From positions 1-59,595 of the IMG/VR virus record IMGVR_UViG_3300027791_003052: a DNA stretch of 59,595 nucleotides; one strand, written 5' to 3'. Shown piece by piece: positions 1 to 59,595 of this stretch. The notes under the pieces were generated by a model that was not told the origin of the DNA, made no database searches, and saw only the letters and a list, made by a program, of their open reading frames with translations. Source of the stretch: a virus. Each line of letters starts with the position of its first letter. Positions within the stretch are counted from its first letter, which is position 1. The translations under genes were made by a program, and so were the position numbers.

Positions 1-99
1 ATCACCACTACAAGTTCTCATCAATAAGATGATTCCTACCAATCCAATAATTAATACTTCTTTAAAGTATTTTTGTAAAATTTTAAAGATAATGCTCAT
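1..99 (-). CDS. Partial small membrane protein, runs off the left edge
   Basis: An ATG at 99 opens a frame that stays open to base 1 (33 codons seen, C-terminal part missing). The visible protein has a short basic amphipathic start followed by a hydrophobic stretch, LIIGLVGIILLM at about residues 16-27, and then a Cys. This reads as a single N-terminal membrane anchor. The start lies inside the last codons of the zinc-ribbon gene (17-base overlap), the same packing seen across the window. Small anchored proteins of this form can be spanins or other membrane proteins, but too little is visible to name a function. Confidence 0.5.
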   Translation of the reverse strand, partial: MSIIFKILQKYFKEVLIIGLVGIILLMRTCSGD

Positions 100-739
100 A
101 ATTCTTTTCCCTCAATTCGTCAAAGGCTGATAATCTATTTGCCTCTAGTTCTTCTATTTCCTTAGTACCGATATCAATCATTTCCTGTATCTCGGCTTTT
201 ACTTCATCTATTGATTTTGGCAATTTCCACTTCTCAACAGTTCCATCTTCGTTAACATACTCATATTCTTCTTTAACTTCAGTAAGAGAATGTTTTAGTT
301 CTTCTAATTTTTGTTTTCCATAAACAATCATCTTAGTCCAAACTTTATAATTCTGAAATGGAGCAAACATGCCATCTACTCTAAGTATAGTTTCTCTTTC
401 AGTAGTACAACCCATACAAAAACCTCCGTTTTGAATAAATTGTATATCGTTATTGGTTTTTTTAATTGTCTTACAAGTAGGATTCTTGCAGCTATTCTTT
501 TCTTGAAGATATTTTCGTATCTTTTGGAAAGCATCATGGTTCTTACCTGTTTTTACTGTATATCCTTCTTTCTTTTCGAATTTATGATTATCATCTTCCC
601 AAACATCACCCACATTATGAGAGATATCTGCTTTATCATAACCAACGGTTGTATTTTTAGCATATTCACCAGTTTGCACCATGTCCATCAACTTTCTACG
701 AGTTGGGTGCATATATTTTTTCTTAAATTCTTTTCCCAT
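83..739 (-). CDS. Hypothetical protein with a four-cysteine zinc-ribbon-like motif
   Basis: The 218-residue protein is highly charged. It has CxxxxC at Cys84/Cys89 and CxxC at Cys108/Cys111, a spacing suited to a zinc knuckle. The C-terminal third (about residues 135-210) is Glu/Lys-rich and probably helical or coiled coil. There is no signal peptide or membrane segment. It is the last complete gene of the leftward series, downstream of the polyprotein, and a copy of the recurrent AT-rich 12-mer lies 25 bases before its start. I do not recognise the family; a nucleic-acid-binding or structural role would be a guess. Confidence 0.75.
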   Translation of the reverse strand: MGKEFKKKYMHPTRRKLMDMVQTGEYAKNTTVGYDKADISHNVGDVWEDDNHKFEKKEGYTVKTGKNHDAFQKIRKYLQEKNSCKNPTCKTIKKTNNDIQFIQNGGFCMGCTTERETILRVDGMFAPFQNYKVWTKMIVYGKQKLEELKHSLTEVKEEYEYVNEDGTVEKWKLPKSIDEVKAEIQEMIDIGTKEIEELEANRLSAFDELREKNYEHYL

Positions 740-764
740 TATTACACATTAGGTTATATTGTTG

Positions 765-776
765 TATATAAATATA
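765..776 (-). promoter_or_regulatory. Recurrent promoter-like 12-mer
   Basis: TATATTTATATA in the coding direction, 25 bases upstream of the 83-739 start. It is the leftmost member of the repeated motif family discussed in the findings. Confidence 0.5.
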
Positions 777-799
777 TAAAAATAGAGAAACCGTTATTT

Positions 800-3700
800 T
801 TAGAAGAAAATACCGAGTATTTGATTTACAGATGCAAACGTTCCTGTTAACTTAAATGTACTACCATTATATACGAATACAATTCCCTCATTTGGTACAA
901 TTTTCTTAGAACCACCGATTGATTGTAATCTACCAAGTTCTAATTTAAGCTTTTCAATCTTTTTTGGGTCACCTGATTTCTTAACATCTTTAATTGTCTT
1001 ATCAATTCGTTTTTTCATATCACGAACGGCTTTATCAGGGTTAACTGTAAGTGCAGATGAAGTAAATTCTAATACTTCAGCTCCCAATCCTAAGAATATC
1101 TCTTCGAACTTCATTAAGTTGGTTTTACCAATCTTCTTTTGGTCTTCTTTATCTGTTTTCTTAGCCCACTCTAATGTTTTTTCATCATTAAAGTTCTTTT
1201 TATCTAATCTAAAACCCTTTTCCATGAATGCCCATCTCTTAACTAATCCCATTTTGGTTTTGTTATCAAGTGATGTAGGTGAATTCTTATCTACCCATTG
1301 TTCCCACCATGCTTGGTGATAGTTTGCAACACCATCAGTATCTTTTAAACTAAATTCTTTCTGTAATTTAGATATCTGTGATGAATATTTAGATTTACTC
1401 TTGTTTAAGTTCTGTGATTTGGGTAATTTGATTACAGGTGGTCCTTGGATTGTATAATTATCTTGTACATCCTTATTAACTTGTTTAATCATACCAGCTA
1501 GTACTCTTGCTGCATCACCATTCTCACCAATTGCAATTCCATCCATATTAAATTCCATAGTTCCATGGAATACCAATAATGCTTGTCCATAAGGAATAAC
1601 ATTAACTGATGTTGGATAAATTACTTCAAGGTTCATGAAACATGCTCCTTGTTTGAATACTTTATCTCTTTGTTTTTCGGATAATGATTTTATAGAATCT
1701 GAAAGGTCTTTCATTGCAAAGTTATAAGCTTTTTCTAATTCACCTCTACCAGCAAATTTATCAGCAACTGCTTTAATATCTAAAGCATTCTCACCTTTGT
1801 TCTTTAAGTGTCCTTTATTACGAGCTGCTACTAATCTTCCATCTCTCCATGAAATAGCCAATGCTTGACCATCTGTTTTTTCTCGTGTGAATTCTAATGT
1901 ACCCTCTAAGGCACGATTTACTATATCTTTAAGTTGTCCAAAGGTTAAATTGATATCAGTATCAAATGGATGAGACATATGCCCATACGCACCACCTTCT
2001 TGAAGTAATTTAGTTTCATTTATGTTTTCATTGATTAGTTGTTGTGGTGTTTTGGTGTTTGGTAAAAACATTTCAACTAACTTATTATCAATATCACTTA
2101 TTAACTGTTCTATACTATCCATATTTTCGTTTTCTTTAGATTCACCCAACCCACCTTTATCATGTTTTGAAAATTTACCTAATTTATCAAATGCTCTGAA
2201 TGATTTTAACTTATCTTGTTTTACAGGTCTCATATCAGATAGTTGTTTGTATCTCATGTGGTTTTTAACAATGTAATATACATTTGCTGCATTACCATCA
2301 ACCGATTCTATAAACTTTTTATACTTCTTTACTAATGAAGCAGATACTTTCTCATGTCCAAAGTGTGTGATGTGTCCTTTCTTTGGGTGAATACCCGCAG
2401 TTTCATCTTTTCCTATATCATGGAACATTGCTGCTATTGCAATATCAATATCATCTTCTTTGATTGAACGATTCACAACCATAATAGTATGTTTAAGAAC
2501 ATTACCCTCTGGATGTTTATCTACTCTTTGACCAAAGTTCTTTAGATTGTAAACTCTCTTTTGTAAATCAGAAGGCATCTTTTTAAATAGTGATTTAAAA
2601 TCTGTGATTCCTAAATCTTTTAAACCTTCTTTTAAGTTTGTTATTTGGTTAGTTTTCTTCCAAGCTTTTTTACTAAATACAACATCATCTTTTACCATCA
2701 TTATCATTAATGCTCTACCGAACTTTAACTTATCTTTAATATGAGTAAATTCTTTATTATCTTTTCTAGCCCATTTGTACCATAATGCCGATAGAGTTAA
2801 AAACATCTTTCCACCATTATCTTTATTTTTTAGAAGTTCCCTTTTAAACATTCCTCTATTTTTGTATGCATATTTTTTAAAATCTAAATATACAAACTCA
2901 TTAGGAGTATCCATTGGAAATGGTTTACCTTCTTTAACTGGTTTTGCTTTTAAAAATGCTTGGTCTACAATATCTTCATTCTTTTTTTCGAATTTTTCAA
3001 CTTCCTTTGCTCGTAATGTTGGTAAGAATCTGAATTTAGCTCTTTTTATTATTCTACCTTTTTTTCTTACTACATTCTTATGAACTACTTGAGTTTGTGC
3101 AATAGATAAATCAGCTTTCTTAATACCAGGATATAATTCTTCGGAGAATTCAGCATAAACTTGTCTATATGCCATCTTGTAAGCAATCTTCTTAAGTTTA
3201 GAAAGAGGTTTTCTACGTTTCATTGTTCTTGCTCTTCTTCTAGCAATTTCCTTACCCTTCCCTGCCATTGCTGCTTTTCTTCTCAATCTATCAGCAGGTC
3301 TCATCTTACCTCGTTCATCCAAATCCTCGGATTCAATTGTGTATTTTGCATCTGATGATTTAAAATCATCTTTTCTCATTATGGTTTTAGCGATTAGTTT
3401 ATTCGCTTGTTTCATAAATGGAATATTAAGGTTTGTTCGATTATCCTTTACTACAATTTGATTATATTGATTAAGGAATTTTATAAAATCTTTTTTCTTT
3501 TTACCCAATCGTTTAAAGAAACCAATTAATTCTGCATTAGATACTTCCTTTCCGTTTCTCGGGTCATTTAACCTATCGAAGAAATGTTTGCCTGTAAGAA
3601 CTGTATCTACCGGATTCAATTGTTTATCTGCAAACTTATCAATCTTTTGTAAGTCAGACATTGGCATTTCATTTAAGAAATTTTCTCTTTCTTTATTTTT

Positions 3701-6157
3701 TATCCACAATCCAATTTCTGCACCTTTGATATCAGAGGGTACATCGTTTCCACCAACTGATAGTTTAAAACTTACAAACTTCTTCATATCCTTTCCAATC
3801 GATTTACCAAAATCTACTATTTGGTTATCAGAAAGTGAAGTTTTTTGTTGTAGTTTTTTATAAACACCAACTTCTTCTGGTTTAAAATATTGTAATGATA
3901 CTAAAAATACAATATCATTTTTTTCAGCATTTGTATATGATAACTTATTTAATAGTTTTCCTAATAATGATGGAGAATTCTTTTTTAGAAGTACTGATAG
4001 GAATACAATGTAATCAGTAGTTTTAATATATGGTTTATTTATTTTAAGATTTGGTAAAATTTGAGAAGTGAATCCAATTTTATCACACAACTCCATATAC
4101 TTCTTTGTATCCTTTGATGTTTTAAGTGATTTTACAAATTCATCTCTAATTCTTTCAGCTGGAAGTGATTTAAGTGATGGGTCTTTTTGTAACGCATCTA
4201 ATAACTCCTTATCTAAACTACCACCCATTCTTGATTGAAATCTTAAAGCTCTTAATTTTCTTAATGGGTCTTCATCAAATCTCTCAACAGCATTTCCAAC
4301 TGTTCTAATGTTTTTCTTTTTAAGGTCTGCAATTCCACCAACTAAATCAACTATTTCTTTTCTTTCAATATCATAGAATAAAGCATTTATAGTTAAATCT
4401 CTTCGTTTTACATCTCCTTCAATATCTGTATATTCTACTGAATCAGGTCTTCTACCCTTTCCAATATCTTTTCTGAATGTTGCAACTTCATGTCCACCAA
4501 CGATTACAATTCCCAATCCCATTCCAGTACCTACATCTTGAGATGTTTTGAAACCACCATCTTTACCAATCTTCATTGTTTCTTCTGGTTTAGCATCAGT
4601 TGCCAAATCAAAATCTTTTGGGGATTTACCTAAAATAGCATCCCTAACTGCTCCACCTACTATATAAAGTTTTTTACCGTTTTTTTTAAATTGCTTTTGT
4701 AGTTTAACAATATCCGATGGTACTTTTAGTTTAAAATTTTTAGATTCATTTAAACCCATCTTTTCTTGCCACGATTCAAATGCATCGAAATCATATTCTT
4801 GTTTCTGAGAATCCCATCCACATGAATGACATAAATACTTCTCACTATCATCAGATTCGATTTCCCATTGATGATTACATTTTTCACACTTTACTTCTGT
4901 TCCTGCAAGTTCTACAATATAATGGTCAAATACATTTGGTTTTTTTGGTCCGTATCTGAAAGTTACTACCTTCTTACCATTAATTGTTGGTAATCCATGT
5001 TCATCTTCACCAATAGATTTAACAACTACCTTTTTGTTTTTGAATTTACCCATTAAAAGAGTATCTCCAATTTCTACTGGTAATTTAATTACTTCTTTTA
5101 ATGAATTTTCAAATTCATCTTGTGATTTCTTATCACCACTTTGAGAATCTAATGATTGTTCTTTTTCATCTTTATTAGTTTCCAATCCATTTACTATTGA
5201 ATATCCTACTAACGATGCTTTTCTTGTTACGTGTTTGAACCATTTAGAATAGGCATCACTTGAATAGATATCAACTTGATTAGTTGCAGTTTGTGCACCA
5301 AGTACACCTGCTGGGAATGGAGTTACTGCTTTAACAGGTCCGTTTGGGTAAGTTGGGTGTTCATAATAATCTTCTAATTCCTTAGTAGTTATCATGTTTA
5401 CAATATCATAACCAATCTTAGCTGCTCGTTTTGCATTTATACTTTTGAATACTTCATAGTTTGGAAAAAATACATTTGGTCCATCATCCGATTGTCCTGT
5501 TCCTGATTTTGAACTTTCATTTATTAACCATTCTTCAATTTGTTCTTTTGAAATGAAAATACCTTCGTTTAATTTTGAAGTAATTAAATTAAAGATGGTT
5601 TTATTGAATTTGTTATATGCTCTATCTGTAAAGAAATCTTTCTTTTGTTCATCTGAACCGTTTGATAATCCATTACGAACTTCAGTACCGCTTACAGAAT
5701 TACCTGCCATTGGTGCTACATAAACGTATCCTCTATCTCGATATCCTTCAGTTGGTTCACCCTTATATGGTTGGAAATATTTTCCACCTAAACGTGCTTT
5801 ATCCTTCTCACCAACTACTGTAATAAATGCAGTTGTATCCTCATCAAACTTTTTAAGTATTTCTGTTGGTTTGTAGTTATTCTTAACTTGATGTATTTTG
5901 GATTTTGGAATTCCAAACATCGTTGTCATGATTTTTACCTTCTCATTGAATTTGAAAGGTGATTTTAATTTATCAGTTTTATTAGAACTTCCTATAAACA
6001 CGTTATCCTTACCGAACTTCTTTACAAGATGCTGATACGTTCCATAATGTCCTTTGTGGAATGGTTGAAACCTACCCACATAGATAACTACGGTTTTTTT
6101 AATGGGATTATCACCCAACATTATACTCTCTACGAGAAATTTGGAAAGTTCATTCAT
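800..6157 (-). CDS. Multi-enzyme polyprotein: NMNAT-like, zinc ribbon, CCA-adding-like, HD and RNA/DNA-ligase-like domains
   Basis: The 1785-residue chain contains, in order: a nucleotidylyltransferase of the NadR/NMNAT type (GRFQPFHKGH at 28-37, SVSGTEVR at 154-161); a four-Cys ribbon (Cys424, 427, 443, 446); a class II CCA-adding/poly(A)-polymerase-like domain (GGAVRD 501-506, DFDLAT 515-520, RRDLTINAL 585-593, EDPLRKLRALRF 629-640); a strongly basic segment (about 950-1045); an HD phosphohydrolase (His1223, HD in FHDIGK 1245-1250, His1268); and a covalent nucleotidyltransferase (ligase) domain with motif I KTDG at 1427-1430, NLEVIY 1509-1514, EGIVF 1757-1761 and KL at 1769. The start MNELSKFLVES resembles a T4 capsid-targeting peptide. 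LNE/G, INE/S, LNE/S, LKE/G, LGE/S and LQE/G tripeptide sites lie between domains. Domain calls are firm; packaging and processing are inferred. Confidence 0.88.
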   Translation of the reverse strand: MNELSKFLVESIMLGDNPIKKTVVIYVGRFQPFHKGHYGTYQHLVKKFGKDNVFIGSSNKTDKLKSPFKFNEKVKIMTTMFGIPKSKIHQVKNNYKPTEILKKFDEDTTAFITVVGEKDKARLGGKYFQPYKGEPTEGYRDRGYVYVAPMAGNSVSGTEVRNGLSNGSDEQKKDFFTDRAYNKFNKTIFNLITSKLNEGIFISKEQIEEWLINESSKSGTGQSDDGPNVFFPNYEVFKSINAKRAAKIGYDIVNMITTKELEDYYEHPTYPNGPVKAVTPFPAGVLGAQTATNQVDIYSSDAYSKWFKHVTRKASLVGYSIVNGLETNKDEKEQSLDSQSGDKKSQDEFENSLKEVIKLPVEIGDTLLMGKFKNKKVVVKSIGEDEHGLPTINGKKVVTFRYGPKKPNVFDHYIVELAGTEVKCEKCNHQWEIESDDSEKYLCHSCGWDSQKQEYDFDAFESWQEKMGLNESKNFKLKVPSDIVKLQKQFKKNGKKLYIVGGAVRDAILGKSPKDFDLATDAKPEETMKIGKDGGFKTSQDVGTGMGLGIVIVGGHEVATFRKDIGKGRRPDSVEYTDIEGDVKRRDLTINALFYDIERKEIVDLVGGIADLKKKNIRTVGNAVERFDEDPLRKLRALRFQSRMGGSLDKELLDALQKDPSLKSLPAERIRDEFVKSLKTSKDTKKYMELCDKIGFTSQILPNLKINKPYIKTTDYIVFLSVLLKKNSPSLLGKLLNKLSYTNAEKNDIVFLVSLQYFKPEEVGVYKKLQQKTSLSDNQIVDFGKSIGKDMKKFVSFKLSVGGNDVPSDIKGAEIGLWIKNKERENFLNEMPMSDLQKIDKFADKQLNPVDTVLTGKHFFDRLNDPRNGKEVSNAELIGFFKRLGKKKKDFIKFLNQYNQIVVKDNRTNLNIPFMKQANKLIAKTIMRKDDFKSSDAKYTIESEDLDERGKMRPADRLRRKAAMAGKGKEIARRRARTMKRRKPLSKLKKIAYKMAYRQVYAEFSEELYPGIKKADLSIAQTQVVHKNVVRKKGRIIKRAKFRFLPTLRAKEVEKFEKKNEDIVDQAFLKAKPVKEGKPFPMDTPNEFVYLDFKKYAYKNRGMFKRELLKNKDNGGKMFLTLSALWYKWARKDNKEFTHIKDKLKFGRALMIMMVKDDVVFSKKAWKKTNQITNLKEGLKDLGITDFKSLFKKMPSDLQKRVYNLKNFGQRVDKHPEGNVLKHTIMVVNRSIKEDDIDIAIAAMFHDIGKDETAGIHPKKGHITHFGHEKVSASLVKKYKKFIESVDGNAANVYYIVKNHMRYKQLSDMRPVKQDKLKSFRAFDKLGKFSKHDKGGLGESKENENMDSIEQLISDIDNKLVEMFLPNTKTPQQLINENINETKLLQEGGAYGHMSHPFDTDINLTFGQLKDIVNRALEGTLEFTREKTDGQALAISWRDGRLVAARNKGHLKNKGENALDIKAVADKFAGRGELEKAYNFAMKDLSDSIKSLSEKQRDKVFKQGACFMNLEVIYPTSVNVIPYGQALLVFHGTMEFNMDGIAIGENGDAARVLAGMIKQVNKDVQDNYTIQGPPVIKLPKSQNLNKSKSKYSSQISKLQKEFSLKDTDGVANYHQAWWEQWVDKNSPTSLDNKTKMGLVKRWAFMEKGFRLDKKNFNDEKTLEWAKKTDKEDQKKIGKTNLMKFEEIFLGLGAEVLEFTSSALTVNPDKAVRDMKKRIDKTIKDVKKSGDPKKIEKLKLELGRLQSIGGSKKIVPNEGIVFVYNGSTFKLTGTFASVNQILGIFF

Positions 6158-6176
6158 ATATGGTACACCTTATCAG

Positions 6177-6188
6177 TATATAAATATG
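6177..6188 (-). promoter_or_regulatory. Recurrent promoter-like 12-mer before the polyprotein
   Basis: CATATTTATATA in the coding direction, 19 bases upstream of the polyprotein ATG at 6157. One base differs from the consensus. Confidence 0.5.
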
Positions 6189-6201
6189 GAGGAAATCAGA
6201 A

Positions 6202-6318
6202 TTAATGATTTTTGTAGATAAAGGGGTCTCTTTTACGAAGTTCCTCTAATTTCTTTTTATAAAGTTTATCTCTCTTACGATTTTTAAAGTAAGTGATAAT
6301 TTTTTTGATTAGGTTCAT
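6202..6318 (-). CDS. Small basic protein (38 aa) ending in RDPFIYKNH
   Basis: An ATG at 6318, inside the end of the preceding glycosyltransferase gene (35-base overlap), opens 38 codons ending in TAA at 6202-6204. The product starts MNLIKKIITYFKNRKRDK and continues as a Lys/Arg/Glu-rich helix to RDPFIYKNH. A basic helix followed by KRDPFIY looks familiar from small proteins of marine T4-like phages, but that is memory and not a search. It fills most of the gap before the polyprotein promoter. Function unknown. Confidence 0.55.
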   Translation of the reverse strand: MNLIKKIITYFKNRKRDKLYKKKLEELRKRDPFIYKNH

Positions 6319-7741
6319 TTTTTATTAGAGTATTTAGATTTTTAATATAACAATTACCTACTTTTTTTGCATCGTAGGAAAGTAAATTATTTCTGTTATG
6401 TATTAATATGGGTTTCAGTTCCTCATTTAACACATCCCATTCTTCATTGGTTTTATTTATAAGAGTTTTAATAACACCCAATACCTTTTGCATCCTTAAC
6501 GAATTATCTTCGATATCATCATAACTTTCATCCCAATAATCTGCAAAAGTTTTAAATCCAAGGGATTGTAAGTATTTTAATACACCAGGTCTTCCAATTA
6601 AAACAAATGGATGTAAGTGTTGAAATGGTTTAAATGTTTTTTCTGATATATAATCCCCTGCTTCATAAAACAATGTTTCGGTTGTTATGGAAAAATAAGT
6701 TTCTTTATATAACTTAGCTGATTCAAATCCAAATCCCCATACATCCCATATGTTATCATAATCAAGAACATTTTTTTCTTTTTTAACAAGAGTACGAAAT
6801 CCTTTTATTATTTTATTTATAAAATCTTGGCCTGTCATATATGGCTTGTCATCAAATCCACTTCCATTAATTAAATCAAATCCAGCATCAGGTGTATATA
6901 ACATTTTTATATCAAAAGAAGTATTTGTTTCATCAAATAATCCTTCATCAATCAAATAACTTATTAATATTAATCTATGTGGGGCAAGTCTTCTGTTTAG
7001 ACATAATGATTTTTTACTACGATTTGTAAGTAAATCCAAATCAGATTCTTTCATTAAACTATTTACATTTTTATTACCATTAAAATTAACAATATTATCT
7101 TGAAATAATATAGCTTCTGTATCTTTGGATTTCGCCAATAAAGACCATGGGTAAAATGTAGTGTATAATAAATTTTTAGGAGATTTTGGTTGATTATCTA
7201 AATATTCTTTATAGATATCATATGTATTCATCGCTGCAGTTATAACGATTACCTTAGATGCATTTATACCAGTTCGTTCACAGGCCTTATGAATTGATTC
7301 AAATAAATTTCCATCAATACACCCCTCTGAACTATAATCAAATATGAAATAAAAGTTTTTTGCTTTAGAATATTCTATTGCTTTTTTAGAAATGAAATCA
7401 AAACAATGCTGTCCTTCGTGATATGATATATCAATTCCATTTGCAATACCACTATTACCAAATGGGTGAATTGTGTAGTAAAAGTTTTCGTTTGTGTTAT
7501 TTTCTATTATATTTTGAGTTGAATTGTAAACAAGCTCACCTATATGGATATCCCTACACTCTCCTATATTTAAATTACAATCATACACAGATACTTGAGT
7601 ATATACATTATTAAATTTATTTATGAAATCATGTGTTATAAAAAAATTATAATCCCACATCATATCTGTGTTATTCCAATTTATACCATTCGGAATAAAT
7701 CCTTTTGGTCCTATGATATCAAATATTCTTCTAATTGGCAT
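6284..7741 (-). CDS. Putative glycosyltransferase with GT10-like C-terminal signature (paralogue 1)
   Basis: I take the ATG at 7741 (MPIRRIFDIIGPKG), giving 485 residues and an 11-base overlap with the transketolase-like gene. The frame stays open upstream to 7825, but that would bury 84 more bases in the neighbour. The C-terminal third carries ITTETLFYEAGDYISEKTF, then FVLIGRPG and LGFKTFADYWDESYD. The E...(I)(S/T)EK pattern followed by a proline/glycine strand resembles the nucleotide-sugar-binding end of alpha-1,3-fucosyltransferases (GT10, GT-B fold). The N-terminal part is not recognisable. It belongs to a family of four in this window (with 10159, 13501 and 36101), which suggests several linkages in one glycan. 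Confidence 0.7.
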   Translation of the reverse strand: MPIRRIFDIIGPKGFIPNGINWNNTDMMWDYNFFITHDFINKFNNVYTQVSVYDCNLNIGECRDIHIGELVYNSTQNIIENNTNENFYYTIHPFGNSGIANGIDISYHEGQHCFDFISKKAIEYSKAKNFYFIFDYSSEGCIDGNLFESIHKACERTGINASKVIVITAAMNTYDIYKEYLDNQPKSPKNLLYTTFYPWSLLAKSKDTEAILFQDNIVNFNGNKNVNSLMKESDLDLLTNRSKKSLCLNRRLAPHRLILISYLIDEGLFDETNTSFDIKMLYTPDAGFDLINGSGFDDKPYMTGQDFINKIIKGFRTLVKKEKNVLDYDNIWDVWGFGFESAKLYKETYFSITTETLFYEAGDYISEKTFKPFQHLHPFVLIGRPGVLKYLQSLGFKTFADYWDESYDDIEDNSLRMQKVLGVIKTLINKTNEEWDVLNEELKPILIHNRNNLLSYDAKKVGNCYIKNLNTLIKNEPNQKNYHLL

Positions 7742-8279
7742 AATACAGTTCAGGATATTCAACCAATACAGTTGGACCTCCTCTTTGTAAGGCTTCTGTA
7801 TATGCTGGTAATATTTTTTCGGCACTATCCAACTTTATTACTGGTGTGTGTTTTAACATGGATGAAAACTCATCCGTATAATCTGCTTTATGTTGATGAC
7901 CAGGATCTAATGGAGTATCAGAACCTTTACCAACTCTAATTAATAAAGTTGGATTCCACTCACCATCAGACATTACATTAATCTTATCAATATGATTAAT
8001 CAATTGATTAGCAGCACAAATAACAAAATCCCACCTAGGGTAAAAAGATACAACTGATTTACCAGCCATACCCATTCCCAATGTCATTCCCATTTGAACT
8101 TCTTCCATTACAGGAGTTTCTATCATTCTTTCTTTTGGCAAACCCTCAATTGTTTTACTCATTGGATTTCCATAATAAACAATTTGTTGTCCTATGAATA
8201 TCATATTAGGGTCATCCATACAAAGTTTCATAGATTCCGTTAAGGCATCTAAATATGGTGTGAATTCTGGTTGTGCCAT
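7731..8279 (-). CDS. Thiamine-diphosphate enzyme, beta-type (pyrimidine-binding) subunit
   Basis: The 182-residue protein matches the N-terminal pyrimidine-binding domain of E1-beta/transketolase-like enzymes. RMIETPVMEE (51-60) carries the catalytic Glu (Glu59), followed by a Gly/Met-rich helix and the DFVICAANQLINHIDK helix (84-99). Family E1-beta proteins have about 325 residues; this one lacks the C-terminal transketolase domain. The start is a TAATG junction with the SDR gene upstream. Its likely partner is the alpha-type protein at 11325-11966, about 3 kb upstream in the same operon. In a sugar cassette such a pair probably makes or cleaves a C-C bond on a sugar precursor; the substrate is unknown. 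Confidence 0.82.
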   Translation of the reverse strand: MAQPEFTPYLDALTESMKLCMDDPNMIFIGQQIVYYGNPMSKTIEGLPKERMIETPVMEEVQMGMTLGMGMAGKSVVSFYPRWDFVICAANQLINHIDKINVMSDGEWNPTLLIRVGKGSDTPLDPGHQHKADYTDEFSSMLKHTPVIKLDSAEKILPAYTEALQRGGPTVLVEYPELYYAN

Positions 8280-9271
8280 TATGGTCTTGAGTTAGGGTTA
8301 AATTGTTCTTTGTTTGCTTTGTACCATTTTAGTGCATCTATCAATCCACTTCTTAAATCATATTTAGGTTTCCAACCAAGTTTTAATAATTTTTCGTTTG
8401 ATAATAATCTTGCTGGAATCATTGGTGCTTTGTTATTAACAAATTCTACTGGATTTGTATTTCCTTCAATTTCTTTAATTAAATCAAGTACTTCCATTAC
8501 AGTATGACCACTTCCATAACATACATTATAGATATCATATGTATCAACCTTTTCTGCAACTGTTATAAATCCACTTACCATATCATCAACATGAATAACA
8601 TCTCTTATTTCAGTTCCATCTCCCCAAACAGGAATAGGATTTAAGTTATCTGCTACTTTTCTAATATTTGCTGGTGTAACATGACATTTTTCAAAATCAT
8701 ATTTATCATTCGGTCCAAATGAATTAGAAGGTCTGATAATTATACATTGCATTGGGTCGTGAATCTGATTAGAGAAGAACTCACATAAAGTTTCTCCATA
8801 TCTTTTCATCCAACCAACTGCTTTATATGCAGGATATATGTTTGGTGTTTGTACATTCATATCTTCAGTACAATATTCTCCACCAATATCTGGATAAGTT
8901 GTGTTAGAAGAAATAAACATAAACTTACGAACTTTGTTTCTCCAACTTTGTTCCATAAGATTAGTATTCATTTCTACATTGGGTGTTACATGAATTAATG
9001 GATTTACTTTTGTATCTAATGCATTTGATGTATTTGCTGCCGCATGAAATATAACATCAACATCTTTAGAAACCAATTCACAAAAACTTGCTTCTCGTAA
9101 ATCTCCTAAAAGATGTTCAACAGAATCACTTCCATCGAAATCATTTCTTAATCCTCTACTCCATGAAGTAGAACGTAAATTTGTATAACCTTCTTCCCAT
9201 AGCATTTTTATTAATCGTGAACCTATGAATCCACTTGCACCTGTAACTAAAATTTTATCTGTTTTTTTCAT
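8279..9271 (-). CDS. NAD(P)-dependent sugar epimerase/dehydratase (extended SDR)
   Basis: The 330-residue Rossmann enzyme begins with the cofactor loop GASGFIG (11-17) and has the extended-SDR middle (HAAANT, FISSNTTYPD) and the active-site region YPAYK (Tyr146, Lys150) running into VGWMKRYGE. The later IIRPSNSFGPND segment is the usual substrate-domain strand. GDP-fucose-synthase or 4,6-dehydratase-like enzymes share this form; the exact sugar nucleotide cannot be told. It overlaps the next SDR gene by 17 bases and is joined to the beta-type TPP gene by TAATG, so the enzymes are probably made together. Confidence 0.85.
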   Translation of the reverse strand: MKKTDKILVTGASGFIGSRLIKMLWEEGYTNLRSTSWSRGLRNDFDGSDSVEHLLGDLREASFCELVSKDVDVIFHAAANTSNALDTKVNPLIHVTPNVEMNTNLMEQSWRNKVRKFMFISSNTTYPDIGGEYCTEDMNVQTPNIYPAYKAVGWMKRYGETLCEFFSNQIHDPMQCIIIRPSNSFGPNDKYDFEKCHVTPANIRKVADNLNPIPVWGDGTEIRDVIHVDDMVSGFITVAEKVDTYDIYNVCYGSGHTVMEVLDLIKEIEGNTNPVEFVNNKAPMIPARLLSNEKLLKLGWKPKYDLRSGLIDALKWYKANKEQFNPNSRP

Positions 9272-10196
9272 AATATTTGTATGTTTGTTTTATTCCTTCT
9301 TCGAATCCTAATTTTGGTAACAATCCGTATTGTTTCTGTATCTCAGTACTCATACATCTTCTCATATCACCATTGGGCTTTGAAGTATCCCAATTTATTT
9401 TTATTTCTTTACCACTAACTTTAGCAACTGTTTCAATCATTCTCTTGATTGATATTTCTTCACCACTACCTAAGTTAGTAGTTATGTGTAATTCATCTTC
9501 TAAACACTTTATACACCCATCAGCAACATCACCAGCATAAATGAAATCTCTTGTTGGAGTTCCATCTCCCCATGCTTCTATTTCATCGGTTGCATCATAA
9601 ACCTTTCTACAAGTTGCACCAATTACAGTTGCTCCTTCTCCAAAGTTATCATATTCACCAAAGATATTAGCTGGTCTTACGATTGTAAACTTTTCATATT
9701 TGTGTTGTACTTTATGGGCTTCTAAATACAATTCCGGTATTCTCTTACTCCAAGATGGAAACCAATCATTTGGCGATGGAAGTGTTTTCCATACTGTATC
9801 TTCTACAAATACTTCTGCTGGTTCATATACACCTACTGAACTCATGAATACCAACCAACAATTATGTTTATGCGAATTTTCAATTATATTTGTATTAACT
9901 TTAATTGATGGTTCTAAAAAATCTAATGGTTTTTCTTTTGCTCGTATAGGAGAACCCTTGATACCAAATGCATTTATAACTCCATCAAATTTATATTCTT
10001 CAAATATAGCTTCAACCGTTTCCACATCTCTTAAATCCAATTCTAAAAATTGAAATCTATCACTCTCTGGTAGGGATCTTGAATATCTTAAATCAACACC
10101 CACGACCGAGTATCCCAAATCTTCTAATTTGTTACATAGATGAGTTCCCACCAATCCACTACATCCTGTTACTAATATTGTTCCTTTTGTTTTCAT
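9255..10196 (-). CDS. NAD(P)-dependent sugar epimerase/dehydratase (extended SDR), unusual active site
   Basis: The 313-residue protein has the Rossmann loop GCSGLVG (11-17), an acidic residue after strand 2 (VDLRYS, suggesting NAD), SSVGVYE around 119-125 and IVRPANIFGEYDNFG around 172. The expected catalytic Tyr-x-x-x-Lys is not seen. In the position where relatives have YxxSKxxxE, this protein has PSWSKRIPE (Lys151, with Pro at Lys minus 4), and the later Tyr157/Lys162 pair has one residue too many between them. It may use another acid/base or be non-catalytic. It sits between the other SDR gene and a GT10-like gene (38-base overlap with the latter). Confidence 0.82.
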   Translation of the reverse strand: MKTKGTILVTGCSGLVGTHLCNKLEDLGYSVVGVDLRYSRSLPESDRFQFLELDLRDVETVEAIFEEYKFDGVINAFGIKGSPIRAKEKPLDFLEPSIKVNTNIIENSHKHNCWLVFMSSVGVYEPAEVFVEDTVWKTLPSPNDWFPSWSKRIPELYLEAHKVQHKYEKFTIVRPANIFGEYDNFGEGATVIGATCRKVYDATDEIEAWGDGTPTRDFIYAGDVADGCIKCLEDELHITTNLGSGEEISIKRMIETVAKVSGKEIKINWDTSKPNGDMRRCMSTEIQKQYGLLPKLGFEEGIKQTYKYYEKNR

Positions 10197-11340
10197 TTTC
10201 TATAACATTAAATATTTTTTTTAAACCATCAGGTGATTCCATTTCTTGGAATAATTTGTTATTATATATACATATATGTTTTACATTTTTATATAATAAA
10301 TTTATCTCTTCAATTGATTTTTTATTTAAATCAAGTATAACTTCTATCAATTTTAAATACCGGTTTTTTGGGTCTTTAATTTCATCATAACTCTCATCCC
10401 AAAATTCACCGAAAGTTTTAAATCCAAGTTTATGCAATTCTTTTAAATATCGATATGGTCCTATTAAAATAAATGGTTGAAAATTTAAAATAGGTTTAAA
10501 AATCTTTTCAGATATAAACATTTCATTACTTTCAAACGAAGTTTCGGATACTATATGTATAGCCGAATCTAGAAATAATTTTGTTGGAAACGTGTTAGAT
10601 ACTTTAAAACTATCAATGATGTGACCATAACCATGTGTATCCAATTCTATTGGCAATTTCTCATTATATTCACTAGAAGATAGTTTTGCAATAGTATCAT
10701 TATATATATTACAATTATTAGCAGAATTTATTTTTTGTAAAAAACTAAAATATGAATCTGAAAAATCATTTGTTAAATAATCATGTAGTAATGATTTTCT
10801 ATGTGTCTTATCATTATTTCGACTAAATGATAGAAATTTCTTATTTCTATATGAATCTAATTCTTCTTCTTTAATTTTTATACTAACATATCCAAGATCA
10901 TTATCCGTACCAAAGTGGGTGAGTTTATCTCTAACTGTCTCTTCAAAAAAATAATGCAATGTATATACATTTTCATCATTTTCTAAATTAGTATTTGAAT
11001 GAATATAAACTACGTTATCATATATTTTTTTAACTCTTGTAAGAGTCTTTGTTATTTTTAATGAGTCTCCCTCTACCTCATCCATATCAGGATCTATAAC
11101 TGAACATACACATATTATTAAGTTATTTTTCAATACATATGATACAAATTCATCGGTAAGCATTTTTTGAAAAGAAGTAGTCCCATGAAATGTTTCAATA
11201 AGAAGTACGTTCTTATACCCATCTAATATCTTTAAATCAGTTGTATATTGATAACCTTTGGATTTAATATAATTAGATATTGGACCGGTCTGTGTGTGCT
11301 CACTTGGTAGTGGAAAAATAAAATTTAAAATACTACCCAT
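10159..11340 (-). CDS. Putative glycosyltransferase with GT10-like C-terminal signature (paralogue 2)
   Basis: The 393-residue protein has the signature IVSETSFESNEMFISEKIF, FILIGPYRYL and LGFKTFGEFWDESYDEIKD in its C-terminal third, closely matching paralogues 1 and 3. The N-terminal half has HTQTGPISNYIKSKGY and alternating strands and helices but no motif I can name. The start at 11340 overlaps the alpha-type TPP gene by 16 bases, and the C terminus overlaps the downstream SDR gene by 38 bases. A GT-B nucleotide-sugar transferase is likely; donor and acceptor are unknown. Confidence 0.68.
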   Translation of the reverse strand: MGSILNFIFPLPSEHTQTGPISNYIKSKGYQYTTDLKILDGYKNVLLIETFHGTTSFQKMLTDEFVSYVLKNNLIICVCSVIDPDMDEVEGDSLKITKTLTRVKKIYDNVVYIHSNTNLENDENVYTLHYFFEETVRDKLTHFGTDNDLGYVSIKIKEEELDSYRNKKFLSFSRNNDKTHRKSLLHDYLTNDFSDSYFSFLQKINSANNCNIYNDTIAKLSSSEYNEKLPIELDTHGYGHIIDSFKVSNTFPTKLFLDSAIHIVSETSFESNEMFISEKIFKPILNFQPFILIGPYRYLKELHKLGFKTFGEFWDESYDEIKDPKNRYLKLIEVILDLNKKSIEEINLLYKNVKHICIYNNKLFQEMESPDGLKKIFNVIENENKRNNISNRM

Positions 11341-11966
11341 TTTCCTGTTCCATAGTGTGGATATTTTGATTTATACTTGTAATAAATTACATCTTCTGGT
11401 ATTTCTCTTTGGATCTCATTCCAAGTATGTGCCGTTGGTGTATTTGTAGAAACTTCATTATCTTCTACTACAAAGTTAATTGGTAAATCAAAGTTTCTTG
11501 CATATTTATGAACTTCGTAAAATATACCTGTTTCAAATGTCATATCTCCAATGAAACACCAAACTTTATTTGAACTGTTTTGTTCTTTTAATGTTTTTGC
11601 AACTCCCAGTGCAATTGGTAAAATTCCTGATACAATGGCAGATGAATAGAATTTGGATTCTTTATCTATTATTGTTATTGATTTTCCAGCTAATATTTTT
11701 TCTTTAAGAACATTAGGCTCTACCCCATGTAAAAGTGCATGATAATGAGACCTCCATGTTGAGAATACCCAATCTTCTACTCCTACCTTTTCAAATACAT
11801 TTATTAATTGCTCTTCATTACCATGTGATAAGTGTATTGGTCCGGTTATTTCTCCATTCTCCCAATGTGAAATTATATCATTTTCAAAAGAAATTAAATC
11901 TTCTTTTGATAAATTTCCCTCTAACCATCTATCTTCATGATAATCTAAATTAAGAATCTTTTCCAT
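11325..11966 (-). CDS. Thiamine-diphosphate enzyme, alpha-type (TPP-binding) subunit
   Basis: The 213-residue protein has the E1-alpha layout: STWRSHYHALLHG (69-81), a YSSAIVSGILPIALG helix, then the thiamine-diphosphate/Mg motif starting GDM at 140-142 and ending DN at 169-170. It is much shorter than standard E1-alpha chains (about 330-370). With the beta-type protein at 7731-8279 it would form a complete PP plus Pyr active site. There is no lipoyl or E2 gene nearby, so pyruvate dehydrogenase activity is unlikely; a transketolase- or decarboxylase-like step in sugar synthesis is my inference. It overlaps both neighbours by 16-17 bases. Confidence 0.82.
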   Translation of the reverse strand: MEKILNLDYHEDRWLEGNLSKEDLISFENDIISHWENGEITGPIHLSHGNEEQLINVFEKVGVEDWVFSTWRSHYHALLHGVEPNVLKEKILAGKSITIIDKESKFYSSAIVSGILPIALGVAKTLKEQNSSNKVWCFIGDMTFETGIFYEVHKYARNFDLPINFVVEDNEVSTNTPTAHTWNEIQREIPEDVIYYKYKSKYPHYGTGKWVVF

Positions 11967-12552
11967 TTTTGTCTCTTTTAGAAATTATTGGATTAGTACA
12001 AGGCCAGTCTATATTGAACTTTTTACTATTCCATTTTATTGTTTGTTGTTTATCTACATCATTAAATTCACCTTGATATGCCATTTTATAGTTAAAGATA
12101 CTATCATCCTTCATTACATAATGTCCATTTGCAAACATGGGTGGAATCAATACTTGTGTTGCCGTTTCTGGTGAAAGTATAAATGATTCCGATTTACCAT
12201 ATGTAGGATTATTTGTTATACTACCACCTCGTAAATCTAATACCACTAAATAAATTTTACCATGTAAGCAACTAACAAGTTTCCAAGTTTTTTCATCATA
12301 GTGGAGGCCTCTTAAAACACCTTCTTGTGATTTAGAATATCTATCATGTTTAAATACCAATCCTTTGTTTCTATCTTCAGCTGGAAGAATTCTATCATAA
12401 TAATCTGAATGATATGTTGTTGATATAGATCCTCTTGCTTCATGATATATCGATGGTTGTATTACCTTTACTTGATTAAGTATAGTACCATGGTAGAAAT
12501 GAAAATCATTCCAATCTCGTTCTTTATAAAATATACTACGTCCTTGTGCCAT
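11950..12552 (-). CDS. rfbC: dTDP-4-dehydrorhamnose 3,5-epimerase-like enzyme
   Basis: The 200-residue cupin-fold protein carries the RmlC family hallmarks: a HEARGSIS segment (37-44), VLRGLHY (79-85) with the catalytic His84, a KLVSCLHGKIYLVVLDLR strand pair (91-108), and a P-x-FANGHYVM-type strand. The family epimerises C3 and C5 of 4-keto-6-deoxy-hexose nucleotides on the way to dTDP-rhamnose and related sugars. No RmlA, RmlB or RmlD is recognisable in the window, so the enzyme probably draws on a host intermediate or acts on a different 4-keto sugar together with the SDR gene it overlaps by 17 bases. Confidence 0.87.
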   Translation of the reverse strand: MAQGRSIFYKERDWNDFHFYHGTILNQVKVIQPSIYHEARGSISTTYHSDYYDRILPAEDRNKGLVFKHDRYSKSQEGVLRGLHYDEKTWKLVSCLHGKIYLVVLDLRGGSITNNPTYGKSESFILSPETATQVLIPPMFANGHYVMKDDSIFNYKMAYQGEFNDVDKQQTIKWNSKKFNIDWPCTNPIISKRDKNGKDS

Positions 12553-13504
12553 AACCTAATGGGAAATCATTTCTATACTTTGAACTTAAATCTTGAATAA
12601 GTATTGTATATGTTTTTATTAATTCTTCTATTCCATCATCTAATGAGTACTCTGGATACCACCCAGCATCTTCTATTTTCTGATTAGATACAATGTAATC
12701 TCTTTTATCAGGGTCTTCAAAGTAATCAGAATATGTAACTGCAAAATCAGAAATATATTCTTGTATTTTTTCTACCAATTGTTGTTTTGATAAATTAGCA
12801 GTAGATAAACCTACGTTGAAAACTTCTCCACTATGTGTTTCATAATCTTCAATCATAAATAAAAATACATTAGCTACATCTCTTATATGTATGTAATTTC
12901 TAACAAAGTTCTTTTCAAATATAGTAATGTATTTATCGGTTAATGCTTTGTAAACAAATTCGTTTACTAATAAATCCATTCTCATCCTCGGTGATGTTCC
13001 AAATACAGTTGCCAATCTTACTGATATTCCTCCTATTTTTAAAACTTCACTTTCTGCTTTTACTTTAGTTACTCCATAGTGTGATAGTGGATTCAGAGGA
13101 CTTTCTTCAGTACACTCTCCATCAACTCCTATTCCATATCCACTATTTGTGTTTGGATACACTACTTTTACATTTGAGCCCTCTACTAACTCACATATAT
13201 ATCTTACGTGCTCATAGTTTATTGCCGTTGCTAATTCTTTATCTCTATCACACGCAGGAAATCCTACGATTGCCGCTAGTGGAATGATTATATCAAAATC
13301 AAAAACTAAATTTTCAAGTAATTCTTTATTTCTAACATCTCCATATATGAATTCAAAATTCTTATCGTGAGAAAATATTATAGATGATGTTTGATTATAC
13401 ATTAGATTGTCTAATATAGTAACTTCATAATTATTTTTTAATAATTTTTCTGTTATAACCGAACCGAGGTATCCTGAACCTCCTGTAATTAATACTCTTT
13501 TCAT
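12536..13504 (-). CDS. NAD-dependent epimerase/dehydratase (extended SDR), canonical active site
   Basis: The 322-residue enzyme has GGSGYLG (8-14), Asp32 after strand 2 (NAD preference), a GDVRN strand at 55-59, PLAAIVG, NTNSGYG and a clean catalytic Tyr143-x-x-x-Lys147 (YGVTK). SVRLATVFG and FVRNYIHIRDVA follow as in UDP-glucose 4-epimerase and dTDP-glucose dehydratase relatives. It meets the upstream glycosyltransferase gene at an ATGA overlap and overlaps the RmlC-like gene by 17 bases, which suggests they handle the same sugar nucleotide. Confidence 0.87.
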   Translation of the reverse strand: MKRVLITGGSGYLGSVITEKLLKNNYEVTILDNLMYNQTSSIIFSHDKNFEFIYGDVRNKELLENLVFDFDIIIPLAAIVGFPACDRDKELATAINYEHVRYICELVEGSNVKVVYPNTNSGYGIGVDGECTEESPLNPLSHYGVTKVKAESEVLKIGGISVRLATVFGTSPRMRMDLLVNEFVYKALTDKYITIFEKNFVRNYIHIRDVANVFLFMIEDYETHSGEVFNVGLSTANLSKQQLVEKIQEYISDFAVTYSDYFEDPDKRDYIVSNQKIEDAGWYPEYSLDDGIEELIKTYTILIQDLSSKYRNDFPLGYGTRT

Positions 13505-14913
13505 ATTAAATTTGTTTTTTTGTAAAGTTGAGTTAATAATTTATTTTCAAATTCTCCGTTAACAAATAATTCTTTTAATAAATTTTTATTATATTCTAAT
13601 GTAGGTTTCATTTCTTTAATCATTTCAATCATTTCAGTAGGTGTCTTACTACAAATAGATTTAATTTCTTTTAAAGTCATTTCAACTCGTTTTTTAAAAT
13701 CCAATTCCGAATCATACGATTCATCCCACCATTTATCGAATGTTTTAAATCCAATGGATTGTAAGTGTTTTAATGTACCTGGATTTCCGTTTATAAAGAA
13801 TGGGTGTAAATTCATTATTGGTTTTAATGTTTTCTCTGTTATAAACAAATATTTACTTTCTGCATTTGTTTCTGATACAATGGAGAAATATGTTTTTTCA
13901 TATTCATCTTTTCTACTTAAGAAATTGTGATACCATGCAACTTCTTCTTCGTTACCATTATCAATAATAAGTGGATACCATTTATCAATATACTCACTCC
14001 ATTCATTCCAATCTGATTTAGAAATATTTAAATTACCATCATTGTTTTTTGATTTTAATTGGAAATCAAAATCTGGTGTCTTGAATAGTGATATTATCCC
14101 TTTATCTAATAAATTGTTTTTAAATAATTTATTTACAAAATAAGGTCTATGTAATCTTGCAGAATTACGGTTATACATTAAATAATATTTTTCTTTTTTA
14201 TCAAATATTAAATTCTGTTGTAGTGAATAGTTATATCCGTTTTCTACAATACTGTTTTCACGTTCTTCTGTTTCTACTATAAATTGTCCTGATTTATAAA
14301 CATAGTAATCATTATTATAAATAGCAATTCTTGTATTTTCTTTATATGATTTAAATTTATTTATATGCTCATTACACGTTGATATTACAAATTTTTGATT
14401 GGATGTTATACCAAGATTATCTAAAAAATTGTTTATTTTTTTAAAAAGAGCAGGTTTATGTGGATATGATCCTTCTCGATTATCAATCATTGCTATTTTA
14501 AAGTTTTCATATTTTTTATAATAATCCAACAATTTTGGTGAAAACATATCTTCAAATTTATTAGATACATCTGTGTAATATTCAAAGAAACTTGATGCAT
14601 TTGTTGATTCAAGTACTATAAAAAAAAGAGTATTGTTTTTATCATATCTACTAGATTTCATAATATCATCTACTTCATTTACACTAGTTCTAATCCATTC
14701 ATCATTATGAGTTATATACTCATCTGCAAACATTCCTTCTTGAAAATTAAATTTACCTGGATTATGTGGGGATGCTAATAAAACTCCAGGCGTATCTACG
14801 TGATTATCAATTTGATTCATCACATTTATAGGTAAGGTATATCGATTGTACCCAAACTGCAATGGTCCATTTGGTAATATGAAATCATATACAAAGTAAA
14901 CTCTCTTTTTCAT
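13501..14913 (-). CDS. Putative glycosyltransferase with GT10-like C-terminal signature (paralogue 3)
   Basis: I choose the ATG at 14913 (MKKRVYFVYDFILPNG; 470 residues) because it forms a TAATG junction with the preceding LamG gene. A longer frame from 14937 adds only MDVSKSNI and would overlap more. The signature is FSIVSETNAESKYLFITEK (within the last 150 residues), then HPFFINGNPG and SIGFKTFDKWWDESYD. The N-terminal half includes a region about nascent display or host proteins that I cannot assign. It meets the downstream SDR gene at ATGA. It is most similar in motif detail to paralogue 1. Confidence 0.7.
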   Translation of the reverse strand: MKKRVYFVYDFILPNGPLQFGYNRYTLPINVMNQIDNHVDTPGVLLASPHNPGKFNFQEGMFADEYITHNDEWIRTSVNEVDDIMKSSRYDKNNTLFFIVLESTNASSFFEYYTDVSNKFEDMFSPKLLDYYKKYENFKIAMIDNREGSYPHKPALFKKINNFLDNLGITSNQKFVISTCNEHINKFKSYKENTRIAIYNNDYYVYKSGQFIVETEERENSIVENGYNYSLQQNLIFDKKEKYYLMYNRNSARLHRPYFVNKLFKNNLLDKGIISLFKTPDFDFQLKSKNNDGNLNISKSDWNEWSEYIDKWYPLIIDNGNEEEVAWYHNFLSRKDEYEKTYFSIVSETNAESKYLFITEKTLKPIMNLHPFFINGNPGTLKHLQSIGFKTFDKWWDESYDSELDFKKRVEMTLKEIKSICSKTPTEMIEMIKEMKPTLEYNKNLLKELFVNGEFENKLLTQLYKKTNLI

Positions 14914-15641
14914 TATATTAGATTTGCTGACATCCATTTGTTATCAAATAAAATCATATGGTTTCCATTAAGTGAAATATCAAAAACTTTATATGGTGTC
15001 ATATCTTTTTCTTTAAAACTAAAAGCAGCTGCTGTTTTTAATCCTGAATCTGGTTCTATGATTTCATTAGAGGTCATATTGAATATACTTAGTTTATCAG
15101 TATCTGAAACTATACTATCAAATATTGATACGTGTGATATTGTTCCAAAGAGAAATCCCCTGTGTTCAACTGCACAACTATCTAATGAGTTGTTTGCACC
15201 CACCCATATCCAAGAATCTCTATAATCAATAATTTCACCCTCATATATGTTATCCATAGATTTTCCATCAACATTTAATGTCATTGTTTTGGTTTTACTA
15301 TTATGTAACATTGATATATTCATAAATTTATCATTATCCTCTACATCAAACCAAATATCTTTATATTCAATTTCACCACTTTCTGATAGAACCCACCATT
15401 GGGCCTTAATGTATGTACCATTGGTATATTTGAATGCGTTTATTCCACAATGTCTACCGTTTTTTGCAACAATACCACCTTCTTGGGTTGGAGTTTCTGG
15501 AGTCATTTTATCCCAATCAATTTTTACTTTTGCTAAGATAGAAAAATCATGTTCCGTTAAATCATATGTTTCATTGGTAGATAATCCATATCTATTTTTT
15601 GGTGGTACGAAATACGCATTATTTCCGTTTAATTTTATCAT
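14913..15641 (-). CDS. LamG/concanavalin A-like jelly-roll protein
   Basis: The 242-residue protein looks like one free-standing LamG jelly roll. It starts with IKLNGNNAYFVPP, then FSILAKVKID, a MTLNVDGKSMDNIYEGEII strand pair and SWIWVGANNS, ending with FGTISHVSIFD. This order (edge strand, FTI-type strand, V-x-V-DGK, W-VGAN, G-I-hVxIFD) is characteristic of the superfamily, which binds glycans. There is no signal peptide. It lies between the radical SAM gene (ATGA overlap) and a GT10-like gene (TAATG), so it may recognise the glycan or the peptide acceptor that the cassette works on. Confidence 0.78.
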   Translation of the reverse strand: MIKLNGNNAYFVPPKNRYGLSTNETYDLTEHDFSILAKVKIDWDKMTPETPTQEGGIVAKNGRHCGINAFKYTNGTYIKAQWWVLSESGEIEYKDIWFDVEDNDKFMNISMLHNSKTKTMTLNVDGKSMDNIYEGEIIDYRDSWIWVGANNSLDSCAVEHRGFLFGTISHVSIFDSIVSDTDKLSIFNMTSNEIIEPDSGLKTAAAFSFKEKDMTPYKVFDISLNGNHMILFDNKWMSANLI

Positions 15642-17077
15642 AATTTAATTTCTAAACATTTGTTATAAAAATCAGCTAACTCTGGAAATGTTTTTTCAAA
15701 ATTAGTACCTCTTCGTTCATCATGTGCTTTAAAATAATATCCGAAATTTCTTCTTTGAGTTTTTAAAGCCTGTTCATCAATTGGGGATATCATCCAATCA
15801 TGTGTTCTTTTAATTTTCTGTATTTCTACATCGGAGTATCCAATATATTCTTTTTCAAATAATGGAACTCCAAGGAAATCACAGTATTGTGCATCTTGAA
15901 ATATCTTATCCGACCATTGTTTTTCTCCTTGTAACACCTGTACTGTTTGATGTTTTGGATGTCTTAAATAAGAAGTATCTAAAAATGTAGCAGAATTCCA
16001 ATACCTATCAGTTGAACCATACTGTGTTTTTAAGTCATATACTCCTTTTATTAATTTATGATAATTAGGTATAGATAGTGCGTTGTAAGTTACCATGTAT
16101 GTTAATATTACCTTTGGACATTTCTCTAATACTTTATGACAATTATCCCAAAATTTATTAAATTCTAAACCATTACGAATGTACTCGGCCTGTTCACCCC
16201 ACGTATCAACCGAGGTAAATATTACAAATTCATTTACTCTATTATCATCACAAATCTTATTTATCTTATCAATAAATTTATCTATCAATTTATCAGGAAC
16301 TCCTAAATTTGAATTAATTGCAAGGTTAATTTTACGATTTGGTTCTGGATGTTCTATTATATAGTCCAACACTCCCCATGTATCTTTACTCAAAAGAGGT
16401 TCACCTCCTGTAATTCTAAAAGTGTGTAAATCTTTATACAAATCTGGCCACCACTTCCAAAATGCATCTACATATGGATTTGGTTCACTTGCAAGATATG
16501 GAACTTTTTTTTCAAACTCTAAATGTTTTGGATTATTAAAAGAATCAGTTGTTGGATATGCACCAAACTTTTCTATCTCTTGCATCCAACTGGATGAAAA
16601 AGCAGGACCACAATATGAACATTTAAAGTTACAAGCATTTGAGAAAGCAACTTCTACATATTTTGGATTATAATCTTCCCTCCAATTCAGTTGTTTGATT
16701 TCTTCCATGTATGGTCTTGACCAATTTTCACCTGATTTGAAAGTTCTATCTGAAAATCTATCTGAATTATCTTCTATATTCCAACAGAAATCACATTCAG
16801 TTGGTCGTTCACCCTCTAACATTTCCTTTCTACGTCTTTTTTTGAAATTCGTATTATGTAGAGCAGTTGGGTTTCTTTTTAACTCTTTTAAAGAAATTTG
16901 GTGAGTTGCAGGATGGTGACAGGAATGAGTATGTCCAAGTTGTAAGTGCATTGTAACTTGTGTCCATTTTGCTAAACAAAATCCATTACCGACACTATTT
17001 AACTCATCTCGTACTTTTACATAAACAGGACTATCATCATCAATAGCTATTGTAGTTTTTTTCTTTTCTTCTGACAT
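15638..17077 (-). CDS. Radical SAM protein with extra cysteines
   Basis: The 479-residue protein has the radical SAM cluster motif at Cys149, Cys153 and Cys156 (CNFKCSYC) and the SAM-binding GGEP at 224-227, in a TIM-barrel-like series of strands. Additional Cys at 34, 53, 95 and 98 (CDFCW) lie before the barrel and may hold a second site. Such enzymes with a short C-terminal part recur in marine phages, but their substrate is not known to me. The following LamG gene starts at an ATGA overlap, so the pair is translated together. Peptide or sugar modification during decoration of a virion protein would fit the context. Confidence 0.85.
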   Translation of the reverse strand: MSEEKKKTTIAIDDDSPVYVKVRDELNSVGNGFCLAKWTQVTMHLQLGHTHSCHHPATHQISLKELKRNPTALHNTNFKKRRRKEMLEGERPTECDFCWNIEDNSDRFSDRTFKSGENWSRPYMEEIKQLNWREDYNPKYVEVAFSNACNFKCSYCGPAFSSSWMQEIEKFGAYPTTDSFNNPKHLEFEKKVPYLASEPNPYVDAFWKWWPDLYKDLHTFRITGGEPLLSKDTWGVLDYIIEHPEPNRKINLAINSNLGVPDKLIDKFIDKINKICDDNRVNEFVIFTSVDTWGEQAEYIRNGLEFNKFWDNCHKVLEKCPKVILTYMVTYNALSIPNYHKLIKGVYDLKTQYGSTDRYWNSATFLDTSYLRHPKHQTVQVLQGEKQWSDKIFQDAQYCDFLGVPLFEKEYIGYSDVEIQKIKRTHDWMISPIDEQALKTQRRNFGYYFKAHDERRGTNFEKTFPELADFYNKCLEIKL

Positions 17078-17086
17078 ATTATCTTG

Positions 17087-17100
17087 TATATTAATATATA
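17087..17100 (-). promoter_or_regulatory. Divergent copy of the recurrent AT-rich promoter-like motif
   Basis: TATATATTAATATA in the coding direction, about 10 bases before the radical SAM start and directly after the stop of the GT7-LamG gene. It is less like the consensus than the other copies. Confidence 0.25.
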
Positions 17101-18576
17101 TTAGAGTTTTATATTTATCATTTTTGCTTTAGGTGATATTTCATCAATACCAACTAATTCATATTTTAATTGTTTTATTCCATCGGATTTATAATCCCAA
17201 GTTCCTTGTTGCATTTCGTGAATATATCTCTTTTCGTTACGAGCAGTAGTTTCTCCTTTTGCCCAAACATCATTTCCATTTTCATCTTTAACCATTCCCT
17301 CATCTTGATGTGGTAAACAATTCATTTTACCATCTTTACGATGTGGTATAACAGTATATGGGATTTTAATTTCTTCTTGATTAAACGTTCCTCTTGTAAT
17401 TATACCATCAATACTATTTCCACTTAAATCAATAGCTACTCTAGATGAATCCAACTGTTCTTTATTATTAAAATCATAATGTAACACAAGTTTATCAATT
17501 GGAATTTCTTTATGTAAATTTGAAATCTCGTTTGAATCTAAATTTCTGTTCCACATCATTACCTTAGCAATATCTCCCTTAAACCATTTATTTGGTTCTG
17601 TTTTAGCAGTTGATGTTGTTGTTCCTAAATAATAATCACCCAATCCATATGATTTCAATCTTTCTTCGTAATGAAGTGGTGATTGTGTACCATGACCATG
17701 TCTTGCATCTGATTCTTTACCATTTAAATAAAAATGTATATTTTGTTTAGATGTATCCACATTTAAAGTAACCCATGACCATTGATTTTCATATCTCTTT
17801 ATCCATTGATATAAGTGATTTTTATTAGTATCCCATAATTGTGCAGTATATGCTCTTGAATTATTATAACTTAAACCATAATCATATCCTGGTCTTCTTA
17901 GTATTGGATATTCACAAAATCTTCTTTCAGTATCACCAATTAACCAAATAGGAACTTTTTCTTCTTGTTGATTTGCTCTTACTAAAATTGATATTGTATG
18001 TGAACGTGATGTTAATGATTTTAATAATTTATGTTTTGGTATTTTTACAAAACTATTTTTACCATTAAATGATAAGTAGTTCTGAATTGTACTTGGAGAA
18101 TCCATGTAGGTATCATTTGCATATCCTTCCAAAACACATCTCCAAAATAAATCATCATCTTCCATTCCCCAATCCCAATAATCATTTGAATAACCATTGG
18201 TTTTTTCAATTTGTTCTTTTGAAAATAAAACCGCTCCACCAAAATATTCCTCATACTTTAGTTTATACTCCATTTGAGATATTGATGTTGCGATATGAAT
18301 TGGTGTTTTTTCTGGAAAAGAGTAATCTGCTCCACCACCATCTTCTGGTATCATATCAATATCATGGAATACAATATAATCACAGCCATCTTCAAATGCG
18401 TGTTTTGCTGCAATGTTTTTAGTTGCACCTCTATTAAATAATTTATCATCTACTTGATGACAAATGTAAATAACATAATCGATTCCCTGTGAATCCAAAT
18501 ATGCGCCAACTTTTGGTACAAATTCAGCCAAATGAGCTTCTCTATTTCTATATGGTACACAAACTCCTAATTTCAT
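17101..18576 (-). CDS. Beta-4-galactosyltransferase-like (GT7) enzyme fused to a LamG domain (first copy)
   Basis: The N-terminal 155 residues follow the GT7 pattern closely: VPYRNREAHL (7-16), FNRG (47-50), the metal-binding DID (72-74), YFGG (111-114) and WDWGMEDDD (134-142). These motifs are the hallmarks of animal beta-1,4-galactosyltransferases (FNRA, DVD, YFGG, GWGGEDDD). Residues about 165-365 form a LamG-like jelly roll (GYDYGLSYNN, HFYLNGKESD, WFKGDIAKVMMWN). The last 100 residues resemble those of the second copy (NEKRYIHEMQQGTWDY). There is no membrane anchor, so it acts in the cytoplasm. It meets the TagD-like gene at ATGA. Transfer of a hexose or hexosamine onto a sugar acceptor is likely; the LamG part may hold the acceptor. 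Confidence 0.85.
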   Translation of the reverse strand: MKLGVCVPYRNREAHLAEFVPKVGAYLDSQGIDYVIYICHQVDDKLFNRGATKNIAAKHAFEDGCDYIVFHDIDMIPEDGGGADYSFPEKTPIHIATSISQMEYKLKYEEYFGGAVLFSKEQIEKTNGYSNDYWDWGMEDDDLFWRCVLEGYANDTYMDSPSTIQNYLSFNGKNSFVKIPKHKLLKSLTSRSHTISILVRANQQEEKVPIWLIGDTERRFCEYPILRRPGYDYGLSYNNSRAYTAQLWDTNKNHLYQWIKRYENQWSWVTLNVDTSKQNIHFYLNGKESDARHGHGTQSPLHYEERLKSYGLGDYYLGTTTSTAKTEPNKWFKGDIAKVMMWNRNLDSNEISNLHKEIPIDKLVLHYDFNNKEQLDSSRVAIDLSGNSIDGIITRGTFNQEEIKIPYTVIPHRKDGKMNCLPHQDEGMVKDENGNDVWAKGETTARNEKRYIHEMQQGTWDYKSDGIKQLKYELVGIDEISPKAKMINIKL

Positions 18577-18986
18577 ATCGAATCTGCTATTAACTTTTTA
18601 AATTTAGTTGTACTCCAACCATGTGAACGAGATATCCAATGAATTAATGTTCCTAATTCTTTTCCTGTATATGGTTTGGCAATATAATCATCACCTAAAA
18701 ATCTAACATCAGGGTTTATACTCTTAATTAAAAAAAGTAATTCCTTTTCTGTATTATAGGTTAGGAAAGTTGGTTTATTAAAAAAATATTCCAACATCTC
18801 TTTTCGTTCATCGATAGTTAGTACTGGTTTTAATTTTTCAGGTCTTTCTATTGTAGGATCGTTTTGTAATAAGATATATTGTTTCTGACACGTATCATTC
18901 ATCTCTTTAAATAATTTTACATATCCAGGATGTATAACATCAAAGTTACCAGCAACTATTCCTATTTCAACTTTTTCTATTTCCAT
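18573..18986 (-). CDS. Cytidylyltransferase-like nucleotidyltransferase (TagD/RfaE-C type)
   Basis: The 137-residue protein is a complete small nucleotidylyltransferase: GNFDVIHPGYVKLF (13-26) is the HxGH region, although the second His is replaced by Tyr22 (HPGY). ISRSHGWSTT (118-127) is the C-terminal nucleotide-binding motif. Relatives activate glycerol-3-phosphate or heptose-1-phosphate with CTP or ATP. The gene is wedged between the two GT7-LamG genes (4- and 10-base overlaps), so it probably makes an activated precursor for them or a phosphoglycerol-type decoration. The His-to-Tyr change leaves activity uncertain. Confidence 0.82.
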   Translation of the reverse strand: MEIEKVEIGIVAGNFDVIHPGYVKLFKEMNDTCQKQYILLQNDPTIERPEKLKPVLTIDERKEMLEYFFNKPTFLTYNTEKELLFLIKSINPDVRFLGDDYIAKPYTGKELGTLIHWISRSHGWSTTKFKKLIADSI

Positions 18987-20410
18987 AATTCTACTGATAT
19001 GAAGTGATAATTATTTACAAATGTATCTGATAATAATTCGAATCGAACATTATCAATTCCATCTCGTTTATAATCAGATTTACCTTTTAATACTTTATTA
19101 TAAAAATGTAATTGATTTTTTCGTGTTTCTGTCCAGGTCCATTTGTTTTCATAGAAACCATTTTCTTGATGATATAACAATTCAAAAGTAGAATCTCTCC
19201 TCCATGGAACTGGTATTTTCATAAATTTATCAGCTTGTTGAATTGGTACTTTGCCACAATCCATAACTTCAGCATTTCTACCCTTTCCACTTAAATCAGG
19301 AATACCGGAATAATTTGCAGTTTTCATATCATAACATACTTCAAGAGTATGTGGTGCAATATAATCTCCGTAAGATTCAGTAAGTCCCATTGATTTGTTT
19401 TTAGATATTTCTTTGATTTGGGATTCTTCTAATGAATGATTAAAAACTGCTAAATAATCAACCGTTCCAGCAAAAGCCTTTCTATTATTATACTCTAGTG
19501 AAGGAGAATTACCTAAATACATTTTCTTTTCAGAACCGTAATTTAATAGTTTACCAGTAAAATTAACGGAATCTACCAATTCACCATCTAAATAAAATTT
19601 AATAATATTATCATTTTGATTTACAGTAACACACAATGTAGTTTGCTTAGGAGGAGTTATATTTGATTTTAAACTTATACATTCTTTATCAACATTGAAC
19701 ACTTCAAATTTATATCTTTTGTATGAGTTATATGAAAAACTTAAATCAAATCCAGGAATACAGAAAATATTATATTCATCTGATGGGTATTTTGCATTAC
19801 ATTCAATTTCACTTGGTTCAAAGGAACAAAATATAGTATAGTTATTTAACCGAAACGGCTTTGGTATGGTAACTACACTTGTATGTCCATTAAATTTTAA
19901 TGCAGCTGAAGAATGTGAGTTTAATGGTAATTCTTTTGTGTTAAAATCAAAAAAGTTTTCCTTACATCTCCAAAGTAAATCATCATCTTCATATCCCCAT
20001 CCCCAATATTTGTTAGAATATCCATTTATATGATAATAATCATTTATTGGAAACATGGTAACACCACCAAAATATTCATCAAAAACAATACGTTTCTGCT
20101 TTTTGTGGTGATTTGATATAAAATTAGTCGCAAAATGAGTAGGCCTATCTACCAATGAATAATCAACATCTGAACTTGGTAACATATCTACATCGTGAAG
20201 TACGATATAATTACACCCAAGTTCTTTAGCCTTTCTTACACCAATATTTAATAGAGAACCCCGATTAAACGGATTGTTATCAGATTGTTCTACTATAATC
20301 AATTCATAATCTAATTTAGATTTTTTGAAATGATTTTTTATTGATGTTGTAAAATGATTTAGATGTGTTCTACGATTTCTATATGGTACAATGATACCAA
20401 GCTTATTCAT
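18977..20410 (-). CDS. Beta-4-galactosyltransferase-like (GT7) enzyme fused to a LamG domain (second copy)
   Basis: The 477-residue protein has the same architecture as the 17101 gene: VPYRNRRTHL (8-17), FNRG (48-51), DVD (73-75), YFGG (113-116) and WGWGYEDDD (136-144), which is even nearer to the animal GT7 consensus. A jelly-roll part follows from about 165 to 340 (FDLSFSYNSYKRY, KFYLDGELVDS, MYLGNSPS, AGTVDYLAVFN) and a shared tail with PVPWRRDSTFELLYHQE. The two copies are clearly paralogous yet have diverged a good deal, which argues for different acceptors rather than a recent duplication. It overlaps the TagD-like gene by 10 bases. Confidence 0.85.
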   Translation of the reverse strand: MNKLGIIVPYRNRRTHLNHFTTSIKNHFKKSKLDYELIIVEQSDNNPFNRGSLLNIGVRKAKELGCNYIVLHDVDMLPSSDVDYSLVDRPTHFATNFISNHHKKQKRIVFDEYFGGVTMFPINDYYHINGYSNKYWGWGYEDDDLLWRCKENFFDFNTKELPLNSHSSAALKFNGHTSVVTIPKPFRLNNYTIFCSFEPSEIECNAKYPSDEYNIFCIPGFDLSFSYNSYKRYKFEVFNVDKECISLKSNITPPKQTTLCVTVNQNDNIIKFYLDGELVDSVNFTGKLLNYGSEKKMYLGNSPSLEYNNRKAFAGTVDYLAVFNHSLEESQIKEISKNKSMGLTESYGDYIAPHTLEVCYDMKTANYSGIPDLSGKGRNAEVMDCGKVPIQQADKFMKIPVPWRRDSTFELLYHQENGFYENKWTWTETRKNQLHFYNKVLKGKSDYKRDGIDNVRFELLSDTFVNNYHFISVELWK

Positions 20411-20425
20411 CTGTGTTTATTTTGT

Positions 20426-20602
20426 TTATTTTTTTATAGTATTTTCATACCATTCAGATAAGTACCATTCAATTCGAGGTCCCCATGCTTCTTTATCGAT
20501 TTCTTCTACCCATAGAGTAAGTGCATCTAAGGAATTACCGATTTTTTCAAGTGCTTTTACTTTTCTTTCTTCTAAAATTTGTGAAGTTTCATCTTTTGCC
20601 AT
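20426..20602 (-). CDS. Small acidic hypothetical protein (58 aa)
   Basis: An ATG at 20602 opens 58 codons ending in TAA at 20426-20428. The product, beginning MAKDETSQILEERKVKALEK, is acidic and helical, with a Trp/Tyr-rich end (GPRIEWYLSEWYENT). It fills the gap between the GT7 gene at 20410 and the next glycosyltransferase gene, with a consensus 12-mer 38 bases upstream of its start, so it may be the first gene transcribed from that site. Family unknown. Confidence 0.6.
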   Translation of the reverse strand: MAKDETSQILEERKVKALEKIGNSLDALTLWVEEIDKEAWGPRIEWYLSEWYENTIKK

Positions 20603-20640
20603 AACGTAAATTAATTAATTGTTTTTGTTTTTGTTTGTTG

Positions 20641-20652
20641 TATATAAATATA
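20641..20652 (-). promoter_or_regulatory. Recurrent promoter-like 12-mer in the glycan cassette
   Basis: Exact TATATTTATATA in the coding direction, 38 bases before the 58-residue gene and directly after the stop of the GT92/GT2-like gene. It could start a transcript reading through the GT7, radical SAM and SDR genes to the left. Confidence 0.5.
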
Positions 20653-20660
20653 TAAAATTA

Positions 20661-21509
20661 CTAAATAGTAATAATTTTTCTTGTTAATCTATTCCACTTT
20701 AAGTAATCGAAATGAAAATTACTTTCCATTTTTTCAAACATAAATTCAGGATTGTTAATATCGATTTTCCAATCATTAATCTGAATAGCTTTATACATCT
20801 TTTTGTACTCTTCCCAAAAGGAATAGTTCTCTTCTGTTTCAGATACTTCTTTTAATCGTTCTAAAACGGTTGAATCCCACTTAAAGTGATGAACTTGTAC
20901 GAATCCCTCACCTCTACCAATTGGATACCTGAGAGGGTGTAATATTCCATCAGTTCCCCATACATGAGTTTCATCTATAATAGCATAATGTTGACCAGGT
21001 GTTACATCCACCGAACCTTTCATTATACAAACTTTATTTGGACAAGCTCCACTCATTGGATATCTAAAATACCCCGCAAGTGGAAACTTACTCCATATAT
21101 CAGTTTCTTTTGTTACCAAAGGAAACTCTCCATTCTCTCCTATCCTATCGAGAAAACCTCCTGTTATAAATTCCCATCCATTTTCCTCACAATCAGAAAT
21201 CATCTCTCTAATTGGTTTAGGGTAAATATGGAATTCATCATCATCCGAAACCACCCACCATTCTTGAGGCTTGGTTCGTTTAATTTCATTATATAATTGG
21301 GTTACTCTTTCCCAATTAAATTTTTCTTCTGTTACTACTTTATATGGGGTTATTCCGAGAGATTTTATTTCATCTAAAATTCCATCGTTTTCATGTTGTC
21401 TATAAACAACAACATAAATTTCATCAACAATGTTTTTGTAGTGTTCCAACATATGTGGAAGCATTGTGATGTTGTGACCAACAACTGTAACTAAATTTAT
21501 TTTTTGCAT
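20661..21509 (-). CDS. Glycosyltransferase, GT2/GT92-like
   Basis: The 282-residue protein opens with a GT-A type strand-helix (INLVTVVGHNITMLPHMLEH), has an EIYVVVYRQHENDG strand and the metal-binding acidic motif SDDDEFH at about 91-97, followed by the late His motif VQVHHFKWDS. The order resembles GT2 and DUF23/GT92 transferases that act on a distal sugar. No transmembrane segment is present. The start overlaps the methyltransferase gene by 13 bases. Donor and acceptor cannot be told from the sequence. Confidence 0.75.
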   Translation of the reverse strand: MQKINLVTVVGHNITMLPHMLEHYKNIVDEIYVVVYRQHENDGILDEIKSLGITPYKVVTEEKFNWERVTQLYNEIKRTKPQEWWVVSDDDEFHIYPKPIREMISDCEENGWEFITGGFLDRIGENGEFPLVTKETDIWSKFPLAGYFRYPMSGACPNKVCIMKGSVDVTPGQHYAIIDETHVWGTDGILHPLRYPIGRGEGFVQVHHFKWDSTVLERLKEVSETEENYSFWEEYKKMYKAIQINDWKIDINNPEFMFEKMESNFHFDYLKWNRLTRKIITI

Positions 21510-22276
21510 CTTTGTAGAATCGTTAATCCAGTAGAAGATGGTCTACTTCTAAATATACCATTATTAAAAAAGTTGAAAATTTCCCACTCTTTATTTTCTT
21601 TTAATTCGGTTATAAGCTTAGAAGGCCCATCTGAATACTCTTGGTGAAATTCATCAAGAATATCATCCGAAGTAATGTGTTCCCTTTCATATGATGCATC
21701 AGTATCGTGAATTGTTATTATACCATGTGGTGAAAGTAATTTTGAATATAATTCGAAATCATTTTTCACGTCCTCGTATGTATGACCCGCATCAATATGT
21801 AAAAAATCTATTTTAATATCTTCTTTTATAAAAAAGTTATAATATGCATTTTCGGTTGTATCTAATATTACTCTACATGGAAAAGTTTTTCTAAAATATG
21901 AATTCTTATCAACCCAATCAGTATATCCACCAACTCCATTTGAAGCATCTACTAATATAGTTGTACCACTATCACCCCATTCCATTGCTTTGTTACCATC
22001 GAATATTTCTTGTTCGTGTAGGTCAATTCTTGCTTGAGATATGATTCTTGGAATAAACCCACCACCACTACCTAAACATACACAAGTTTTTGCTCTCATA
22101 TATTGTATGATAGTATAAATTAACATACCATCTCCTAAATGTTTATCAGTAGCTCCATGAGTCCATCGGTACTTAACAGGAGTTAGTTCATCATATATTT
22201 TACCATTAACATCAACAGATTCTTTTCTATTGTTGGTAAAGTATTCTTTTATAAGATTGAAATTGATGATGCTCAT
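21497..22276 (-). CDS. Class I SAM-dependent methyltransferase
   Basis: The 259-residue protein has the class I fold signals: CVCLGSGGGFIPRI (about 65-78) as the SAM-binding glycine loop, then an acidic strand end TTILVDAS, and IKIDFLHIDAGHTYEDVKND with SPHGIITIHDTD, the pattern of the Methyltransf_24 and cephalosporin-hydroxylase-like group that methylates small molecules or sugars. It overlaps the GT2/GT92-like gene by 13 bases, so O-methylation of the glycan is a reasonable inference. Its start follows a 200-base gene-free leader containing two motif copies. Confidence 0.78.
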   Translation of the reverse strand: MSIINFNLIKEYFTNNRKESVDVNGKIYDELTPVKYRWTHGATDKHLGDGMLIYTIIQYMRAKTCVCLGSGGGFIPRIISQARIDLHEQEIFDGNKAMEWGDSGTTILVDASNGVGGYTDWVDKNSYFRKTFPCRVILDTTENAYYNFFIKEDIKIDFLHIDAGHTYEDVKNDFELYSKLLSPHGIITIHDTDASYEREHITSDDILDEFHQEYSDGPSKLITELKENKEWEIFNFFNNGIFRSRPSSTGLTILQRCKK

Positions 22277-22479
22277 ATAAGGTTATTGGAAGTAAAATTT
22301 TTTGATAAAAGGGGAAACCTTTAGTGATCTACTATATTAGTGTCTTAGTTATTAGTATTTCTTTTTTCTTTATCTTTTCAGTTATTACCTACTCTTAGCG
22401 CTGTCCCCCAAACCCCCATGTTTATAAGTATTAGGTTTTTTACCAAACGTATATAAATATATATAAATATATCAAATAA
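22277..22479 (-). other. Gene-free leader with a C-rich patch
   Basis: I see no gene here. The strand has two overlapping copies of the 12-mer (next entry), an AGCGCT palindrome at 22397-22402, and two runs of five C (22405-22409 and 22413-22417 on the plus strand, G-runs in transcript sense), which stand out in this AT-rich DNA. If the motifs are promoters, the methyltransferase message has a leader of about 170 bases. It could hold a structured RNA, but I cannot show one. Confidence 0.4.
22450..22471 (-). promoter_or_regulatory. Tandem pair of the recurrent 12-mer
   Basis: Two exact copies (22450-22461 and 22460-22471) overlap by two bases, one helical turn apart. They lie just after the GT4-like gene and about 175 bases before the methyltransferase start. 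This is the only double copy in the window. Confidence 0.45.
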
Positions 22480-23673
22480 TTATGAAATATGTGAATTAAT
22501 TCTCTCAACCCACTTTGTTCTATTATCAAACGTCATCATATAAGTTTTTAATTTTGCAAACTCCGTAAATCTTTGTTCGTGTGTATCTTTACGTATTTGC
22601 TTTATACAGTTATCAAATTCATTTTTAGATTTTGCTCTATATTTGTAATCAACATCTACTGCCCAATCTGAATGTATAATTGGCAACTTACCATAATCAA
22701 CTGCTTGAAATATCGAATACCCAAATGGTTCTTTAAAATATGCTCCATGAAATATACCGAAATCTTTTCTCATAAAAGAATCAAGAATTGATGGATTCCA
22801 TTGGTAAAATTTAATATTAGGAAATGTATATGTAGTTGTTTCTTTTAAATTTATAAAATCATATTTACTCGATAAAATAAATCCATCATGTCCATGCATC
22901 CAATGCATACACTTTCGTGTTTCTGCTCTTGATGCAAAACCTACATTGTTATTGTTTACATCATCACTATAAGGAACATTGTGTTTGAATTCATAAAAAT
23001 TTGGAACAGAGTGTGTGTAGTTTGGAAAATCACTTACCATTTGAGTTGGATTGTTACCTACCCAAATTCTTTTATCAAATGTTTGACAAAATTCTTTATA
23101 AAAGGCAGAATCAACTTTGGTATTAAATTGTAATCTGGTTAATTCGGGTTGATGTTTTAACACCTCCTCCATCTCACTTGGATATGCATGAACGAATAAT
23201 AATTTGAATTTATTTTCATACTTCCAAATATGTTCTCTTTTATGATAATGAGAATGTAAGTAATATATCTCCGAACATTCTTCTAATAAATCATTTGTTA
23301 TCTCTACATCATCACCATGGAAATGCCATTCTAAATCATCTGGTAATGAACTTGGGTCAAAGTCAACAGGTCTTTTAGAATCAATTAGTAATTTCCAATT
23401 TTTTCTCCACTTAATTCCTTTCCAAATGTTTTCTATAAAATGATTTGTCCAAATATCAGCACCACCTTCAATGGTATTACCACATCCAGTAGTAATCATT
23501 AACTTCTTACCCATTTTTTTACCATCGGTAGGATTTCTTAATCTTTCCTCAAATGGAAGTTCATTATTAATTTTAGAAAGAAGTACATCGGTATCGATGA
23601 ATTCATCAGAACTTATTAAATAATTTACTAACGATGATGTTAGTTGTTTTTTTTCTTTTTTGTATAACTTCAT
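22480..23673 (-). CDS. GT-B glycosyltransferase, GT4-like
   Basis: The 397-residue protein has an N-terminal Rossmann-type start after a short lead (KKLMITTGCGNTIEGGADIW), where the Gly-rich loop precedes the acceptor site. In the C-terminal domain, FHGAYFKEPFGYSIFQAVDY is the GT4 E-x7-E region (Glu in KEPFGYS; the second Glu is replaced by Asp in VDYGKLPII). It starts 11 bases after the fibre gene stop, so it can be expressed together with the fibre protein and may glycosylate it. Confidence 0.75.
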   Translation of the reverse strand: MKLYKKEKKQLTSSLVNYLISSDEFIDTDVLLSKINNELPFEERLRNPTDGKKMGKKLMITTGCGNTIEGGADIWTNHFIENIWKGIKWRKNWKLLIDSKRPVDFDPSSLPDDLEWHFHGDDVEITNDLLEECSEIYYLHSHYHKREHIWKYENKFKLLFVHAYPSEMEEVLKHQPELTRLQFNTKVDSAFYKEFCQTFDKRIWVGNNPTQMVSDFPNYTHSVPNFYEFKHNVPYSDDVNNNNVGFASRAETRKCMHWMHGHDGFILSSKYDFINLKETTTYTFPNIKFYQWNPSILDSFMRKDFGIFHGAYFKEPFGYSIFQAVDYGKLPIIHSDWAVDVDYKYRAKSKNEFDNCIKQIRKDTHEQRFTEFAKLKTYMMTFDNRTKWVERINSHIS

Positions 23674-23684
23674 TAATTTTGTTT

Positions 23685-26600
23685 TTAACCACAGTAGAGG
23701 TAACCATATACCCCTTCAGAGAGTCCATTAGAATCAAATGTAACATCTTCCATTGCTTTAGCAACAGTATAAGAACATTGTGATTGTCTTTCTTCGTACT
23801 GAGGATTATTATCACCATCAAAGGAAGTAACTACCCACTCAGATGGTTGTTTCATTAAATATCCTGCCGTATCAGAAGAACATAATAAATCACCTCTTGA
23901 AACATCTCCACCTTGGTTACATACTTTAAATCCTGGTAAGATGGAATTTGAACCCGATTCATAACTATCCCCTATGGATGCAACTTTCCATATTGTTTTT
24001 GTATCTCTTTCATTTTCAGGCAACACATCACCTAATGAGTCATATTGAAGAGAACCACTTCTTAGTTCTTTCCATAAGATACCAACAATCTCAGTATCTT
24101 TAGCCGTAGTTGATTTTATTATTTGATTATTGGAATCCAACTTAACCAAATCACCAGTATCTATGCTTACATTATTTTGTTTTACATATTGGTGACCCGC
24201 AGTAAATTGTGATTTAACTAATGCAATATTATGGGAAAGTATTCCATCTGATATATAATTATGTACTATACTTAAATGATAGTTCCATACATCAACTTCT
24301 TCTTCAAATCTTTCAATACTTTTAATTGTATCAAGTACCAATTCACCATCAATTGCAACATATACTTCATCACCTTCAAGTAACCAACCAACAGGTAATT
24401 CTTTATTTTTAAAATCAGGATGATATAGTGCATGAGAGTTAGAACATCTAAGTTCCTTGCCTGATTCTGTTTTTAAAATACACCAACCTTTATTTTTACC
24501 TATAACTATTTCATCAATAGATGACCATCCGAATTCTTTGGTTTCAAAATTAAATACTTTTATAAGGTCATGTTGTGTTGTATCTTCTATGTTTACCTCA
24601 CCTCTTTTTGTAATAATTTTTGTACCAGGTAAAACACAATTATCTTCTGCAAAAGTTACAATATCAGCCTGATCAGATTGTAAAGTTCCGATTGAAGTAC
24701 CATAACCATCGTAAGCAGTAAACTTATCTGAAAACCGAAGACCACCAATTCTGGCGTTACTCTTTATCCTCAAACCATCAGTTGAATCAATTTCTATCAA
24801 ATCCCCAAATGGTTTTGTTCCTATTTTAGCACTCGTACCAAATGATGCAATACCATCTGTGTCTATATTAAAATCTGGTGCGGATATAAATCCACTTGCT
24901 CCAATTAACATACCAGAAGTTGTATTAACACCACTACTACCACCTGTTCCACCAGACCTAATACCAGTTGATGAAAGAGTCCATCCACCAATAGTTCCTG
25001 AGGTTGCAGTTACTAAACCTGCTGAAGATACTGAGAATTTTTGATTGGATGTTGTTGTACCTCCAAATGCAATTGAACCATCGGCTAAGCTAATTTGAGA
25101 ACCTGCTGAAGCAGTAAGAGTTACACTACGTATAGTTCCTGTCTTGATTACACTTCCATCGATTTCTGTTACGTTTGCATTTACATCAGCTCCAGATATA
25201 CCTTGTGTTAATGTGGATGATCCATCGGTTACAGAGGTACCTGAGAATGTTACCAATCCACTAAATCCTATTGCTTGTGTTACAGTACCAAATGATACAG
25301 TACTCGCGTATCCAGGTCTAGAAGCATCCTCTGTTGCGGTGTAGTTTGAATACCAATATTTGTTAGAGTTACCAGATGCATAAGTTGGTGTTGATGTACT
25401 CCAATTTGTTGTAAGTGATGTGAATGTATCTGGAAATGTTAATCTACTTGCAGTAGGTAAAGAAGGTGCGGTTGCAGATACATTTGCAAAGTTTACTCTA
25501 CCTGTTACTGTTCTCAATCCATTATCACCAGGATCACCAGGATCACCATCACCACCTTCTACTGATTTACTAAAACTTTGTATTTTAGGAATGGTTACTT
25601 CATTTTCGATATTAACACTAAATACAATATTAGCAGTATTAGCATCACAAGCACTTGCAACTGCAAATACCGCTGGATTACCAGTTACAGTTTGTGCACC
25701 TACTGTTATATTAGTATCTGATGTAACTGTAACTTTAAATTCATTTGTAGAAGGTGTACCTGTTACACTATTAAGTTCGGTAGCACCTTTATAAACAACA
25801 ATTGATGTACCTGAACCTGCATAAGTTACTGTACCTGTGTTTGTAGTTGGAAGTGTATGTGATTCATTTGTTAAAATTACAGTATATGAATCTGCACCAG
25901 CTGCACCAGCACCACCATCAGTTCCTTGTTTTAATCCATAAATATTTACTTCATCAAATGCAGCATAAGTACCACTACCACCTTCTCTTACTTCTACTCT
26001 CCAAAGGTCAGTTGTATTTGCTGCTGGTTCCTGTGCATCTGGTATTGTATATGTATTTGTTGTACTCCATGTTTGTCTTTCTGTACCATCTTGTAAAAAT
26101 CTATATTGAGGTGAACTAAAGTTTTGATGAGTACCAGTTAATGTAATTTCTACTGCAGTTTTTGCATTTGCTCCATTATATAAAACAGCATATTGAGATG
26201 CGGTTAATTTTATAGATTTAGCATTAGAACCCGCGGCTCCGGGTTGTCCATCTTCTGCAAAGTTAGCAAATAACCCAGGTGCTGAGAAATTACCAAATGT
26301 TCCATTTGTTGAAGTTCTTTGACTAACCCATACATATTTGTTAGAAGATGTAGGTGTAGCTGGAGTACTAGACCATCCCGTTGGGGATGAACCGGTTGGT
26401 GTAGTTGGAGCTGATGCTGAATTAGTAAGTTTGTATATATATTGAATACCATCACCTTCTTCACCAGCTTTTGATTTAGTTATTGTTTGGGTTTTAGTGA
26501 ATGGGGTGAATGTAGTTCCGTTTGCAGTTTTACCACTAATAGCGTATGATATGGTTACCGAATCTGTACCATCTACCATTCCTCCATGTTGTGGAACAAC

Positions 26601-29600
26601 GGCAAAGTTGGTTGAATCTGATATAGGGTCACCATCACCAATTGTAATTGTTGAGGCTGGGGATTGTGTGGCTGCAACTGTCCAATGACCAGCAGTTGTA
26701 CCACTTCCATCATAATCCAATGCAGTTGCTCCCTCGAATACACTTATTACAGTTCCACTACCACCATAACTTGTAGAATCTACTGAACCATCATTATTTG
26801 CCGGAACTATATGAGCTTCATTAGATAATAGTGCAGTTACATTTCCACTACCTTCATCTAATTGGGCTAATGTTACAGTATCTGCAATACTACCATCATT
26901 TGAATGAGCCGTATATGTTACAACCATTCCGTCTACAAAGTTTGCACTTGTAACAGTTGCAGAACCACCACTTGAATTTTCTGTTTTAGAAGTTAACGTT
27001 CCAGCTGAAGTACTAAATGCACCTGCTTGAGTTAAGTTTTGTCCGTTTGCAGTTATTACAATTGATGTTGGACTTAAAACACCAGCTCTATTTTTTCTGA
27101 ATATTGGTGATGCTGAAGTTAAGGTTACCGTTTTAGCATTTGTACCAACTACTCCCTCTTTTGCTTTTGAAAAACTTTGAGTTGTTGTACGTGTAAATGC
27201 TTCTCCTCCAAGTCTTTTTCCTGATATGGTATAAGTTAAAACAACAGAATCAACTGACATTGCAGATGGTGCTGATATGGTTGCTGAGGTTGTTCCATTA
27301 CCACTAACTGTTCCCTCTGTTAATCCTCCTACATCTTCTACACTAATACTAAACTCTCCGTTTGTAACTGTTCCTGTTGTAAAAGTAAGAATATCACCTC
27401 CTTCATAAACTTCTAATGTAGTTCCACCACCAGTAAAAGATGATACACTCCCATCTGCGAGTGCAGGAAATGTATGAGATGAGTTAGAGTTAGTTATTTG
27501 TATTGCATCCTTTCCTGCTCTACCCTTAGTAATACTTTGTTGGAACGAACCACTAAATAATTCTCCATTTAGTTTTCTACCGATATATGGATATGAAACA
27601 TTAACCACTTCAGTATCTCTATCCATTGCCGTATGTTCTGCAACCACTGCGTGTTTCCCACCATCTGTTATAGCACCTACTGATAATTTACCACTTGGTG
27701 TTACAACAGTTGTAGTTAATTTCCAATGTCCTTGATATGGACTTGTTGGATTTAGAGGATTGTATTCGAGTAGAGTTGCTCCTTCAAATATACTTAAGTG
27801 TGTACCACTATTAGAAAAATCTAAAATAGAACCAGTTGCATCTGCTGGAAACATATGAGCTTGATTTGTATTTAAAATAGTCAAACCATCCGTTCCAGTA
27901 TCTACTCTAATAATTGAAACTGAATCTTGAAACACAACTCCATCCTCAGAACCAGATATAGTAACTACCGTAGAAGTTTCTGAACCAGAAATTTCCTCTT
28001 TTGCAATTGTTCTTGTTAAACCAGATCCTCCCAATGTAATTCCGTTTGATGCACTAAAATCGAGTGATCCTGAGATGTTATCTTTAGTTGCAGTAAGTGT
28101 TATTGAAGATGGAGTAATACTACCATCTTTTGCTTTTATAAATACTTGTCCTGATGTAGCCAATGAAACTGTTTTTGAACTAATCCCATCTGCTCCATCG
28201 GAAATAATATACCAAGTTTCATTAATGGTATTTGTTTGTTTAGTTCCTGGGTCTGTAAATACTGCAGTAACATTTATATCTTTTGTTGCATAACCACTAC
28301 CAAATGGTATATTGGTTTCATCACCATCAGCAGCTGTCATTACTATATGACCTGTTCCACTTTGTCCAGAAGCAGGACTTGCAATTGTCCATTCATCTAA
28401 AGGGTCATTAAAACTAGGTGTAATTGTTGTAGATAATCTATATTCACTACCTGTTGTATCAAAAAATACGGCAGTTGCTTTTAAGAATGATGGGTCATAT
28501 GATGAACTTCCTACTAACCTTCTTGAAACTTTACCTTTTACTGCTACAAACGAACCACCACCAATACCATCGGTTACATCTACCAATGCTATGGTATCAA
28601 GTAATGTTCCATCATCTTTTTTTAATGAATATGTTGCTTGTCCATTTATTGCACTACTATCAAGAACTGGATTATAAGTTACTCCATTTCCACCATCTGT
28701 TGTTCCTAATAATGAGGTAGTAAGAAGAGTACTTCCACTATAAATTTGAGCATCTCCTTGAGAAGAACCACTTATATCAAATGAACCAGTTCCATCAATA
28801 CCTTGTACTTGTAATTCTAACGTATTTGCAATCCCATGACGTGGGTCAATAAATTTAAATCTACCTGCATTCTTTATTTGAGTACCTCTTAATGGTCTAA
28901 TAAAAAATGTTGGTTTTACATCTTCACCAGGTTTCACAAATATAATACTTTCTGTATCTGCAAATAATTCTGTTGTAGAATCAGTAGCTTCAGAAACACC
29001 AACCCTAAATGAAAGTGGTGTAGTTATATAATTAGCAGGAGATGTAAATGTTGTAGTTTTACTATTAGCACTATCTCCATCAGTAAACGATGTTTCATCA
29101 GTAAAATGAGATCCTCCACCTGTAAATTTGAATTGTGCATCTCTAAAATTAAGAGAAGTTGCAGTTAGAGTTACAGAAGATGGTACAGGGTTTGTTCCAT
29201 CTGAATCATACATAATAGAATTATCAGTAAATGATAAACCTACTTTTTTTGATGGTGAACCCGCTGCAGCAACTCCAACTATAAAATTAATTGTTTTACC
29301 TGTAAGTGCAGTTCCTTCTGAATTTGTTAAAGATACTGTGATAACTCCAGTTACTGCCGTTCCATTTGTTGGTGTATTTGGAGTGATTGTTCCATTATTA
29401 TTATTTGTTCCATTTGTTACACCAGTAATTTTAAATTTATTAGCAGTTACCGTTCCTGTTGTATGTGTAAAATCAGTAGAACCTTCGTTTACACTAACAC
29501 TTATATTTGATGGTGAAGTAAACGTAAGAAAGTCATATTCTGTACTTACAGTTTGAGTTTGTGGATTTGCTATTATTGTTGTAATGGGTTTTGCTTCTCT

Positions 29601-32600
29601 AATACGAGATATACTTGCAACAATATTTTTAGTACCAGAAGTTCCTTCACCATCTGTAAAGTTTACTGGAATAGTAATAGTTTCTGTATCAGATAACATA
29701 TCATCTGCAGTATCACTAAATGTAATAGTATTTGTTGATACCGTTCCACTCAATCCACCACTATATACCACAGTTCCAATTGAAGTAAATCTATTAGTTC
29801 CACCTTCTGTTGCACTTACTTCAATAGTTTTAGGTGATTCAGAACCACTTCCTACTGAATTTGCATTTATTCCTTGTGATTGTAAGTTTACACTTACCTC
29901 TACATTAGGAACTCCTTTTTTTGATTTAGTATAAGATACTATTTTTTTGAATGATTGTTCAGTTACATTATCACCTGATAGATATTCTATGTTTAATAAT
30001 AGTGAACCACTATCATGTTGATTTGGAAATGCAGATATTCCATACTCAGAGGTTGTTGGTGATGTATCTACTGCTGTTACATTTGTTTCTACTATTGAAG
30101 TAATATCAAATGTGTTCTTATTTCTCCCTCCTCCTACATCATCATGTTCTATTTGAGTTCCACCAATAAACATTTGAACATTCCCTTTACTTGAATTAAA
30201 CCCACCAGGTACATCTCCTGTTGATTTTGCTGGAAATGAAGTTGATTCATTTGAAAGAACAAGTGAAATACCATCAAAGTTTATAACCGGTGATATTGTT
30301 ATTTCATCAGAAAATGGTAACTCAAATTGATCAGAACCAGTAAATGAATAAGTCGTTTCTGGAAATGATGAATCAGCAAATGATGAAGAATATGCTAAAG
30401 CTGATATTGTGTATGTATCAATACCTGTTGCATTATCCGTTACAGGTCCAACCAATGGTGGAGCTCCACTTCCTGAATTTACTTCAATTGGAGTTGATAA
30501 TGAAAATAAGTTTTTTCTCTGTGCTCTTACCGTTATACTTTGTCCACTTGGTTTTGGTGAAAGAGTTGTTGGTTCATATATAAATTGATTTGCATTTGAT
30601 GTTACAATAAGTTGTGGTGCATTATCACCATCTTCTAATCTATACACCGTTTCAAATTCTTCTTGTTCTTCTATTGAAGCCGTATAAATAATCGAACCAA
30701 CTGTTATAGAATCATCACTACCACTAAAATCCGCCAATCTTATAATTGCTCCGGCTGATGTTACATTGGTAAGAGTTCCAGGATATGTTCCACTATATGA
30801 GGCAGGAATTATATATGCTCCATTTACATCAAATGCAGAAGATGCATATGTAACCGAACCTGTTAAATTGTTTGTTCGTGTTTTGAATTGTATTTGTTGG
30901 AATGGTGGGTTTCCTATTGAACCACTTGAAAATCTAAATGCATTTCTATCCGATTCAAATGTCATTAACTTATCACTTGATGGGAAATCATTACCACCTG
31001 TAAATGCTTTTGTTGTAGTTACATCAACAGGTATATAATTGTTATTTATATCATAAAACTCAAATTTGAAATCGAATGTTTCTATTGCAAGTTTTCTTGG
31101 TATATCTTGTATTAATGTAAACTCATCTGGTGAGAATGAGGTATCTTGTGCGTTTTTAAGAGATACGTTAGATATGTACCAATCACCCCCATCGATATCG
31201 AATTTTAAGTATGTATCTTTAGCTGTTGTTGTTGCTAATATATTTTGTGATACATTTTGTCTTGTTTTATATTTCGATAAATCTTTTTTACGTCTCGATG
31301 AATTTCGTCCAAATGGAGTTTTACGTGATGGTGGGGTATTAGAGCCATCTATTGTTAAAAATTCCTGTTCAAAATTAGAACCACTAAAATATGCTCTAAT
31401 TGATTGAGAAGTTCCCTTAGAACCACTTAGTAGAGTTTTAAAATTTATTGTATATTCAACACCACTTGTTATTTCAAAACTACCACTTGTAGATAATATT
31501 TGAGTTCCACCTGCCGCTTCATCATAATTTGTTTTTGCAGATGCGTTTAATATATCTGTGTTAATTGTAACGGGATGATCATCTGAGGAAGTTATCCAAT
31601 ACGTTGATAGGTTTGTTTCATCAAATGTACCATATGATAATTCAGTATCAGCAGTGGTTGTTATATCTTTTAATAGTTCGGAAGATTCTAATTTAGATTC
31701 TTGTACAAATTGAAAATCTCCAATTGTGTTTCTTGATTTTCTAAATACCTTAACTCTGGCAACATCCCCAACAAAGGTCTTTAGATTATTAAAGTTTATT
31801 TTAGCGAAAGAACCAGTTAATGCAGAATCTGTTACTGTTTGTCCTTCTACGAATTCAAAGGTTGTTGTGTATGGAGTTGGAAAGAAATCACTAACCGAAC
31901 CATCACTTGAAGTAAATGGAGTATCAACCATCACTTCTTTATTACTCAATACTTCAATTACATTTGAAGAGTAATTTAAGGATGGAACTGAAATTGTATT
32001 ATCATCTACTGAAGATGTCCAATTACTAATACCATCCTCTATTTTTAATTTATAATTTACACCAGCCCTCCATTTAGATAAATCAGTTCCACTTGGTGGA
32101 TTTTGTGAGATACCTGATAAACTACCTGTTTGTGTTACATTTGGTATATTTTTTGTAAATATTGGTTTTACTAACTCACTTACATTAACAATGGGTTTTT
32201 TGTAAAATCTAACAATATCTTCATTTGATACATTTTTATTTATCTGTATGTTCTTTTCCCACTTAACATTATAAGCACCAACCCATTCGGTTGGGATATC
32301 ATCAATTTGATTATTCTCACCAATAACAGTTTTTAATTCCCCAAGAATGGTAATTTTACCTATACCAATCGGAGTATCATCGTAAACGTGTATTGCAATT
32401 AATTTAGAATTACCTTCATAATATTCTGGAGTACCATCTCCTGGTTCAAAATATACTGGGTTTCCTTCAACATCTAAAATTTCTATTTTTATTTCAGTAG
32501 ATTCCTTTAAATGTTCAGAACCCTCAATTAAGAATCCATTTTTACCACCTGTAAGTGTTTCACTTAAATCAGAAATTCTAAAATATTCGGAGTTAGGTTG

Positions 32601-32669
32601 ATCATCATTTTCAAATACTTGAAAATTAGATAAATTTAAAAAGGGAGAATATGATTTTATTATAGCCAT
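23685..32669 (-). CDS. Giant repetitive tail-fibre protein with a Hint domain
   Basis: The 2994-residue protein is rich in Ser, Thr, Gly and Asn and poor in Cys outside the end, as in phage fibres. Two repeat types alternate. Type A has K-x-V-x-L...P-x-S-I-x-L-T-A (near residues 1090, 1440, 1830, 2150). Type B has (S/N)-x-S/A-H-x-x-P-A...G-x-V/T...V/I-F-E-G (near 805, 1593, 1725, 1948, 2270). A short collagen-like GDGDPGDPGDNG lies near 2350. The Hint domain is at 2678-2814, and about 180 more residues follow with a Cys/Gly-rich C-terminus. The N-terminal part probably attaches to the tail; the far end probably binds the host. The promoter-like motif is 16 bases upstream. It is the largest gene in the window and the likely glycosylation target. 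Confidence 0.85.
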   Translation of the reverse strand: MAIIKSYSPFLNLSNFQVFENDDQPNSEYFRISDLSETLTGGKNGFLIEGSEHLKESTEIKIEILDVEGNPVYFEPGDGTPEYYEGNSKLIAIHVYDDTPIGIGKITILGELKTVIGENNQIDDIPTEWVGAYNVKWEKNIQINKNVSNEDIVRFYKKPIVNVSELVKPIFTKNIPNVTQTGSLSGISQNPPSGTDLSKWRAGVNYKLKIEDGISNWTSSVDDNTISVPSLNYSSNVIEVLSNKEVMVDTPFTSSDGSVSDFFPTPYTTTFEFVEGQTVTDSALTGSFAKINFNNLKTFVGDVARVKVFRKSRNTIGDFQFVQESKLESSELLKDITTTADTELSYGTFDETNLSTYWITSSDDHPVTINTDILNASAKTNYDEAAGGTQILSTSGSFEITSGVEYTINFKTLLSGSKGTSQSIRAYFSGSNFEQEFLTIDGSNTPPSRKTPFGRNSSRRKKDLSKYKTRQNVSQNILATTTAKDTYLKFDIDGGDWYISNVSLKNAQDTSFSPDEFTLIQDIPRKLAIETFDFKFEFYDINNNYIPVDVTTTKAFTGGNDFPSSDKLMTFESDRNAFRFSSGSIGNPPFQQIQFKTRTNNLTGSVTYASSAFDVNGAYIIPASYSGTYPGTLTNVTSAGAIIRLADFSGSDDSITVGSIIYTASIEEQEEFETVYRLEDGDNAPQLIVTSNANQFIYEPTTLSPKPSGQSITVRAQRKNLFSLSTPIEVNSGSGAPPLVGPVTDNATGIDTYTISALAYSSSFADSSFPETTYSFTGSDQFELPFSDEITISPVINFDGISLVLSNESTSFPAKSTGDVPGGFNSSKGNVQMFIGGTQIEHDDVGGGRNKNTFDITSIVETNVTAVDTSPTTSEYGISAFPNQHDSGSLLLNIEYLSGDNVTEQSFKKIVSYTKSKKGVPNVEVSVNLQSQGINANSVGSGSESPKTIEVSATEGGTNRFTSIGTVVYSGGLSGTVSTNTITFSDTADDMLSDTETITIPVNFTDGEGTSGTKNIVASISRIREAKPITTIIANPQTQTVSTEYDFLTFTSPSNISVSVNEGSTDFTHTTGTVTANKFKITGVTNGTNNNNGTITPNTPTNGTAVTGVITVSLTNSEGTALTGKTINFIVGVAAAGSPSKKVGLSFTDNSIMYDSDGTNPVPSSVTLTATSLNFRDAQFKFTGGGSHFTDETSFTDGDSANSKTTTFTSPANYITTPLSFRVGVSEATDSTTELFADTESIIFVKPGEDVKPTFFIRPLRGTQIKNAGRFKFIDPRHGIANTLELQVQGIDGTGSFDISGSSQGDAQIYSGSTLLTTSLLGTTDGGNGVTYNPVLDSSAINGQATYSLKKDDGTLLDTIALVDVTDGIGGGSFVAVKGKVSRRLVGSSSYDPSFLKATAVFFDTTGSEYRLSTTITPSFNDPLDEWTIASPASGQSGTGHIVMTAADGDETNIPFGSGYATKDINVTAVFTDPGTKQTNTINETWYIISDGADGISSKTVSLATSGQVFIKAKDGSITPSSITLTATKDNISGSLDFSASNGITLGGSGLTRTIAKEEISGSETSTVVTISGSEDGVVFQDSVSIIRVDTGTDGLTILNTNQAHMFPADATGSILDFSNSGTHLSIFEGATLLEYNPLNPTSPYQGHWKLTTTVVTPSGKLSVGAITDGGKHAVVAEHTAMDRDTEVVNVSYPYIGRKLNGELFSGSFQQSITKGRAGKDAIQITNSNSSHTFPALADGSVSSFTGGGTTLEVYEGGDILTFTTGTVTNGEFSISVEDVGGLTEGTVSGNGTTSATISAPSAMSVDSVVLTYTISGKRLGGEAFTRTTTQSFSKAKEGVVGTNAKTVTLTSASPIFRKNRAGVLSPTSIVITANGQNLTQAGAFSTSAGTLTSKTENSSGGSATVTSANFVDGMVVTYTAHSNDGSIADTVTLAQLDEGSGNVTALLSNEAHIVPANNDGSVDSTSYGGSGTVISVFEGATALDYDGSGTTAGHWTVAATQSPASTITIGDGDPISDSTNFAVVPQHGGMVDGTDSVTISYAISGKTANGTTFTPFTKTQTITKSKAGEEGDGIQYIYKLTNSASAPTTPTGSSPTGWSSTPATPTSSNKYVWVSQRTSTNGTFGNFSAPGLFANFAEDGQPGAAGSNAKSIKLTASQYAVLYNGANAKTAVEITLTGTHQNFSSPQYRFLQDGTERQTWSTTNTYTIPDAQEPAANTTDLWRVEVREGGSGTYAAFDEVNIYGLKQGTDGGAGAAGADSYTVILTNESHTLPTTNTGTVTYAGSGTSIVVYKGATELNSVTGTPSTNEFKVTVTSDTNITVGAQTVTGNPAVFAVASACDANTANIVFSVNIENEVTIPKIQSFSKSVEGGDGDPGDPGDNGLRTVTGRVNFANVSATAPSLPTASRLTFPDTFTSLTTNWSTSTPTYASGNSNKYWYSNYTATEDASRPGYASTVSFGTVTQAIGFSGLVTFSGTSVTDGSSTLTQGISGADVNANVTEIDGSVIKTGTIRSVTLTASAGSQISLADGSIAFGGTTTSNQKFSVSSAGLVTATSGTIGGWTLSSTGIRSGGTGGSSGVNTTSGMLIGASGFISAPDFNIDTDGIASFGTSAKIGTKPFGDLIEIDSTDGLRIKSNARIGGLRFSDKFTAYDGYGTSIGTLQSDQADIVTFAEDNCVLPGTKIITKRGEVNIEDTTQHDLIKVFNFETKEFGWSSIDEIVIGKNKGWCILKTESGKELRCSNSHALYHPDFKNKELPVGWLLEGDEVYVAIDGELVLDTIKSIERFEEEVDVWNYHLSIVHNYISDGILSHNIALVKSQFTAGHQYVKQNNVSIDTGDLVKLDSNNQIIKSTTAKDTEIVGILWKELRSGSLQYDSLGDVLPENERDTKTIWKVASIGDSYESGSNSILPGFKVCNQGGDVSRGDLLCSSDTAGYLMKQPSEWVVTSFDGDNNPQYEERQSQCSYTVAKAMEDVTFDSNGLSEGVYGYLYCG
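24228..24638 (-). other. Hint (intein-like) domain inside the tail-fibre protein
   Basis: Residues 2678-2814 (137 residues) are a complete Hint domain. It begins CVLPGTKIIT with Cys as residue 1, has the block-B SNSHAL (His about 69) and ends VHNYISDGILSHN (blocks F and G). It has mini-intein size with no endonuclease insert. The residue after the final Asn is Ile (HN-Ile-Ala), not Cys, Ser or Thr, so normal protein splicing is not expected. Bacterial intein-like domains with this layout cleave at their ends. Confidence 0.85.
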
Positions 32670-32685
32670 AGGAATATTTCTTTCC

Positions 32686-32697
32686 TATATAAATATA
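32686..32697 (-). promoter_or_regulatory. Recurrent 12-mer before the tail-fibre gene
   Basis: Exact TATATTTATATA, 16 bases before the fibre ATG at 32669. It also lies 56 bases before the only plus-strand gene. The motif is nearly symmetric, so a bidirectional role is conceivable. Confidence 0.5.
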
Positions 32698-32752
32698 CCT
32701 TAAAAATATTCTTATCTCTATTTATATTAGAAAACTAGAGAAAACTAAAGAA

Positions 32753-32917
32753 ATGAAAGAATATAAGATGATTCAAATTAGTAAGGAACACCATGCTAAG
32801 CTAAAGAGTTATTGTAAAATCAATGACAAAAAGTTAAGCAAGGTGGTTGAAAGGCTAATAGATACCCACACATTGAAATTGATAGTAGATACAAAAAATA
32901 TACTAAAAGTGGGTTAA
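32753..32917 (+). CDS. Ribbon-helix-helix-like small DNA-binding protein (54 aa)
   Basis: The only gene I support on the plus strand. The 54-residue product has the ribbon-helix-helix order: a short strand KMIQIS (5-10), helix KEHHAKLKSYCKIND (11-25) and helix KLSKVVERLIDTH (27-39). Arc/MetJ-type repressors bind DNA as dimers through the strand. It faces the fibre gene across about 80 bases and its stop overlaps the convergent Mre11-Rad50-like gene by four bases. It may repress the divergent fibre promoter or its own gene. AGAGAAAACTAAAGAA precedes the ATG as a weak ribosome site. Confidence 0.65.
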   Translation: MKEYKMIQISKEHHAKLKSYCKINDKKLSKVVERLIDTHTLKLIVDTKNILKVG

Positions 32918-35900
32918 TATTTTACGTTAGAGAATCCTTTTTCTTTTTTGATTGTCATCAAGTCATCTACTACATCTCTCATAGAATCTATGTGTGAGAT
33001 AATCATTACGAAATCAAATTGAGTTTTAAGGTATGTGAACAACATAAAAAGGGATTGTAAGTTCTCACTATCTAAAGTACCAAATCCTTCATCTATAACG
33101 AGGAAATTAGGTCTAGGAAGGTTACATACATTTATAAGTGCAACTCGAATTGCCAATCCACTAATGAATCTTTCCATTCCACTTGCCATTTCTAAACTCC
33201 ATCTCTGGTCTCCATACACTAAATAGGCATTAATGTTTTTACCATCAATTTCCAATTGCATTCCGAAATCAACGATTTGACCTAATATATTGTTTACTTC
33301 TCCTTCAATCATTGGAAGTGCTTTTTCGATGAGTTCATACGAAACACCATCTCTACCAAGAGCATTTAAATAATAATCAAATAATTTAGATTGAGATTCT
33401 AACTCTTTAACTTCTGAAACTCTATCTTCAATTGTTTCCTTTTGGTTCTGTAATGCTGATATTTTACCATTTAATGAAAGAATTTCTGAATTGGAATTTC
33501 TAATCTGTTGTTTGATTTTTTCCCAATCACTTCTAACATCTACAATCTCATCTCGTATTTCTCTATTCTTGTTAATTTGAGTTTCATTCTTATAATACTC
33601 TTCAATAAGTTGCTCTTGTTGAGCCAATTGAGTAGAATTACGATATTCTTCGGTTTCCGTTGTTGATAACTTGTTAATAAGTCCTGATATTTCTCTATCA
33701 ATTTTATCTTCTTTAGATTTTGCTTCTTGAAAATTCGTCCATTCTTTTTCATATGGAACTAAAGAATCAATTGATAATGTTATTTCAAGGTGTTGTTGGT
33801 TAAAGTCATGTAAGTAAGATTCACCATCTTTTATGTTGGAATCTACCTTTGCCTTCTGTTCTCTAATTGTTTGAGAGTTCTCCATACAAACATCACACTC
33901 CTCATCATACTTGTGAGAATCTAAGTGTTCTTTCCTCTCGTACAAAGAATCTAATTTAATTTTAGTCTTTTCAATATCAGATTGTAAGGTTCGTTGGGTT
34001 ACCTTATTTTCCTTTAATTTAGTAATACCCTCTTCCAAATCCTCTTCATCGAACTTATCAAGAATTTCATCAAGGGTAATTTGTAACTCTTCTCTATGTG
34101 TAATTCTATCTTGAATTGAATTTTTAGATTCTTTTAACTCATCTTGTTTATTAGAAAGTATCTTTCTTCTTTTTTCCAATTCTTCAATAGAAACACCACT
34201 ATCTGCATTTAACTTAACAATTTTCTCATTTAATTTGATTATTTCTTTGTTAAGTTTTTCTTCTTTTGTCTTAGCAGAATCTTGTTGAATATCTAAAAGT
34301 TTGTATTCTGATTTCTTTTCTTTTAATTCAACTACAATATCTGCCAATTTCTGAGTGAAATCATCTTGTTTGAATTTTCTAATTAATGAAGCATTATCTC
34401 TATTTTCATCACTTGCTTGTTGATATAGTTTATCAAAAATATCTACACCAATAAATTGTGATAGAACTTCTTTTCGTTCACTTTGAGATTTATCAATAAA
34501 TAATGCATTGTTTCCTTGTAAAGAAAGTGTAGTTAAAACAAAATCTTCAAACTTACCTAAATACCTTTCTATCTCTTTATTTGTATCTTTTCGTTGTTCT
34601 CCGTTTAATGATTGGATAACTCCACCATCTTCTTTCCAAAAGTTTACATCCACTTTAACAGATGTTCCTTTCCTAACATATCTAGCACTTCTTTCAATAA
34701 AATAATCTACACCATCTATCTCGAAGTTAAACTTACAATAAAACTTATCCTTACGGTTGTTTAAGATGTTCTTAGAAACGTTTGTACGAGAAGTCTTATC
34801 ATATATACAAAACGATAATGCATCGAACAGAGAGGATTTACCAGAGGCGTTAGGAGCAAAGATACCAACGATACCACGAGCTCTATCAAATCTGATTAAA
34901 TTATCTTCTCCATATGAAAACATATTAGAAAACTTAAAATCCTTTGGTGTCCATAGAATATTCTCTGCTATCTTAGAATCATCTATTAAACCATTCATTT
35001 GTTTGTTTATATCTGTTATCTGATTTAATTCATCATCTCCCAGCAAATATCTTCTTTCTAAATAATCTCTGATTAATTGGTTCTGAAATGTTTCTTCTTT
35101 AACATTACCAACTATGTTTTTATTTAGTTTACTATTCTGTTTAAGTTGACCCATTGTATCAGTTCGTGTAACTGTTACTTCTGCAACTTTAAATATTTTC
35201 TTTAATTCTGTAATACGGAGTTTCATTTCTGCTCCTCCTGTATTTGTAAATCGTAATCGTAATCTTGGATTCTTTGGAAGTTTGGTATTAACCTCATCAT
35301 ATACCCATTGTGGTATTTTTCCATCAACCACATCAACAGTTATAAATCCATAATCATTATGAATATGATGTTCGGTAAATGTTCTTGTAGGAATATCCCA
35401 TAGTAGATATCCATGATTCTCTAACATCTCACCATGATTCTGTTGAACCATAGAACCTGCATATGCAATGTGTTCATATCCTTTACCAAAAGTTTGTCTT
35501 TTGTGGATATCTCCTAACATAGCCATATCGAATCCATCAAACATTTCCACTTGGAAGGAATTAGAAGAAACAACATATCCAATATCGGTTTGTGCTTTAT
35601 TTACCGGTCCATGAAAAAGACAAATTGTATTTTCACCTTCAACATCTTTACCCTTTGGCCAATTCTCTTTATCATCTAATATAGAATATACTACAAAGGT
35701 AAGATTGTGAATTGGATACACACCAGTATCTCGTAAATAATGTAAACGTGGATTCTTTAGGTTTTCTATTATTGGAGTCAATACATCCAATCTGTGATTG
35801 TTGTTTAAGTTACAATCATGATTACCTGTTATAATAATAGTTTCACGTAATTTTGCACACTCCGTAAAGAACCAAGATATTTCCTGAAGTAACTCTGGAC

Positions 35901-36072
35901 TCATCTCTGTTTTAGCGTGAGCAATATCACCAGCGAGATAAATAACCGAATCTTGGATATCATCTTCTACTACTTGTTTTAAGAATTTTTTGAATACCAA
36001 TCTGTATTCTTTGTGCCTTTGTAGATTTCTAATATGTAAATCTGCCAAATGATAAACCTTGTTTATAATCAT
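32914..36072 (-). CDS. SbcD-SbcC (Mre11-Rad50, T4 gp47-gp46) fusion recombination nuclease/ATPase
   Basis: The 1052-residue chain joins both subunits of the DNA-end-processing complex. Residues 1-300 are a metallophosphoesterase (DLH 11-13, GDIAH 48-52, GNHD 83-86, FHGP 153-156, GDIH 187-190). From about 380 the SMC-type ATPase begins, with Walker A APNASGKSS (406-414), a long coiled coil with the zinc hook CDVC (Cys726, Cys729), and the signature/Walker B region near 955-1010 (ASGMERF, FLVIDEGFGTLDSENL). In T4 these are separate genes 47 and 46. It lies downstream of the primase genes and faces the regulator gene. Confidence 0.92.
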   Translation of the reverse strand: MIINKVYHLADLHIRNLQRHKEYRLVFKKFLKQVVEDDIQDSVIYLAGDIAHAKTEMSPELLQEISWFFTECAKLRETIIITGNHDCNLNNNHRLDVLTPIIENLKNPRLHYLRDTGVYPIHNLTFVVYSILDDKENWPKGKDVEGENTICLFHGPVNKAQTDIGYVVSSNSFQVEMFDGFDMAMLGDIHKRQTFGKGYEHIAYAGSMVQQNHGEMLENHGYLLWDIPTRTFTEHHIHNDYGFITVDVVDGKIPQWVYDEVNTKLPKNPRLRLRFTNTGGAEMKLRITELKKIFKVAEVTVTRTDTMGQLKQNSKLNKNIVGNVKEETFQNQLIRDYLERRYLLGDDELNQITDINKQMNGLIDDSKIAENILWTPKDFKFSNMFSYGEDNLIRFDRARGIVGIFAPNASGKSSLFDALSFCIYDKTSRTNVSKNILNNRKDKFYCKFNFEIDGVDYFIERSARYVRKGTSVKVDVNFWKEDGGVIQSLNGEQRKDTNKEIERYLGKFEDFVLTTLSLQGNNALFIDKSQSERKEVLSQFIGVDIFDKLYQQASDENRDNASLIRKFKQDDFTQKLADIVVELKEKKSEYKLLDIQQDSAKTKEEKLNKEIIKLNEKIVKLNADSGVSIEELEKRRKILSNKQDELKESKNSIQDRITHREELQITLDEILDKFDEEDLEEGITKLKENKVTQRTLQSDIEKTKIKLDSLYERKEHLDSHKYDEECDVCMENSQTIREQKAKVDSNIKDGESYLHDFNQQHLEITLSIDSLVPYEKEWTNFQEAKSKEDKIDREISGLINKLSTTETEEYRNSTQLAQQEQLIEEYYKNETQINKNREIRDEIVDVRSDWEKIKQQIRNSNSEILSLNGKISALQNQKETIEDRVSEVKELESQSKLFDYYLNALGRDGVSYELIEKALPMIEGEVNNILGQIVDFGMQLEIDGKNINAYLVYGDQRWSLEMASGMERFISGLAIRVALINVCNLPRPNFLVIDEGFGTLDSENLQSLFMLFTYLKTQFDFVMIISHIDSMRDVVDDLMTIKKEKGFSNVKY

Positions 36073-36100
36073 AAACCTTTATTTTTTGATTTTAATTTAA

Positions 36101-37282
36101 TTAAATTAAACTTATTTGTTTTGGTTGTTTATAATTTAATTCATTATAAACAAATTTCTGAGATTTTATTATGTCGTAATTTCTTTCAATGTTACGATGA
36201 TTTAACATATAATATTCTCGTAATTCATTTTTACTTATTTTATTTATAATATCCAAATTAGATTTGTATTGTTGTACAATCCCCTCTGGTGTGTTTTTTG
36301 TTGATAGTTCAAATAAATCAGTTGCCATCCAAAATCCTAAGTCTATAAGATATGCATTTATTCCAGAATTTCCAAGTATCAATGGTATATTGTGTGATAA
36401 AAATGGATTCCAAGCCTTTTCACTTAAATGAATTTCCGGTTGATTTACTGTTTCAATTCCGTCTGAACCTATGTGTCTTTCAGTACTACCATGAATAGAT
36501 GTTTCTAAAATACAACTAACATAACTATTCAGACAATATGGAAATGGTGGTATTTGTGGGTTTACATTCCCCTCCATAGATAGTTCAATTGGAGTATCCA
36601 ATATGGTAGGTATGTTTTCCTTTTTCCATTTTTTCAAAGGATCACTCAATATTGAGTCATCATATGTTGAACAAAATGCACTATATGCCAAATACGAACT
36701 TTTATCTAATCCAATATTATGAGTATATTTAAATACCTCAAATCGTTCTTTTTTATCTACACCGATTATCATATTCATTTTCTTCTCTCGAATATTATGC
36801 ATAAATGGTCTGATGATTTCTGGTATACTATCAAAGTATGATTCTTTGGAAGCTCGGTATCTATAATAATTAAAATTGTTTCTAACAGAATTATTTTTAT
36901 TTACCTCAAATCGATTTGAAAAAAAAGTATAATTATTAGTATCGGCATAGGTTTTAAAGTTATCATCATCCACAGCTACCAGTTTTATCCCATATCGTTC
37001 ACCAAGAGTTGTAAGATAGAATTCGATTGATATTCGATCTTCCATCTCTAGATACATAATATCGAACATAATAACATCCATTGGTTTTGGATTTATTTCT
37101 TTAATATGTTGTTCGAATGCATCTTGATATGGAGGTTGTTTTGAATTTAATGTTGCAGATTCTATTGCCTTTTTATCGGAAGATTCCCAATATGTAACAT
37201 CTTTTGGAGATTTAAAATTGATTAAATCATACCAAGCAACATAACCTCCTTTTTTTATATGATGTGTAATTATATAAATCAT
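36101..37282 (-). CDS. GT10-like glycosyltransferase relative in the replication block (paralogue 4)
   Basis: The 393-residue protein has a late signature, ILETSIHGSTERHIG, then a 14-residue insert, IHLSEKAWNPF, IPLILGNSG and LIDLGFWMATDLFE, that matches the ET...SEK...G...LGF order of the three cassette copies but diverges in detail. Its start overlaps the primase gene by ATGA, so it travels with DNA replication genes rather than glycan genes. A GT-B transferase is my best guess. Base or DNA glucosylation would be a tempting alternative given its position, but no motif supports that. Confidence 0.55.
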   Translation of the reverse strand: MIYIITHHIKKGGYVAWYDLINFKSPKDVTYWESSDKKAIESATLNSKQPPYQDAFEQHIKEINPKPMDVIMFDIMYLEMEDRISIEFYLTTLGERYGIKLVAVDDDNFKTYADTNNYTFFSNRFEVNKNNSVRNNFNYYRYRASKESYFDSIPEIIRPFMHNIREKKMNMIIGVDKKERFEVFKYTHNIGLDKSSYLAYSAFCSTYDDSILSDPLKKWKKENIPTILDTPIELSMEGNVNPQIPPFPYCLNSYVSCILETSIHGSTERHIGSDGIETVNQPEIHLSEKAWNPFLSHNIPLILGNSGINAYLIDLGFWMATDLFELSTKNTPEGIVQQYKSNLDIINKISKNELREYYMLNHRNIERNYDIIKSQKFVYNELNYKQPKQISLI

Positions 37283-38220
37283 AATCCTTTTAATTTTTGT
37301 GATATAATATCACTAAATCCTGTTTGTTTGGATTCTTTTAATTTATTATTTACTTCTGTGAATCCCATATCAGCTGCATCTTTACCTGTTGGAATAATAT
37401 TTTTTGTAGTAATACCTTGATTTTGGAATTGCATTGTATAATGTAAGGCCTGTCCTTGGGCATCTTCATCTAAAAATATATTTATGGATTTTACTCCCTT
37501 TTTATATATATTTTCATTTAATTTTTTAGGTATAAATTTACCAAGTATAGGAATTGCATTTCGTTTAACTGCCATTGCATCAAATACACCCTCTACTAAA
37601 GTTATAGGCTCATCCCAATTGATTTGGTTTTCAAACATTATAACATTCTTAGAAACAGGTGGATTCTTGTATTTAAATGGTTCATCTGGAAATACAGAAC
37701 GTGCAATAAAGTAATTAATTCTATTATCCATATCATAAGAAGGAATGATAATACGACCTGCATAGTGTCCTCCATCACAATAACCAATGTTATATCTTCT
37801 GATATCTTCTGTACTAAGATTACGTTGTTTTGCGTATTCAGCCACTCTCTTGTATGTAGGATTAAACCCAACAGGCACCTTTAGTAATGATTTAAATTCA
37901 CTTGGTAATCTCAGTTCTACCTTTTCATCTTCATTGTTATCGGAATATACAATATAATCATCTCCATAAATTTCATATACCTTCTTTAACTTATGTGAAC
38001 TTACATTGAGTCTTTTTAATAATCGTTGTATTCGTTTTCCCTTTGCATCACATACCCAACAATGCCATTGCTGTGTAGTTAAGTTAATTTGTAATTTTTT
38101 CTTATGGTGATGACAAAATGGACAATGATGTGCTTGTTCATCGTTTTTCATTGATGTACCAATCCCTAAAGTATCATTTAATATATTAATAACCTCTTGT
38201 CTTTCGTGGTGTGAAAGCAT
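37279..38220 (-). CDS. DNA primase with zinc ribbon and Toprim domain
   Basis: The 313-residue protein has a CPFC...CWVC zinc ribbon (Cys33/36 and Cys54/57), a middle linker region and a Toprim nuclease-fold domain with ITLVEGVFDAMAV (the catalytic Glu of Toprim) and IFLDEDAQGQAL (the Asp-x-Asp-type acidic pair). It lacks a helicase domain, so it resembles stand-alone primases such as T4 gp61 or a bacterial DnaG core. It would make RNA primers for lagging-strand synthesis. Two tandem host-type promoters lie directly upstream, suggesting early expression of primase, paralogue 4 and the recombination fusion. Confidence 0.88.
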   Translation of the reverse strand: MLSHHERQEVINILNDTLGIGTSMKNDEQAHHCPFCHHHKKKLQINLTTQQWHCWVCDAKGKRIQRLLKRLNVSSHKLKKVYEIYGDDYIVYSDNNEDEKVELRLPSEFKSLLKVPVGFNPTYKRVAEYAKQRNLSTEDIRRYNIGYCDGGHYAGRIIIPSYDMDNRINYFIARSVFPDEPFKYKNPPVSKNVIMFENQINWDEPITLVEGVFDAMAVKRNAIPILGKFIPKKLNENIYKKGVKSINIFLDEDAQGQALHYTMQFQNQGITTKNIIPTGKDAADMGFTEVNNKLKESKQTGFSDIISQKLKGL

Positions 38221-38239
38221 ATTTTATCTTTTAATAATA

Positions 38240-38270
38240 CAAATATACGAAATTAAATCCATATATCCAA
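38240..38270 (-). promoter_or_regulatory. Bacteroidetes-type promoter, proximal
   Basis: In the coding direction TTG (38268-38270), a 20-base spacer and TATATTTG (38240-38247) match the Bacteroidetes sigma-factor consensus TTG at -33 with TAnnTTTG at -7. The -7 box ends about 20 bases before the primase ATG at 38220. Confidence 0.62.
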
Positions 38271-38350
38271 GTCTTTTCTTGATTATTTTTATATCCAAAG
38301 AAAAGTTCATTTATTTTTAAATTAACAAACTATTAGTTTGGGTTTATAAA

Positions 38351-38381
38351 CAAATATACGAAATTAATTTGTAATATCCAA
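38351..38381 (-). promoter_or_regulatory. Bacteroidetes-type promoter, distal
   Basis: TTG (38379-38381), a 20-base spacer and TATATTTG (38351-38358) repeat the proximal promoter in arrangement and exact box sequence. It overlaps the end of the GIY-YIG-like gene. Confidence 0.6.
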
Positions 38382-38828
38382 GTCTTTTCTGAAAAACTTT
38401 CCTAATAAGTTATCGTTTAATGCTAATTCATCAGCTAATACATTATGTGAAAACTGTTCTTGTAACTCATAATAAGTTAAAGATTTCTTATTTCCACAAA
38501 ATTTAAGTATTTTTAATTCAAGTCTATCATTAGCCGTTAGATACGGTCTTCCATCCTTATCAAACCAACCACTAACGATTTTGTTTGAGGAACGATAATC
38601 TACCCAATTAGATTCTTTGGTAACCATTTCATATCGCTTCATTCTTTTATCAGTTAATGCAGCAGTTTCCTTTTTACCAAACTTTCTCTTACGAGTAGAT
38701 TGTACTTGTTTTTTACCGATGTAATATTCACCAGTTAATCCATTTGTTATTTTGTATATAAATCCATGTGTGCCTTCTGGCATATCATGTAGTTCGTTAA
38801 TTATTTTACCTTGGTAAGTCCATGTCAT
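38364..38828 (-). CDS. GIY-YIG-like nuclease-domain protein
   Basis: I use the start MTWTYQGK at 38828 (154 residues). An upstream ATG at 38849 adds MISKYLT and overlaps the sulfotransferase gene more. GFIYKITNGLTGEYYIGKK is the two-strand GIY-YIG core (here FIY and YIG), followed by a basic RKRKFGKK and a WVDYRSS segment. Such proteins occur in marine T4-like phages, some as homing-endonuclease relatives, but there is no second DNA-binding domain here. Its function in this phage is unknown; DNA cleavage is only inferred. Confidence 0.68.
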   Translation of the reverse strand: MTWTYQGKIINELHDMPEGTHGFIYKITNGLTGEYYIGKKQVQSTRKRKFGKKETAALTDKRMKRYEMVTKESNWVDYRSSNKIVSGWFDKDGRPYLTANDRLELKILKFCGNKKSLTYYELQEQFSHNVLADELALNDNLLGKFFRKDLDITN

Positions 38829-39384
38829 AGTTAAATATTTTGAAATCATCTTGATATCTTTCTTTTACCCAATCGACCATCCACTCTTCTGTAAAGAAGT
38901 GTTTATAATAATTTTCTTGATTTAAAGTTGGATGTGTATCGTAAATTGGATTACGGTTAAGATGCGGAATAGTTGAAGTACAATTTATTTTATTTAATAT
39001 TTGTGTTACATCGTTCCCATAATTTTCATAATGAGCTACGTATGATATTTTTCTGTGTTTCGTCTTTCCCGCATTAATGTAGTAACTTTGGGGGAGAATC
39101 CATTGATGAAATGGATTTGCTTTTTTTAAAAACTCACCAAATGAATAATTGTGTGCTTTTTTTCTAAGCTCATGATTGTAAGCGGATGCGATTCGTGTGT
39201 ACGGATTTCTTACTATTGTAAAAATATAATAATCGGATACATCATCAACCCATCTTATAGAATCATGTCCTGTAATTTGTTGTGTTCCATCTATTCCCCT
39301 AATAATGGAAGATAGTGATGTTCCACCTGTTTTGGGTATATGAATAAATGCCCATTTTTCAGAACTATTTATCAGTAAACTCAA
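38806..39384 (-). CDS. Sulfotransferase (PAPS-dependent, carbohydrate-type)
   Basis: The 192-residue protein has the PAPS-binding motifs of membrane-type carbohydrate sulfotransferases: IHIPKTGGTS (14-23) for the 5'-phosphosulfate and VRNPYTRIASAY (58-69) for the 3'-phosphate. Here it is soluble, with no anchor. The family moves sulfate onto a sugar hydroxyl. It lies away from the main glycan cassette, after the replication genes. Together with the transferases it could sulfate the glycan, altering charge or receptor use. It overlaps the GIY-YIG-like gene slightly. Confidence 0.85.
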   Translation of the reverse strand: MSLLINSSEKWAFIHIPKTGGTSLSSIIRGIDGTQQITGHDSIRWVDDVSDYYIFTIVRNPYTRIASAYNHELRKKAHNYSFGEFLKKANPFHQWILPQSYYINAGKTKHRKISYVAHYENYGNDVTQILNKINCTSTIPHLNRNPIYDTHPTLNQENYYKHFFTEEWMVDWVKERYQDDFKIFNYDMDLPR

Positions 39385-39393
39385 ATTATTGTT

Positions 39394-39576
39394 TTATCGT
39401 GTAACCGAATCAGAGTATTTTTTCTGGTTTAATGTACCTCCTCTAGCAGTTGCTAAAGCTTTGTCATCCTTATGTAGTTTGTTTCCCATGTCTGCAGATG
39501 TAGGAGTTTTATCCTTGCTACTTCCATTTAACTTTGAAAACTCCGAACCTTTGTATATGTCTTCGATTGATGCCAT
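39394..39576 (-). CDS. Small hypothetical protein (60 aa)
   Basis: A 60-residue, Ser/Lys/Asp-rich, probably disordered protein (MASIEDIYKGSEFSKLNGSS to YSDSVTR). It fits neatly between the sulfotransferase gene and the next small gene with 8- and 9-base gaps. Its polar, low-complexity nature resembles small virion or tail-associated proteins, but I recognise no family. Confidence 0.55.
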   Translation of the reverse strand: MASIEDIYKGSEFSKLNGSSKDKTPTSADMGNKLHKDDKALATARGGTLNQKKYSDSVTR

Positions 39577-39584
39577 AATTATTT

Positions 39585-39782
39585 TTATTCAGATACTATT
39601 TTTAAACATAAGTCATCATCTCCGAGTGCATCGTAAATATCAGTCCCATCTTCATAAGTATCATATTGAAATACACCTTCTAAATCATTATCTTCAGCAT
39701 ATGATTGAACTTGTTCTAATGTTAGTTCCAAGTTATCTGTTACTATTGATTTGTCTTTAGCTAATAATTGATATAATGCCAT
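39585..39782 (-). CDS. Small acidic hypothetical protein (65 aa)
   Basis: A 65-residue strongly acidic protein (MALYQLLAKDKSIVTDNLELT, then a D/E-rich helix, ending CLKIVSE). An AGGAAAAA ribosome-site-like stretch lies 5 to 12 bases before the ATG, and the motif copy at 39824 lies 41 bases upstream. No family recognised. Confidence 0.62.
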   Translation of the reverse strand: MALYQLLAKDKSIVTDNLELTLEQVQSYAEDNDLEGVFQYDTYEDGTDIYDALGDDDLCLKIVSE

Positions 39783-39823
39783 AATATTTTTCCTTTTTAA
39801 TTTTAGTTTTAATTAAACCTTCA

Positions 39824-39835
39824 CATATAAATATA
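39824..39835 (-). promoter_or_regulatory. Recurrent promoter-like 12-mer
   Basis: TATATTTATATG in the coding direction, between two small intergenic distances: it follows the 39859 gene's stop by 23 bases and precedes the 65-residue gene by 41. Confidence 0.45.
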
Positions 39836-39858
39836 GAAAACTAAATTAAACCGAATTT

Positions 39859-41046
39859 TTATGTATCTAATCTAACAATAAAGTTCATATCGTAATCTGG
39901 TAAATTCTTTATTGGTTGTGGTAATTTTGCTATTGCAATCATATCACCATCTTTATCATATAACCCAATAGTTGTTATATAAGGAGCTAAATATGAACCA
40001 GTAGGGTCAGTAGAAGACTTATTATCATAATCATCCCATGAACCACTTATTGATTGATTAAACGAACCACTATAAAATTTATTTTGAGTAATATCATTTA
40101 CTACTTTTATTTTTTTAGTTCCAGCTGGAATTGAATTGAATACTTCTGTTATTGGAGTATCATAAGAACCACTTAAATCTACATTAACTGCTGAAGGACT
40201 TTGTGAGTAATTAAACTCTCCTGCTTTTGCTGTTACTAAAACTTCTAATTCATTAATAGTTTTAGTTGATTTAAAATTCATTGAATAATCAGTAAATGGA
40301 GTAATACTATCATTAAATACGACCTGTCCCTCTGAATACATTATATTACCAAATCTTAATTGGTCAATATCCAATCCTCCAAAATCGAGTGCAATTAATG
40401 TTTGAATAGTTCCTCGTTCTAAATCTACCCTCATTATATTGATAGTATCCGTATCACCAGCAAAAGTTAATTTAGCTATTCCTACTTCAAAATCAAATGC
40501 AGCAACACCAGGTGAAGACCACAATGTTCCTACAAATTCACCATCATCGGTATCACTTAGTACCATTGTACCATTTTCTAAATCAATTGATACAAGAGTA
40601 TATTCTGGATTTGTAGATGTAATGTTTCCATACCCATCATCACCAAACTCTACATCATTCGTTAAATCTCTCATTATAAGAGATGTTGGTTTTACACCTT
40701 CTCCATATTTTTTTTGAGGAATTGAGATAACATATCCTGTTGCACCTAAAATCCTTTCAAAAGAATCACCAATAGTTTCCATTCTACCATGTAAAGTAAA
40801 TGGGTTTCCAATATCGGTATAGTATTTTGATTTTAACGATTTAAATAAAGGGTAGGTATATAGTTTTTCAATTGTAATACCATCACTTCCGGTAATTTGT
40901 TGATAATTCGCAGTTTCTTTATCAAATGATTCACCAATTGTAAATGAACCTGAGATTATAGGATAGTCTGTATTGGTAACAGTCCAAGTTTTATTAACTT
41001 GAAATGCTCTGCTGGATACGCTCGATTTTTGTAGTGTCTTTAACAT
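39859..41046 (-). CDS. Virion structural protein, probable fibre or collar protein (A)
   Basis: The 395-residue protein is rich in Gly, Ser, Thr and Asp, with long beta-like stretches. Its last 50 residues (YITTIGLYDKDGDMIAIAK, then a LPQPI segment and VRLDT end) match the end of the 41136 protein, so the two share a C-terminal domain that probably mediates assembly. AGGAG lies 10 bases before the ATG and a consensus motif lies 16 bases upstream of the start. Neighbours are structural genes. The exact virion location cannot be told. Confidence 0.65.
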   Translation of the reverse strand: MLKTLQKSSVSSRAFQVNKTWTVTNTDYPIISGSFTIGESFDKETANYQQITGSDGITIEKLYTYPLFKSLKSKYYTDIGNPFTLHGRMETIGDSFERILGATGYVISIPQKKYGEGVKPTSLIMRDLTNDVEFGDDGYGNITSTNPEYTLVSIDLENGTMVLSDTDDGEFVGTLWSSPGVAAFDFEVGIAKLTFAGDTDTINIMRVDLERGTIQTLIALDFGGLDIDQLRFGNIMYSEGQVVFNDSITPFTDYSMNFKSTKTINELEVLVTAKAGEFNYSQSPSAVNVDLSGSYDTPITEVFNSIPAGTKKIKVVNDITQNKFYSGSFNQSISGSWDDYDNKSSTDPTGSYLAPYITTIGLYDKDGDMIAIAKLPQPIKNLPDYDMNFIVRLDT

Positions 41047-41062
41047 ATGGTTTTAACTCCTC

Positions 41063-41074
41063 TATATAAATATA
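41063..41074 (-). promoter_or_regulatory. Recurrent 12-mer beside a terminator
   Basis: Exact TATATTTATATA, 16 bases before the 41046 start and 7 bases from the terminator of the upstream gene, so transcription ends and restarts in one 50-base stretch. Confidence 0.55.
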
Positions 41075-41081
41075 CTAAAAC

Positions 41082-41111
41082 AAAAAACCCCACTTTATAG
41101 GTGAGGTTTTT
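41082..41111 (-). terminator. Intrinsic terminator of the 41136 gene
   Basis: In the transcript direction CCTCACC, loop TATAAA, GTGGGG then TTTTTTG: a six to seven base-pair stem with a U-tract, 25 bases after the stop of the 41136-42362 gene. Confidence 0.75.
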
Positions 41112-41135
41112 ATTTGATTAGGGGGTATTCGTTTT

Positions 41136-42362
41136 TTAGAAATCTAATTTAACTTTAATTAGAACTTCTTTATCGTATGATTTAGGAATCGGTTGTGATG
41201 TTTTAGCCACCGCAATGATTTCATTTGCATCATTTAATAATCCAACTGTTGTGATAAACGTTTTAGGGTCTTTCTCAAATGTTGATTCAGCGAATGAATT
41301 ATCCGAACCAGTTACAAATGTAGGATTGTTAGAGAAGTTAAATTCTCTGTTCGTTGCTCTTATAAAGTAATGTGAAGTAGAAACATTTTCTGTTCTTCTT
41401 GCTTGAAAATCTATACCACCCTTAATAGAGTTGTGTAATAAGAAATGATTTTGTCCTTCACGTGTAGTTCCGTTATAAACAACAGCTCCTGAATTAGAAC
41501 CGCTATCAATTGATGATCCAACTAATGACTCAACTGCAGTTGGGTTAAGAATTACCAAACCTTGGTCTGGATAAAATAAACCAAAACCTCTACCATTGGA
41601 ATCAACCATTGTAGATACTGAAGCTTCAGCTTCTGTTCCTAAGTTTAATGAACCACTTACTACATTAAATACTCTACCAGATTTACCTACTGTATCAGAG
41701 AATTTCTTTCCGCTATCATCAATAAAAGTATGTGTTCCATTAGAACCACTTAATACTAATGACCAGTTTCCTGCATCCATTTTTTCTTTGTAACGTGCAC
41801 GAGCTACATTGATTACATAGATATCATCTGAATCATGTGTCCCAGCTGCTGATGAAGAATAAAATGTAAATTTATCATCATCTTGGTCTAATAATATTGA
41901 TTTGTATTGTGCGTATGTTGCTTTGGATGCTAAAGTAGATGAATCTGATGTTGTTAAATCAACAGAACCACTTGCGTATTTATGTCCATATGCAATTGCG
42001 TATTGTACAGCTGCTCCAACATCACTTGTAGGATTCTTATCATATACATTAACATAGTAGTTTTTAGTTGCTTCTGTTTGTGTAGATGATGTGTAGAAGG
42101 AAGTCATACTTCCAGTATCTCCACTCCATAGACCAGTTGTTACAACTTCTATTTTTCCATTAACTTGATCGAATTCACCAAATCTTTTATAGATACCATT
42201 GGAGATTGAACCTCCCGTTGCACCTAATTTATCACCACCAGATAAATACTGATTGGTGATTTTTAATAATCCGTCTGATGAGAGATTTCCCTGGTTAGCA
42301 TCTAAATAGTTTGCTAACTCTTGGGATAAATTCACTCCTGCTTGTCCTCTTATGTTTGCCAT
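41136..42362 (-). CDS. Virion structural protein, probable fibre or collar protein (B)
   Basis: The 408-residue protein (MANIRGQAGVNLSQELANYL) has a helical start, then Ser/Gly/Thr/Asp-rich beta-type sequence, and a late FITTVGLLNDANEIIAVAK followed by SQPIP and KVKLDF that pairs with the end of the 39859 protein. It ends at a strong terminator. GGAG lies about 13 bases before the start. The context of structural genes and its composition fit a tail-tip, whisker or sheath-associated protein; I cannot narrow this. Confidence 0.65.
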   Translation of the reverse strand: MANIRGQAGVNLSQELANYLDANQGNLSSDGLLKITNQYLSGGDKLGATGGSISNGIYKRFGEFDQVNGKIEVVTTGLWSGDTGSMTSFYTSSTQTEATKNYYVNVYDKNPTSDVGAAVQYAIAYGHKYASGSVDLTTSDSSTLASKATYAQYKSILLDQDDDKFTFYSSSAAGTHDSDDIYVINVARARYKEKMDAGNWSLVLSGSNGTHTFIDDSGKKFSDTVGKSGRVFNVVSGSLNLGTEAEASVSTMVDSNGRGFGLFYPDQGLVILNPTAVESLVGSSIDSGSNSGAVVYNGTTREGQNHFLLHNSIKGGIDFQARRTENVSTSHYFIRATNREFNFSNNPTFVTGSDNSFAESTFEKDPKTFITTVGLLNDANEIIAVAKTSQPIPKSYDKEVLIKVKLDF

Positions 42363-42382
42363 TTTATTTTATTCTCCGTTTG

Positions 42383-43012
42383 TTAGCTTGGTTGTATATA
42401 TTTTATTGTTACTGGAATTGATTGTGAACCACCAGTTTCGTTACCATATACAGTTATTGTTGTTTTTATTGATGCCGTTATATTTGGATTAGGAATGAAT
42501 ACAAAATTTAATCCTGTTTCAATAGATGCGGTTGCTGTTATTTCATCACCTAAAAATGCTGGTGATGAACCTGCTCCTGCTGATAATCCTTCTCCAACGA
42601 TAGAACCTGCGTTCTTGTTTGCCAATATCATAGTATAACCACTCTGTCCATTACCACTTGGTGAAGTTGTAGGGGAAAGTTGTACTTTACCTGAATTTTG
42701 GTTTACACTTATCGATGGGATACCAAATTCTACCTTTGGCATCTTAGTTGTTCCTTTTGGCAATGTTACCAATTTATATCTTAATACTTGTGTTTCATCG
42801 GGTGAAGCTTCCGTTATCGGAATTGCTTTGATTGCCGAATCATAATATGCACTTCCTTTTGGATGTGCTGGTTCGTACAATGTGTAATCTACCTCGTCAT
42901 CACCTAAGGCGAATTTGGAGATATTAAGTCCTTCACCTGCTGCCAACTTCTCTCTACCTTTTTTGGTTAAGATAGCATCGACTGTAATTTCTGCGTTATT
43001 TAAATAAGCCAT
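42383..43012 (-). CDS. Virion structural protein (tail-fibre assembly or adhesin type)
   Basis: The 209-residue protein starts MAYLNNAEITVDAILTKKGR and has EKLAAGEGLNISKFALGDDE, a segment I associate with phage fibre or collar attachment proteins, then beta-rich sequence. GAGGAAAA precedes the ATG by a few bases. The consensus 12-mer lies 26 bases upstream. It may attach the larger proteins at 39859 and 41136 to the tail. Confidence 0.62.
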   Translation of the reverse strand: MAYLNNAEITVDAILTKKGREKLAAGEGLNISKFALGDDEVDYTLYEPAHPKGSAYYDSAIKAIPITEASPDETQVLRYKLVTLPKGTTKMPKVEFGIPSISVNQNSGKVQLSPTTSPSGNGQSGYTMILANKNAGSIVGEGLSAGAGSSPAFLGDEITATASIETGLNFVFIPNPNITASIKTTITVYGNETGGSQSIPVTIKYIQPS

Positions 43013-43038
43013 AATGTATTTTTCCTCTTGTTATTCAA

Positions 43039-43050
43039 TATATAAATATA
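43039..43050 (-). promoter_or_regulatory. Recurrent promoter-like 12-mer
   Basis: Exact TATATTTATATA, 26 bases before the 43012 start. An AGGATTT/AAATCCT hairpin lies just beyond it, toward the end of the large tail gene, and could be a weak terminator. Confidence 0.5.
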
Positions 43051-43090
43051 AGGATTTAATAAAATCCTATAATTTATAAATTATTATTTA

Positions 43091-46000
43091 TCAATCTACT
43101 TCCAATATTGGTTGACCACTTCCTCTTCCACCAGGATTTACTCTTAATGTATTTGGATTCGTTGTGAACGTTTGAACAGGCGAACCACCATCTAAAGTAG
43201 TTAATGATGTTTGTTTTGAACCATTAAAGAAAGAATTTTCCAGTCCTGTTGTTAAATCTGCCACATTTCTGTAATGATATGGTACATACCCATCCAATGG
43301 AACTGCACTTATCGTATTACCAACAACAAGAGATCCACTTTGTGAAAATTCTCTAAAGTTTAGTTTTTTACGATATAATGTTTGTGTTACGAACTCTCTA
43401 CCTTTAGATTCATCATTTGGATCTATGTTTTGTGGAATATCAACGTTATAACTCTCTGTTATAACATCTACTCTTTTTCTTTCTTTTACAAAATTATTAT
43501 CTTTATCTAATCTTGTTATTATCGTATGTCCGTTTTGTGCATATATTGGAAATCCAGCAACTGTTAGTGAATCTACATCCATACCAATTTGATTGAATAC
43601 AGTTGAATCAAATTCTCCAGATTGAGAAGTTTCAAATTGTGCATTAACAGTAATTGAAATTCCACCCATATCCGAACCACTATTTACAGTTATAAATCCA
43701 TATTGGCTTATATCACTACTTGCTACTATTGTACTCGTATATGAATCTTTAGTACCTCCTAATGATGGTGCTATTGACTCTGATACTGTTCCTTCAAAAT
43801 TATTTTTACCACCACTTAGAACCGTAATATCTGATGTAATTAATGTACCTGATATTCCTTCATTTGTAGATTTTACATTAATATCATTTACATCGATTGT
43901 AGATGTATGATTATGTAATGATGCACCAGTAGGTTTTCTATCCACTTTACTTCTTTCAAGTATATGTGGTTCGATTAATATTCCACTTGCCACCTTTGCT
44001 CTTGCTGGTACTAGTGATTCTAATACATCAAATAATGATTTATCTATATATCTAACTAATTGTATATATTCTGATAAGTTTAATTGATATCTTTCAAAAT
44101 AATATTTTCTTAATTTATTTAATTCTGAATATTCTGTGTTATAATCATCAGATGGGTCACCAATATAATCGTCTATTTCAAAACCACCTAATGATTTCAT
44201 AATATCCATATTAATCTCTTTTATAGGAGAGAAAAATAATCCCAATTTATCCGAATCAAGTGGAGCTTGGTCAAATGATTTTTTAGTAGCCCTACTTTTA
44301 TATGATAAATCTAATATTTTAGTTTGAGTTTCAAATCTAACTTTATTTCCACTACTAAATCCACTTGATGGTACTTCTGCCGTTACATCTCTATCATATG
44401 AAACATATTGATGAGGATATTGTGTTATTGAAGTAAAATTAGATGCAGTTGCAAATGAACTATATGTTGTATCTATTGAAACATTCTTAATAGATGTATC
44501 TCCTACCGAACTTCTATCTTTTGGATATTCAAAATCTAATCTGAATATTAAATCTTCAGTAGATGATTTGATGTGATTTCCATTAATAGCTTCTGGTAAT
44601 AATGTATGATTAGAAATAACAGATTCACTCAAAGGAGCAGACCATAATCTAAATTCATCAATAGAACCAGTTAACGTAGAACCACCAATTGTTAATTCAT
44701 GTCCAGTTTCCCATCCATTATTACTACTTGGAACTTTCATAGTACTTGATGTACTATTTCTAATTCTTCCTTGCAATCCTTCTTTTAAATAAACATCAAT
44801 GGTATCTTCACCACTTCCCGTTATTCTGTTAATGGCAATTTGTGTATATTCATCATTAAAGAACGCAACTTGTTCAGTTGAAGAGGATATATAAGTACTA
44901 CCACTTAATATGTTTAATGTTAATTTAGCAAGTGAACCAGATTCAGGATAATCTACATCCAAACTCCATCCAGCCGTACTTATTAATCTTTGGTCTTTTT
45001 TCTGATCTGTATTTAATCTAAATTCTACTGAATCAGGATACTTTTCATTATGAGATTTCCATGGTACTATTATAGAATCACTTCCACTAATATTAATTGC
45101 AGATGTTCTATCCTCGTATGTGAATTGTGTAGTTCTATTTCCAGGTTGTGGTCCACCAAACTCCATTATAGTTAATAATGATTGTGGAATACCATAACAA
45201 CTTAGTGCTGCTGATAACGCCCTTCGTGTACCTTTGTGTTTATGTAAATATGGTAAGTTATTAAGTAATCTTCTCCAAACTTCATTCTGTCTATCTTTAC
45301 CACTCATCTCAGAGGCAATACTACCATCTGAATTTTTACCAAATGCATACTCCCACAAGAATTGTGATTGTACACCCATATCAGCATCCCAACCAAGAGA
45401 TTCTAACATATGATAAATCAATTTATCATTAATTCCGTTTTCGAATTTATGTTCTAATTTTTTAGTTTGTTTGATACCATTAATATGTGCCCACAATATA
45501 TCAAAGTGTTGACCAATCATATCAAAGAATAAAGTAAATGATTGACCTTCTTCATCATTTTGTATATGAGCTGGTAAATTATTAACTAATCTTGATGAAT
45601 TATCTCCATCATGTATTCTTGAAGTTGTTTTTATACTATTATACCAACTGGTTACGGATGAATCATTCGATTCAGATAATGCACTTCCACCAGCTCCAGG
45701 ATATGTCAATCCACTTACTGATGAACTTGTATATAAGAACTTTTCAAATGCATCAAATCCTTTTTTAGAATCATTTATTTTATCAAGAGTTCGTTTAGCT
45801 TCATTTTTAATAGCAACAGAACTTGTAGCAGAACCAGTAATAGTACTCGATACTCCACTTCCTAAATCAATTGAACTACCAGATACTAATCCATTGTATC
45901 TGTTTTCATATGATTGTATTAACTTAACTTTATAATAAAAGTTCTCAACTCGTTCTTCCGCGGAAGAGTATTTTACAAATGAACCCCAATCGATTTCTGA

Positions 46001-48394
46001 AGTACTACTTTCTTCAAAATAATTACCAGTACCATTTTCTACTAAAGTAAGAGATGATGTTACAAAGTTAATATTTAAATTATCTAAAGAATATTCTGAT
46101 GAAGAAATAAATTGATTTACAACTTCATTTGAAGTAGTTGATCCACTTGCAATTAAATCATCTAAAATTTGATAACCAATTACATCGTTTGTTTCTAATG
46201 CGAAATTAGGAGTAAGTGGTGTACAATGTGTAGATATATCATCAACAATAGTTATTTGATCTATTATAGGGATTGCCTGTAATTTTGATAACCAAATAGT
46301 ATCGTTAGTATTTACATTTTTAGGAAGTGGTTCATATAGTTTTAATACTAATGTTTTTTCTTCGTTTATTTTTACTTGTTGATTGGTTTGGTTGTTATAC
46401 TGATACGTTGATAATGTTTCCGTATCAATACCCCATGTAGCTACTAATTTATTATTACCATCCCCTAAATGTAAATAATGAGTTAAGAATGGAGAAATGG
46501 AATCTGTAAAAACATCTGTATTAAATCCTTTAGCAAATGCATTTCTTAAATCAGAAATTACATCCGCTCTTCTTAGATTTAAATCACCTACATCAAATGA
46601 AATACTTATACGTTCTTCCTTACCATCTGTTTTTGAATCTCCCTCGGTATTGGTAGGAATTAATAATAAATTAAACTGCAATATACCATTAACTTCTAAT
46701 GGACGTATTTTTGCAAGATTTAATTTATTTAAAATATCACCAACATTAAAAGATGCAACTCCAATTGCAGGAAATTGTCCTAATGATGAAACAGAAGTTT
46801 TCTTTCCAGCATATATGTTAATAAAGTTGGTATTAATAGATTGCCATGAAATTTCAAATGGAACGTTTGTTCCTTTAAAATCAGCTCCTACAATGTTTTG
46901 TGGATAATTTATAGTAGTAATATCAGGACCAGGTAAATAGGCTTTACTTTCAACTGTTACTGTTATTTTTTCTAAGGTACTACTACCACCCCTATCAGAT
47001 ATTGCCTGTAAATGAACGGTGTAGTTACCTACTCCATTATAGAAATCCGATGTTTTTAATATTAAACTACCATTTGTATCAATTTGTCTTTGTGTATTAC
47101 CAAGAGTGTAAATTACCTTATCGGCATTAACACTTCTATATGGTATTTTTATAGAATTTGAATCTGATATGTTAAGTTTAACACGAGTAATGTCTGCCTT
47201 TATACTTGGTGCATCTGGGGCTTCTTCAACTGCAACCTTAATGGCATTAACTACTATATTGTATTGTCCTCCAGATAGTGGTAAAGTAAATTCCTTTGTT
47301 TTAGTAGTTTTATTACTTCGATTATCTGGTGTATTATGTGTAAATGTAGTGGTGTGGGTAAAATCACTAATACCTACACTTATAAATTTTATAAAAGAGT
47401 TTCCTTTATTATTATTTGGTGTATATTTTAAGTTAATATCACTTTCATCAATAACAAATCCACTCTCACCCCATGAAGTTTGATATTGTATGATATCATT
47501 AGCAGATACATAACCTTCTATATTAACTTTTATTTCAGTTCCACTAACGGGTTCATCATCATCAATAATAACATCATTTAAATCAAACGCTAAAGTAAGT
47601 TGTTGGGTTTTAGTTATAGTATCTGTTATTTTATTTATTTGATCTAATACGGGGATTGATACTCCGTTTTTCTCTAATCTAAATTCATAATAATCATACT
47701 CAACAAAACCAACAATGGGTTGTTGTCTTTTTACATTAGGCTCAACTCCCCTTGAATACCCCAAGTAGTATGAGTCAACACCCTGTCCTGTATTAAACGA
47801 ATCGTTGGAATTAAAGTTAATTCCCATTGAATCTTCACCAAAACCTCGGTAAGTATCACTATCATTTCTGATAGGAATTCTATTGTCTGGTTCTATAAAA
47901 TCATCATCAAATTGTTCAATTAATGGTTTTATTGTTTTAGTGAATTTCTTCTTAGTGGAATATAATTTATATTCATCATTAGAAGTAAATCCACTTTTTA
48001 TTATCTTAAAATATTTAGGTGTTAATAATTCCTTTCCAGTATAATTGAATATCTTAGCAGGAGTTTTTAAAGTATCCTTACCATTTATAAGAATACTACC
48101 ACCTTTGTTTGATGTAATATTAACTGATAAATTTCTACTTTCCGATAATATCTTTGTTTCTTTTTTTATATATGTACAACTTCCATTACTAACAGTTGCA
48201 TTTGGATTATAGTTTGTAGCTGATCTATCCATACAACCACTAATAACTGACACAGTCGTTTTTGTAGAACCACCAGTTCCGCCTCCCCCTCCTCCGCCAG
48301 TATTTCTGACAAGTTCATATGAGTCACCATAGTTTCCATCTTCACCACTACCGCCACCTTCTATTTGGTCATAAAAATTTGCTCTAACTGCCAT
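43091..48394 (-). CDS. Large tail/baseplate protein with a GCMD repeat and a LamG domain
   Basis: The 1767-residue protein has a glycine-rich lead (residues 34-42), one Cys-bounded GCMDRSATNYNPNATVSNG repeat at 53-75, a long series of beta-type modules, a YLHKHKGTRRALSAALSCYG helix region near 1050 and a LamG jelly roll around 1130-1290 (GWSLDVDYPESGS, IGGSTLTGSIDEFRLW). Its size and place next to wedge genes fit a tail or baseplate wedge-associated fibre protein. The start is exactly one base after a motif copy, which leaves no room for a normal leader. Confidence 0.78.
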   Translation of the reverse strand: MAVRANFYDQIEGGGSGEDGNYGDSYELVRNTGGGGGGGTGGSTKTTVSVISGCMDRSATNYNPNATVSNGSCTYIKKETKILSESRNLSVNITSNKGGSILINGKDTLKTPAKIFNYTGKELLTPKYFKIIKSGFTSNDEYKLYSTKKKFTKTIKPLIEQFDDDFIEPDNRIPIRNDSDTYRGFGEDSMGINFNSNDSFNTGQGVDSYYLGYSRGVEPNVKRQQPIVGFVEYDYYEFRLEKNGVSIPVLDQINKITDTITKTQQLTLAFDLNDVIIDDDEPVSGTEIKVNIEGYVSANDIIQYQTSWGESGFVIDESDINLKYTPNNNKGNSFIKFISVGISDFTHTTTFTHNTPDNRSNKTTKTKEFTLPLSGGQYNIVVNAIKVAVEEAPDAPSIKADITRVKLNISDSNSIKIPYRSVNADKVIYTLGNTQRQIDTNGSLILKTSDFYNGVGNYTVHLQAISDRGGSSTLEKITVTVESKAYLPGPDITTINYPQNIVGADFKGTNVPFEISWQSINTNFINIYAGKKTSVSSLGQFPAIGVASFNVGDILNKLNLAKIRPLEVNGILQFNLLLIPTNTEGDSKTDGKEERISISFDVGDLNLRRADVISDLRNAFAKGFNTDVFTDSISPFLTHYLHLGDGNNKLVATWGIDTETLSTYQYNNQTNQQVKINEEKTLVLKLYEPLPKNVNTNDTIWLSKLQAIPIIDQITIVDDISTHCTPLTPNFALETNDVIGYQILDDLIASGSTTSNEVVNQFISSSEYSLDNLNINFVTSSLTLVENGTGNYFEESSTSEIDWGSFVKYSSAEERVENFYYKVKLIQSYENRYNGLVSGSSIDLGSGVSSTITGSATSSVAIKNEAKRTLDKINDSKKGFDAFEKFLYTSSSVSGLTYPGAGGSALSESNDSSVTSWYNSIKTTSRIHDGDNSSRLVNNLPAHIQNDEEGQSFTLFFDMIGQHFDILWAHINGIKQTKKLEHKFENGINDKLIYHMLESLGWDADMGVQSQFLWEYAFGKNSDGSIASEMSGKDRQNEVWRRLLNNLPYLHKHKGTRRALSAALSCYGIPQSLLTIMEFGGPQPGNRTTQFTYEDRTSAINISGSDSIIVPWKSHNEKYPDSVEFRLNTDQKKDQRLISTAGWSLDVDYPESGSLAKLTLNILSGSTYISSSTEQVAFFNDEYTQIAINRITGSGEDTIDVYLKEGLQGRIRNSTSSTMKVPSSNNGWETGHELTIGGSTLTGSIDEFRLWSAPLSESVISNHTLLPEAINGNHIKSSTEDLIFRLDFEYPKDRSSVGDTSIKNVSIDTTYSSFATASNFTSITQYPHQYVSYDRDVTAEVPSSGFSSGNKVRFETQTKILDLSYKSRATKKSFDQAPLDSDKLGLFFSPIKEINMDIMKSLGGFEIDDYIGDPSDDYNTEYSELNKLRKYYFERYQLNLSEYIQLVRYIDKSLFDVLESLVPARAKVASGILIEPHILERSKVDRKPTGASLHNHTSTIDVNDINVKSTNEGISGTLITSDITVLSGGKNNFEGTVSESIAPSLGGTKDSYTSTIVASSDISQYGFITVNSGSDMGGISITVNAQFETSQSGEFDSTVFNQIGMDVDSLTVAGFPIYAQNGHTIITRLDKDNNFVKERKRVDVITESYNVDIPQNIDPNDESKGREFVTQTLYRKKLNFREFSQSGSLVVGNTISAVPLDGYVPYHYRNVADLTTGLENSFFNGSKQTSLTTLDGGSPVQTFTTNPNTLRVNPGGRGSGQPILEVD

Positions 48395-48395
48395 G

Positions 48396-48407
48396 TATAT
48401 AAATATC
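48396..48407 (-). promoter_or_regulatory. Recurrent 12-mer abutting a start codon
   Basis: GATATTTATATA, with one base between the motif and the ATG at 48394. If it acts as a -7 type box, the message would start at or close to the ATG. Confidence 0.45.
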
Positions 48408-48421
48408 CTTATTTAATATTA

Positions 48422-50398
48422 CTATCTCTCTCGTGGAGGTCTATTTTTTCGTATCACTATATCTCCTCCACCAAGGTAACTTCCACCTTGACCGGTAAAT
48501 GATGTATTGTCTTCTATCATATCATCCATTTGACCTGATGTTTGTCCTCCTCCGGTTGTTGATCCAACTGATACAATCGGTATTGATACCGGTGGTGGTG
48601 GTGTTGGTTTACCAACAACCGGTGGTTTCGGTTTTGGTGGTGGTGGTATTGGTTTAATAACAACAACCGGTGGTATCGGCCTTTTTGGTATTGTAACACA
48701 AGGTCCTAACTCAATACATACAATACCAGGTCCTTTTGATATCGAACCTCTTTGTGCACAAATTGTTGTTGTATCACCTGGAAGTAAATTACTTGATGTT
48801 TTAGTATTACCAACTGCATCTTTATAAGTTACCGATAAGGGAAAGCTTTCCCTTGTTGTATCATACCATGGGTTGGGTACAGTTTTACCTGCTCCATAAT
48901 TATTATTATAGCTATCTGTTCCTAATTGATTTTGTCCATAATAATTTGCAATATCGTTATACTCAGGATATGGTTTTGTAAGTAATGGAAGGTTGTTACT
49001 ATTTTTAACAATATACATACGAGTAGATGCTATTTTATCAGGCTTGGGTACTTCCCTAACATCATTTGTCCATTTAATCGAACCAACATCATGTTTGATA
49101 TTAAACGAATCATACATCTTTCCGTTAACAGGTGTTTGGATTTGTCCGTTTAATTTCCATTTAATATTTGCAGTTGAAGACCAAATATAATACTTTTTAG
49201 ATACACTTTCAATTACACCCTCATATTTACAACTTCCATTATCAGAAGTAGCGTTTGGATTGAAATTAAGTGCACTTGAATCAGTACATCCTTCGATTTC
49301 TTCTTCCTCAACAATCACTTCCTTATATGTACAACTACCGTCGTTATCTTGAGCCAATGAATTATAATTTTCAGCTTTTGGATCTGTACAACCTCGTACT
49401 CGTGCATTTACCTTATCTGGAACAGTAGAAGTGTATATTGAATTAGATGTGGTTGATTTTAAAATTTGACTAACCTTATCAAGTGTAATTTGCTCTTCTT
49501 TAGATAATATATTATCTTTCTGTATATCTCGTTTTGGTAAATAGAAATCAATACAATTAATCAAAGATGATTGTGCATCTTGTAATAGTTGTGCTATTGA
49601 TAAATCAATACAATCTGTTTTATCTCCATTTGGGTTACCATAATTTATATCATTAATACTCCAATTTTTATTTGATGCGTAATAGTTCATAGATTCAATA
49701 AACTTTGTTTTGATTCTATGTAATAAAACTTCAAAGCTTTCTATATTGAATTCTTTTTTAATTAAATTAATATAATCAACTCCATCTTTTTCCTTACCTT
49801 TGGAAAATAAAAAGTTTTGAAGAATTTCTTCCAATTTCAATCCCTCTATAAAAACATTTACATAATAAATCACATCATCTCTAAACGTTTCGTTTTCAAG
49901 AAATACATCCAATCGTTTTTCTAAATCTTTATTTTTCTTTTTAGCTCTATTTGGTAAAACTCTAATTTCTGTTCTTGATGGTGAAATTTCATGTATCCAT
50001 AAATTATCACCTTCAATTGAATCAACACCCACTCTTCTGTTTAAAAGAGTTACTTGTGTTTTAAATATTCCGTTTGAATACCCAGCTTCTCTAATTAATT
50101 TTTCAATATCTACTATAAATTCGGTTGTTCCGTTTTTCTTTTTTGTTTGGGAATTATCTGATATTATAAAATATTCAGATATATTAACATCATCAATATA
50201 AATGTATCGTACCAATTTACCATCATCCCCTTGTGGTAGTTGGTTTTCACTTGAATCAAATAAAATAAATTCGATCATATCAGAACAACCCAACCCAAAG
50301 TTAGATTTAGATATTTCTTTTTCAAATACCTTTCTATCCTCAGAGTCAACCTTGTACCCTTTTCTATCGATTATGTCTTTAAATCCTTTTATAGCCAT
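48422..50398 (-). CDS. Virion protein with two GCTD-type repeats and a proline-rich tail
   Basis: The 658-residue protein has an N-terminal domain of mixed alpha and beta (MAIKGFKDIIDRKG), a coiled segment near 230-290, then two Cys-bounded repeats, GCTDPKAENYNSLAQDND (about 333-355) and GCTDSSALNFNPNATSDN (about 369-391), and a C-terminal Pro-rich low-complexity region (PPPPKPKPP-type). The repeats bind calcium or form small disulfide modules in other proteins. GGATAAGAA lies just before the ATG. It is probably a tail or baseplate decoration protein. Confidence 0.72.
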   Translation of the reverse strand: MAIKGFKDIIDRKGYKVDSEDRKVFEKEISKSNFGLGCSDMIEFILFDSSENQLPQGDDGKLVRYIYIDDVNISEYFIISDNSQTKKKNGTTEFIVDIEKLIREAGYSNGIFKTQVTLLNRRVGVDSIEGDNLWIHEISPSRTEIRVLPNRAKKKNKDLEKRLDVFLENETFRDDVIYYVNVFIEGLKLEEILQNFLFSKGKEKDGVDYINLIKKEFNIESFEVLLHRIKTKFIESMNYYASNKNWSINDINYGNPNGDKTDCIDLSIAQLLQDAQSSLINCIDFYLPKRDIQKDNILSKEEQITLDKVSQILKSTTSNSIYTSTVPDKVNARVRGCTDPKAENYNSLAQDNDGSCTYKEVIVEEEEIEGCTDSSALNFNPNATSDNGSCKYEGVIESVSKKYYIWSSTANIKWKLNGQIQTPVNGKMYDSFNIKHDVGSIKWTNDVREVPKPDKIASTRMYIVKNSNNLPLLTKPYPEYNDIANYYGQNQLGTDSYNNNYGAGKTVPNPWYDTTRESFPLSVTYKDAVGNTKTSSNLLPGDTTTICAQRGSISKGPGIVCIELGPCVTIPKRPIPPVVVIKPIPPPPKPKPPVVGKPTPPPPVSIPIVSVGSTTGGGQTSGQMDDMIEDNTSFTGQGGSYLGGGDIVIRKNRPPRER

Positions 50399-50401
50399 TT
50401 C

Positions 50402-51742
50402 TTATCCTTTATTTTTTCTAATCTTCCAAGTAAGTCCTTCTTGTTTTAAGTTACCAGTACCATCTTCAAACTCAACTTCTATTTTAAATTTACCGGTATA
50501 ATCTCTGGCTTTGTTTCCCCAACGCTTTGGTTTTGGATTGTTCTTACCTCCGATTGATTTTCTAAAGAAAAATGGTATTTCTTGAGTTGCACCCTGTTCA
50601 ATGTTAGCATTAGCGGATGGTTTCAATGATGAATCAGAACCAAATCCCATTATAGGACCTATTCCACCAGCATCGGTAACTGTTAGTTTAACTTTAGTTA
50701 TTTTTTTACCATCATCTCTAAGATTTTGTATTTTTATAAAACCACCCTTTCCACTTTGTGGATTTTTCCTAGAAGTTGTCCATGAAGCATCAAACCCAGT
50801 CCAATCAGCTGGTTTATCTTTTATAACTCCCCAATATGCTTCATTACCTGTAAATGGTGTTAAACCACTTGCTGCAGCTGCTGTTTCTGCGGCAACTCCC
50901 GATACTTGACTTGTAAGTTGGTTAGTAATTGCTTTCTGAACTTCTAAAAGTTGTTGTAATGTTTTCTTTTGTGCCTGTAATCCTCGGACTTGTGCATTTA
51001 GAGAAACCCTCTCTACTCCCTCCTTACTACCTGCTATAACTGCGTTTTGAAAATCAGATAATAATGTAGTAAATCTGTTATTCGCAACTTGTGTTTCATT
51101 TTGAGCAGAAGCTTCTTGTAATTTTGCCAAATCCAATTGAACTTCCAATTCTGCAATTCTACTTTTTAAACTTTCTATTTCAGAAAGAGCAGTATTCCAT
51201 TTCTGTCTAAAATCTTCTGAAACTTTTACCAATGCTTCGTACTTAGCTAAAAGATCATTATATATTTTTTGTTTAACAAAAGGTCCTTTTTCAGGCTTCT
51301 TCTTTTTTATTAACTCATCGACTTTTACATCTAAGGATTTTTTTAGTTCTTCTTCATTATATTTTGGCTTTTCTATATAACCAGAAGTTTCTCCACTAAA
51401 CTTAGTTTGATTATCATCGTATTCTAACGTTTCTCCATCATCAACCCAATCTGATTTATATCTTGGGGAAATTTGCTTTCCCTTGATTGGTCTATCATTC
51501 CACTTTATTGGTGGTGGGACATCTCTAAACGGTCTAACTTGTTTGTTATTTTTTTTACGTACAAGAATACCACCTGTTTTTTTATCCCTTTGTATTCCTT
51601 TAGAACCTTTCTTAGCAAGTTGCTCTGTTCTAATCTCATCTCGGCGCGGAGGCAATCCACCCTTCATTAAGTCTTGCTTAGGTTTATCAGGAGACTTTTT
51701 GAAAAGTTCTCCTACTTTAAAATCTTCAGGTTTAGCTGCCAT
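50402..51742 (-). CDS. Coiled-coil virion protein
   Basis: The 446-residue protein has a basic, Lys/Pro-rich N terminus (about 1-110), a long coiled coil (about 145-290, with heptad-like LKSRIAELEVQLDLAKLQ) and a C-terminal beta domain (about 320-446; TDAGGIGPIMGFG, KFKIEVEFEDGTGN). The design, with a positively charged end and a globular beta tip, fits an elongated tail or fibre-connecting protein. Two bases separate it from the next gene. Family not recognised. Confidence 0.68.
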   Translation of the reverse strand: MAAKPEDFKVGELFKKSPDKPKQDLMKGGLPPRRDEIRTEQLAKKGSKGIQRDKKTGGILVRKKNNKQVRPFRDVPPPIKWNDRPIKGKQISPRYKSDWVDDGETLEYDDNQTKFSGETSGYIEKPKYNEEELKKSLDVKVDELIKKKKPEKGPFVKQKIYNDLLAKYEALVKVSEDFRQKWNTALSEIESLKSRIAELEVQLDLAKLQEASAQNETQVANNRFTTLLSDFQNAVIAGSKEGVERVSLNAQVRGLQAQKKTLQQLLEVQKAITNQLTSQVSGVAAETAAAASGLTPFTGNEAYWGVIKDKPADWTGFDASWTTSRKNPQSGKGGFIKIQNLRDDGKKITKVKLTVTDAGGIGPIMGFGSDSSLKPSANANIEQGATQEIPFFFRKSIGGKNNPKPKRWGNKARDYTGKFKIEVEFEDGTGNLKQEGLTWKIRKNKG

Positions 51743-51743
51743 G

Positions 51744-52805
51744 TTATAATTCTACGGTGAATGTTAAATCCTTGTCTTCAAAGTATTCAACTACACCATT
51801 TCTATTTATTTTTGTTTCAATATAGTAATCTCTATTGATTTCCCAATTTGTTAAATTTAATTTAAAGAAGTGTCCGTTTGCATCACAACTAATTTTAGTA
51901 TAGTCATCATCGAATGGAATTACCACTTCACCAGTTACTACATCTTTAATTTGATAGTATGTAGTTGTAGGTAAATATTTAACATCTCTATAAGAATATG
52001 TGTTGGTGTAAGTTTTAAGAGGATATTTTTCTCTTGCGAAAACTCTAATTGTAGGTTTACTTCCCCTCTTATACGAAGTTTTTAATCTTTTAAACGTTAC
52101 ATGAATATCATCCGATGCAAGTTCTGTAAGAGAACCTGTTGTATAAGTTGAATCATCCCAACCAATTCTTATTTTAGGTTGGTAAATTGTATTTGTTTCT
52201 TTTGAAAAGAACTTCAATTGTCCATAATCAGTAGTATCATTCTCTTTCTCAGAATCATGTTTCAATATTAATCCATTATTTGGAATTGAACCAGATACCC
52301 AATCTTGAACTGTATTTAATACATTCATTGATATATCAGATGATGAATAAGAAAATGTCTGTGATGCCGATGAACCAGTTAACCACATTCCTCCTTTACC
52401 ATTGTGTGAACCTGAACTTTCTAATGAAGCCGAACCGATTAACCAATTTGATAAAGTTGTTCTTTTATTCCAACTACATCCCTCAATTGATATCACATCA
52501 AATCGAGTTCCAATTCCAACATCCCATGATTGGGAAACAGGATGAGCATGAAGTGTATAATCTGTTGGGGATTCAATTGATTCACATTCTCTAATAATAA
52601 GTTCAGCAGAATGTACAGAAATATCTCCACTTGCATTTGAAGCAGATATTTCATTTGTATTAAATTGAATTAAAGAACGAGAAATATCCTTTAAGTTACC
52701 ATAATACGTTTTAGTTATTTCCAATACCTCATCCCTACCTGTATTTTGGGTAGGTTGTTGTAAATAAATTGTTGAATCTTTTGATGCTGTTACGAAATAA
52801 TACAT
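51744..52805 (-). CDS. Beta-sandwich virion protein, DNRLRE-like
   Basis: The 353-residue protein starts MYYFVTASKDSTIYLQQPTQ with NTGRDEVLEI, then a LIQFNTNEIS strand, a Trp-rich SQSWDVGIGTRFD and W-containing pattern typical of DNRLRE-type jelly rolls seen in secreted and fibre proteins. The second half (about 235-353) looks like an immunoglobulin-type beta domain. It starts at the shared base after the gp6-like gene (1-base overlap). A carbohydrate-binding or connector role in the baseplate is likely. Confidence 0.68.
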   Translation of the reverse strand: MYYFVTASKDSTIYLQQPTQNTGRDEVLEITKTYYGNLKDISRSLIQFNTNEISASNASGDISVHSAELIIRECESIESPTDYTLHAHPVSQSWDVGIGTRFDVISIEGCSWNKRTTLSNWLIGSASLESSGSHNGKGGMWLTGSSASQTFSYSSSDISMNVLNTVQDWVSGSIPNNGLILKHDSEKENDTTDYGQLKFFSKETNTIYQPKIRIGWDDSTYTTGSLTELASDDIHVTFKRLKTSYKRGSKPTIRVFAREKYPLKTYTNTYSYRDVKYLPTTTYYQIKDVVTGEVVIPFDDDYTKISCDANGHFFKLNLTNWEINRDYYIETKINRNGVVEYFEDKDLTFTVEL

Positions 52806-54820
52806 TATATAACCCTCCCTTTTAAATCTTTGTTTGGATACTTCACTTCAAATATAGATGGATCTAAAGATGGATAAACCATTTTACCTTTAGTTGCATC
52901 TGATATATTATATGAGTGTTCTGAGTAGTTTCCTAAACACTTGTTAATAATTTCACATTTTGGTACAGACTGAACTCCCTCGATACCTGCGATTAATAAT
53001 TCTATTTCCGATATATTGATTGCCATGTTAAACGTCCAATTATCTATATTAAAGTATTTTGCTAATTCTTGTTGAACTTTAACCAACACCTCTCTTTTGT
53101 TATATCCACCATAAACTCGGATTTCAAAATCACATCCAATGTTTATAACAAATCCATCTATTAAATTAACACCATCCGTTAACATTCTGTATTCGCTAAT
53201 ATATGTTTTTAAGTTTTCTTTAACTGCTTGATTTAAAGTAGATAACGTTTTTTCTGAATTGTATCCAAGTATGTATAAATTAATTGCAAATGGATTATTC
53301 TTTTCAGATGTATTTGATTTCTTACCACCTAAAAATCGTGTTACTTCATCTTTTATTTCTTGTTCTGTTCGTTTAGTATCACCTAATTTTTGAACTAATC
53401 CTGTAAACTCATTAAGTGAAGTTTGATTGGCTAATATAGAAGCTGGAGAATTATTATCCAACTCACCATCTGGTGCACAATAAGCTTTAGCGATACCACC
53501 ATATTTTGCTGGTAATGATAATGCTCTTACTTGATAATCTTTACGAGTTACTGCTCTATTTTGTGAACCAAAGTTTGCTAATGCATTTTCTCTAATTTCT
53601 TCAATCGTATCTGCACCCTTACCACCAGTTCCTGTTTCTTCATTATCAACAGCAACAGAATTTTTGGATACTCTATAAAGAGCCTTTTCTGCTTCTTGGA
53701 AAGATGAAATATCATCATCAAATGAAATTGTTTCAAGATTATTTAATTCACCTACACCTACATTTGATTTTACTCCACCACCAACTAAATAAGATATAGT
53801 AAATTCTCCTGTTGGAGCTTGACCATATGATTTTGTTTTTAGAAAGTTTGAAGGATCAAATGATGCACCCATTTTATCAATAGAAGAGTTTAATCCCAAT
53901 CCTACATTTTTAAAGCTAGGTATTAGAGTTTCATCTCCTTTTGAAGAATTACCTGCACCGAATACAAGTGATGTTGTATTATCATCATTTATTTTAGTTG
54001 TAAATCTCCTTGATGTTTTTAAAACTTTAAGAACATTTGGTACAGATTCTTTGAATTGAGCCAAATCTTTATCTGTTTGTTCTGAGTTTGCATAATCAAC
54101 GTAAACCATTTCTTGTGCTAAGTAAGGAACTTGATACCACTTATTTCCATTAGAATCTCTAACATCATAAATATCAATTACATTATTATCTCCTAATTGT
54201 ATTTTAGAAAATTGTTCAGGAGAATTACCAAAAGTATAATTAATTGTTTTTAGTTCAGCAGACATTGCATTTACATATTTTTTTAATAAATATGTTGTTG
54301 GTGTTCCTTCGTTACTTTCGTAAATTGAAATTTCTCTGTCATCTTCTACCGAAAAATCAAGTAGTTCTGTACTTCTAAATCGTGTTCCTGAATTTGATGA
54401 TACTACTACCATTCCTTCTTTGATTCTCAAACAATAATCCAAATCTGCTCTTACTTCATCTCCAGTTCCAATTGATGGTACGGTTTGATATACTGCCAAT
54501 CTTACAATTGATGGTGAAGTTACTTTTGGCTTATATCCAAGATATTCTGCCAATGCAACTACATTCTGTTTATCTTCAGAATATAACATTAATGATTCTT
54601 TTAATGTATCATCTGTGTAATATGAAAGAACATCACCAAGATAAGATGCCATTTCAATGAACATCATTCCAGGAGAGGCTTCGTTGAAATCAGAATAAGT
54701 TTGAGGGAAATATGTTTTTGCGTACTGGATTAGATTTTCTCTAAATCCAGAGAAATCTTTATTAAGGTACTTTATGTCCCTACCTTGATTCGATTTTTTT
54801 GTTGAACTATTTAATGCCAT
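52805..54820 (-). CDS. Baseplate wedge protein, gp6/J type
   Basis: The 671-residue protein matches the gp6/baseplate J family. It opens with DIKYLNKDFSGFRENLIQYA, then FNEASPGMMFIEMASYLGD and TLKESLMLYSEDKQN, and later TIEEIRENALANFGSQNRAV followed by TRKDYQVRAL, which are the best conserved blocks of these proteins. It forms the wedge ring of contractile tails and contacts gp25. The AGAGGAT ribosome site lies 6 bases before the ATG. Next to it lies the gp25-like gene, as in T4-like and P2-like genomes. Confidence 0.92.
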   Translation of the reverse strand: MALNSSTKKSNQGRDIKYLNKDFSGFRENLIQYAKTYFPQTYSDFNEASPGMMFIEMASYLGDVLSYYTDDTLKESLMLYSEDKQNVVALAEYLGYKPKVTSPSIVRLAVYQTVPSIGTGDEVRADLDYCLRIKEGMVVVSSNSGTRFRSTELLDFSVEDDREISIYESNEGTPTTYLLKKYVNAMSAELKTINYTFGNSPEQFSKIQLGDNNVIDIYDVRDSNGNKWYQVPYLAQEMVYVDYANSEQTDKDLAQFKESVPNVLKVLKTSRRFTTKINDDNTTSLVFGAGNSSKGDETLIPSFKNVGLGLNSSIDKMGASFDPSNFLKTKSYGQAPTGEFTISYLVGGGVKSNVGVGELNNLETISFDDDISSFQEAEKALYRVSKNSVAVDNEETGTGGKGADTIEEIRENALANFGSQNRAVTRKDYQVRALSLPAKYGGIAKAYCAPDGELDNNSPASILANQTSLNEFTGLVQKLGDTKRTEQEIKDEVTRFLGGKKSNTSEKNNPFAINLYILGYNSEKTLSTLNQAVKENLKTYISEYRMLTDGVNLIDGFVINIGCDFEIRVYGGYNKREVLVKVQQELAKYFNIDNWTFNMAINISEIELLIAGIEGVQSVPKCEIINKCLGNYSEHSYNISDATKGKMVYPSLDPSIFEVKYPNKDLKGRVI

Positions 54821-54824
54821 TTTT

Positions 54825-55256
54825 TTATCCTCTTACCGTAAATGTTAATTCTTGTGATTCAAATTGACCACCTACTGAAAACTTTAAATGAATTCCAGCA
54901 GTATTTTTATCTTTCATTTCATCCGTCATATCTACTACAATTTCATCAATATCAATATATGGTAACCAGAAGTTAACACTATCCGTTATTAGTGATTCAA
55001 GTTGTATTTCTAAATCATCTGTTATTTGTTCAAATAATAGCTCTTGTAATCCTGTACCAAAATCTGGTTGTAGAATTCGTTCACCCTTATTAGTTAATAG
55101 TAAATTTTTTAAATTACTTTTTGCTTGTTCAAATGAAGAAAATGCCTGGTCAAAGTAACCACCATTTCCTCTTTGTACTGGCAAAGTAATTCCATACGCG
55201 GAGTTAGAAAACTCTTCGGTATCTTTTACTATTTTCTTATCAAGAATGTAAGCCAT
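54825..55256 (-). CDS. Baseplate wedge protein, gp25 (GPW_gp25) family
   Basis: The 143-residue protein has the gp25 core LQPDFGTGLQELLFEQI at about 62-78, the DIDEIVVDMTDE strand and the closing FESQELTFTVRG, all typical of this sheath-initiating wedge component. It lies directly before gp6/J in the same order as in contractile-tail systems. AAGGAATAAATAA precedes the ATG. Confidence 0.92.
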   Translation of the reverse strand: MAYILDKKIVKDTEEFSNSAYGITLPVQRGNGGYFDQAFSSFEQAKSNLKNLLLTNKGERILQPDFGTGLQELLFEQITDDLEIQLESLITDSVNFWLPYIDIDEIVVDMTDEMKDKNTAGIHLKFSVGGQFESQELTFTVRG

Positions 55257-55272
55257 TTATTTATTCCTTATT

Positions 55273-55920
55273 TTATCTCTTAAACTTTTTAACAAGTTCA
55301 GAGTTATCTCTATTTAATATTCTATCTAAACCAGGTAATCCAGTCTGAACTCCTAATCCAGTTTTACTTGGAGTAGATGCCATTTGTTGATATCCCATTT
55401 TGTGGGCCATTTGAGCTCTTAATGCATCTGTTCCACCTGCTCCTAAAGATGTTCCCATACTAACTGTTTGGTCAATATCCGGTTCTGCATCCATATAAGA
55501 AGGTATGTGAGTATTTTCTTGAACTATTGGTTGTTGTGTTTGTTGTGGTAAACTATCTAATACAGATGCCCCACCACCTTGGCCACTTCTCTGTGCTTTA
55601 GAAAAGGGAGTTGTTTGATTTAATACTTGATTTAATACTGCGTTCTTTGAGAATGTTCTCTGTGGTGCTTGTGTGTTTTCTTGTATTGGTACAATAGTTG
55701 CTGATTGTTCTTCTCTAAGAATTTCATTAGCCATATCAAATGGATCCTGTGTTTTTTTCTTTAGTACCTTTTTTGATGTCTTTGTAACTTCCAATAATCT
55801 TTTACTAACTTCCGCTTCTAAGATTTTAGGAAATGTTTTAGACAAAAATAGCTCTTGCTTTTTAGCAACCTCTACTTCAACGAGTGCCTTTATTACTTTA
55901 ATTAATTGTTTGTTATTCAT
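55273..55920 (-). CDS. Hypothetical virion-associated protein, Lys- and Gln-rich
   Basis: The 215-residue protein has a Lys-rich helical N terminus (1-60, IKALVEVEVAKKQELFLSK) and a Gln/Pro/Gly-rich low-complexity remainder (QTQQPIVQENT; GLGVQTGLPGLDRIL at the end). No motif is diagnostic. It lies between the gp25-like gene and the M15-domain gene within the baseplate set and has its own motif copy 20 bases upstream, so a small linker or chaperone for the baseplate is plausible. Confidence 0.6.
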   Translation of the reverse strand: MNNKQLIKVIKALVEVEVAKKQELFLSKTFPKILEAEVSKRLLEVTKTSKKVLKKKTQDPFDMANEILREEQSATIVPIQENTQAPQRTFSKNAVLNQVLNQTTPFSKAQRSGQGGGASVLDSLPQQTQQPIVQENTHIPSYMDAEPDIDQTVSMGTSLGAGGTDALRAQMAHKMGYQQMASTPSKTGLGVQTGLPGLDRILNRDNSELVKKFKR

Positions 55921-55940
55921 TTCTAATTCTTGTTATCTTA

Positions 55941-55952
55941 CTATAAATATAT
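55941..55952 (-). promoter_or_regulatory. Recurrent promoter-like 12-mer
   Basis: ATATATTTATAG in the coding direction, 20 bases before the 55920 start. The core ATATTTATA is exact. Confidence 0.42.
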
Positions 55953-55981
55953 CTTTGTTGATTTTATGGTTCGTATTCACA

Positions 55982-57316
55982 CTAATAGTAACATTTGATT
56001 CCCATCTCGTATTTTTTATTTATCATAGTCATTTTCTTTTTACGATTAGTTCCAGTACGTTTACAAGTGATATGTAACCATATACTATTACCATGTTCAA
56101 ATATAAATTGGTCAAATGGGAGTGTTTCCACAATCCATTTAGAGATTGGTAAATAATCTCTTGGCCCAAGTCCTGTGAATTGAATATCTATTGCTTCACC
56201 AATCTCATGCTGAGAGACCCTACCTACTAAACTTGGTGTTCCTCGGAAAGCTGAATTGATTACTACATTTGGATATTTTGCTAGTATTGGCTCTACTATA
56301 TTTACCGCTACGTGTTTTAAGTTACACACAATATCATCAACAGTAAGACCATGTGCTGCTTTTATCTTATGTGGGAACGTAACATCCAATGATAAAGAAC
56401 GAACTTTTAAATTGGGTGATAACTCGGCCTCATAGTTTAATCCTACTCCACATTGTGAAGGTATTGCTTCTGCAGCATTTTCTGAAGGAGTTATTTCATC
56501 AGGAGTATCTGATAAATCTGGTGATACATCAGGAGCAGATTGTCTTTGAATCGCTGCTAATGTTGAGTTTTTTTCTTCACCATCATCTGTAAGTATTTCG
56601 GTTCCTGTTGCTGCAACAACCGCAGCTGCACCAGCTACGGTGTTGTTGTTATCAGGAATAATTTCTAATAATTCTTCTACCGTAAGAAGGAGTGTATCTA
56701 TAATACTCAAATCAATTGGTGGATTAACTACTGGTTTCGGTACACTAGGTCCTGCTGGTGGAACTGTAAACCCAGTCCATGTTAATACACCTGGTGCAAC
56801 GAATGGTGGTGCACCTGGATATAATGATGTTGTCATATATAATCCTTGTATGGTTGGTACATGAGACATCATGGATGCTATTAATCTATCTAAAAACAAT
56901 CCACTATCATCAACGGGACTAAGTGGTCCAACTGGTGTCCAAGTTCCAGGTGAAGTTGTTATAGCTGCGGTTGTTGTTATATTTAACATAGAACCTGGAG
57001 CTGGAATTATTGGTGGTATTCCTGTTACTAAAGTTGCACCGGTCCAATAACCTAATACACCCTTTCCTATATCATCGGCAAAAACATGCTTTCCTTTTTG
57101 TTTTGAAAGTGCAGTTGTACACGCAAGAGTAACTAAAGTTTCCATCAAAGCAATGTTTGGTGTTTGTATAGGGATATTGTTTATTGTCTGTAAACCTCTC
57201 CTAATACACATATCATATTCTTGTGTAATCTTTTTTGCAAATTCAGGGAAGGCTTTAATCCCATCTTGATTTTTCATATAACCTAACATGCTTTGTTTGA
57301 ATATTGCGAAAGACAT
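55982..57316 (-). CDS. Baseplate protein with C-terminal M15-type peptidase domain
   Basis: The 444-residue protein has an N-terminal helical part (MSFAIFKQSMLGYMKNQDG, about 1-80), a Pro/Thr/Gly-rich middle and a C-terminal D-Ala-D-Ala-carboxypeptidase-like domain: SAFRG near 346, QHEIGEAIDIQF (the His-x6-Asp zinc pair) and a final LHITC His. These residues are the M15 metal ligands. An LAS-type peptidase on a baseplate would cut the cell-wall peptide or glycan on entry. It is next to the spike-like gene. Confidence 0.78.
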   Translation of the reverse strand: MSFAIFKQSMLGYMKNQDGIKAFPEFAKKITQEYDMCIRRGLQTINNIPIQTPNIALMETLVTLACTTALSKQKGKHVFADDIGKGVLGYWTGATLVTGIPPIIPAPGSMLNITTTAAITTSPGTWTPVGPLSPVDDSGLFLDRLIASMMSHVPTIQGLYMTTSLYPGAPPFVAPGVLTWTGFTVPPAGPSVPKPVVNPPIDLSIIDTLLLTVEELLEIIPDNNNTVAGAAAVVAATGTEILTDDGEEKNSTLAAIQRQSAPDVSPDLSDTPDEITPSENAAEAIPSQCGVGLNYEAELSPNLKVRSLSLDVTFPHKIKAAHGLTVDDIVCNLKHVAVNIVEPILAKYPNVVINSAFRGTPSLVGRVSQHEIGEAIDIQFTGLGPRDYLPISKWIVETLPFDQFIFEHGNSIWLHITCKRTGTNRKKKMTMINKKYEMGIKCYY

Positions 57317-57319
57317 GAG

Positions 57320-58558
57320 TTATTCTGTATAATTAAGAGTGGATAGGAATGTACTCAATTTGGATTTGATTGTATTAAAATCTCCACGATTGTTTGGTCC
57401 CATCATTGTAGGTCCTGCTGGTGTTGAGAATATTTGAGCATTTATAGCATCTATTAATTGTTCCATCAAATCAAGTAGAGTTTCACCTCGTACTAATGGC
57501 TCATCGGTGGACTCTGTATTTAAGTAGATTTCTCCAGCTCCACCGAGAATAAAAGTGTTATTATCATTTGTAGTAATTCTAACATCACCATTGAAATCCA
57601 TCTCCGCTCCATCTAATCCATTATCTATTGTAAGTTTACCATCTGATATAAATGAATAGTTTCCTTTAGAGTAAAATAACATTTCAGAATCCTTGGATGA
57701 TAATATAATTCTACCACTATTAATAAGAACTTGATCAGTTCCTTTTAATTCAGGTTCTTCTGCATATATTGGAGTAGTCTCCATTGGAGTGTCAATCTGA
57801 CCAGGAGTAAATTCTAATAAATGTTCTCCACTTGCCATTACAATAGTTGAACCATCATCTACTATATCTTCAAGTAAGAATTCTTGTTCTTTTAATTCAT
57901 CTAAAGATTTATCACCTTGTCTGTTTCTTATTATAATGGTTGGTGCTAAAACATTATCAACATTATTATAACCACTAAAACGAATTGATTGTCCAAAACG
58001 AGATTGTATAACTTTATCTCCTTCGTGAAATTGTAATGGATTTATTTGAGTAGCTTCAAAATATTCATTTTTAGGATCATCATCTGTTCCTGATGCTGAA
58101 GAGTTTGGTGTACCTGTTTGAGATGTAGTTGAATAATCATCAGATTTTCCTGATGGTGGTTTTTCCTTATCCGGATTAATCAAACTATTTGGATTACTTT
58201 TTGCTGAGTTACTGTTAATATCAGAACTTGGCATTCTTTTATAAACATACTTACCACTTGAAAGTCTAACCAATTCAACAGTTTCCCCAATTAATGGTAA
58301 CTCTATACTTGCAACATCCATCGGCCGTATGAATTTCAAATCTGCTAATGAAGTTGTATTATCATCCATTCTACGTATTTTTGCAGAACCAATTTTTCCA
58401 GTATTTTTAGGTCCGAATACTTCAGAGGAAATACCATGTGATGTTACGGCAGGATGATTTTCATCGAGAATAATATCTAGGACGAGACCAGATAATACTT
58501 CACTTCTGGTTTGGTTACTTCTACCCGATATATTTCCTGCTTGACTTAATCTACTCAT
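57320..58558 (-). CDS. Baseplate spike/hub protein with OB-fold (gp5-like)
   Basis: The 412-residue protein has an N-terminal OB-like beta barrel (SGLVLDIILDENHPAV; VEL VRLSSGKYVYKRM near 90-110), a Ser/Pro/Asn-rich linker near 115-165, and a C-terminal set of beta repeats (VIQSRFGQSIRFSG, FILGGAGEIYLNTEST) that resembles a beta-helical spike. In T4, gp5 carries a lysozyme between these; here there is none, and the cell-wall enzyme is perhaps the M15 domain next door. It overlaps the upstream gene by 8 bases. Confidence 0.75.
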   Translation of the reverse strand: MSRLSQAGNISGRSNQTRSEVLSGLVLDIILDENHPAVTSHGISSEVFGPKNTGKIGSAKIRRMDDNTTSLADLKFIRPMDVASIELPLIGETVELVRLSSGKYVYKRMPSSDINSNSAKSNPNSLINPDKEKPPSGKSDDYSTTSQTGTPNSSASGTDDDPKNEYFEATQINPLQFHEGDKVIQSRFGQSIRFSGYNNVDNVLAPTIIIRNRQGDKSLDELKEQEFLLEDIVDDGSTIVMASGEHLLEFTPGQIDTPMETTPIYAEEPELKGTDQVLINSGRIILSSKDSEMLFYSKGNYSFISDGKLTIDNGLDGAEMDFNGDVRITTNDNNTFILGGAGEIYLNTESTDEPLVRGETLLDLMEQLIDAINAQIFSTPAGPTMMGPNNRGDFNTIKSKLSTFLSTLNYTE

Positions 58559-58967
58559 TCTTACCTACTTTTAGTTTTAGTTCCTCTACTTCATTAGTAA
58601 TATCATCAAGTTTTATATCATGTTCATTACTAACTTCTGAAATAGTTTGATCTAATTCTTTTAGTAATTGTTCTTTTTCATCGTTTGATAAAAACCCACT
58701 ATCTCCTTCTGATTTTTGATTGTTTCCAATAATCCTTTGGGCTATTGCTGCCATTTTAATAAGTGCATCATCATTACGAACAGATGAATCAATTAAATCT
58801 CGTATAATCGGTCCCATTGCCATCATATCTTGAGAATGACGGACAAGTTTTCTCATCTCAGCAATCAATTCTGATATTCGTAACTTCTTTGTTTGTTGGT
58901 TGTCGTAGATATCCTTAAATAACCCACCAAGGCTTTTACCTGGAAATAATTCGAATTCTGTACTCAT
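58551..58967 (-). CDS. Conserved hypothetical tail-assembly-type protein
   Basis: The 138-residue protein begins MSTEFELFPGKSLGGLFKD and continues as a mostly helical, charged chain (IRDLIDSSVRNDDALIKM at about 55-72; a C-terminal coiled-coil, ELDQTISEVSNEHDIKLDD). The FPGKSLGGLFKDIY start recalls small proteins that accompany hub genes in marine myoviruses, but I name no function. It overlaps the spike gene by 8 bases. Confidence 0.65.
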   Translation of the reverse strand: MSTEFELFPGKSLGGLFKDIYDNQQTKKLRISELIAEMRKLVRHSQDMMAMGPIIRDLIDSSVRNDDALIKMAAIAQRIIGNNQKSEGDSGFLSNDEKEQLLKELDQTISEVSNEHDIKLDDITNEVEELKLKVGKNE

Positions 58968-58987
58968 GATTTTACCATATTATCTTG

Positions 58988-58999
58988 TATATAAATATG
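58988..58999 (-). promoter_or_regulatory. Recurrent 12-mer beside a terminator
   Basis: CATATTTATATA in the coding direction, 20 bases before the 58967 start and 5 bases from the terminator of the holin-like gene. Confidence 0.5.
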
Positions 59000-59004
59000 A
59001 TAAA

Positions 59005-59036
59005 CAAAAAAACCTCACTTTTTAAGGTGAGGTTCT
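59005..59036 (-). terminator. Intrinsic terminator of the holin-like gene
   Basis: Transcript direction: CCTCACC, loop TTAAAAA, GTGAGG, then TTTTTTT. A clean stem with a U-tract about 30 bases after the stop at 59067, nearly the same as the one at 41082-41111. Confidence 0.78.
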
Positions 59037-59066
59037 CTTTTAATGTACATTGGTAAAAAGCGTATA

Positions 59067-59303
59067 TTATGCTTTCTTTTTCATGATGTGGTATATAACT
59101 CCAGCTCCTACTAAACCTAGTAAGCCTTCATTACTTAATGAACCAATAATACCCATAATGTTATCCACTACTGATATTTCAGGCCAAAAAGGAATCGATG
59201 CACCTTTGAATAATACTTCAAGTACTACTCCAAGAGCAATGATACTGATACCGATTTCTGTTAGTGATTTTGCCCAATCACCGATTTTGTTTAGAAATTC
59301 CAT
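59067..59303 (-). CDS. Holin-like two-helix membrane protein
   Basis: The 78-residue protein has two hydrophobic helices, SLTEIGISIIALGVVLEVLF (13-32) and GLLGLVGAGVIYHIM (60-74), with a short loop and a charged MKKKA tail. Size and layout fit a class II holin or a small tail or virion membrane protein. GGAG lies 9 bases before the ATG and a strong terminator follows, so it makes its own short message. Marine T4-like phages often carry such a protein near the tail genes. No lysin gene is next to it in the window. Confidence 0.72.
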   Translation of the reverse strand: MEFLNKIGDWAKSLTEIGISIIALGVVLEVLFKGASIPFWPEISVVDNIMGIIGSLSNEGLLGLVGAGVIYHIMKKKA

Positions 59304-59595
59304 ATTGTTGTTCTCCTTTGTTTTTTGTTAGAATTGTATAACCTCTTCCTTATTCAAAACATCGGACATGTCTAGAATAACTATGGTATATACAATGAAA
59401 AAAGTTCCAATATATATTCAATACCCAATTAGAGAAGTGTATGAGGGGTTTATATATTTATGTATAAAAAAACCCCACGAAAGTAGGGTTGTTTTGCTAA
59501 CCACTTTATTATACGATTAGAGATTTTCGAGGGAATTTATAACCTATTATTAGTATCCTCTATCTTACAATAAGTATTATAATATTTTCTTTTTA
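59304..59595. other. Gene-free right end of the window
   Basis: I see no convincing gene here. The stretch has a ribosome site for the holin-like gene at its left, a GGGGTTT...AAACCCC inverted repeat spanning an AT-rich TATATTTATGTATA (plus strand) at 59445-59476, and the terminator-like hairpin below. A plus-strand frame of 41 codons (59395-59520) crosses the hairpin and is rejected. Confidence 0.5.
59466..59496 (-). terminator. Terminator-like hairpin at the right end
   Basis: Transcript direction: CCCTAC, loop TTTC, GTGGGG, then a run of T. It would end a transcript coming from genes to the right of the window. Its plus-strand form also has a short U-tract, so it may work both ways. Confidence 0.55.

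Follow-up and report, generated by a model that had tools for sequence, protein, structure and literature searches.

Inteins carry Cys, Ser or Thr at the first position after the domain (+1) and occupy conserved insertion sites. Phage fibres also possess Peptidase S74 and G2 domains, which are intramolecular chaperones that release themselves. A-type bacterial intein-like (BIL) domains are reportedly described in Amitai 2003 and Dassa 2004. BIL domains lack a +1 nucleophile and yield mainly cleaved products (PMC7664689). Type A BILs keep the terminal His-Asn, and weak splicing is possible when the freed amino group attacks the N-terminal thioester; cleavage dominates (PMC4031507). BILs sit in non-conserved regions of proteins (PMC5874633). 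Hedgehog proteins use the first acyl shift only, and BILs are likewise able to cleave at their N-terminal end (PMC7664689, PMC5874633). According to these reviews, the natural role of BIL domains is largely open.

Here we analyze a Hint domain encoded in a stretch of viral DNA of 59,595 nucleotides (IMG/VR record IMGVR_UViG_3300027791_003052, positions 1 to 59,595), called the window below. Judged by sequence, the domain appears to be of a known kind, an A-type-BIL-like Hint; what appears new is its pairing with a conserved C-terminal domain (CTD) in phage virion-type proteins. In the literature searched, mostly outside subscription journals, we found no description of a Hint domain in a phage tail fibre. 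We propose, with a probability of roughly one half, that this is an active A-type BIL-like domain that mainly cleaves itself, most likely after Asn2814, and so frees the CTD.

The Hint domain and its host protein

The following features are relevant here.

23685–32669, minus strand: very long fibre-like virion protein, an ORF of 2994 aa, whose CTD matches a Vibrio phage tail fibre
23688–24206, minus strand: conserved CTD (FTAGHQY...VYGYLYCG), defined by alignments; occurs without a Hint in many viral contigs
24207–24227, minus strand: linker between Hint and CTD, 7 residues (IALVKSQ), of low model confidence and presumably flexible; 7–17 residues in relatives
24225–24227, minus strand: +1 residue Ile2815, a non-nucleophile; varies among relatives
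24228–24638, minus strand: Hint domain, residues 2678–2814, 137 aa (TIGR01445, PF14890, AlphaFold model with Foldseek)
24228–24233, minus strand: block G His2813-Asn2814, for Asn cyclisation and C-terminal cleavage; invariant in 11 of 11 versions
24261–24263, minus strand: block F His2803; invariant in 11 of 11
24432–24443, minus strand: block B Ser-Asn-Ser-His (SxxH replacing TxxH); first Ser and His invariant in 11 of 11
24636–24638, minus strand: Cys2678, Hint residue 1, nucleophile of the N-S acyl shift; invariant in 11 of 11
24639–24713, minus strand: variable linker upstream of the Hint, YDGYGTSIGTLQSDQADIVTFAEDN, with Asn at −1; the upstream 450 bases are poorly conserved between fibres

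The original prediction placed a 137-residue Hint domain at 24228–24638, running from Cys2678 to Asn2814; its coordinates, residue numbers and frame are correct, with Cys first and Ser-His-Asn last. Its identity as a Hint domain also holds, given a confident structural model, solved folds of the Hint type as best matches, and a score above cut-off for NCBIfam TIGR01445 (intein_Nterm; E = 2.9e-6 and 28.2 bits on the isolated domain, against a cut-off of 24.5), which was exceeded again in a scan of the whole contig. Pfam PF14890 (Intein_splicing) matches the window domain with E = 1.5e-6, yet under its gathering score, and matches all 11 versions of the domain described below. Pfam PT-HINT had no match against the contig. 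The window holds a single such Hint domain. The anticipated motifs are present, namely block A CVLPGTKI, block B RCSNSH, block F VWNYHLSIVHNY and block G GILSHN, with Ser in block B where TxxH usually has Thr. The residue after Asn2814 is indeed Ile rather than Cys, Ser or Thr, and 180 residues extend from Ile2815 to the stop.

AlphaFold modeled residues 2672–2994, comprising Hint and CTD, from 27 sequences with a mean pLDDT of 83.7. Both domains are largely confident, and the linker just after Asn2814 (model residues 143–150) is of low confidence; we count this arrangement, two well-folded domains joined by such a linker, in favor of the self-cleavage proposal. The top solved folds returned by Foldseek were Tetrahymena BUBL1 BIL2 and the C. 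thermocellum BIL (TM up to 0.86), with many inteins and hedgehog lower in the ranking. BILs precede inteins by a narrow margin only, and BIL and intein chains score alike in sequence; the ranking concerns the Hint, whose matches fill the list for the Hint-plus-CTD model. A tail protein of Colwellia phage 9A, a Foldseek match considered as a Hint carrier, has no Hint by HMM. AlphaFold on the CTD with 8 sequences gave a pLDDT of 42 and no usable model.

The original prediction called the host protein a tail fibre. The 2994-aa protein matches no fibre family of PHROG or Pfam, so that this name draws on other evidence: its CTD has a match (E = 5e-4) in a Vibrio phage 1.204.O protein annotated as tail fibre, it contains collagen-like stretches, and baseplate wedge genes lie on the same contig. 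On this basis, the protein is probably a tail fibre. Downstream of it, after an unmatched 397-aa ORF, the region 18977–22276 (minus strand) encodes a methyltransferase, a glycosyltransferase of family 2 and a galactosyltransferase-like protein that bears a laminin-G domain; ORFs of like size also come after a Hint-less fibre in contig L001. Elsewhere in the window, a 1767-aa ORF at 43091–48394 (minus strand) has no PHROG match.

Relatives of the Hint domain

Relatives were sought in viral contigs with the whole protein, alignments and DNA patterns. This yielded 11 distinct versions of the fibre Hint on 14 viral contigs, window included. Cys1, the block-B SxxH, the block-F His and the terminal His-Asn are invariant in all of them, and the invariance of Cys1 and His-Asn suggests that both ends of the Hint are kept active. 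The residues that flank the domain in each version are as follows.

Window: −1 N, +1 I
L035: −1 N, +1 I
L036 (identical Hint in L037): −1 F, +1 M
L038: −1 S, +1 M
L039: −1 S, +1 T
L040: −1 S, +1 V
L041 (identical Hint in L042 and L043): −1 S, +1 T
L051: −1 A, +1 A
L053: −1 A, +1 A
L054: −1 S, +1 G
L067: −1 T, +1 A

Six different residues occupy +1 across the 11 versions, and all but the Thr of L039 and L041 are non-nucleophilic. A variable +1, which the original prediction had stated as a general trait of BILs, is borne out inside this family, and it suggests selection for something other than ligation by the usual route. Eight further Hints retrieved by the block F/G pattern lie in phage enzyme-type genes (L070, L071, L072, L073, L075, L077, L079 and L080), with +1 residues C, C, C, C, C, T, C and S, respectively. 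These enzyme inteins serve as an internal control; the contrast is descriptive, the fibre members being mutually related and not independent cases. The Hint alignment found no relative in 84,980 bacterial and archaeal genomes. Named phage records contained no close one, the best match being an unannotated 484-kb phage record (25% identity, E = 7e-4); the other matches with named features among them were enzyme inteins.

The C-terminal domain and its contexts

The same CTD lies 7–17 residues past the end of the Hint in all 11 versions, even those found solely through the Hint pattern. It begins with approximately (F)T.GH.Y or variants, and complete copies end in VYGYLYCG or IYGYLYCG. The sequence ahead of the Hint belongs to two unrelated contexts, a long fibre shaft in seven versions and a different, short protein in the other four (L051, L053, L054 and L067). 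The short protein has no assigned function, is ∼496 aa where complete, has ∼150 residues ahead of the Hint where its start is seen, and has an N-terminal part unrelated to the fibre shaft. A CTD conserved on unrelated shafts beside a cutting domain would, by analogy, resemble a self-releasing assembly domain. When 16 CTDs were compared with Pfam, none matched Peptidase S74 or Peptidase_G2 at E ≤ 1. The CTD was accordingly rejected as an S74/G2 chaperone, the only matches being weak ones to Phage_cement_2 (E = 0.0099) and E217_Gp32 (0.03).

At least 15 other contigs, as well as Vibrio phage 1.204.O, carry the CTD but no Hint beside it. In the Hint-less L004 and L006, the CTD region is 86% and 78% identical, respectively, over the aligned stretch, and their linkers fail to align residue by residue with those of Hint-bearing fibres. 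The near-identity of the CTD in these two shows that close phages can do with an attached CTD, whose release is non-essential in them. On a CTD tree the Hint is restricted to one clade (100/100), where it is interleaved with the Hint-less L004, L006 and L063. The starred branches of this tree force at least two gains or losses of the Hint, and four are needed as drawn.

Comparison with described Hint systems

The window domain fits the published sequence hallmarks of A-type BILs: a Hint fold with an N-terminal Cys, a C-terminal His-Asn, a +1 that is usually non-nucleophilic, and a variable insertion region. It shares with A-type BILs, of which the C. thermocellum BIL (PDB 2lwy) is a solved example, the fold, Cys1, the terminal His-Asn, a length of ∼137 aa and the absence of an endonuclease, and its family shares with them a mostly non-nucleophilic, variable +1 and insertion in variable parts of proteins. 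What sets the family apart from them is its phage fibre-like virion hosts, its constant and conserved CTD neighbor, and two members with Thr at +1. BUBL1 BIL2 of Tetrahymena (PDB 6y75, 6tmm) is among the best matches in both sequence and fold, but it is embedded in a ciliate precursor protein, and no common flanking domains were seen.

Mini-inteins such as Spl DnaX (7cfv) and gp41-1 (6qaz) have the same fold and blocks A, B, F and G. Unlike them, the fibre Hint family has neither a consistent Cys, Ser or Thr at +1 nor a conserved insertion site. A class 1 intein has one of these three residues at +1, whereas the window has Ile2815, and only L039 and L041, with Thr, conform; such an intein also lies at a conserved site in a conserved protein, whereas insertion here is in a variable linker 7–17 residues before the CTD. 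As with S74 and G2 chaperone domains, a conserved C-terminal domain is found on very different shafts, and we propose its release after assembly. In contrast to them, the CTD has no sequence match to either, and a separate Hint would make the proposed cut; the likeness is functional and hypothetical. A hedgehog Hog domain was rejected: the sterol-recognition region is absent, and no domain follows the Hint except the CTD, itself present in Hint-less fibres.

Predicted self-cleavage and its alternatives

A catalytically intact Hint, inserted in the variable linker between fibre shaft and conserved CTD, would act as follows. After folding, Cys2678 would form the N-terminal thioester and Asn2814 would cyclise. 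Because +1 is Ile, the usual trans-esterification should be impossible, leaving self-cleavage as the main outcome; with the catalytic residues kept and +1 non-nucleophilic, cleavage is therefore expected as the main reaction (PMC4031507, PMC7664689). The main cut would most probably fall between Asn2814 and Ile2815, and release of the last 180 residues, that is, of the CTD, is the most likely outcome predicted. It would be accompanied by a degree of N-terminal cleavage at Cys2678 and perhaps by a small amount of spliced product. The CTD would act in fibre folding or trimerisation and afterwards be dispensable as a covalent part, a role that would resemble that of chaperone domains which release themselves from other phage fibres, without sequence homology to them. 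That cleavage occurs, at which end and for what purpose, we infer; what is seen directly is the Hint with a conserved active site and a variable +1, its fixed neighbor, and the Hint-less relatives. Counted against release of the CTD are the near-identical CTD of the Hint-less L004 and L006, which would also fit a self-splicing Hint, the Thr in two versions, a CTD without a known chaperone family, and the dN/dS of 0.76 between the window and L035.

The original prediction held that Ile should block splicing and that the domain would cleave in the manner of BILs. Its second half stands, as this is a Hint of the BIL kind with its catalytic residues kept, for which cleavage is expected; "block" is too strong, since type A BILs are capable of splicing without a +1 nucleophile (PMC4031507) and L039 and L041 have Thr, with which they could splice normally. 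The foremost alternative, which we consider unlikely, builds on these same two points: the Hint would splice itself out, either by the aminolysis of A-type BILs or, in versions with Thr at +1, by ordinary splicing, and the mature fibre would then equal its Hint-less relatives. Hint-less fibres with nearly the same CTD do exist. Yet 9 of 11 versions lack a nucleophile at +1, cleavage predominates in published BILs, the sequence on either side of the insertion point is not conserved, and testing for heptads across the junction revealed no restored coiled coil (offset 0 was best in 2 of 7).

It is more improbable still that water or a small nucleophile attacks the Cys2678 thioester, by N-terminal cleavage or hedgehog-like transfer, so that Hint and CTD are released together and the shaft end is left or modified. 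The invariant Cys1 would be explained, and there are precedents in hedgehog, which relies on the first acyl shift alone, and in BILs that cleave N-terminally (PMC7664689, PMC5874633). However, His-Asn is equally invariant though unneeded for N-terminal cleavage alone, the −1 residue varies among the 11 versions, and there is no region like that for sterol recognition. The original prediction also put forward that the fibre end might be joined to another molecule via a thioester; nothing in the sequence, such as a region of this kind, points to this, and the idea is unsupported.

Selection on the Hint bears on the remaining alternative. Its dN/dS is ∼0.12–0.45 in most pairs, which indicates purifying selection, and the window–L035 pair is the one at 0.76. 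A decaying or inert mini-intein, a passenger without a role in fibre maturation, would suit that pair and the patchy presence among close relatives, with at least two changes forced on the CTD tree, but it is equally improbable given a complete active site in 11 of 11 versions, dN/dS well below 1 in most pairs, constant pairing with one CTD, and a +1 that varies across lineages in the pattern of BILs rather than of a single recent loss.

A possible maturation device

If self-cleavage is the main reaction, phages would have an additional route for releasing a fibre domain. The Hint and the CTD may then form a two-part, portable device for fibre maturation, in which a cutting Hint and a conserved C-terminal assembly domain that it cuts off are paired on unrelated virion-type proteins, as a Hint-based counterpart of self-releasing fibre chaperone domains. 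We offer this reading tentatively, with the odds somewhat against it; if true, it would provide a natural role in a virus for BIL-like domains. Such a role is directly testable here because the Hint has a constant partner, a virion-type host protein, close relatives that carry or lack it, and a product that could be measured as fragments in virions. If splicing should be true instead, the family would provide a test, in a natural setting, of splicing without a +1 nucleophile.

Possible exchange of the Hint, and other Hint-bearing proteins

The 450 bases upstream of the Hint are 46–70% identical in all fibre pairs but one, versus at least 71% in the Hint, and are near background in most pairs, this flank being unrelated between most fibres. 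Between several clades (L036/L038/L039/L040/L041), the Hint clearly exceeds the neighboring CTD in identity at third codon positions, with 0.85 in the Hint versus 0.58 in the CTD (p = 1.3e-7) for L040 and L041. These patterns suggest either recombinational exchange of the Hint on its own or constraint on its codons.

Two further kinds of Hint came to light. A second, unrelated and very long fibre-like protein, in L078 (1–8388, plus strand) and L076, carries a Hint that is apparently Ser-first (QSVEANTEI) and ends in SHN with Ala next; the fibre C-terminal end downstream of it is a different one (LPGGLIIQWG...). Here too, a fibre-like protein contains a Hint whose +1 residue is non-nucleophilic. 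In L074 (minus strand, at the end of an ORF), the C-terminal half of a Hint ends in HNYVANGILSHN with Lys at +1, and just 7 residues remain before the stop.

What the first reader, a model, noticed from the sequence alone, without database searches (positions are those of the whole stretch)
38239..38390. Duplicated Bacteroidetes-type promoter in front of the primase, pointing to the host
Two 41-base direct repeats each contain TTG, a 20-base spacer and TATATTTG. This arrangement matches the Bacteroidetes house-keeping promoter and not the usual sigma-70 boxes. Exact copies of both boxes with the same spacing suggest selection for host-driven early expression. The second copy overlaps the end of the GIY-YIG-like gene. 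It is the best clue to the host in the window.
Basis: partly seen in the sequence, partly recalled or inferred. Interest (0 to 1): 0.65.

Follow-up and report, generated by a model that had tools for sequence, protein, structure and literature searches.

The report
Host-type promoters flanking a cassette scar
In this fragment of a large uncultured phage, two copies of a promoter that looks like the standard promoter of Bacteroidota bacteria sit before the DNA primase gene; comparison with relatives supports a Bacteroidota host and suggests the doubling is the leftover of a small gene that came and went, rather than a device for extra expression.

Summary
In detail: two minus-strand copies of TTGG-N15-TTCG-TATATTTG at 38240-38270 and 38351-38381, before a DnaG-type primase; chance expectation is near zero. 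The motif is conserved at the same place in 74 of 80 related loci and recurs through relatives' genomes. Known Bacteroidota phages carry it; T4, cyanophages and Bacillus phage G show no excess. Gut Bacteroidota DNA shows the same 20-base spacer, TT(C)G extension and upstream A-tracts. So the host-promoter reading and a Bacteroidota host are well supported; 'marine flavobacteria' and 'early' are not shown. The doubling is better explained otherwise. The distal copy is embedded in the last codons of the GIY-YIG (segE-like) gene. Loci with no extra DNA between segE and primase have one promoter (36 of 36); most with extra DNA have two or more (33 of 44), often flanking small genes. The window's gap keeps 29 nt of a 55-aa gene intact there in three relatives: probably a cassette scar. 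Other gene gaps in the window mostly carry a different box, TATATTTATA, perhaps a second promoter class. Ordinary promoter, informative locus.

The parts
38240..38270 (-). Proximal host-type promoter: TTG (38268-38270), 20-nt spacer ending TTCG, TATATTTG (38240-38247). Inferred start of transcription about 38235, 15 nt before the primase ATG.
   Evidence: a promoter at -46 to -54 before the primase in 74 of 80 loci; start position inferred from the -12 to -5 box placement stated in PMC9723704
38351..38381 (-). Distal host-type promoter: TTG (38379-38381), 20-nt spacer, TATATTTG (38351-38358). Its TTG is a Leu codon of the segE-like gene.
38271..38299 (-). Cassette scar: 28 of 29 nt identical to the 3' end (last codons, stop and tail) of a 55-aa ORF that lies intact between the two promoters in L005, L007 and L010
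   Evidence: E 1.2e-7; ORF
38300..38350 (-). Rest of the inter-promoter stretch; matched in full only by the same phage (L004, L051, L054), weak hairpins, no terminator
38364..38849 (-). SegE-type GIY-YIG endonuclease gene whose 3' end overlaps the distal promoter
37279..38220 (-). DnaG-type DNA primase gene downstream of the promoter pair

Best explanation
Both repeats are promoters read by the host's Bacteroidota primary sigma factor: A-tracts upstream, TTGG at -33, a 20-nt spacer ending TTCG, and TATATTTG at -7. The conserved one serves the primase operon, which otherwise lies in a block of genes poor in such promoters. The original copy is nested in the last codons of the segE-like gene, so new DNA can only settle downstream of it; a gene that settles there is driven by that copy and must leave a second copy for the primase. 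The window shows the relic: a small gene between the two promoters has been lost except for its tail. Shown: the motif, its conservation, its host-like features, the one/two copy pattern, the shared tail. Inferred: sigma use, activity, timing, order of events.
For: 74 of 80 loci have the motif with up to 3 mismatches of 16 in 150 nt before the primase, versus 4 of 1600 shuffles. In 21 relative contigs TTG-N20-TATMTTTG gives 112 matches versus 10 for the reversed pattern, in the longest contigs mostly on one strand. The spacer is sharply 20 in relatives and Flavobacterium phage immuto and in gut Bacteroidota DNA (113 versus a mean of 14.5), not in Bacillota or Cyanobacteriota. Phages of known host, observed/control: immuto 45/3, phiST 27/2, crAss001 10/1, phi38:1 4/0; T4 3/3, P-SSM2 4/4, S-CAM9 3/4, phage G 11/10. 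71 gut Bacteroidota promoters not selected by the query pattern share TTTGG, T-T-(C/T)-G before the box, and A-tracts at the same places. Copies outside segE, free of coding constraint, keep TTG in 26 of 28 and TTTG in 21 of 28. Copy number: 36 of 36 loci without extra DNA have one; of 44 with extra DNA 32 have two, one has three, 7 one, 4 none. Tail of the 55-aa gene in the window.
Against: No transcription data. 11 of 44 loci with extra DNA lack a second copy at this threshold. Elsewhere in the genomes gene insertions are no more often at this motif than random gene junctions are (14 of 87 versus about 12-16 expected), so a general promoter-driven shuffling is not supported. A randomly drawn Bacteroidota sample shows only weak enrichment of the core spacing (7, 7, 9 at spacers 19-21 versus 4.2), and the strict pattern hit only 2 of 117 further Bacteroidota genomes. 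Loci are partly redundant (50 distinct sites of 74). A functional role of the pair cannot be excluded.
Confidence: 0.78

Rival explanations
1. The tandem pair is kept by selection for stronger or earlier primase expression.
For: Boxes and spacing of both copies are intact in the window; many loci with a short gap and no ORF of 30 aa between copies still keep two boxes.
Against: 36 of 36 loci without extra DNA manage with one copy; the distal copy is pinned by segE codons; the gap holds a gene remnant.
Confidence: 0.25
2. The sites are read by a phage-encoded sigma or activator, not by the host sigma.
For: Phage sites are closer to one consensus (AAAAATAA at -20, TTTCG) than host promoters, and immuto has its own fixed downstream TTTAGGTAT.
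Against: The same boxes, spacer and A-tract positions occur in host chromosomes and the boxes in unrelated Bacteroidota phages.
Confidence: 0.15
3. The repeat is mainly a recombination element of the T4 PeSL kind that shuffles genes genome-wide.
For: Promoter copies flank cassettes before the primase, three copies with two genes in L049.
Against: Outside this site insertions are not enriched at the motif; no terminator stem-loop adjoins the window copies.
Confidence: 0.15
4. The host is a cyanobacterium, since Microcystis phage Mel-JY01 is among the nearest isolates.
For: Mel-JY01 shares primase (37%) and the SbcCD-like protein over its full length (37%).
Against: Mel-JY01 itself carries TTG-N20-TATATTTG just before its primase and 14 genome sites versus 1 control; true cyanophages show no excess.
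Confidence: 0.05

Closest known systems
Bacteroidota primary sigma (sigma-A / sigma-ABfr) promoters
   Same: TAnnTTTG box, TTG/TTTG about 20 nt upstream, same extension and A-tracts as in host DNA here
   Different: In a phage; more uniform than host promoters; upstream copy nested in coding sequence
T4 PeSL elements (mobile regulatory cassettes; Arbiol 2010, Comeau 2014; papers not held, known here from a citing passage in PMC4503421, and recall)
   Same: Host-type promoter copies bracket exchanged genes in a large contractile-tailed phage
   Different: No stem-loop terminator at the window copies and no genome-wide association with insertions
Flavobacterium phage immuto (NC_055915)
   Same: Primase 38% identical; same TTG-N20-TAT[AC]TT promoter class across the genome, one right before primase (TATCTTAAG, overlapping a terminator-like stem by eye)
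   Different: 160 kb genome; last box letters mostly TTTA or TTAA; no promoter pair before primase

Membership tests
Bacteroidota primary-sigma promoter | -7 box TAnnTTTG | tested here: met
   consensus stated in PMC9723704 and PMC7366714 passages
Bacteroidota primary-sigma promoter | -33 TTG/TTTG at host spacing | tested here: met
   spacer 20 in both copies; host spacer peak at 20 in gut Bacteroidota; window copies read CTTG, not TTTG
Bacteroidota primary-sigma promoter | start of transcription at the predicted base | not testable with these tools
   no RNA data
Bacteroidota primary-sigma promoter | recognised by the host sigma | not testable with these tools
   biochemistry needed
T4-type PeSL | host-type promoter in intergenic spacers, in several copies | tested here: met
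T4-type PeSL | adjacent stem-loop or terminator | tested here: not met
   0 terminator-like sites 37900-38900; weak fold, z -1.67
T4-type PeSL | association with gene shuffling across the genome | tested here: not met
   14 of 87 versus 12-16 expected

The most novel reading that the evidence does not exclude
An uncultured clade of large Bacteroidota phages uses a two-class promoter code: near-ideal host promoters (A-tracts, TTGG, 20-nt spacer, TTCGTATMTTTG) for one gene set, and a box without -33 element, TATATTTATA, for the structural blocks, read with the help of a phage factor unlike T4 gp55. The segE-primase junction, where the host promoter is written into segE's last codons, acts as a docking site for small cargo cassettes.
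Probability: 0.35. Interest if true: 0.6.

Novelty: new member of a known kind. Interest (0 to 1): 0.42.

Why it matters
It gives a sequence-only host call at phylum level for a widespread uncultured clade of large phages (252 relatives found by one primase query in IMG/VR), suggests that the 20-nt host spacing can serve as a host classifier for contigs, and marks one junction where gene gain and loss can be read off. It also casts doubt on the host label of one isolate record.

Tried and rejected
Genome contigs: the primase has no relative there, so no prophage or bin evidence for host. Strict pattern by phylum: 2 of 117 other Bacteroidota genomes, 0 of 118 Bacillota, 0 of 116 Cyanobacteriota (the centres, chosen because they match, left out); too rare to weigh. 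The order of the scan is unknown, so this is a biased sample, mostly gut. Spacer-like DNA matches of window 37000-56999 in 395 Bacteroidota genomes: only short matches of the kind chance gives in AT-rich DNA; no repeats around the top four. Ribosome-binding sites: 9 of 36 window genes have an AGGA/GGAG/GAGG motif against 9% of random stretches: uninformative. Genome-wide promoter-mediated shuffling: a first count against random positions looked strong (27 of 130 empty sites versus 3.5) but vanished once the primase site was left out and random gene junctions were the null. UP-element reading of the primase logo: rejected for copies overlapping segE, since those bases are codons; A-tracts hold only for copies outside segE and for other sites. 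T4 gp55 homologue: none in G012, G020, G011, immuto or Mel-JY01, found in S-CAM9 and T4. In the cassette counts all 80 loci were kept. In one search the primase site and 18 of 19 clusters at the L005 primase end were left out on purpose.

Full report
What was checked. The two 41-nt repeats exist as described. On the minus strand, the direction of the primase gene 37279-38220, each contains TTG, 20 nt and TATATTTG. Extended to TTGG-N15-TTCGTATMTTTG, the window has these two sites and no other even with one mismatch; 0.02 are expected. The window is a 59,595-base virus record; contigs of relatives reach 288 kb.

Conservation. The primase query gave 252 relatives in IMG/VR, the best 80 kept. In 150 nt before the primase, 74 of 80 have the motif with at most 3 of 16 mismatches, against 4 of 1600 dinucleotide shuffles. 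In one search (14 fixed letters, at most 2 mismatches) 74 of 80 have it at -46 to -54. The 74 sites are 50 distinct sequences. Of the six without it, four share one junction (L071-L074), where by eye TTG-N19-TATATTAG can be read; L076 and L077 have the motif only at segE. In whole contigs of 21 relatives TTG-N20-TATMTTTG matches 112 times against 10 for the reversed pattern; 19 of 21 have at least one. In G012, 25 of 26 lie on one strand, the strand of most genes, and with the looser box 38 of 58 sites are mostly intergenic in a genome that is 6% intergenic.

Is it the host's promoter? Published: F. psychrophilum start mapping finds variations of TAnnTTTG for the primary sigma, box at -12 to -5 (PMC9723704, passages); B. 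fragilis has TAnnTTTG with TTTG near -33 and B. [quoted passage not shown] johnsoniae (PMC7366714, passages). Here: in 837 kb around gut Bacteroidota matches (query masked) TTG-N-TAnnTTTG peaks at spacer 20 with 113 hits against a mean of 14.5 at other spacers; Bacillota and Cyanobacteriota samples show no peak; a randomly drawn Bacteroidota sample shows only weak enrichment. 71 gut promoters not selected by the query show TTTGG, T-T-(C/T)-G before the box, and A-rich stretches at the same two places as the phages; the phage sites show AAAAATAATT and AAAA there (88 sites; immuto 35 sites). Control phages, observed/control: immuto 45/3, Cellulophaga phiST 27/2, crAss001 10/1, phi38:1 4/0; T4 3/3, P-SSM2 4/4, S-CAM9 3/4, phage G 11/10, uncultured LR756508 11/7, Mel-JY01 17/10 with the loose box but 14/1 with TATMTTTG. 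The pattern is therefore that of Bacteroidota phages. Nearest isolates by primase are the Flavobacterium immuto phages (38%) and Mel-JY01 (37%). Order or family of the host stays open.

Why two copies? In all 80 loci a segE-like gene lies within 3 kb upstream. Its last codons run through TTGG of the promoter next to it (window...GAC TTG GAT ATT ACA AAT TAA, read). Where the segE stop is within 60 nt of the primase, there is exactly one promoter: 36 of 36. Where it is further, 32 of 44 have two and one (L049) has three, arranged promoter-gene-promoter-gene-promoter-primase; 7 have one and 4 none. By distinct junctions, 22 of 30 have two or more. What lies in between differs: a 55-aa ORF (L005, L007, L010), 2OG-Fe(II) oxygenase-like proteins (2 of 10 scanned proteins have a Pfam match), unknown proteins, or no ORF of 30 aa. 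The window belongs to the last kind (L004 is the same junction), but the last 29 nt before its proximal promoter match, 28 of 29, the end of that 55-aa ORF with its stop codon. The simplest reading is a gene that was there and was lost, leaving both promoters. That the shared piece includes coding bases argues for loss rather than for an ancestral empty state, but the order of events was not tested on a tree. Proximal copies outside segE keep the boxes without coding constraint (TTG 26 of 28, TTCG 24 of 28, TTTG 21 of 28), so they are probably functional.

Limits. This does not generalise to promoter-driven shuffling: outside this junction, 14 of 87 insertions have the motif at the empty site, against 12 expected at random gene junctions, and 14 against 16 at either end. 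There is no terminator at the window copies.

Context in the window. Most other intergenic gaps in the window carry TATATTTATA or a near form on the coding strand: 9 exact matches, all minus strand, 1.6 expected, 0 of 100 shuffles reach 9; 12 of 15 TATTTATA sites are intergenic, 10 of them 11-51 nt before an ATG. Relatives: 35/1, 24/3, 31/2 sense/antisense in G012, G020, G011. These gaps precede structural and unknown genes, so a late class is a fair guess, untested. The primase pair is then the only strong host-type site in the window, and in G012 and G011 such sites are scarce in the block around and after the primase. In immuto, likewise, about two dozen such sites precede small genes at 60-77 kb, one is found in 77-101 kb, and one stands before the primase.

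Literature. Searches of the held library listed no paper whose title or abstract start describes this clade's promoters; this is only what those listings show. Mel-JY01 is named in no paper there.

Noticed in passing
window gaps at 767, 20643, 22452, 22462, 32688, 39826, 41065, 43041, 55942 (minus strand): A second box, TATATTTATA (often TATATTTATATA), in most other gaps, 26-51 nt before a gene in 7 of these 9; one-stranded in relatives too. Candidate late-type promoter; no T4 gp55 homologue found by T4 query.
   Followed up: partly
L084 / PP395634.1 (Microcystis phage Mel-JY01), 181986-182016: A phage recorded from Microcystis elabens carries Bacteroidota-type promoters, one just before its primase and right after a hairpin with T-run; its true host may be a Bacteroidota companion in the culture.
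   Followed up: partly
window 41047-41135 and 58968-59066: Hairpin with T-run followed directly by the TATATTTATA or ATATTTATA box: a terminator-promoter composite, seen by eye.
   Followed up: no
NC_055915.1 60-77 kb (L130): About two dozen host-type promoters in tandem, most before a small unknown gene, many with a fixed TTTAGGTATCAATAATTA start region.
   Followed up: partly
L006, between segE and primase: A 34-aa ORF begins MGKN like the 251-aa gene at the same place in L014, possibly another cassette remnant (by eye).
   Followed up: no
G012 and G020 promoter sites (L087-L116): Last bases of the -7 box fall into three kinds, TTTG, TTTA and TTAG, with different downstream starts, perhaps sub-classes.
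   Followed up: no
window 38364-38849: PHROG 447 calls this family NAD synthetase, Pfam calls it SegE GIY-YIG; the PHROG name looks wrong.
   Followed up: no
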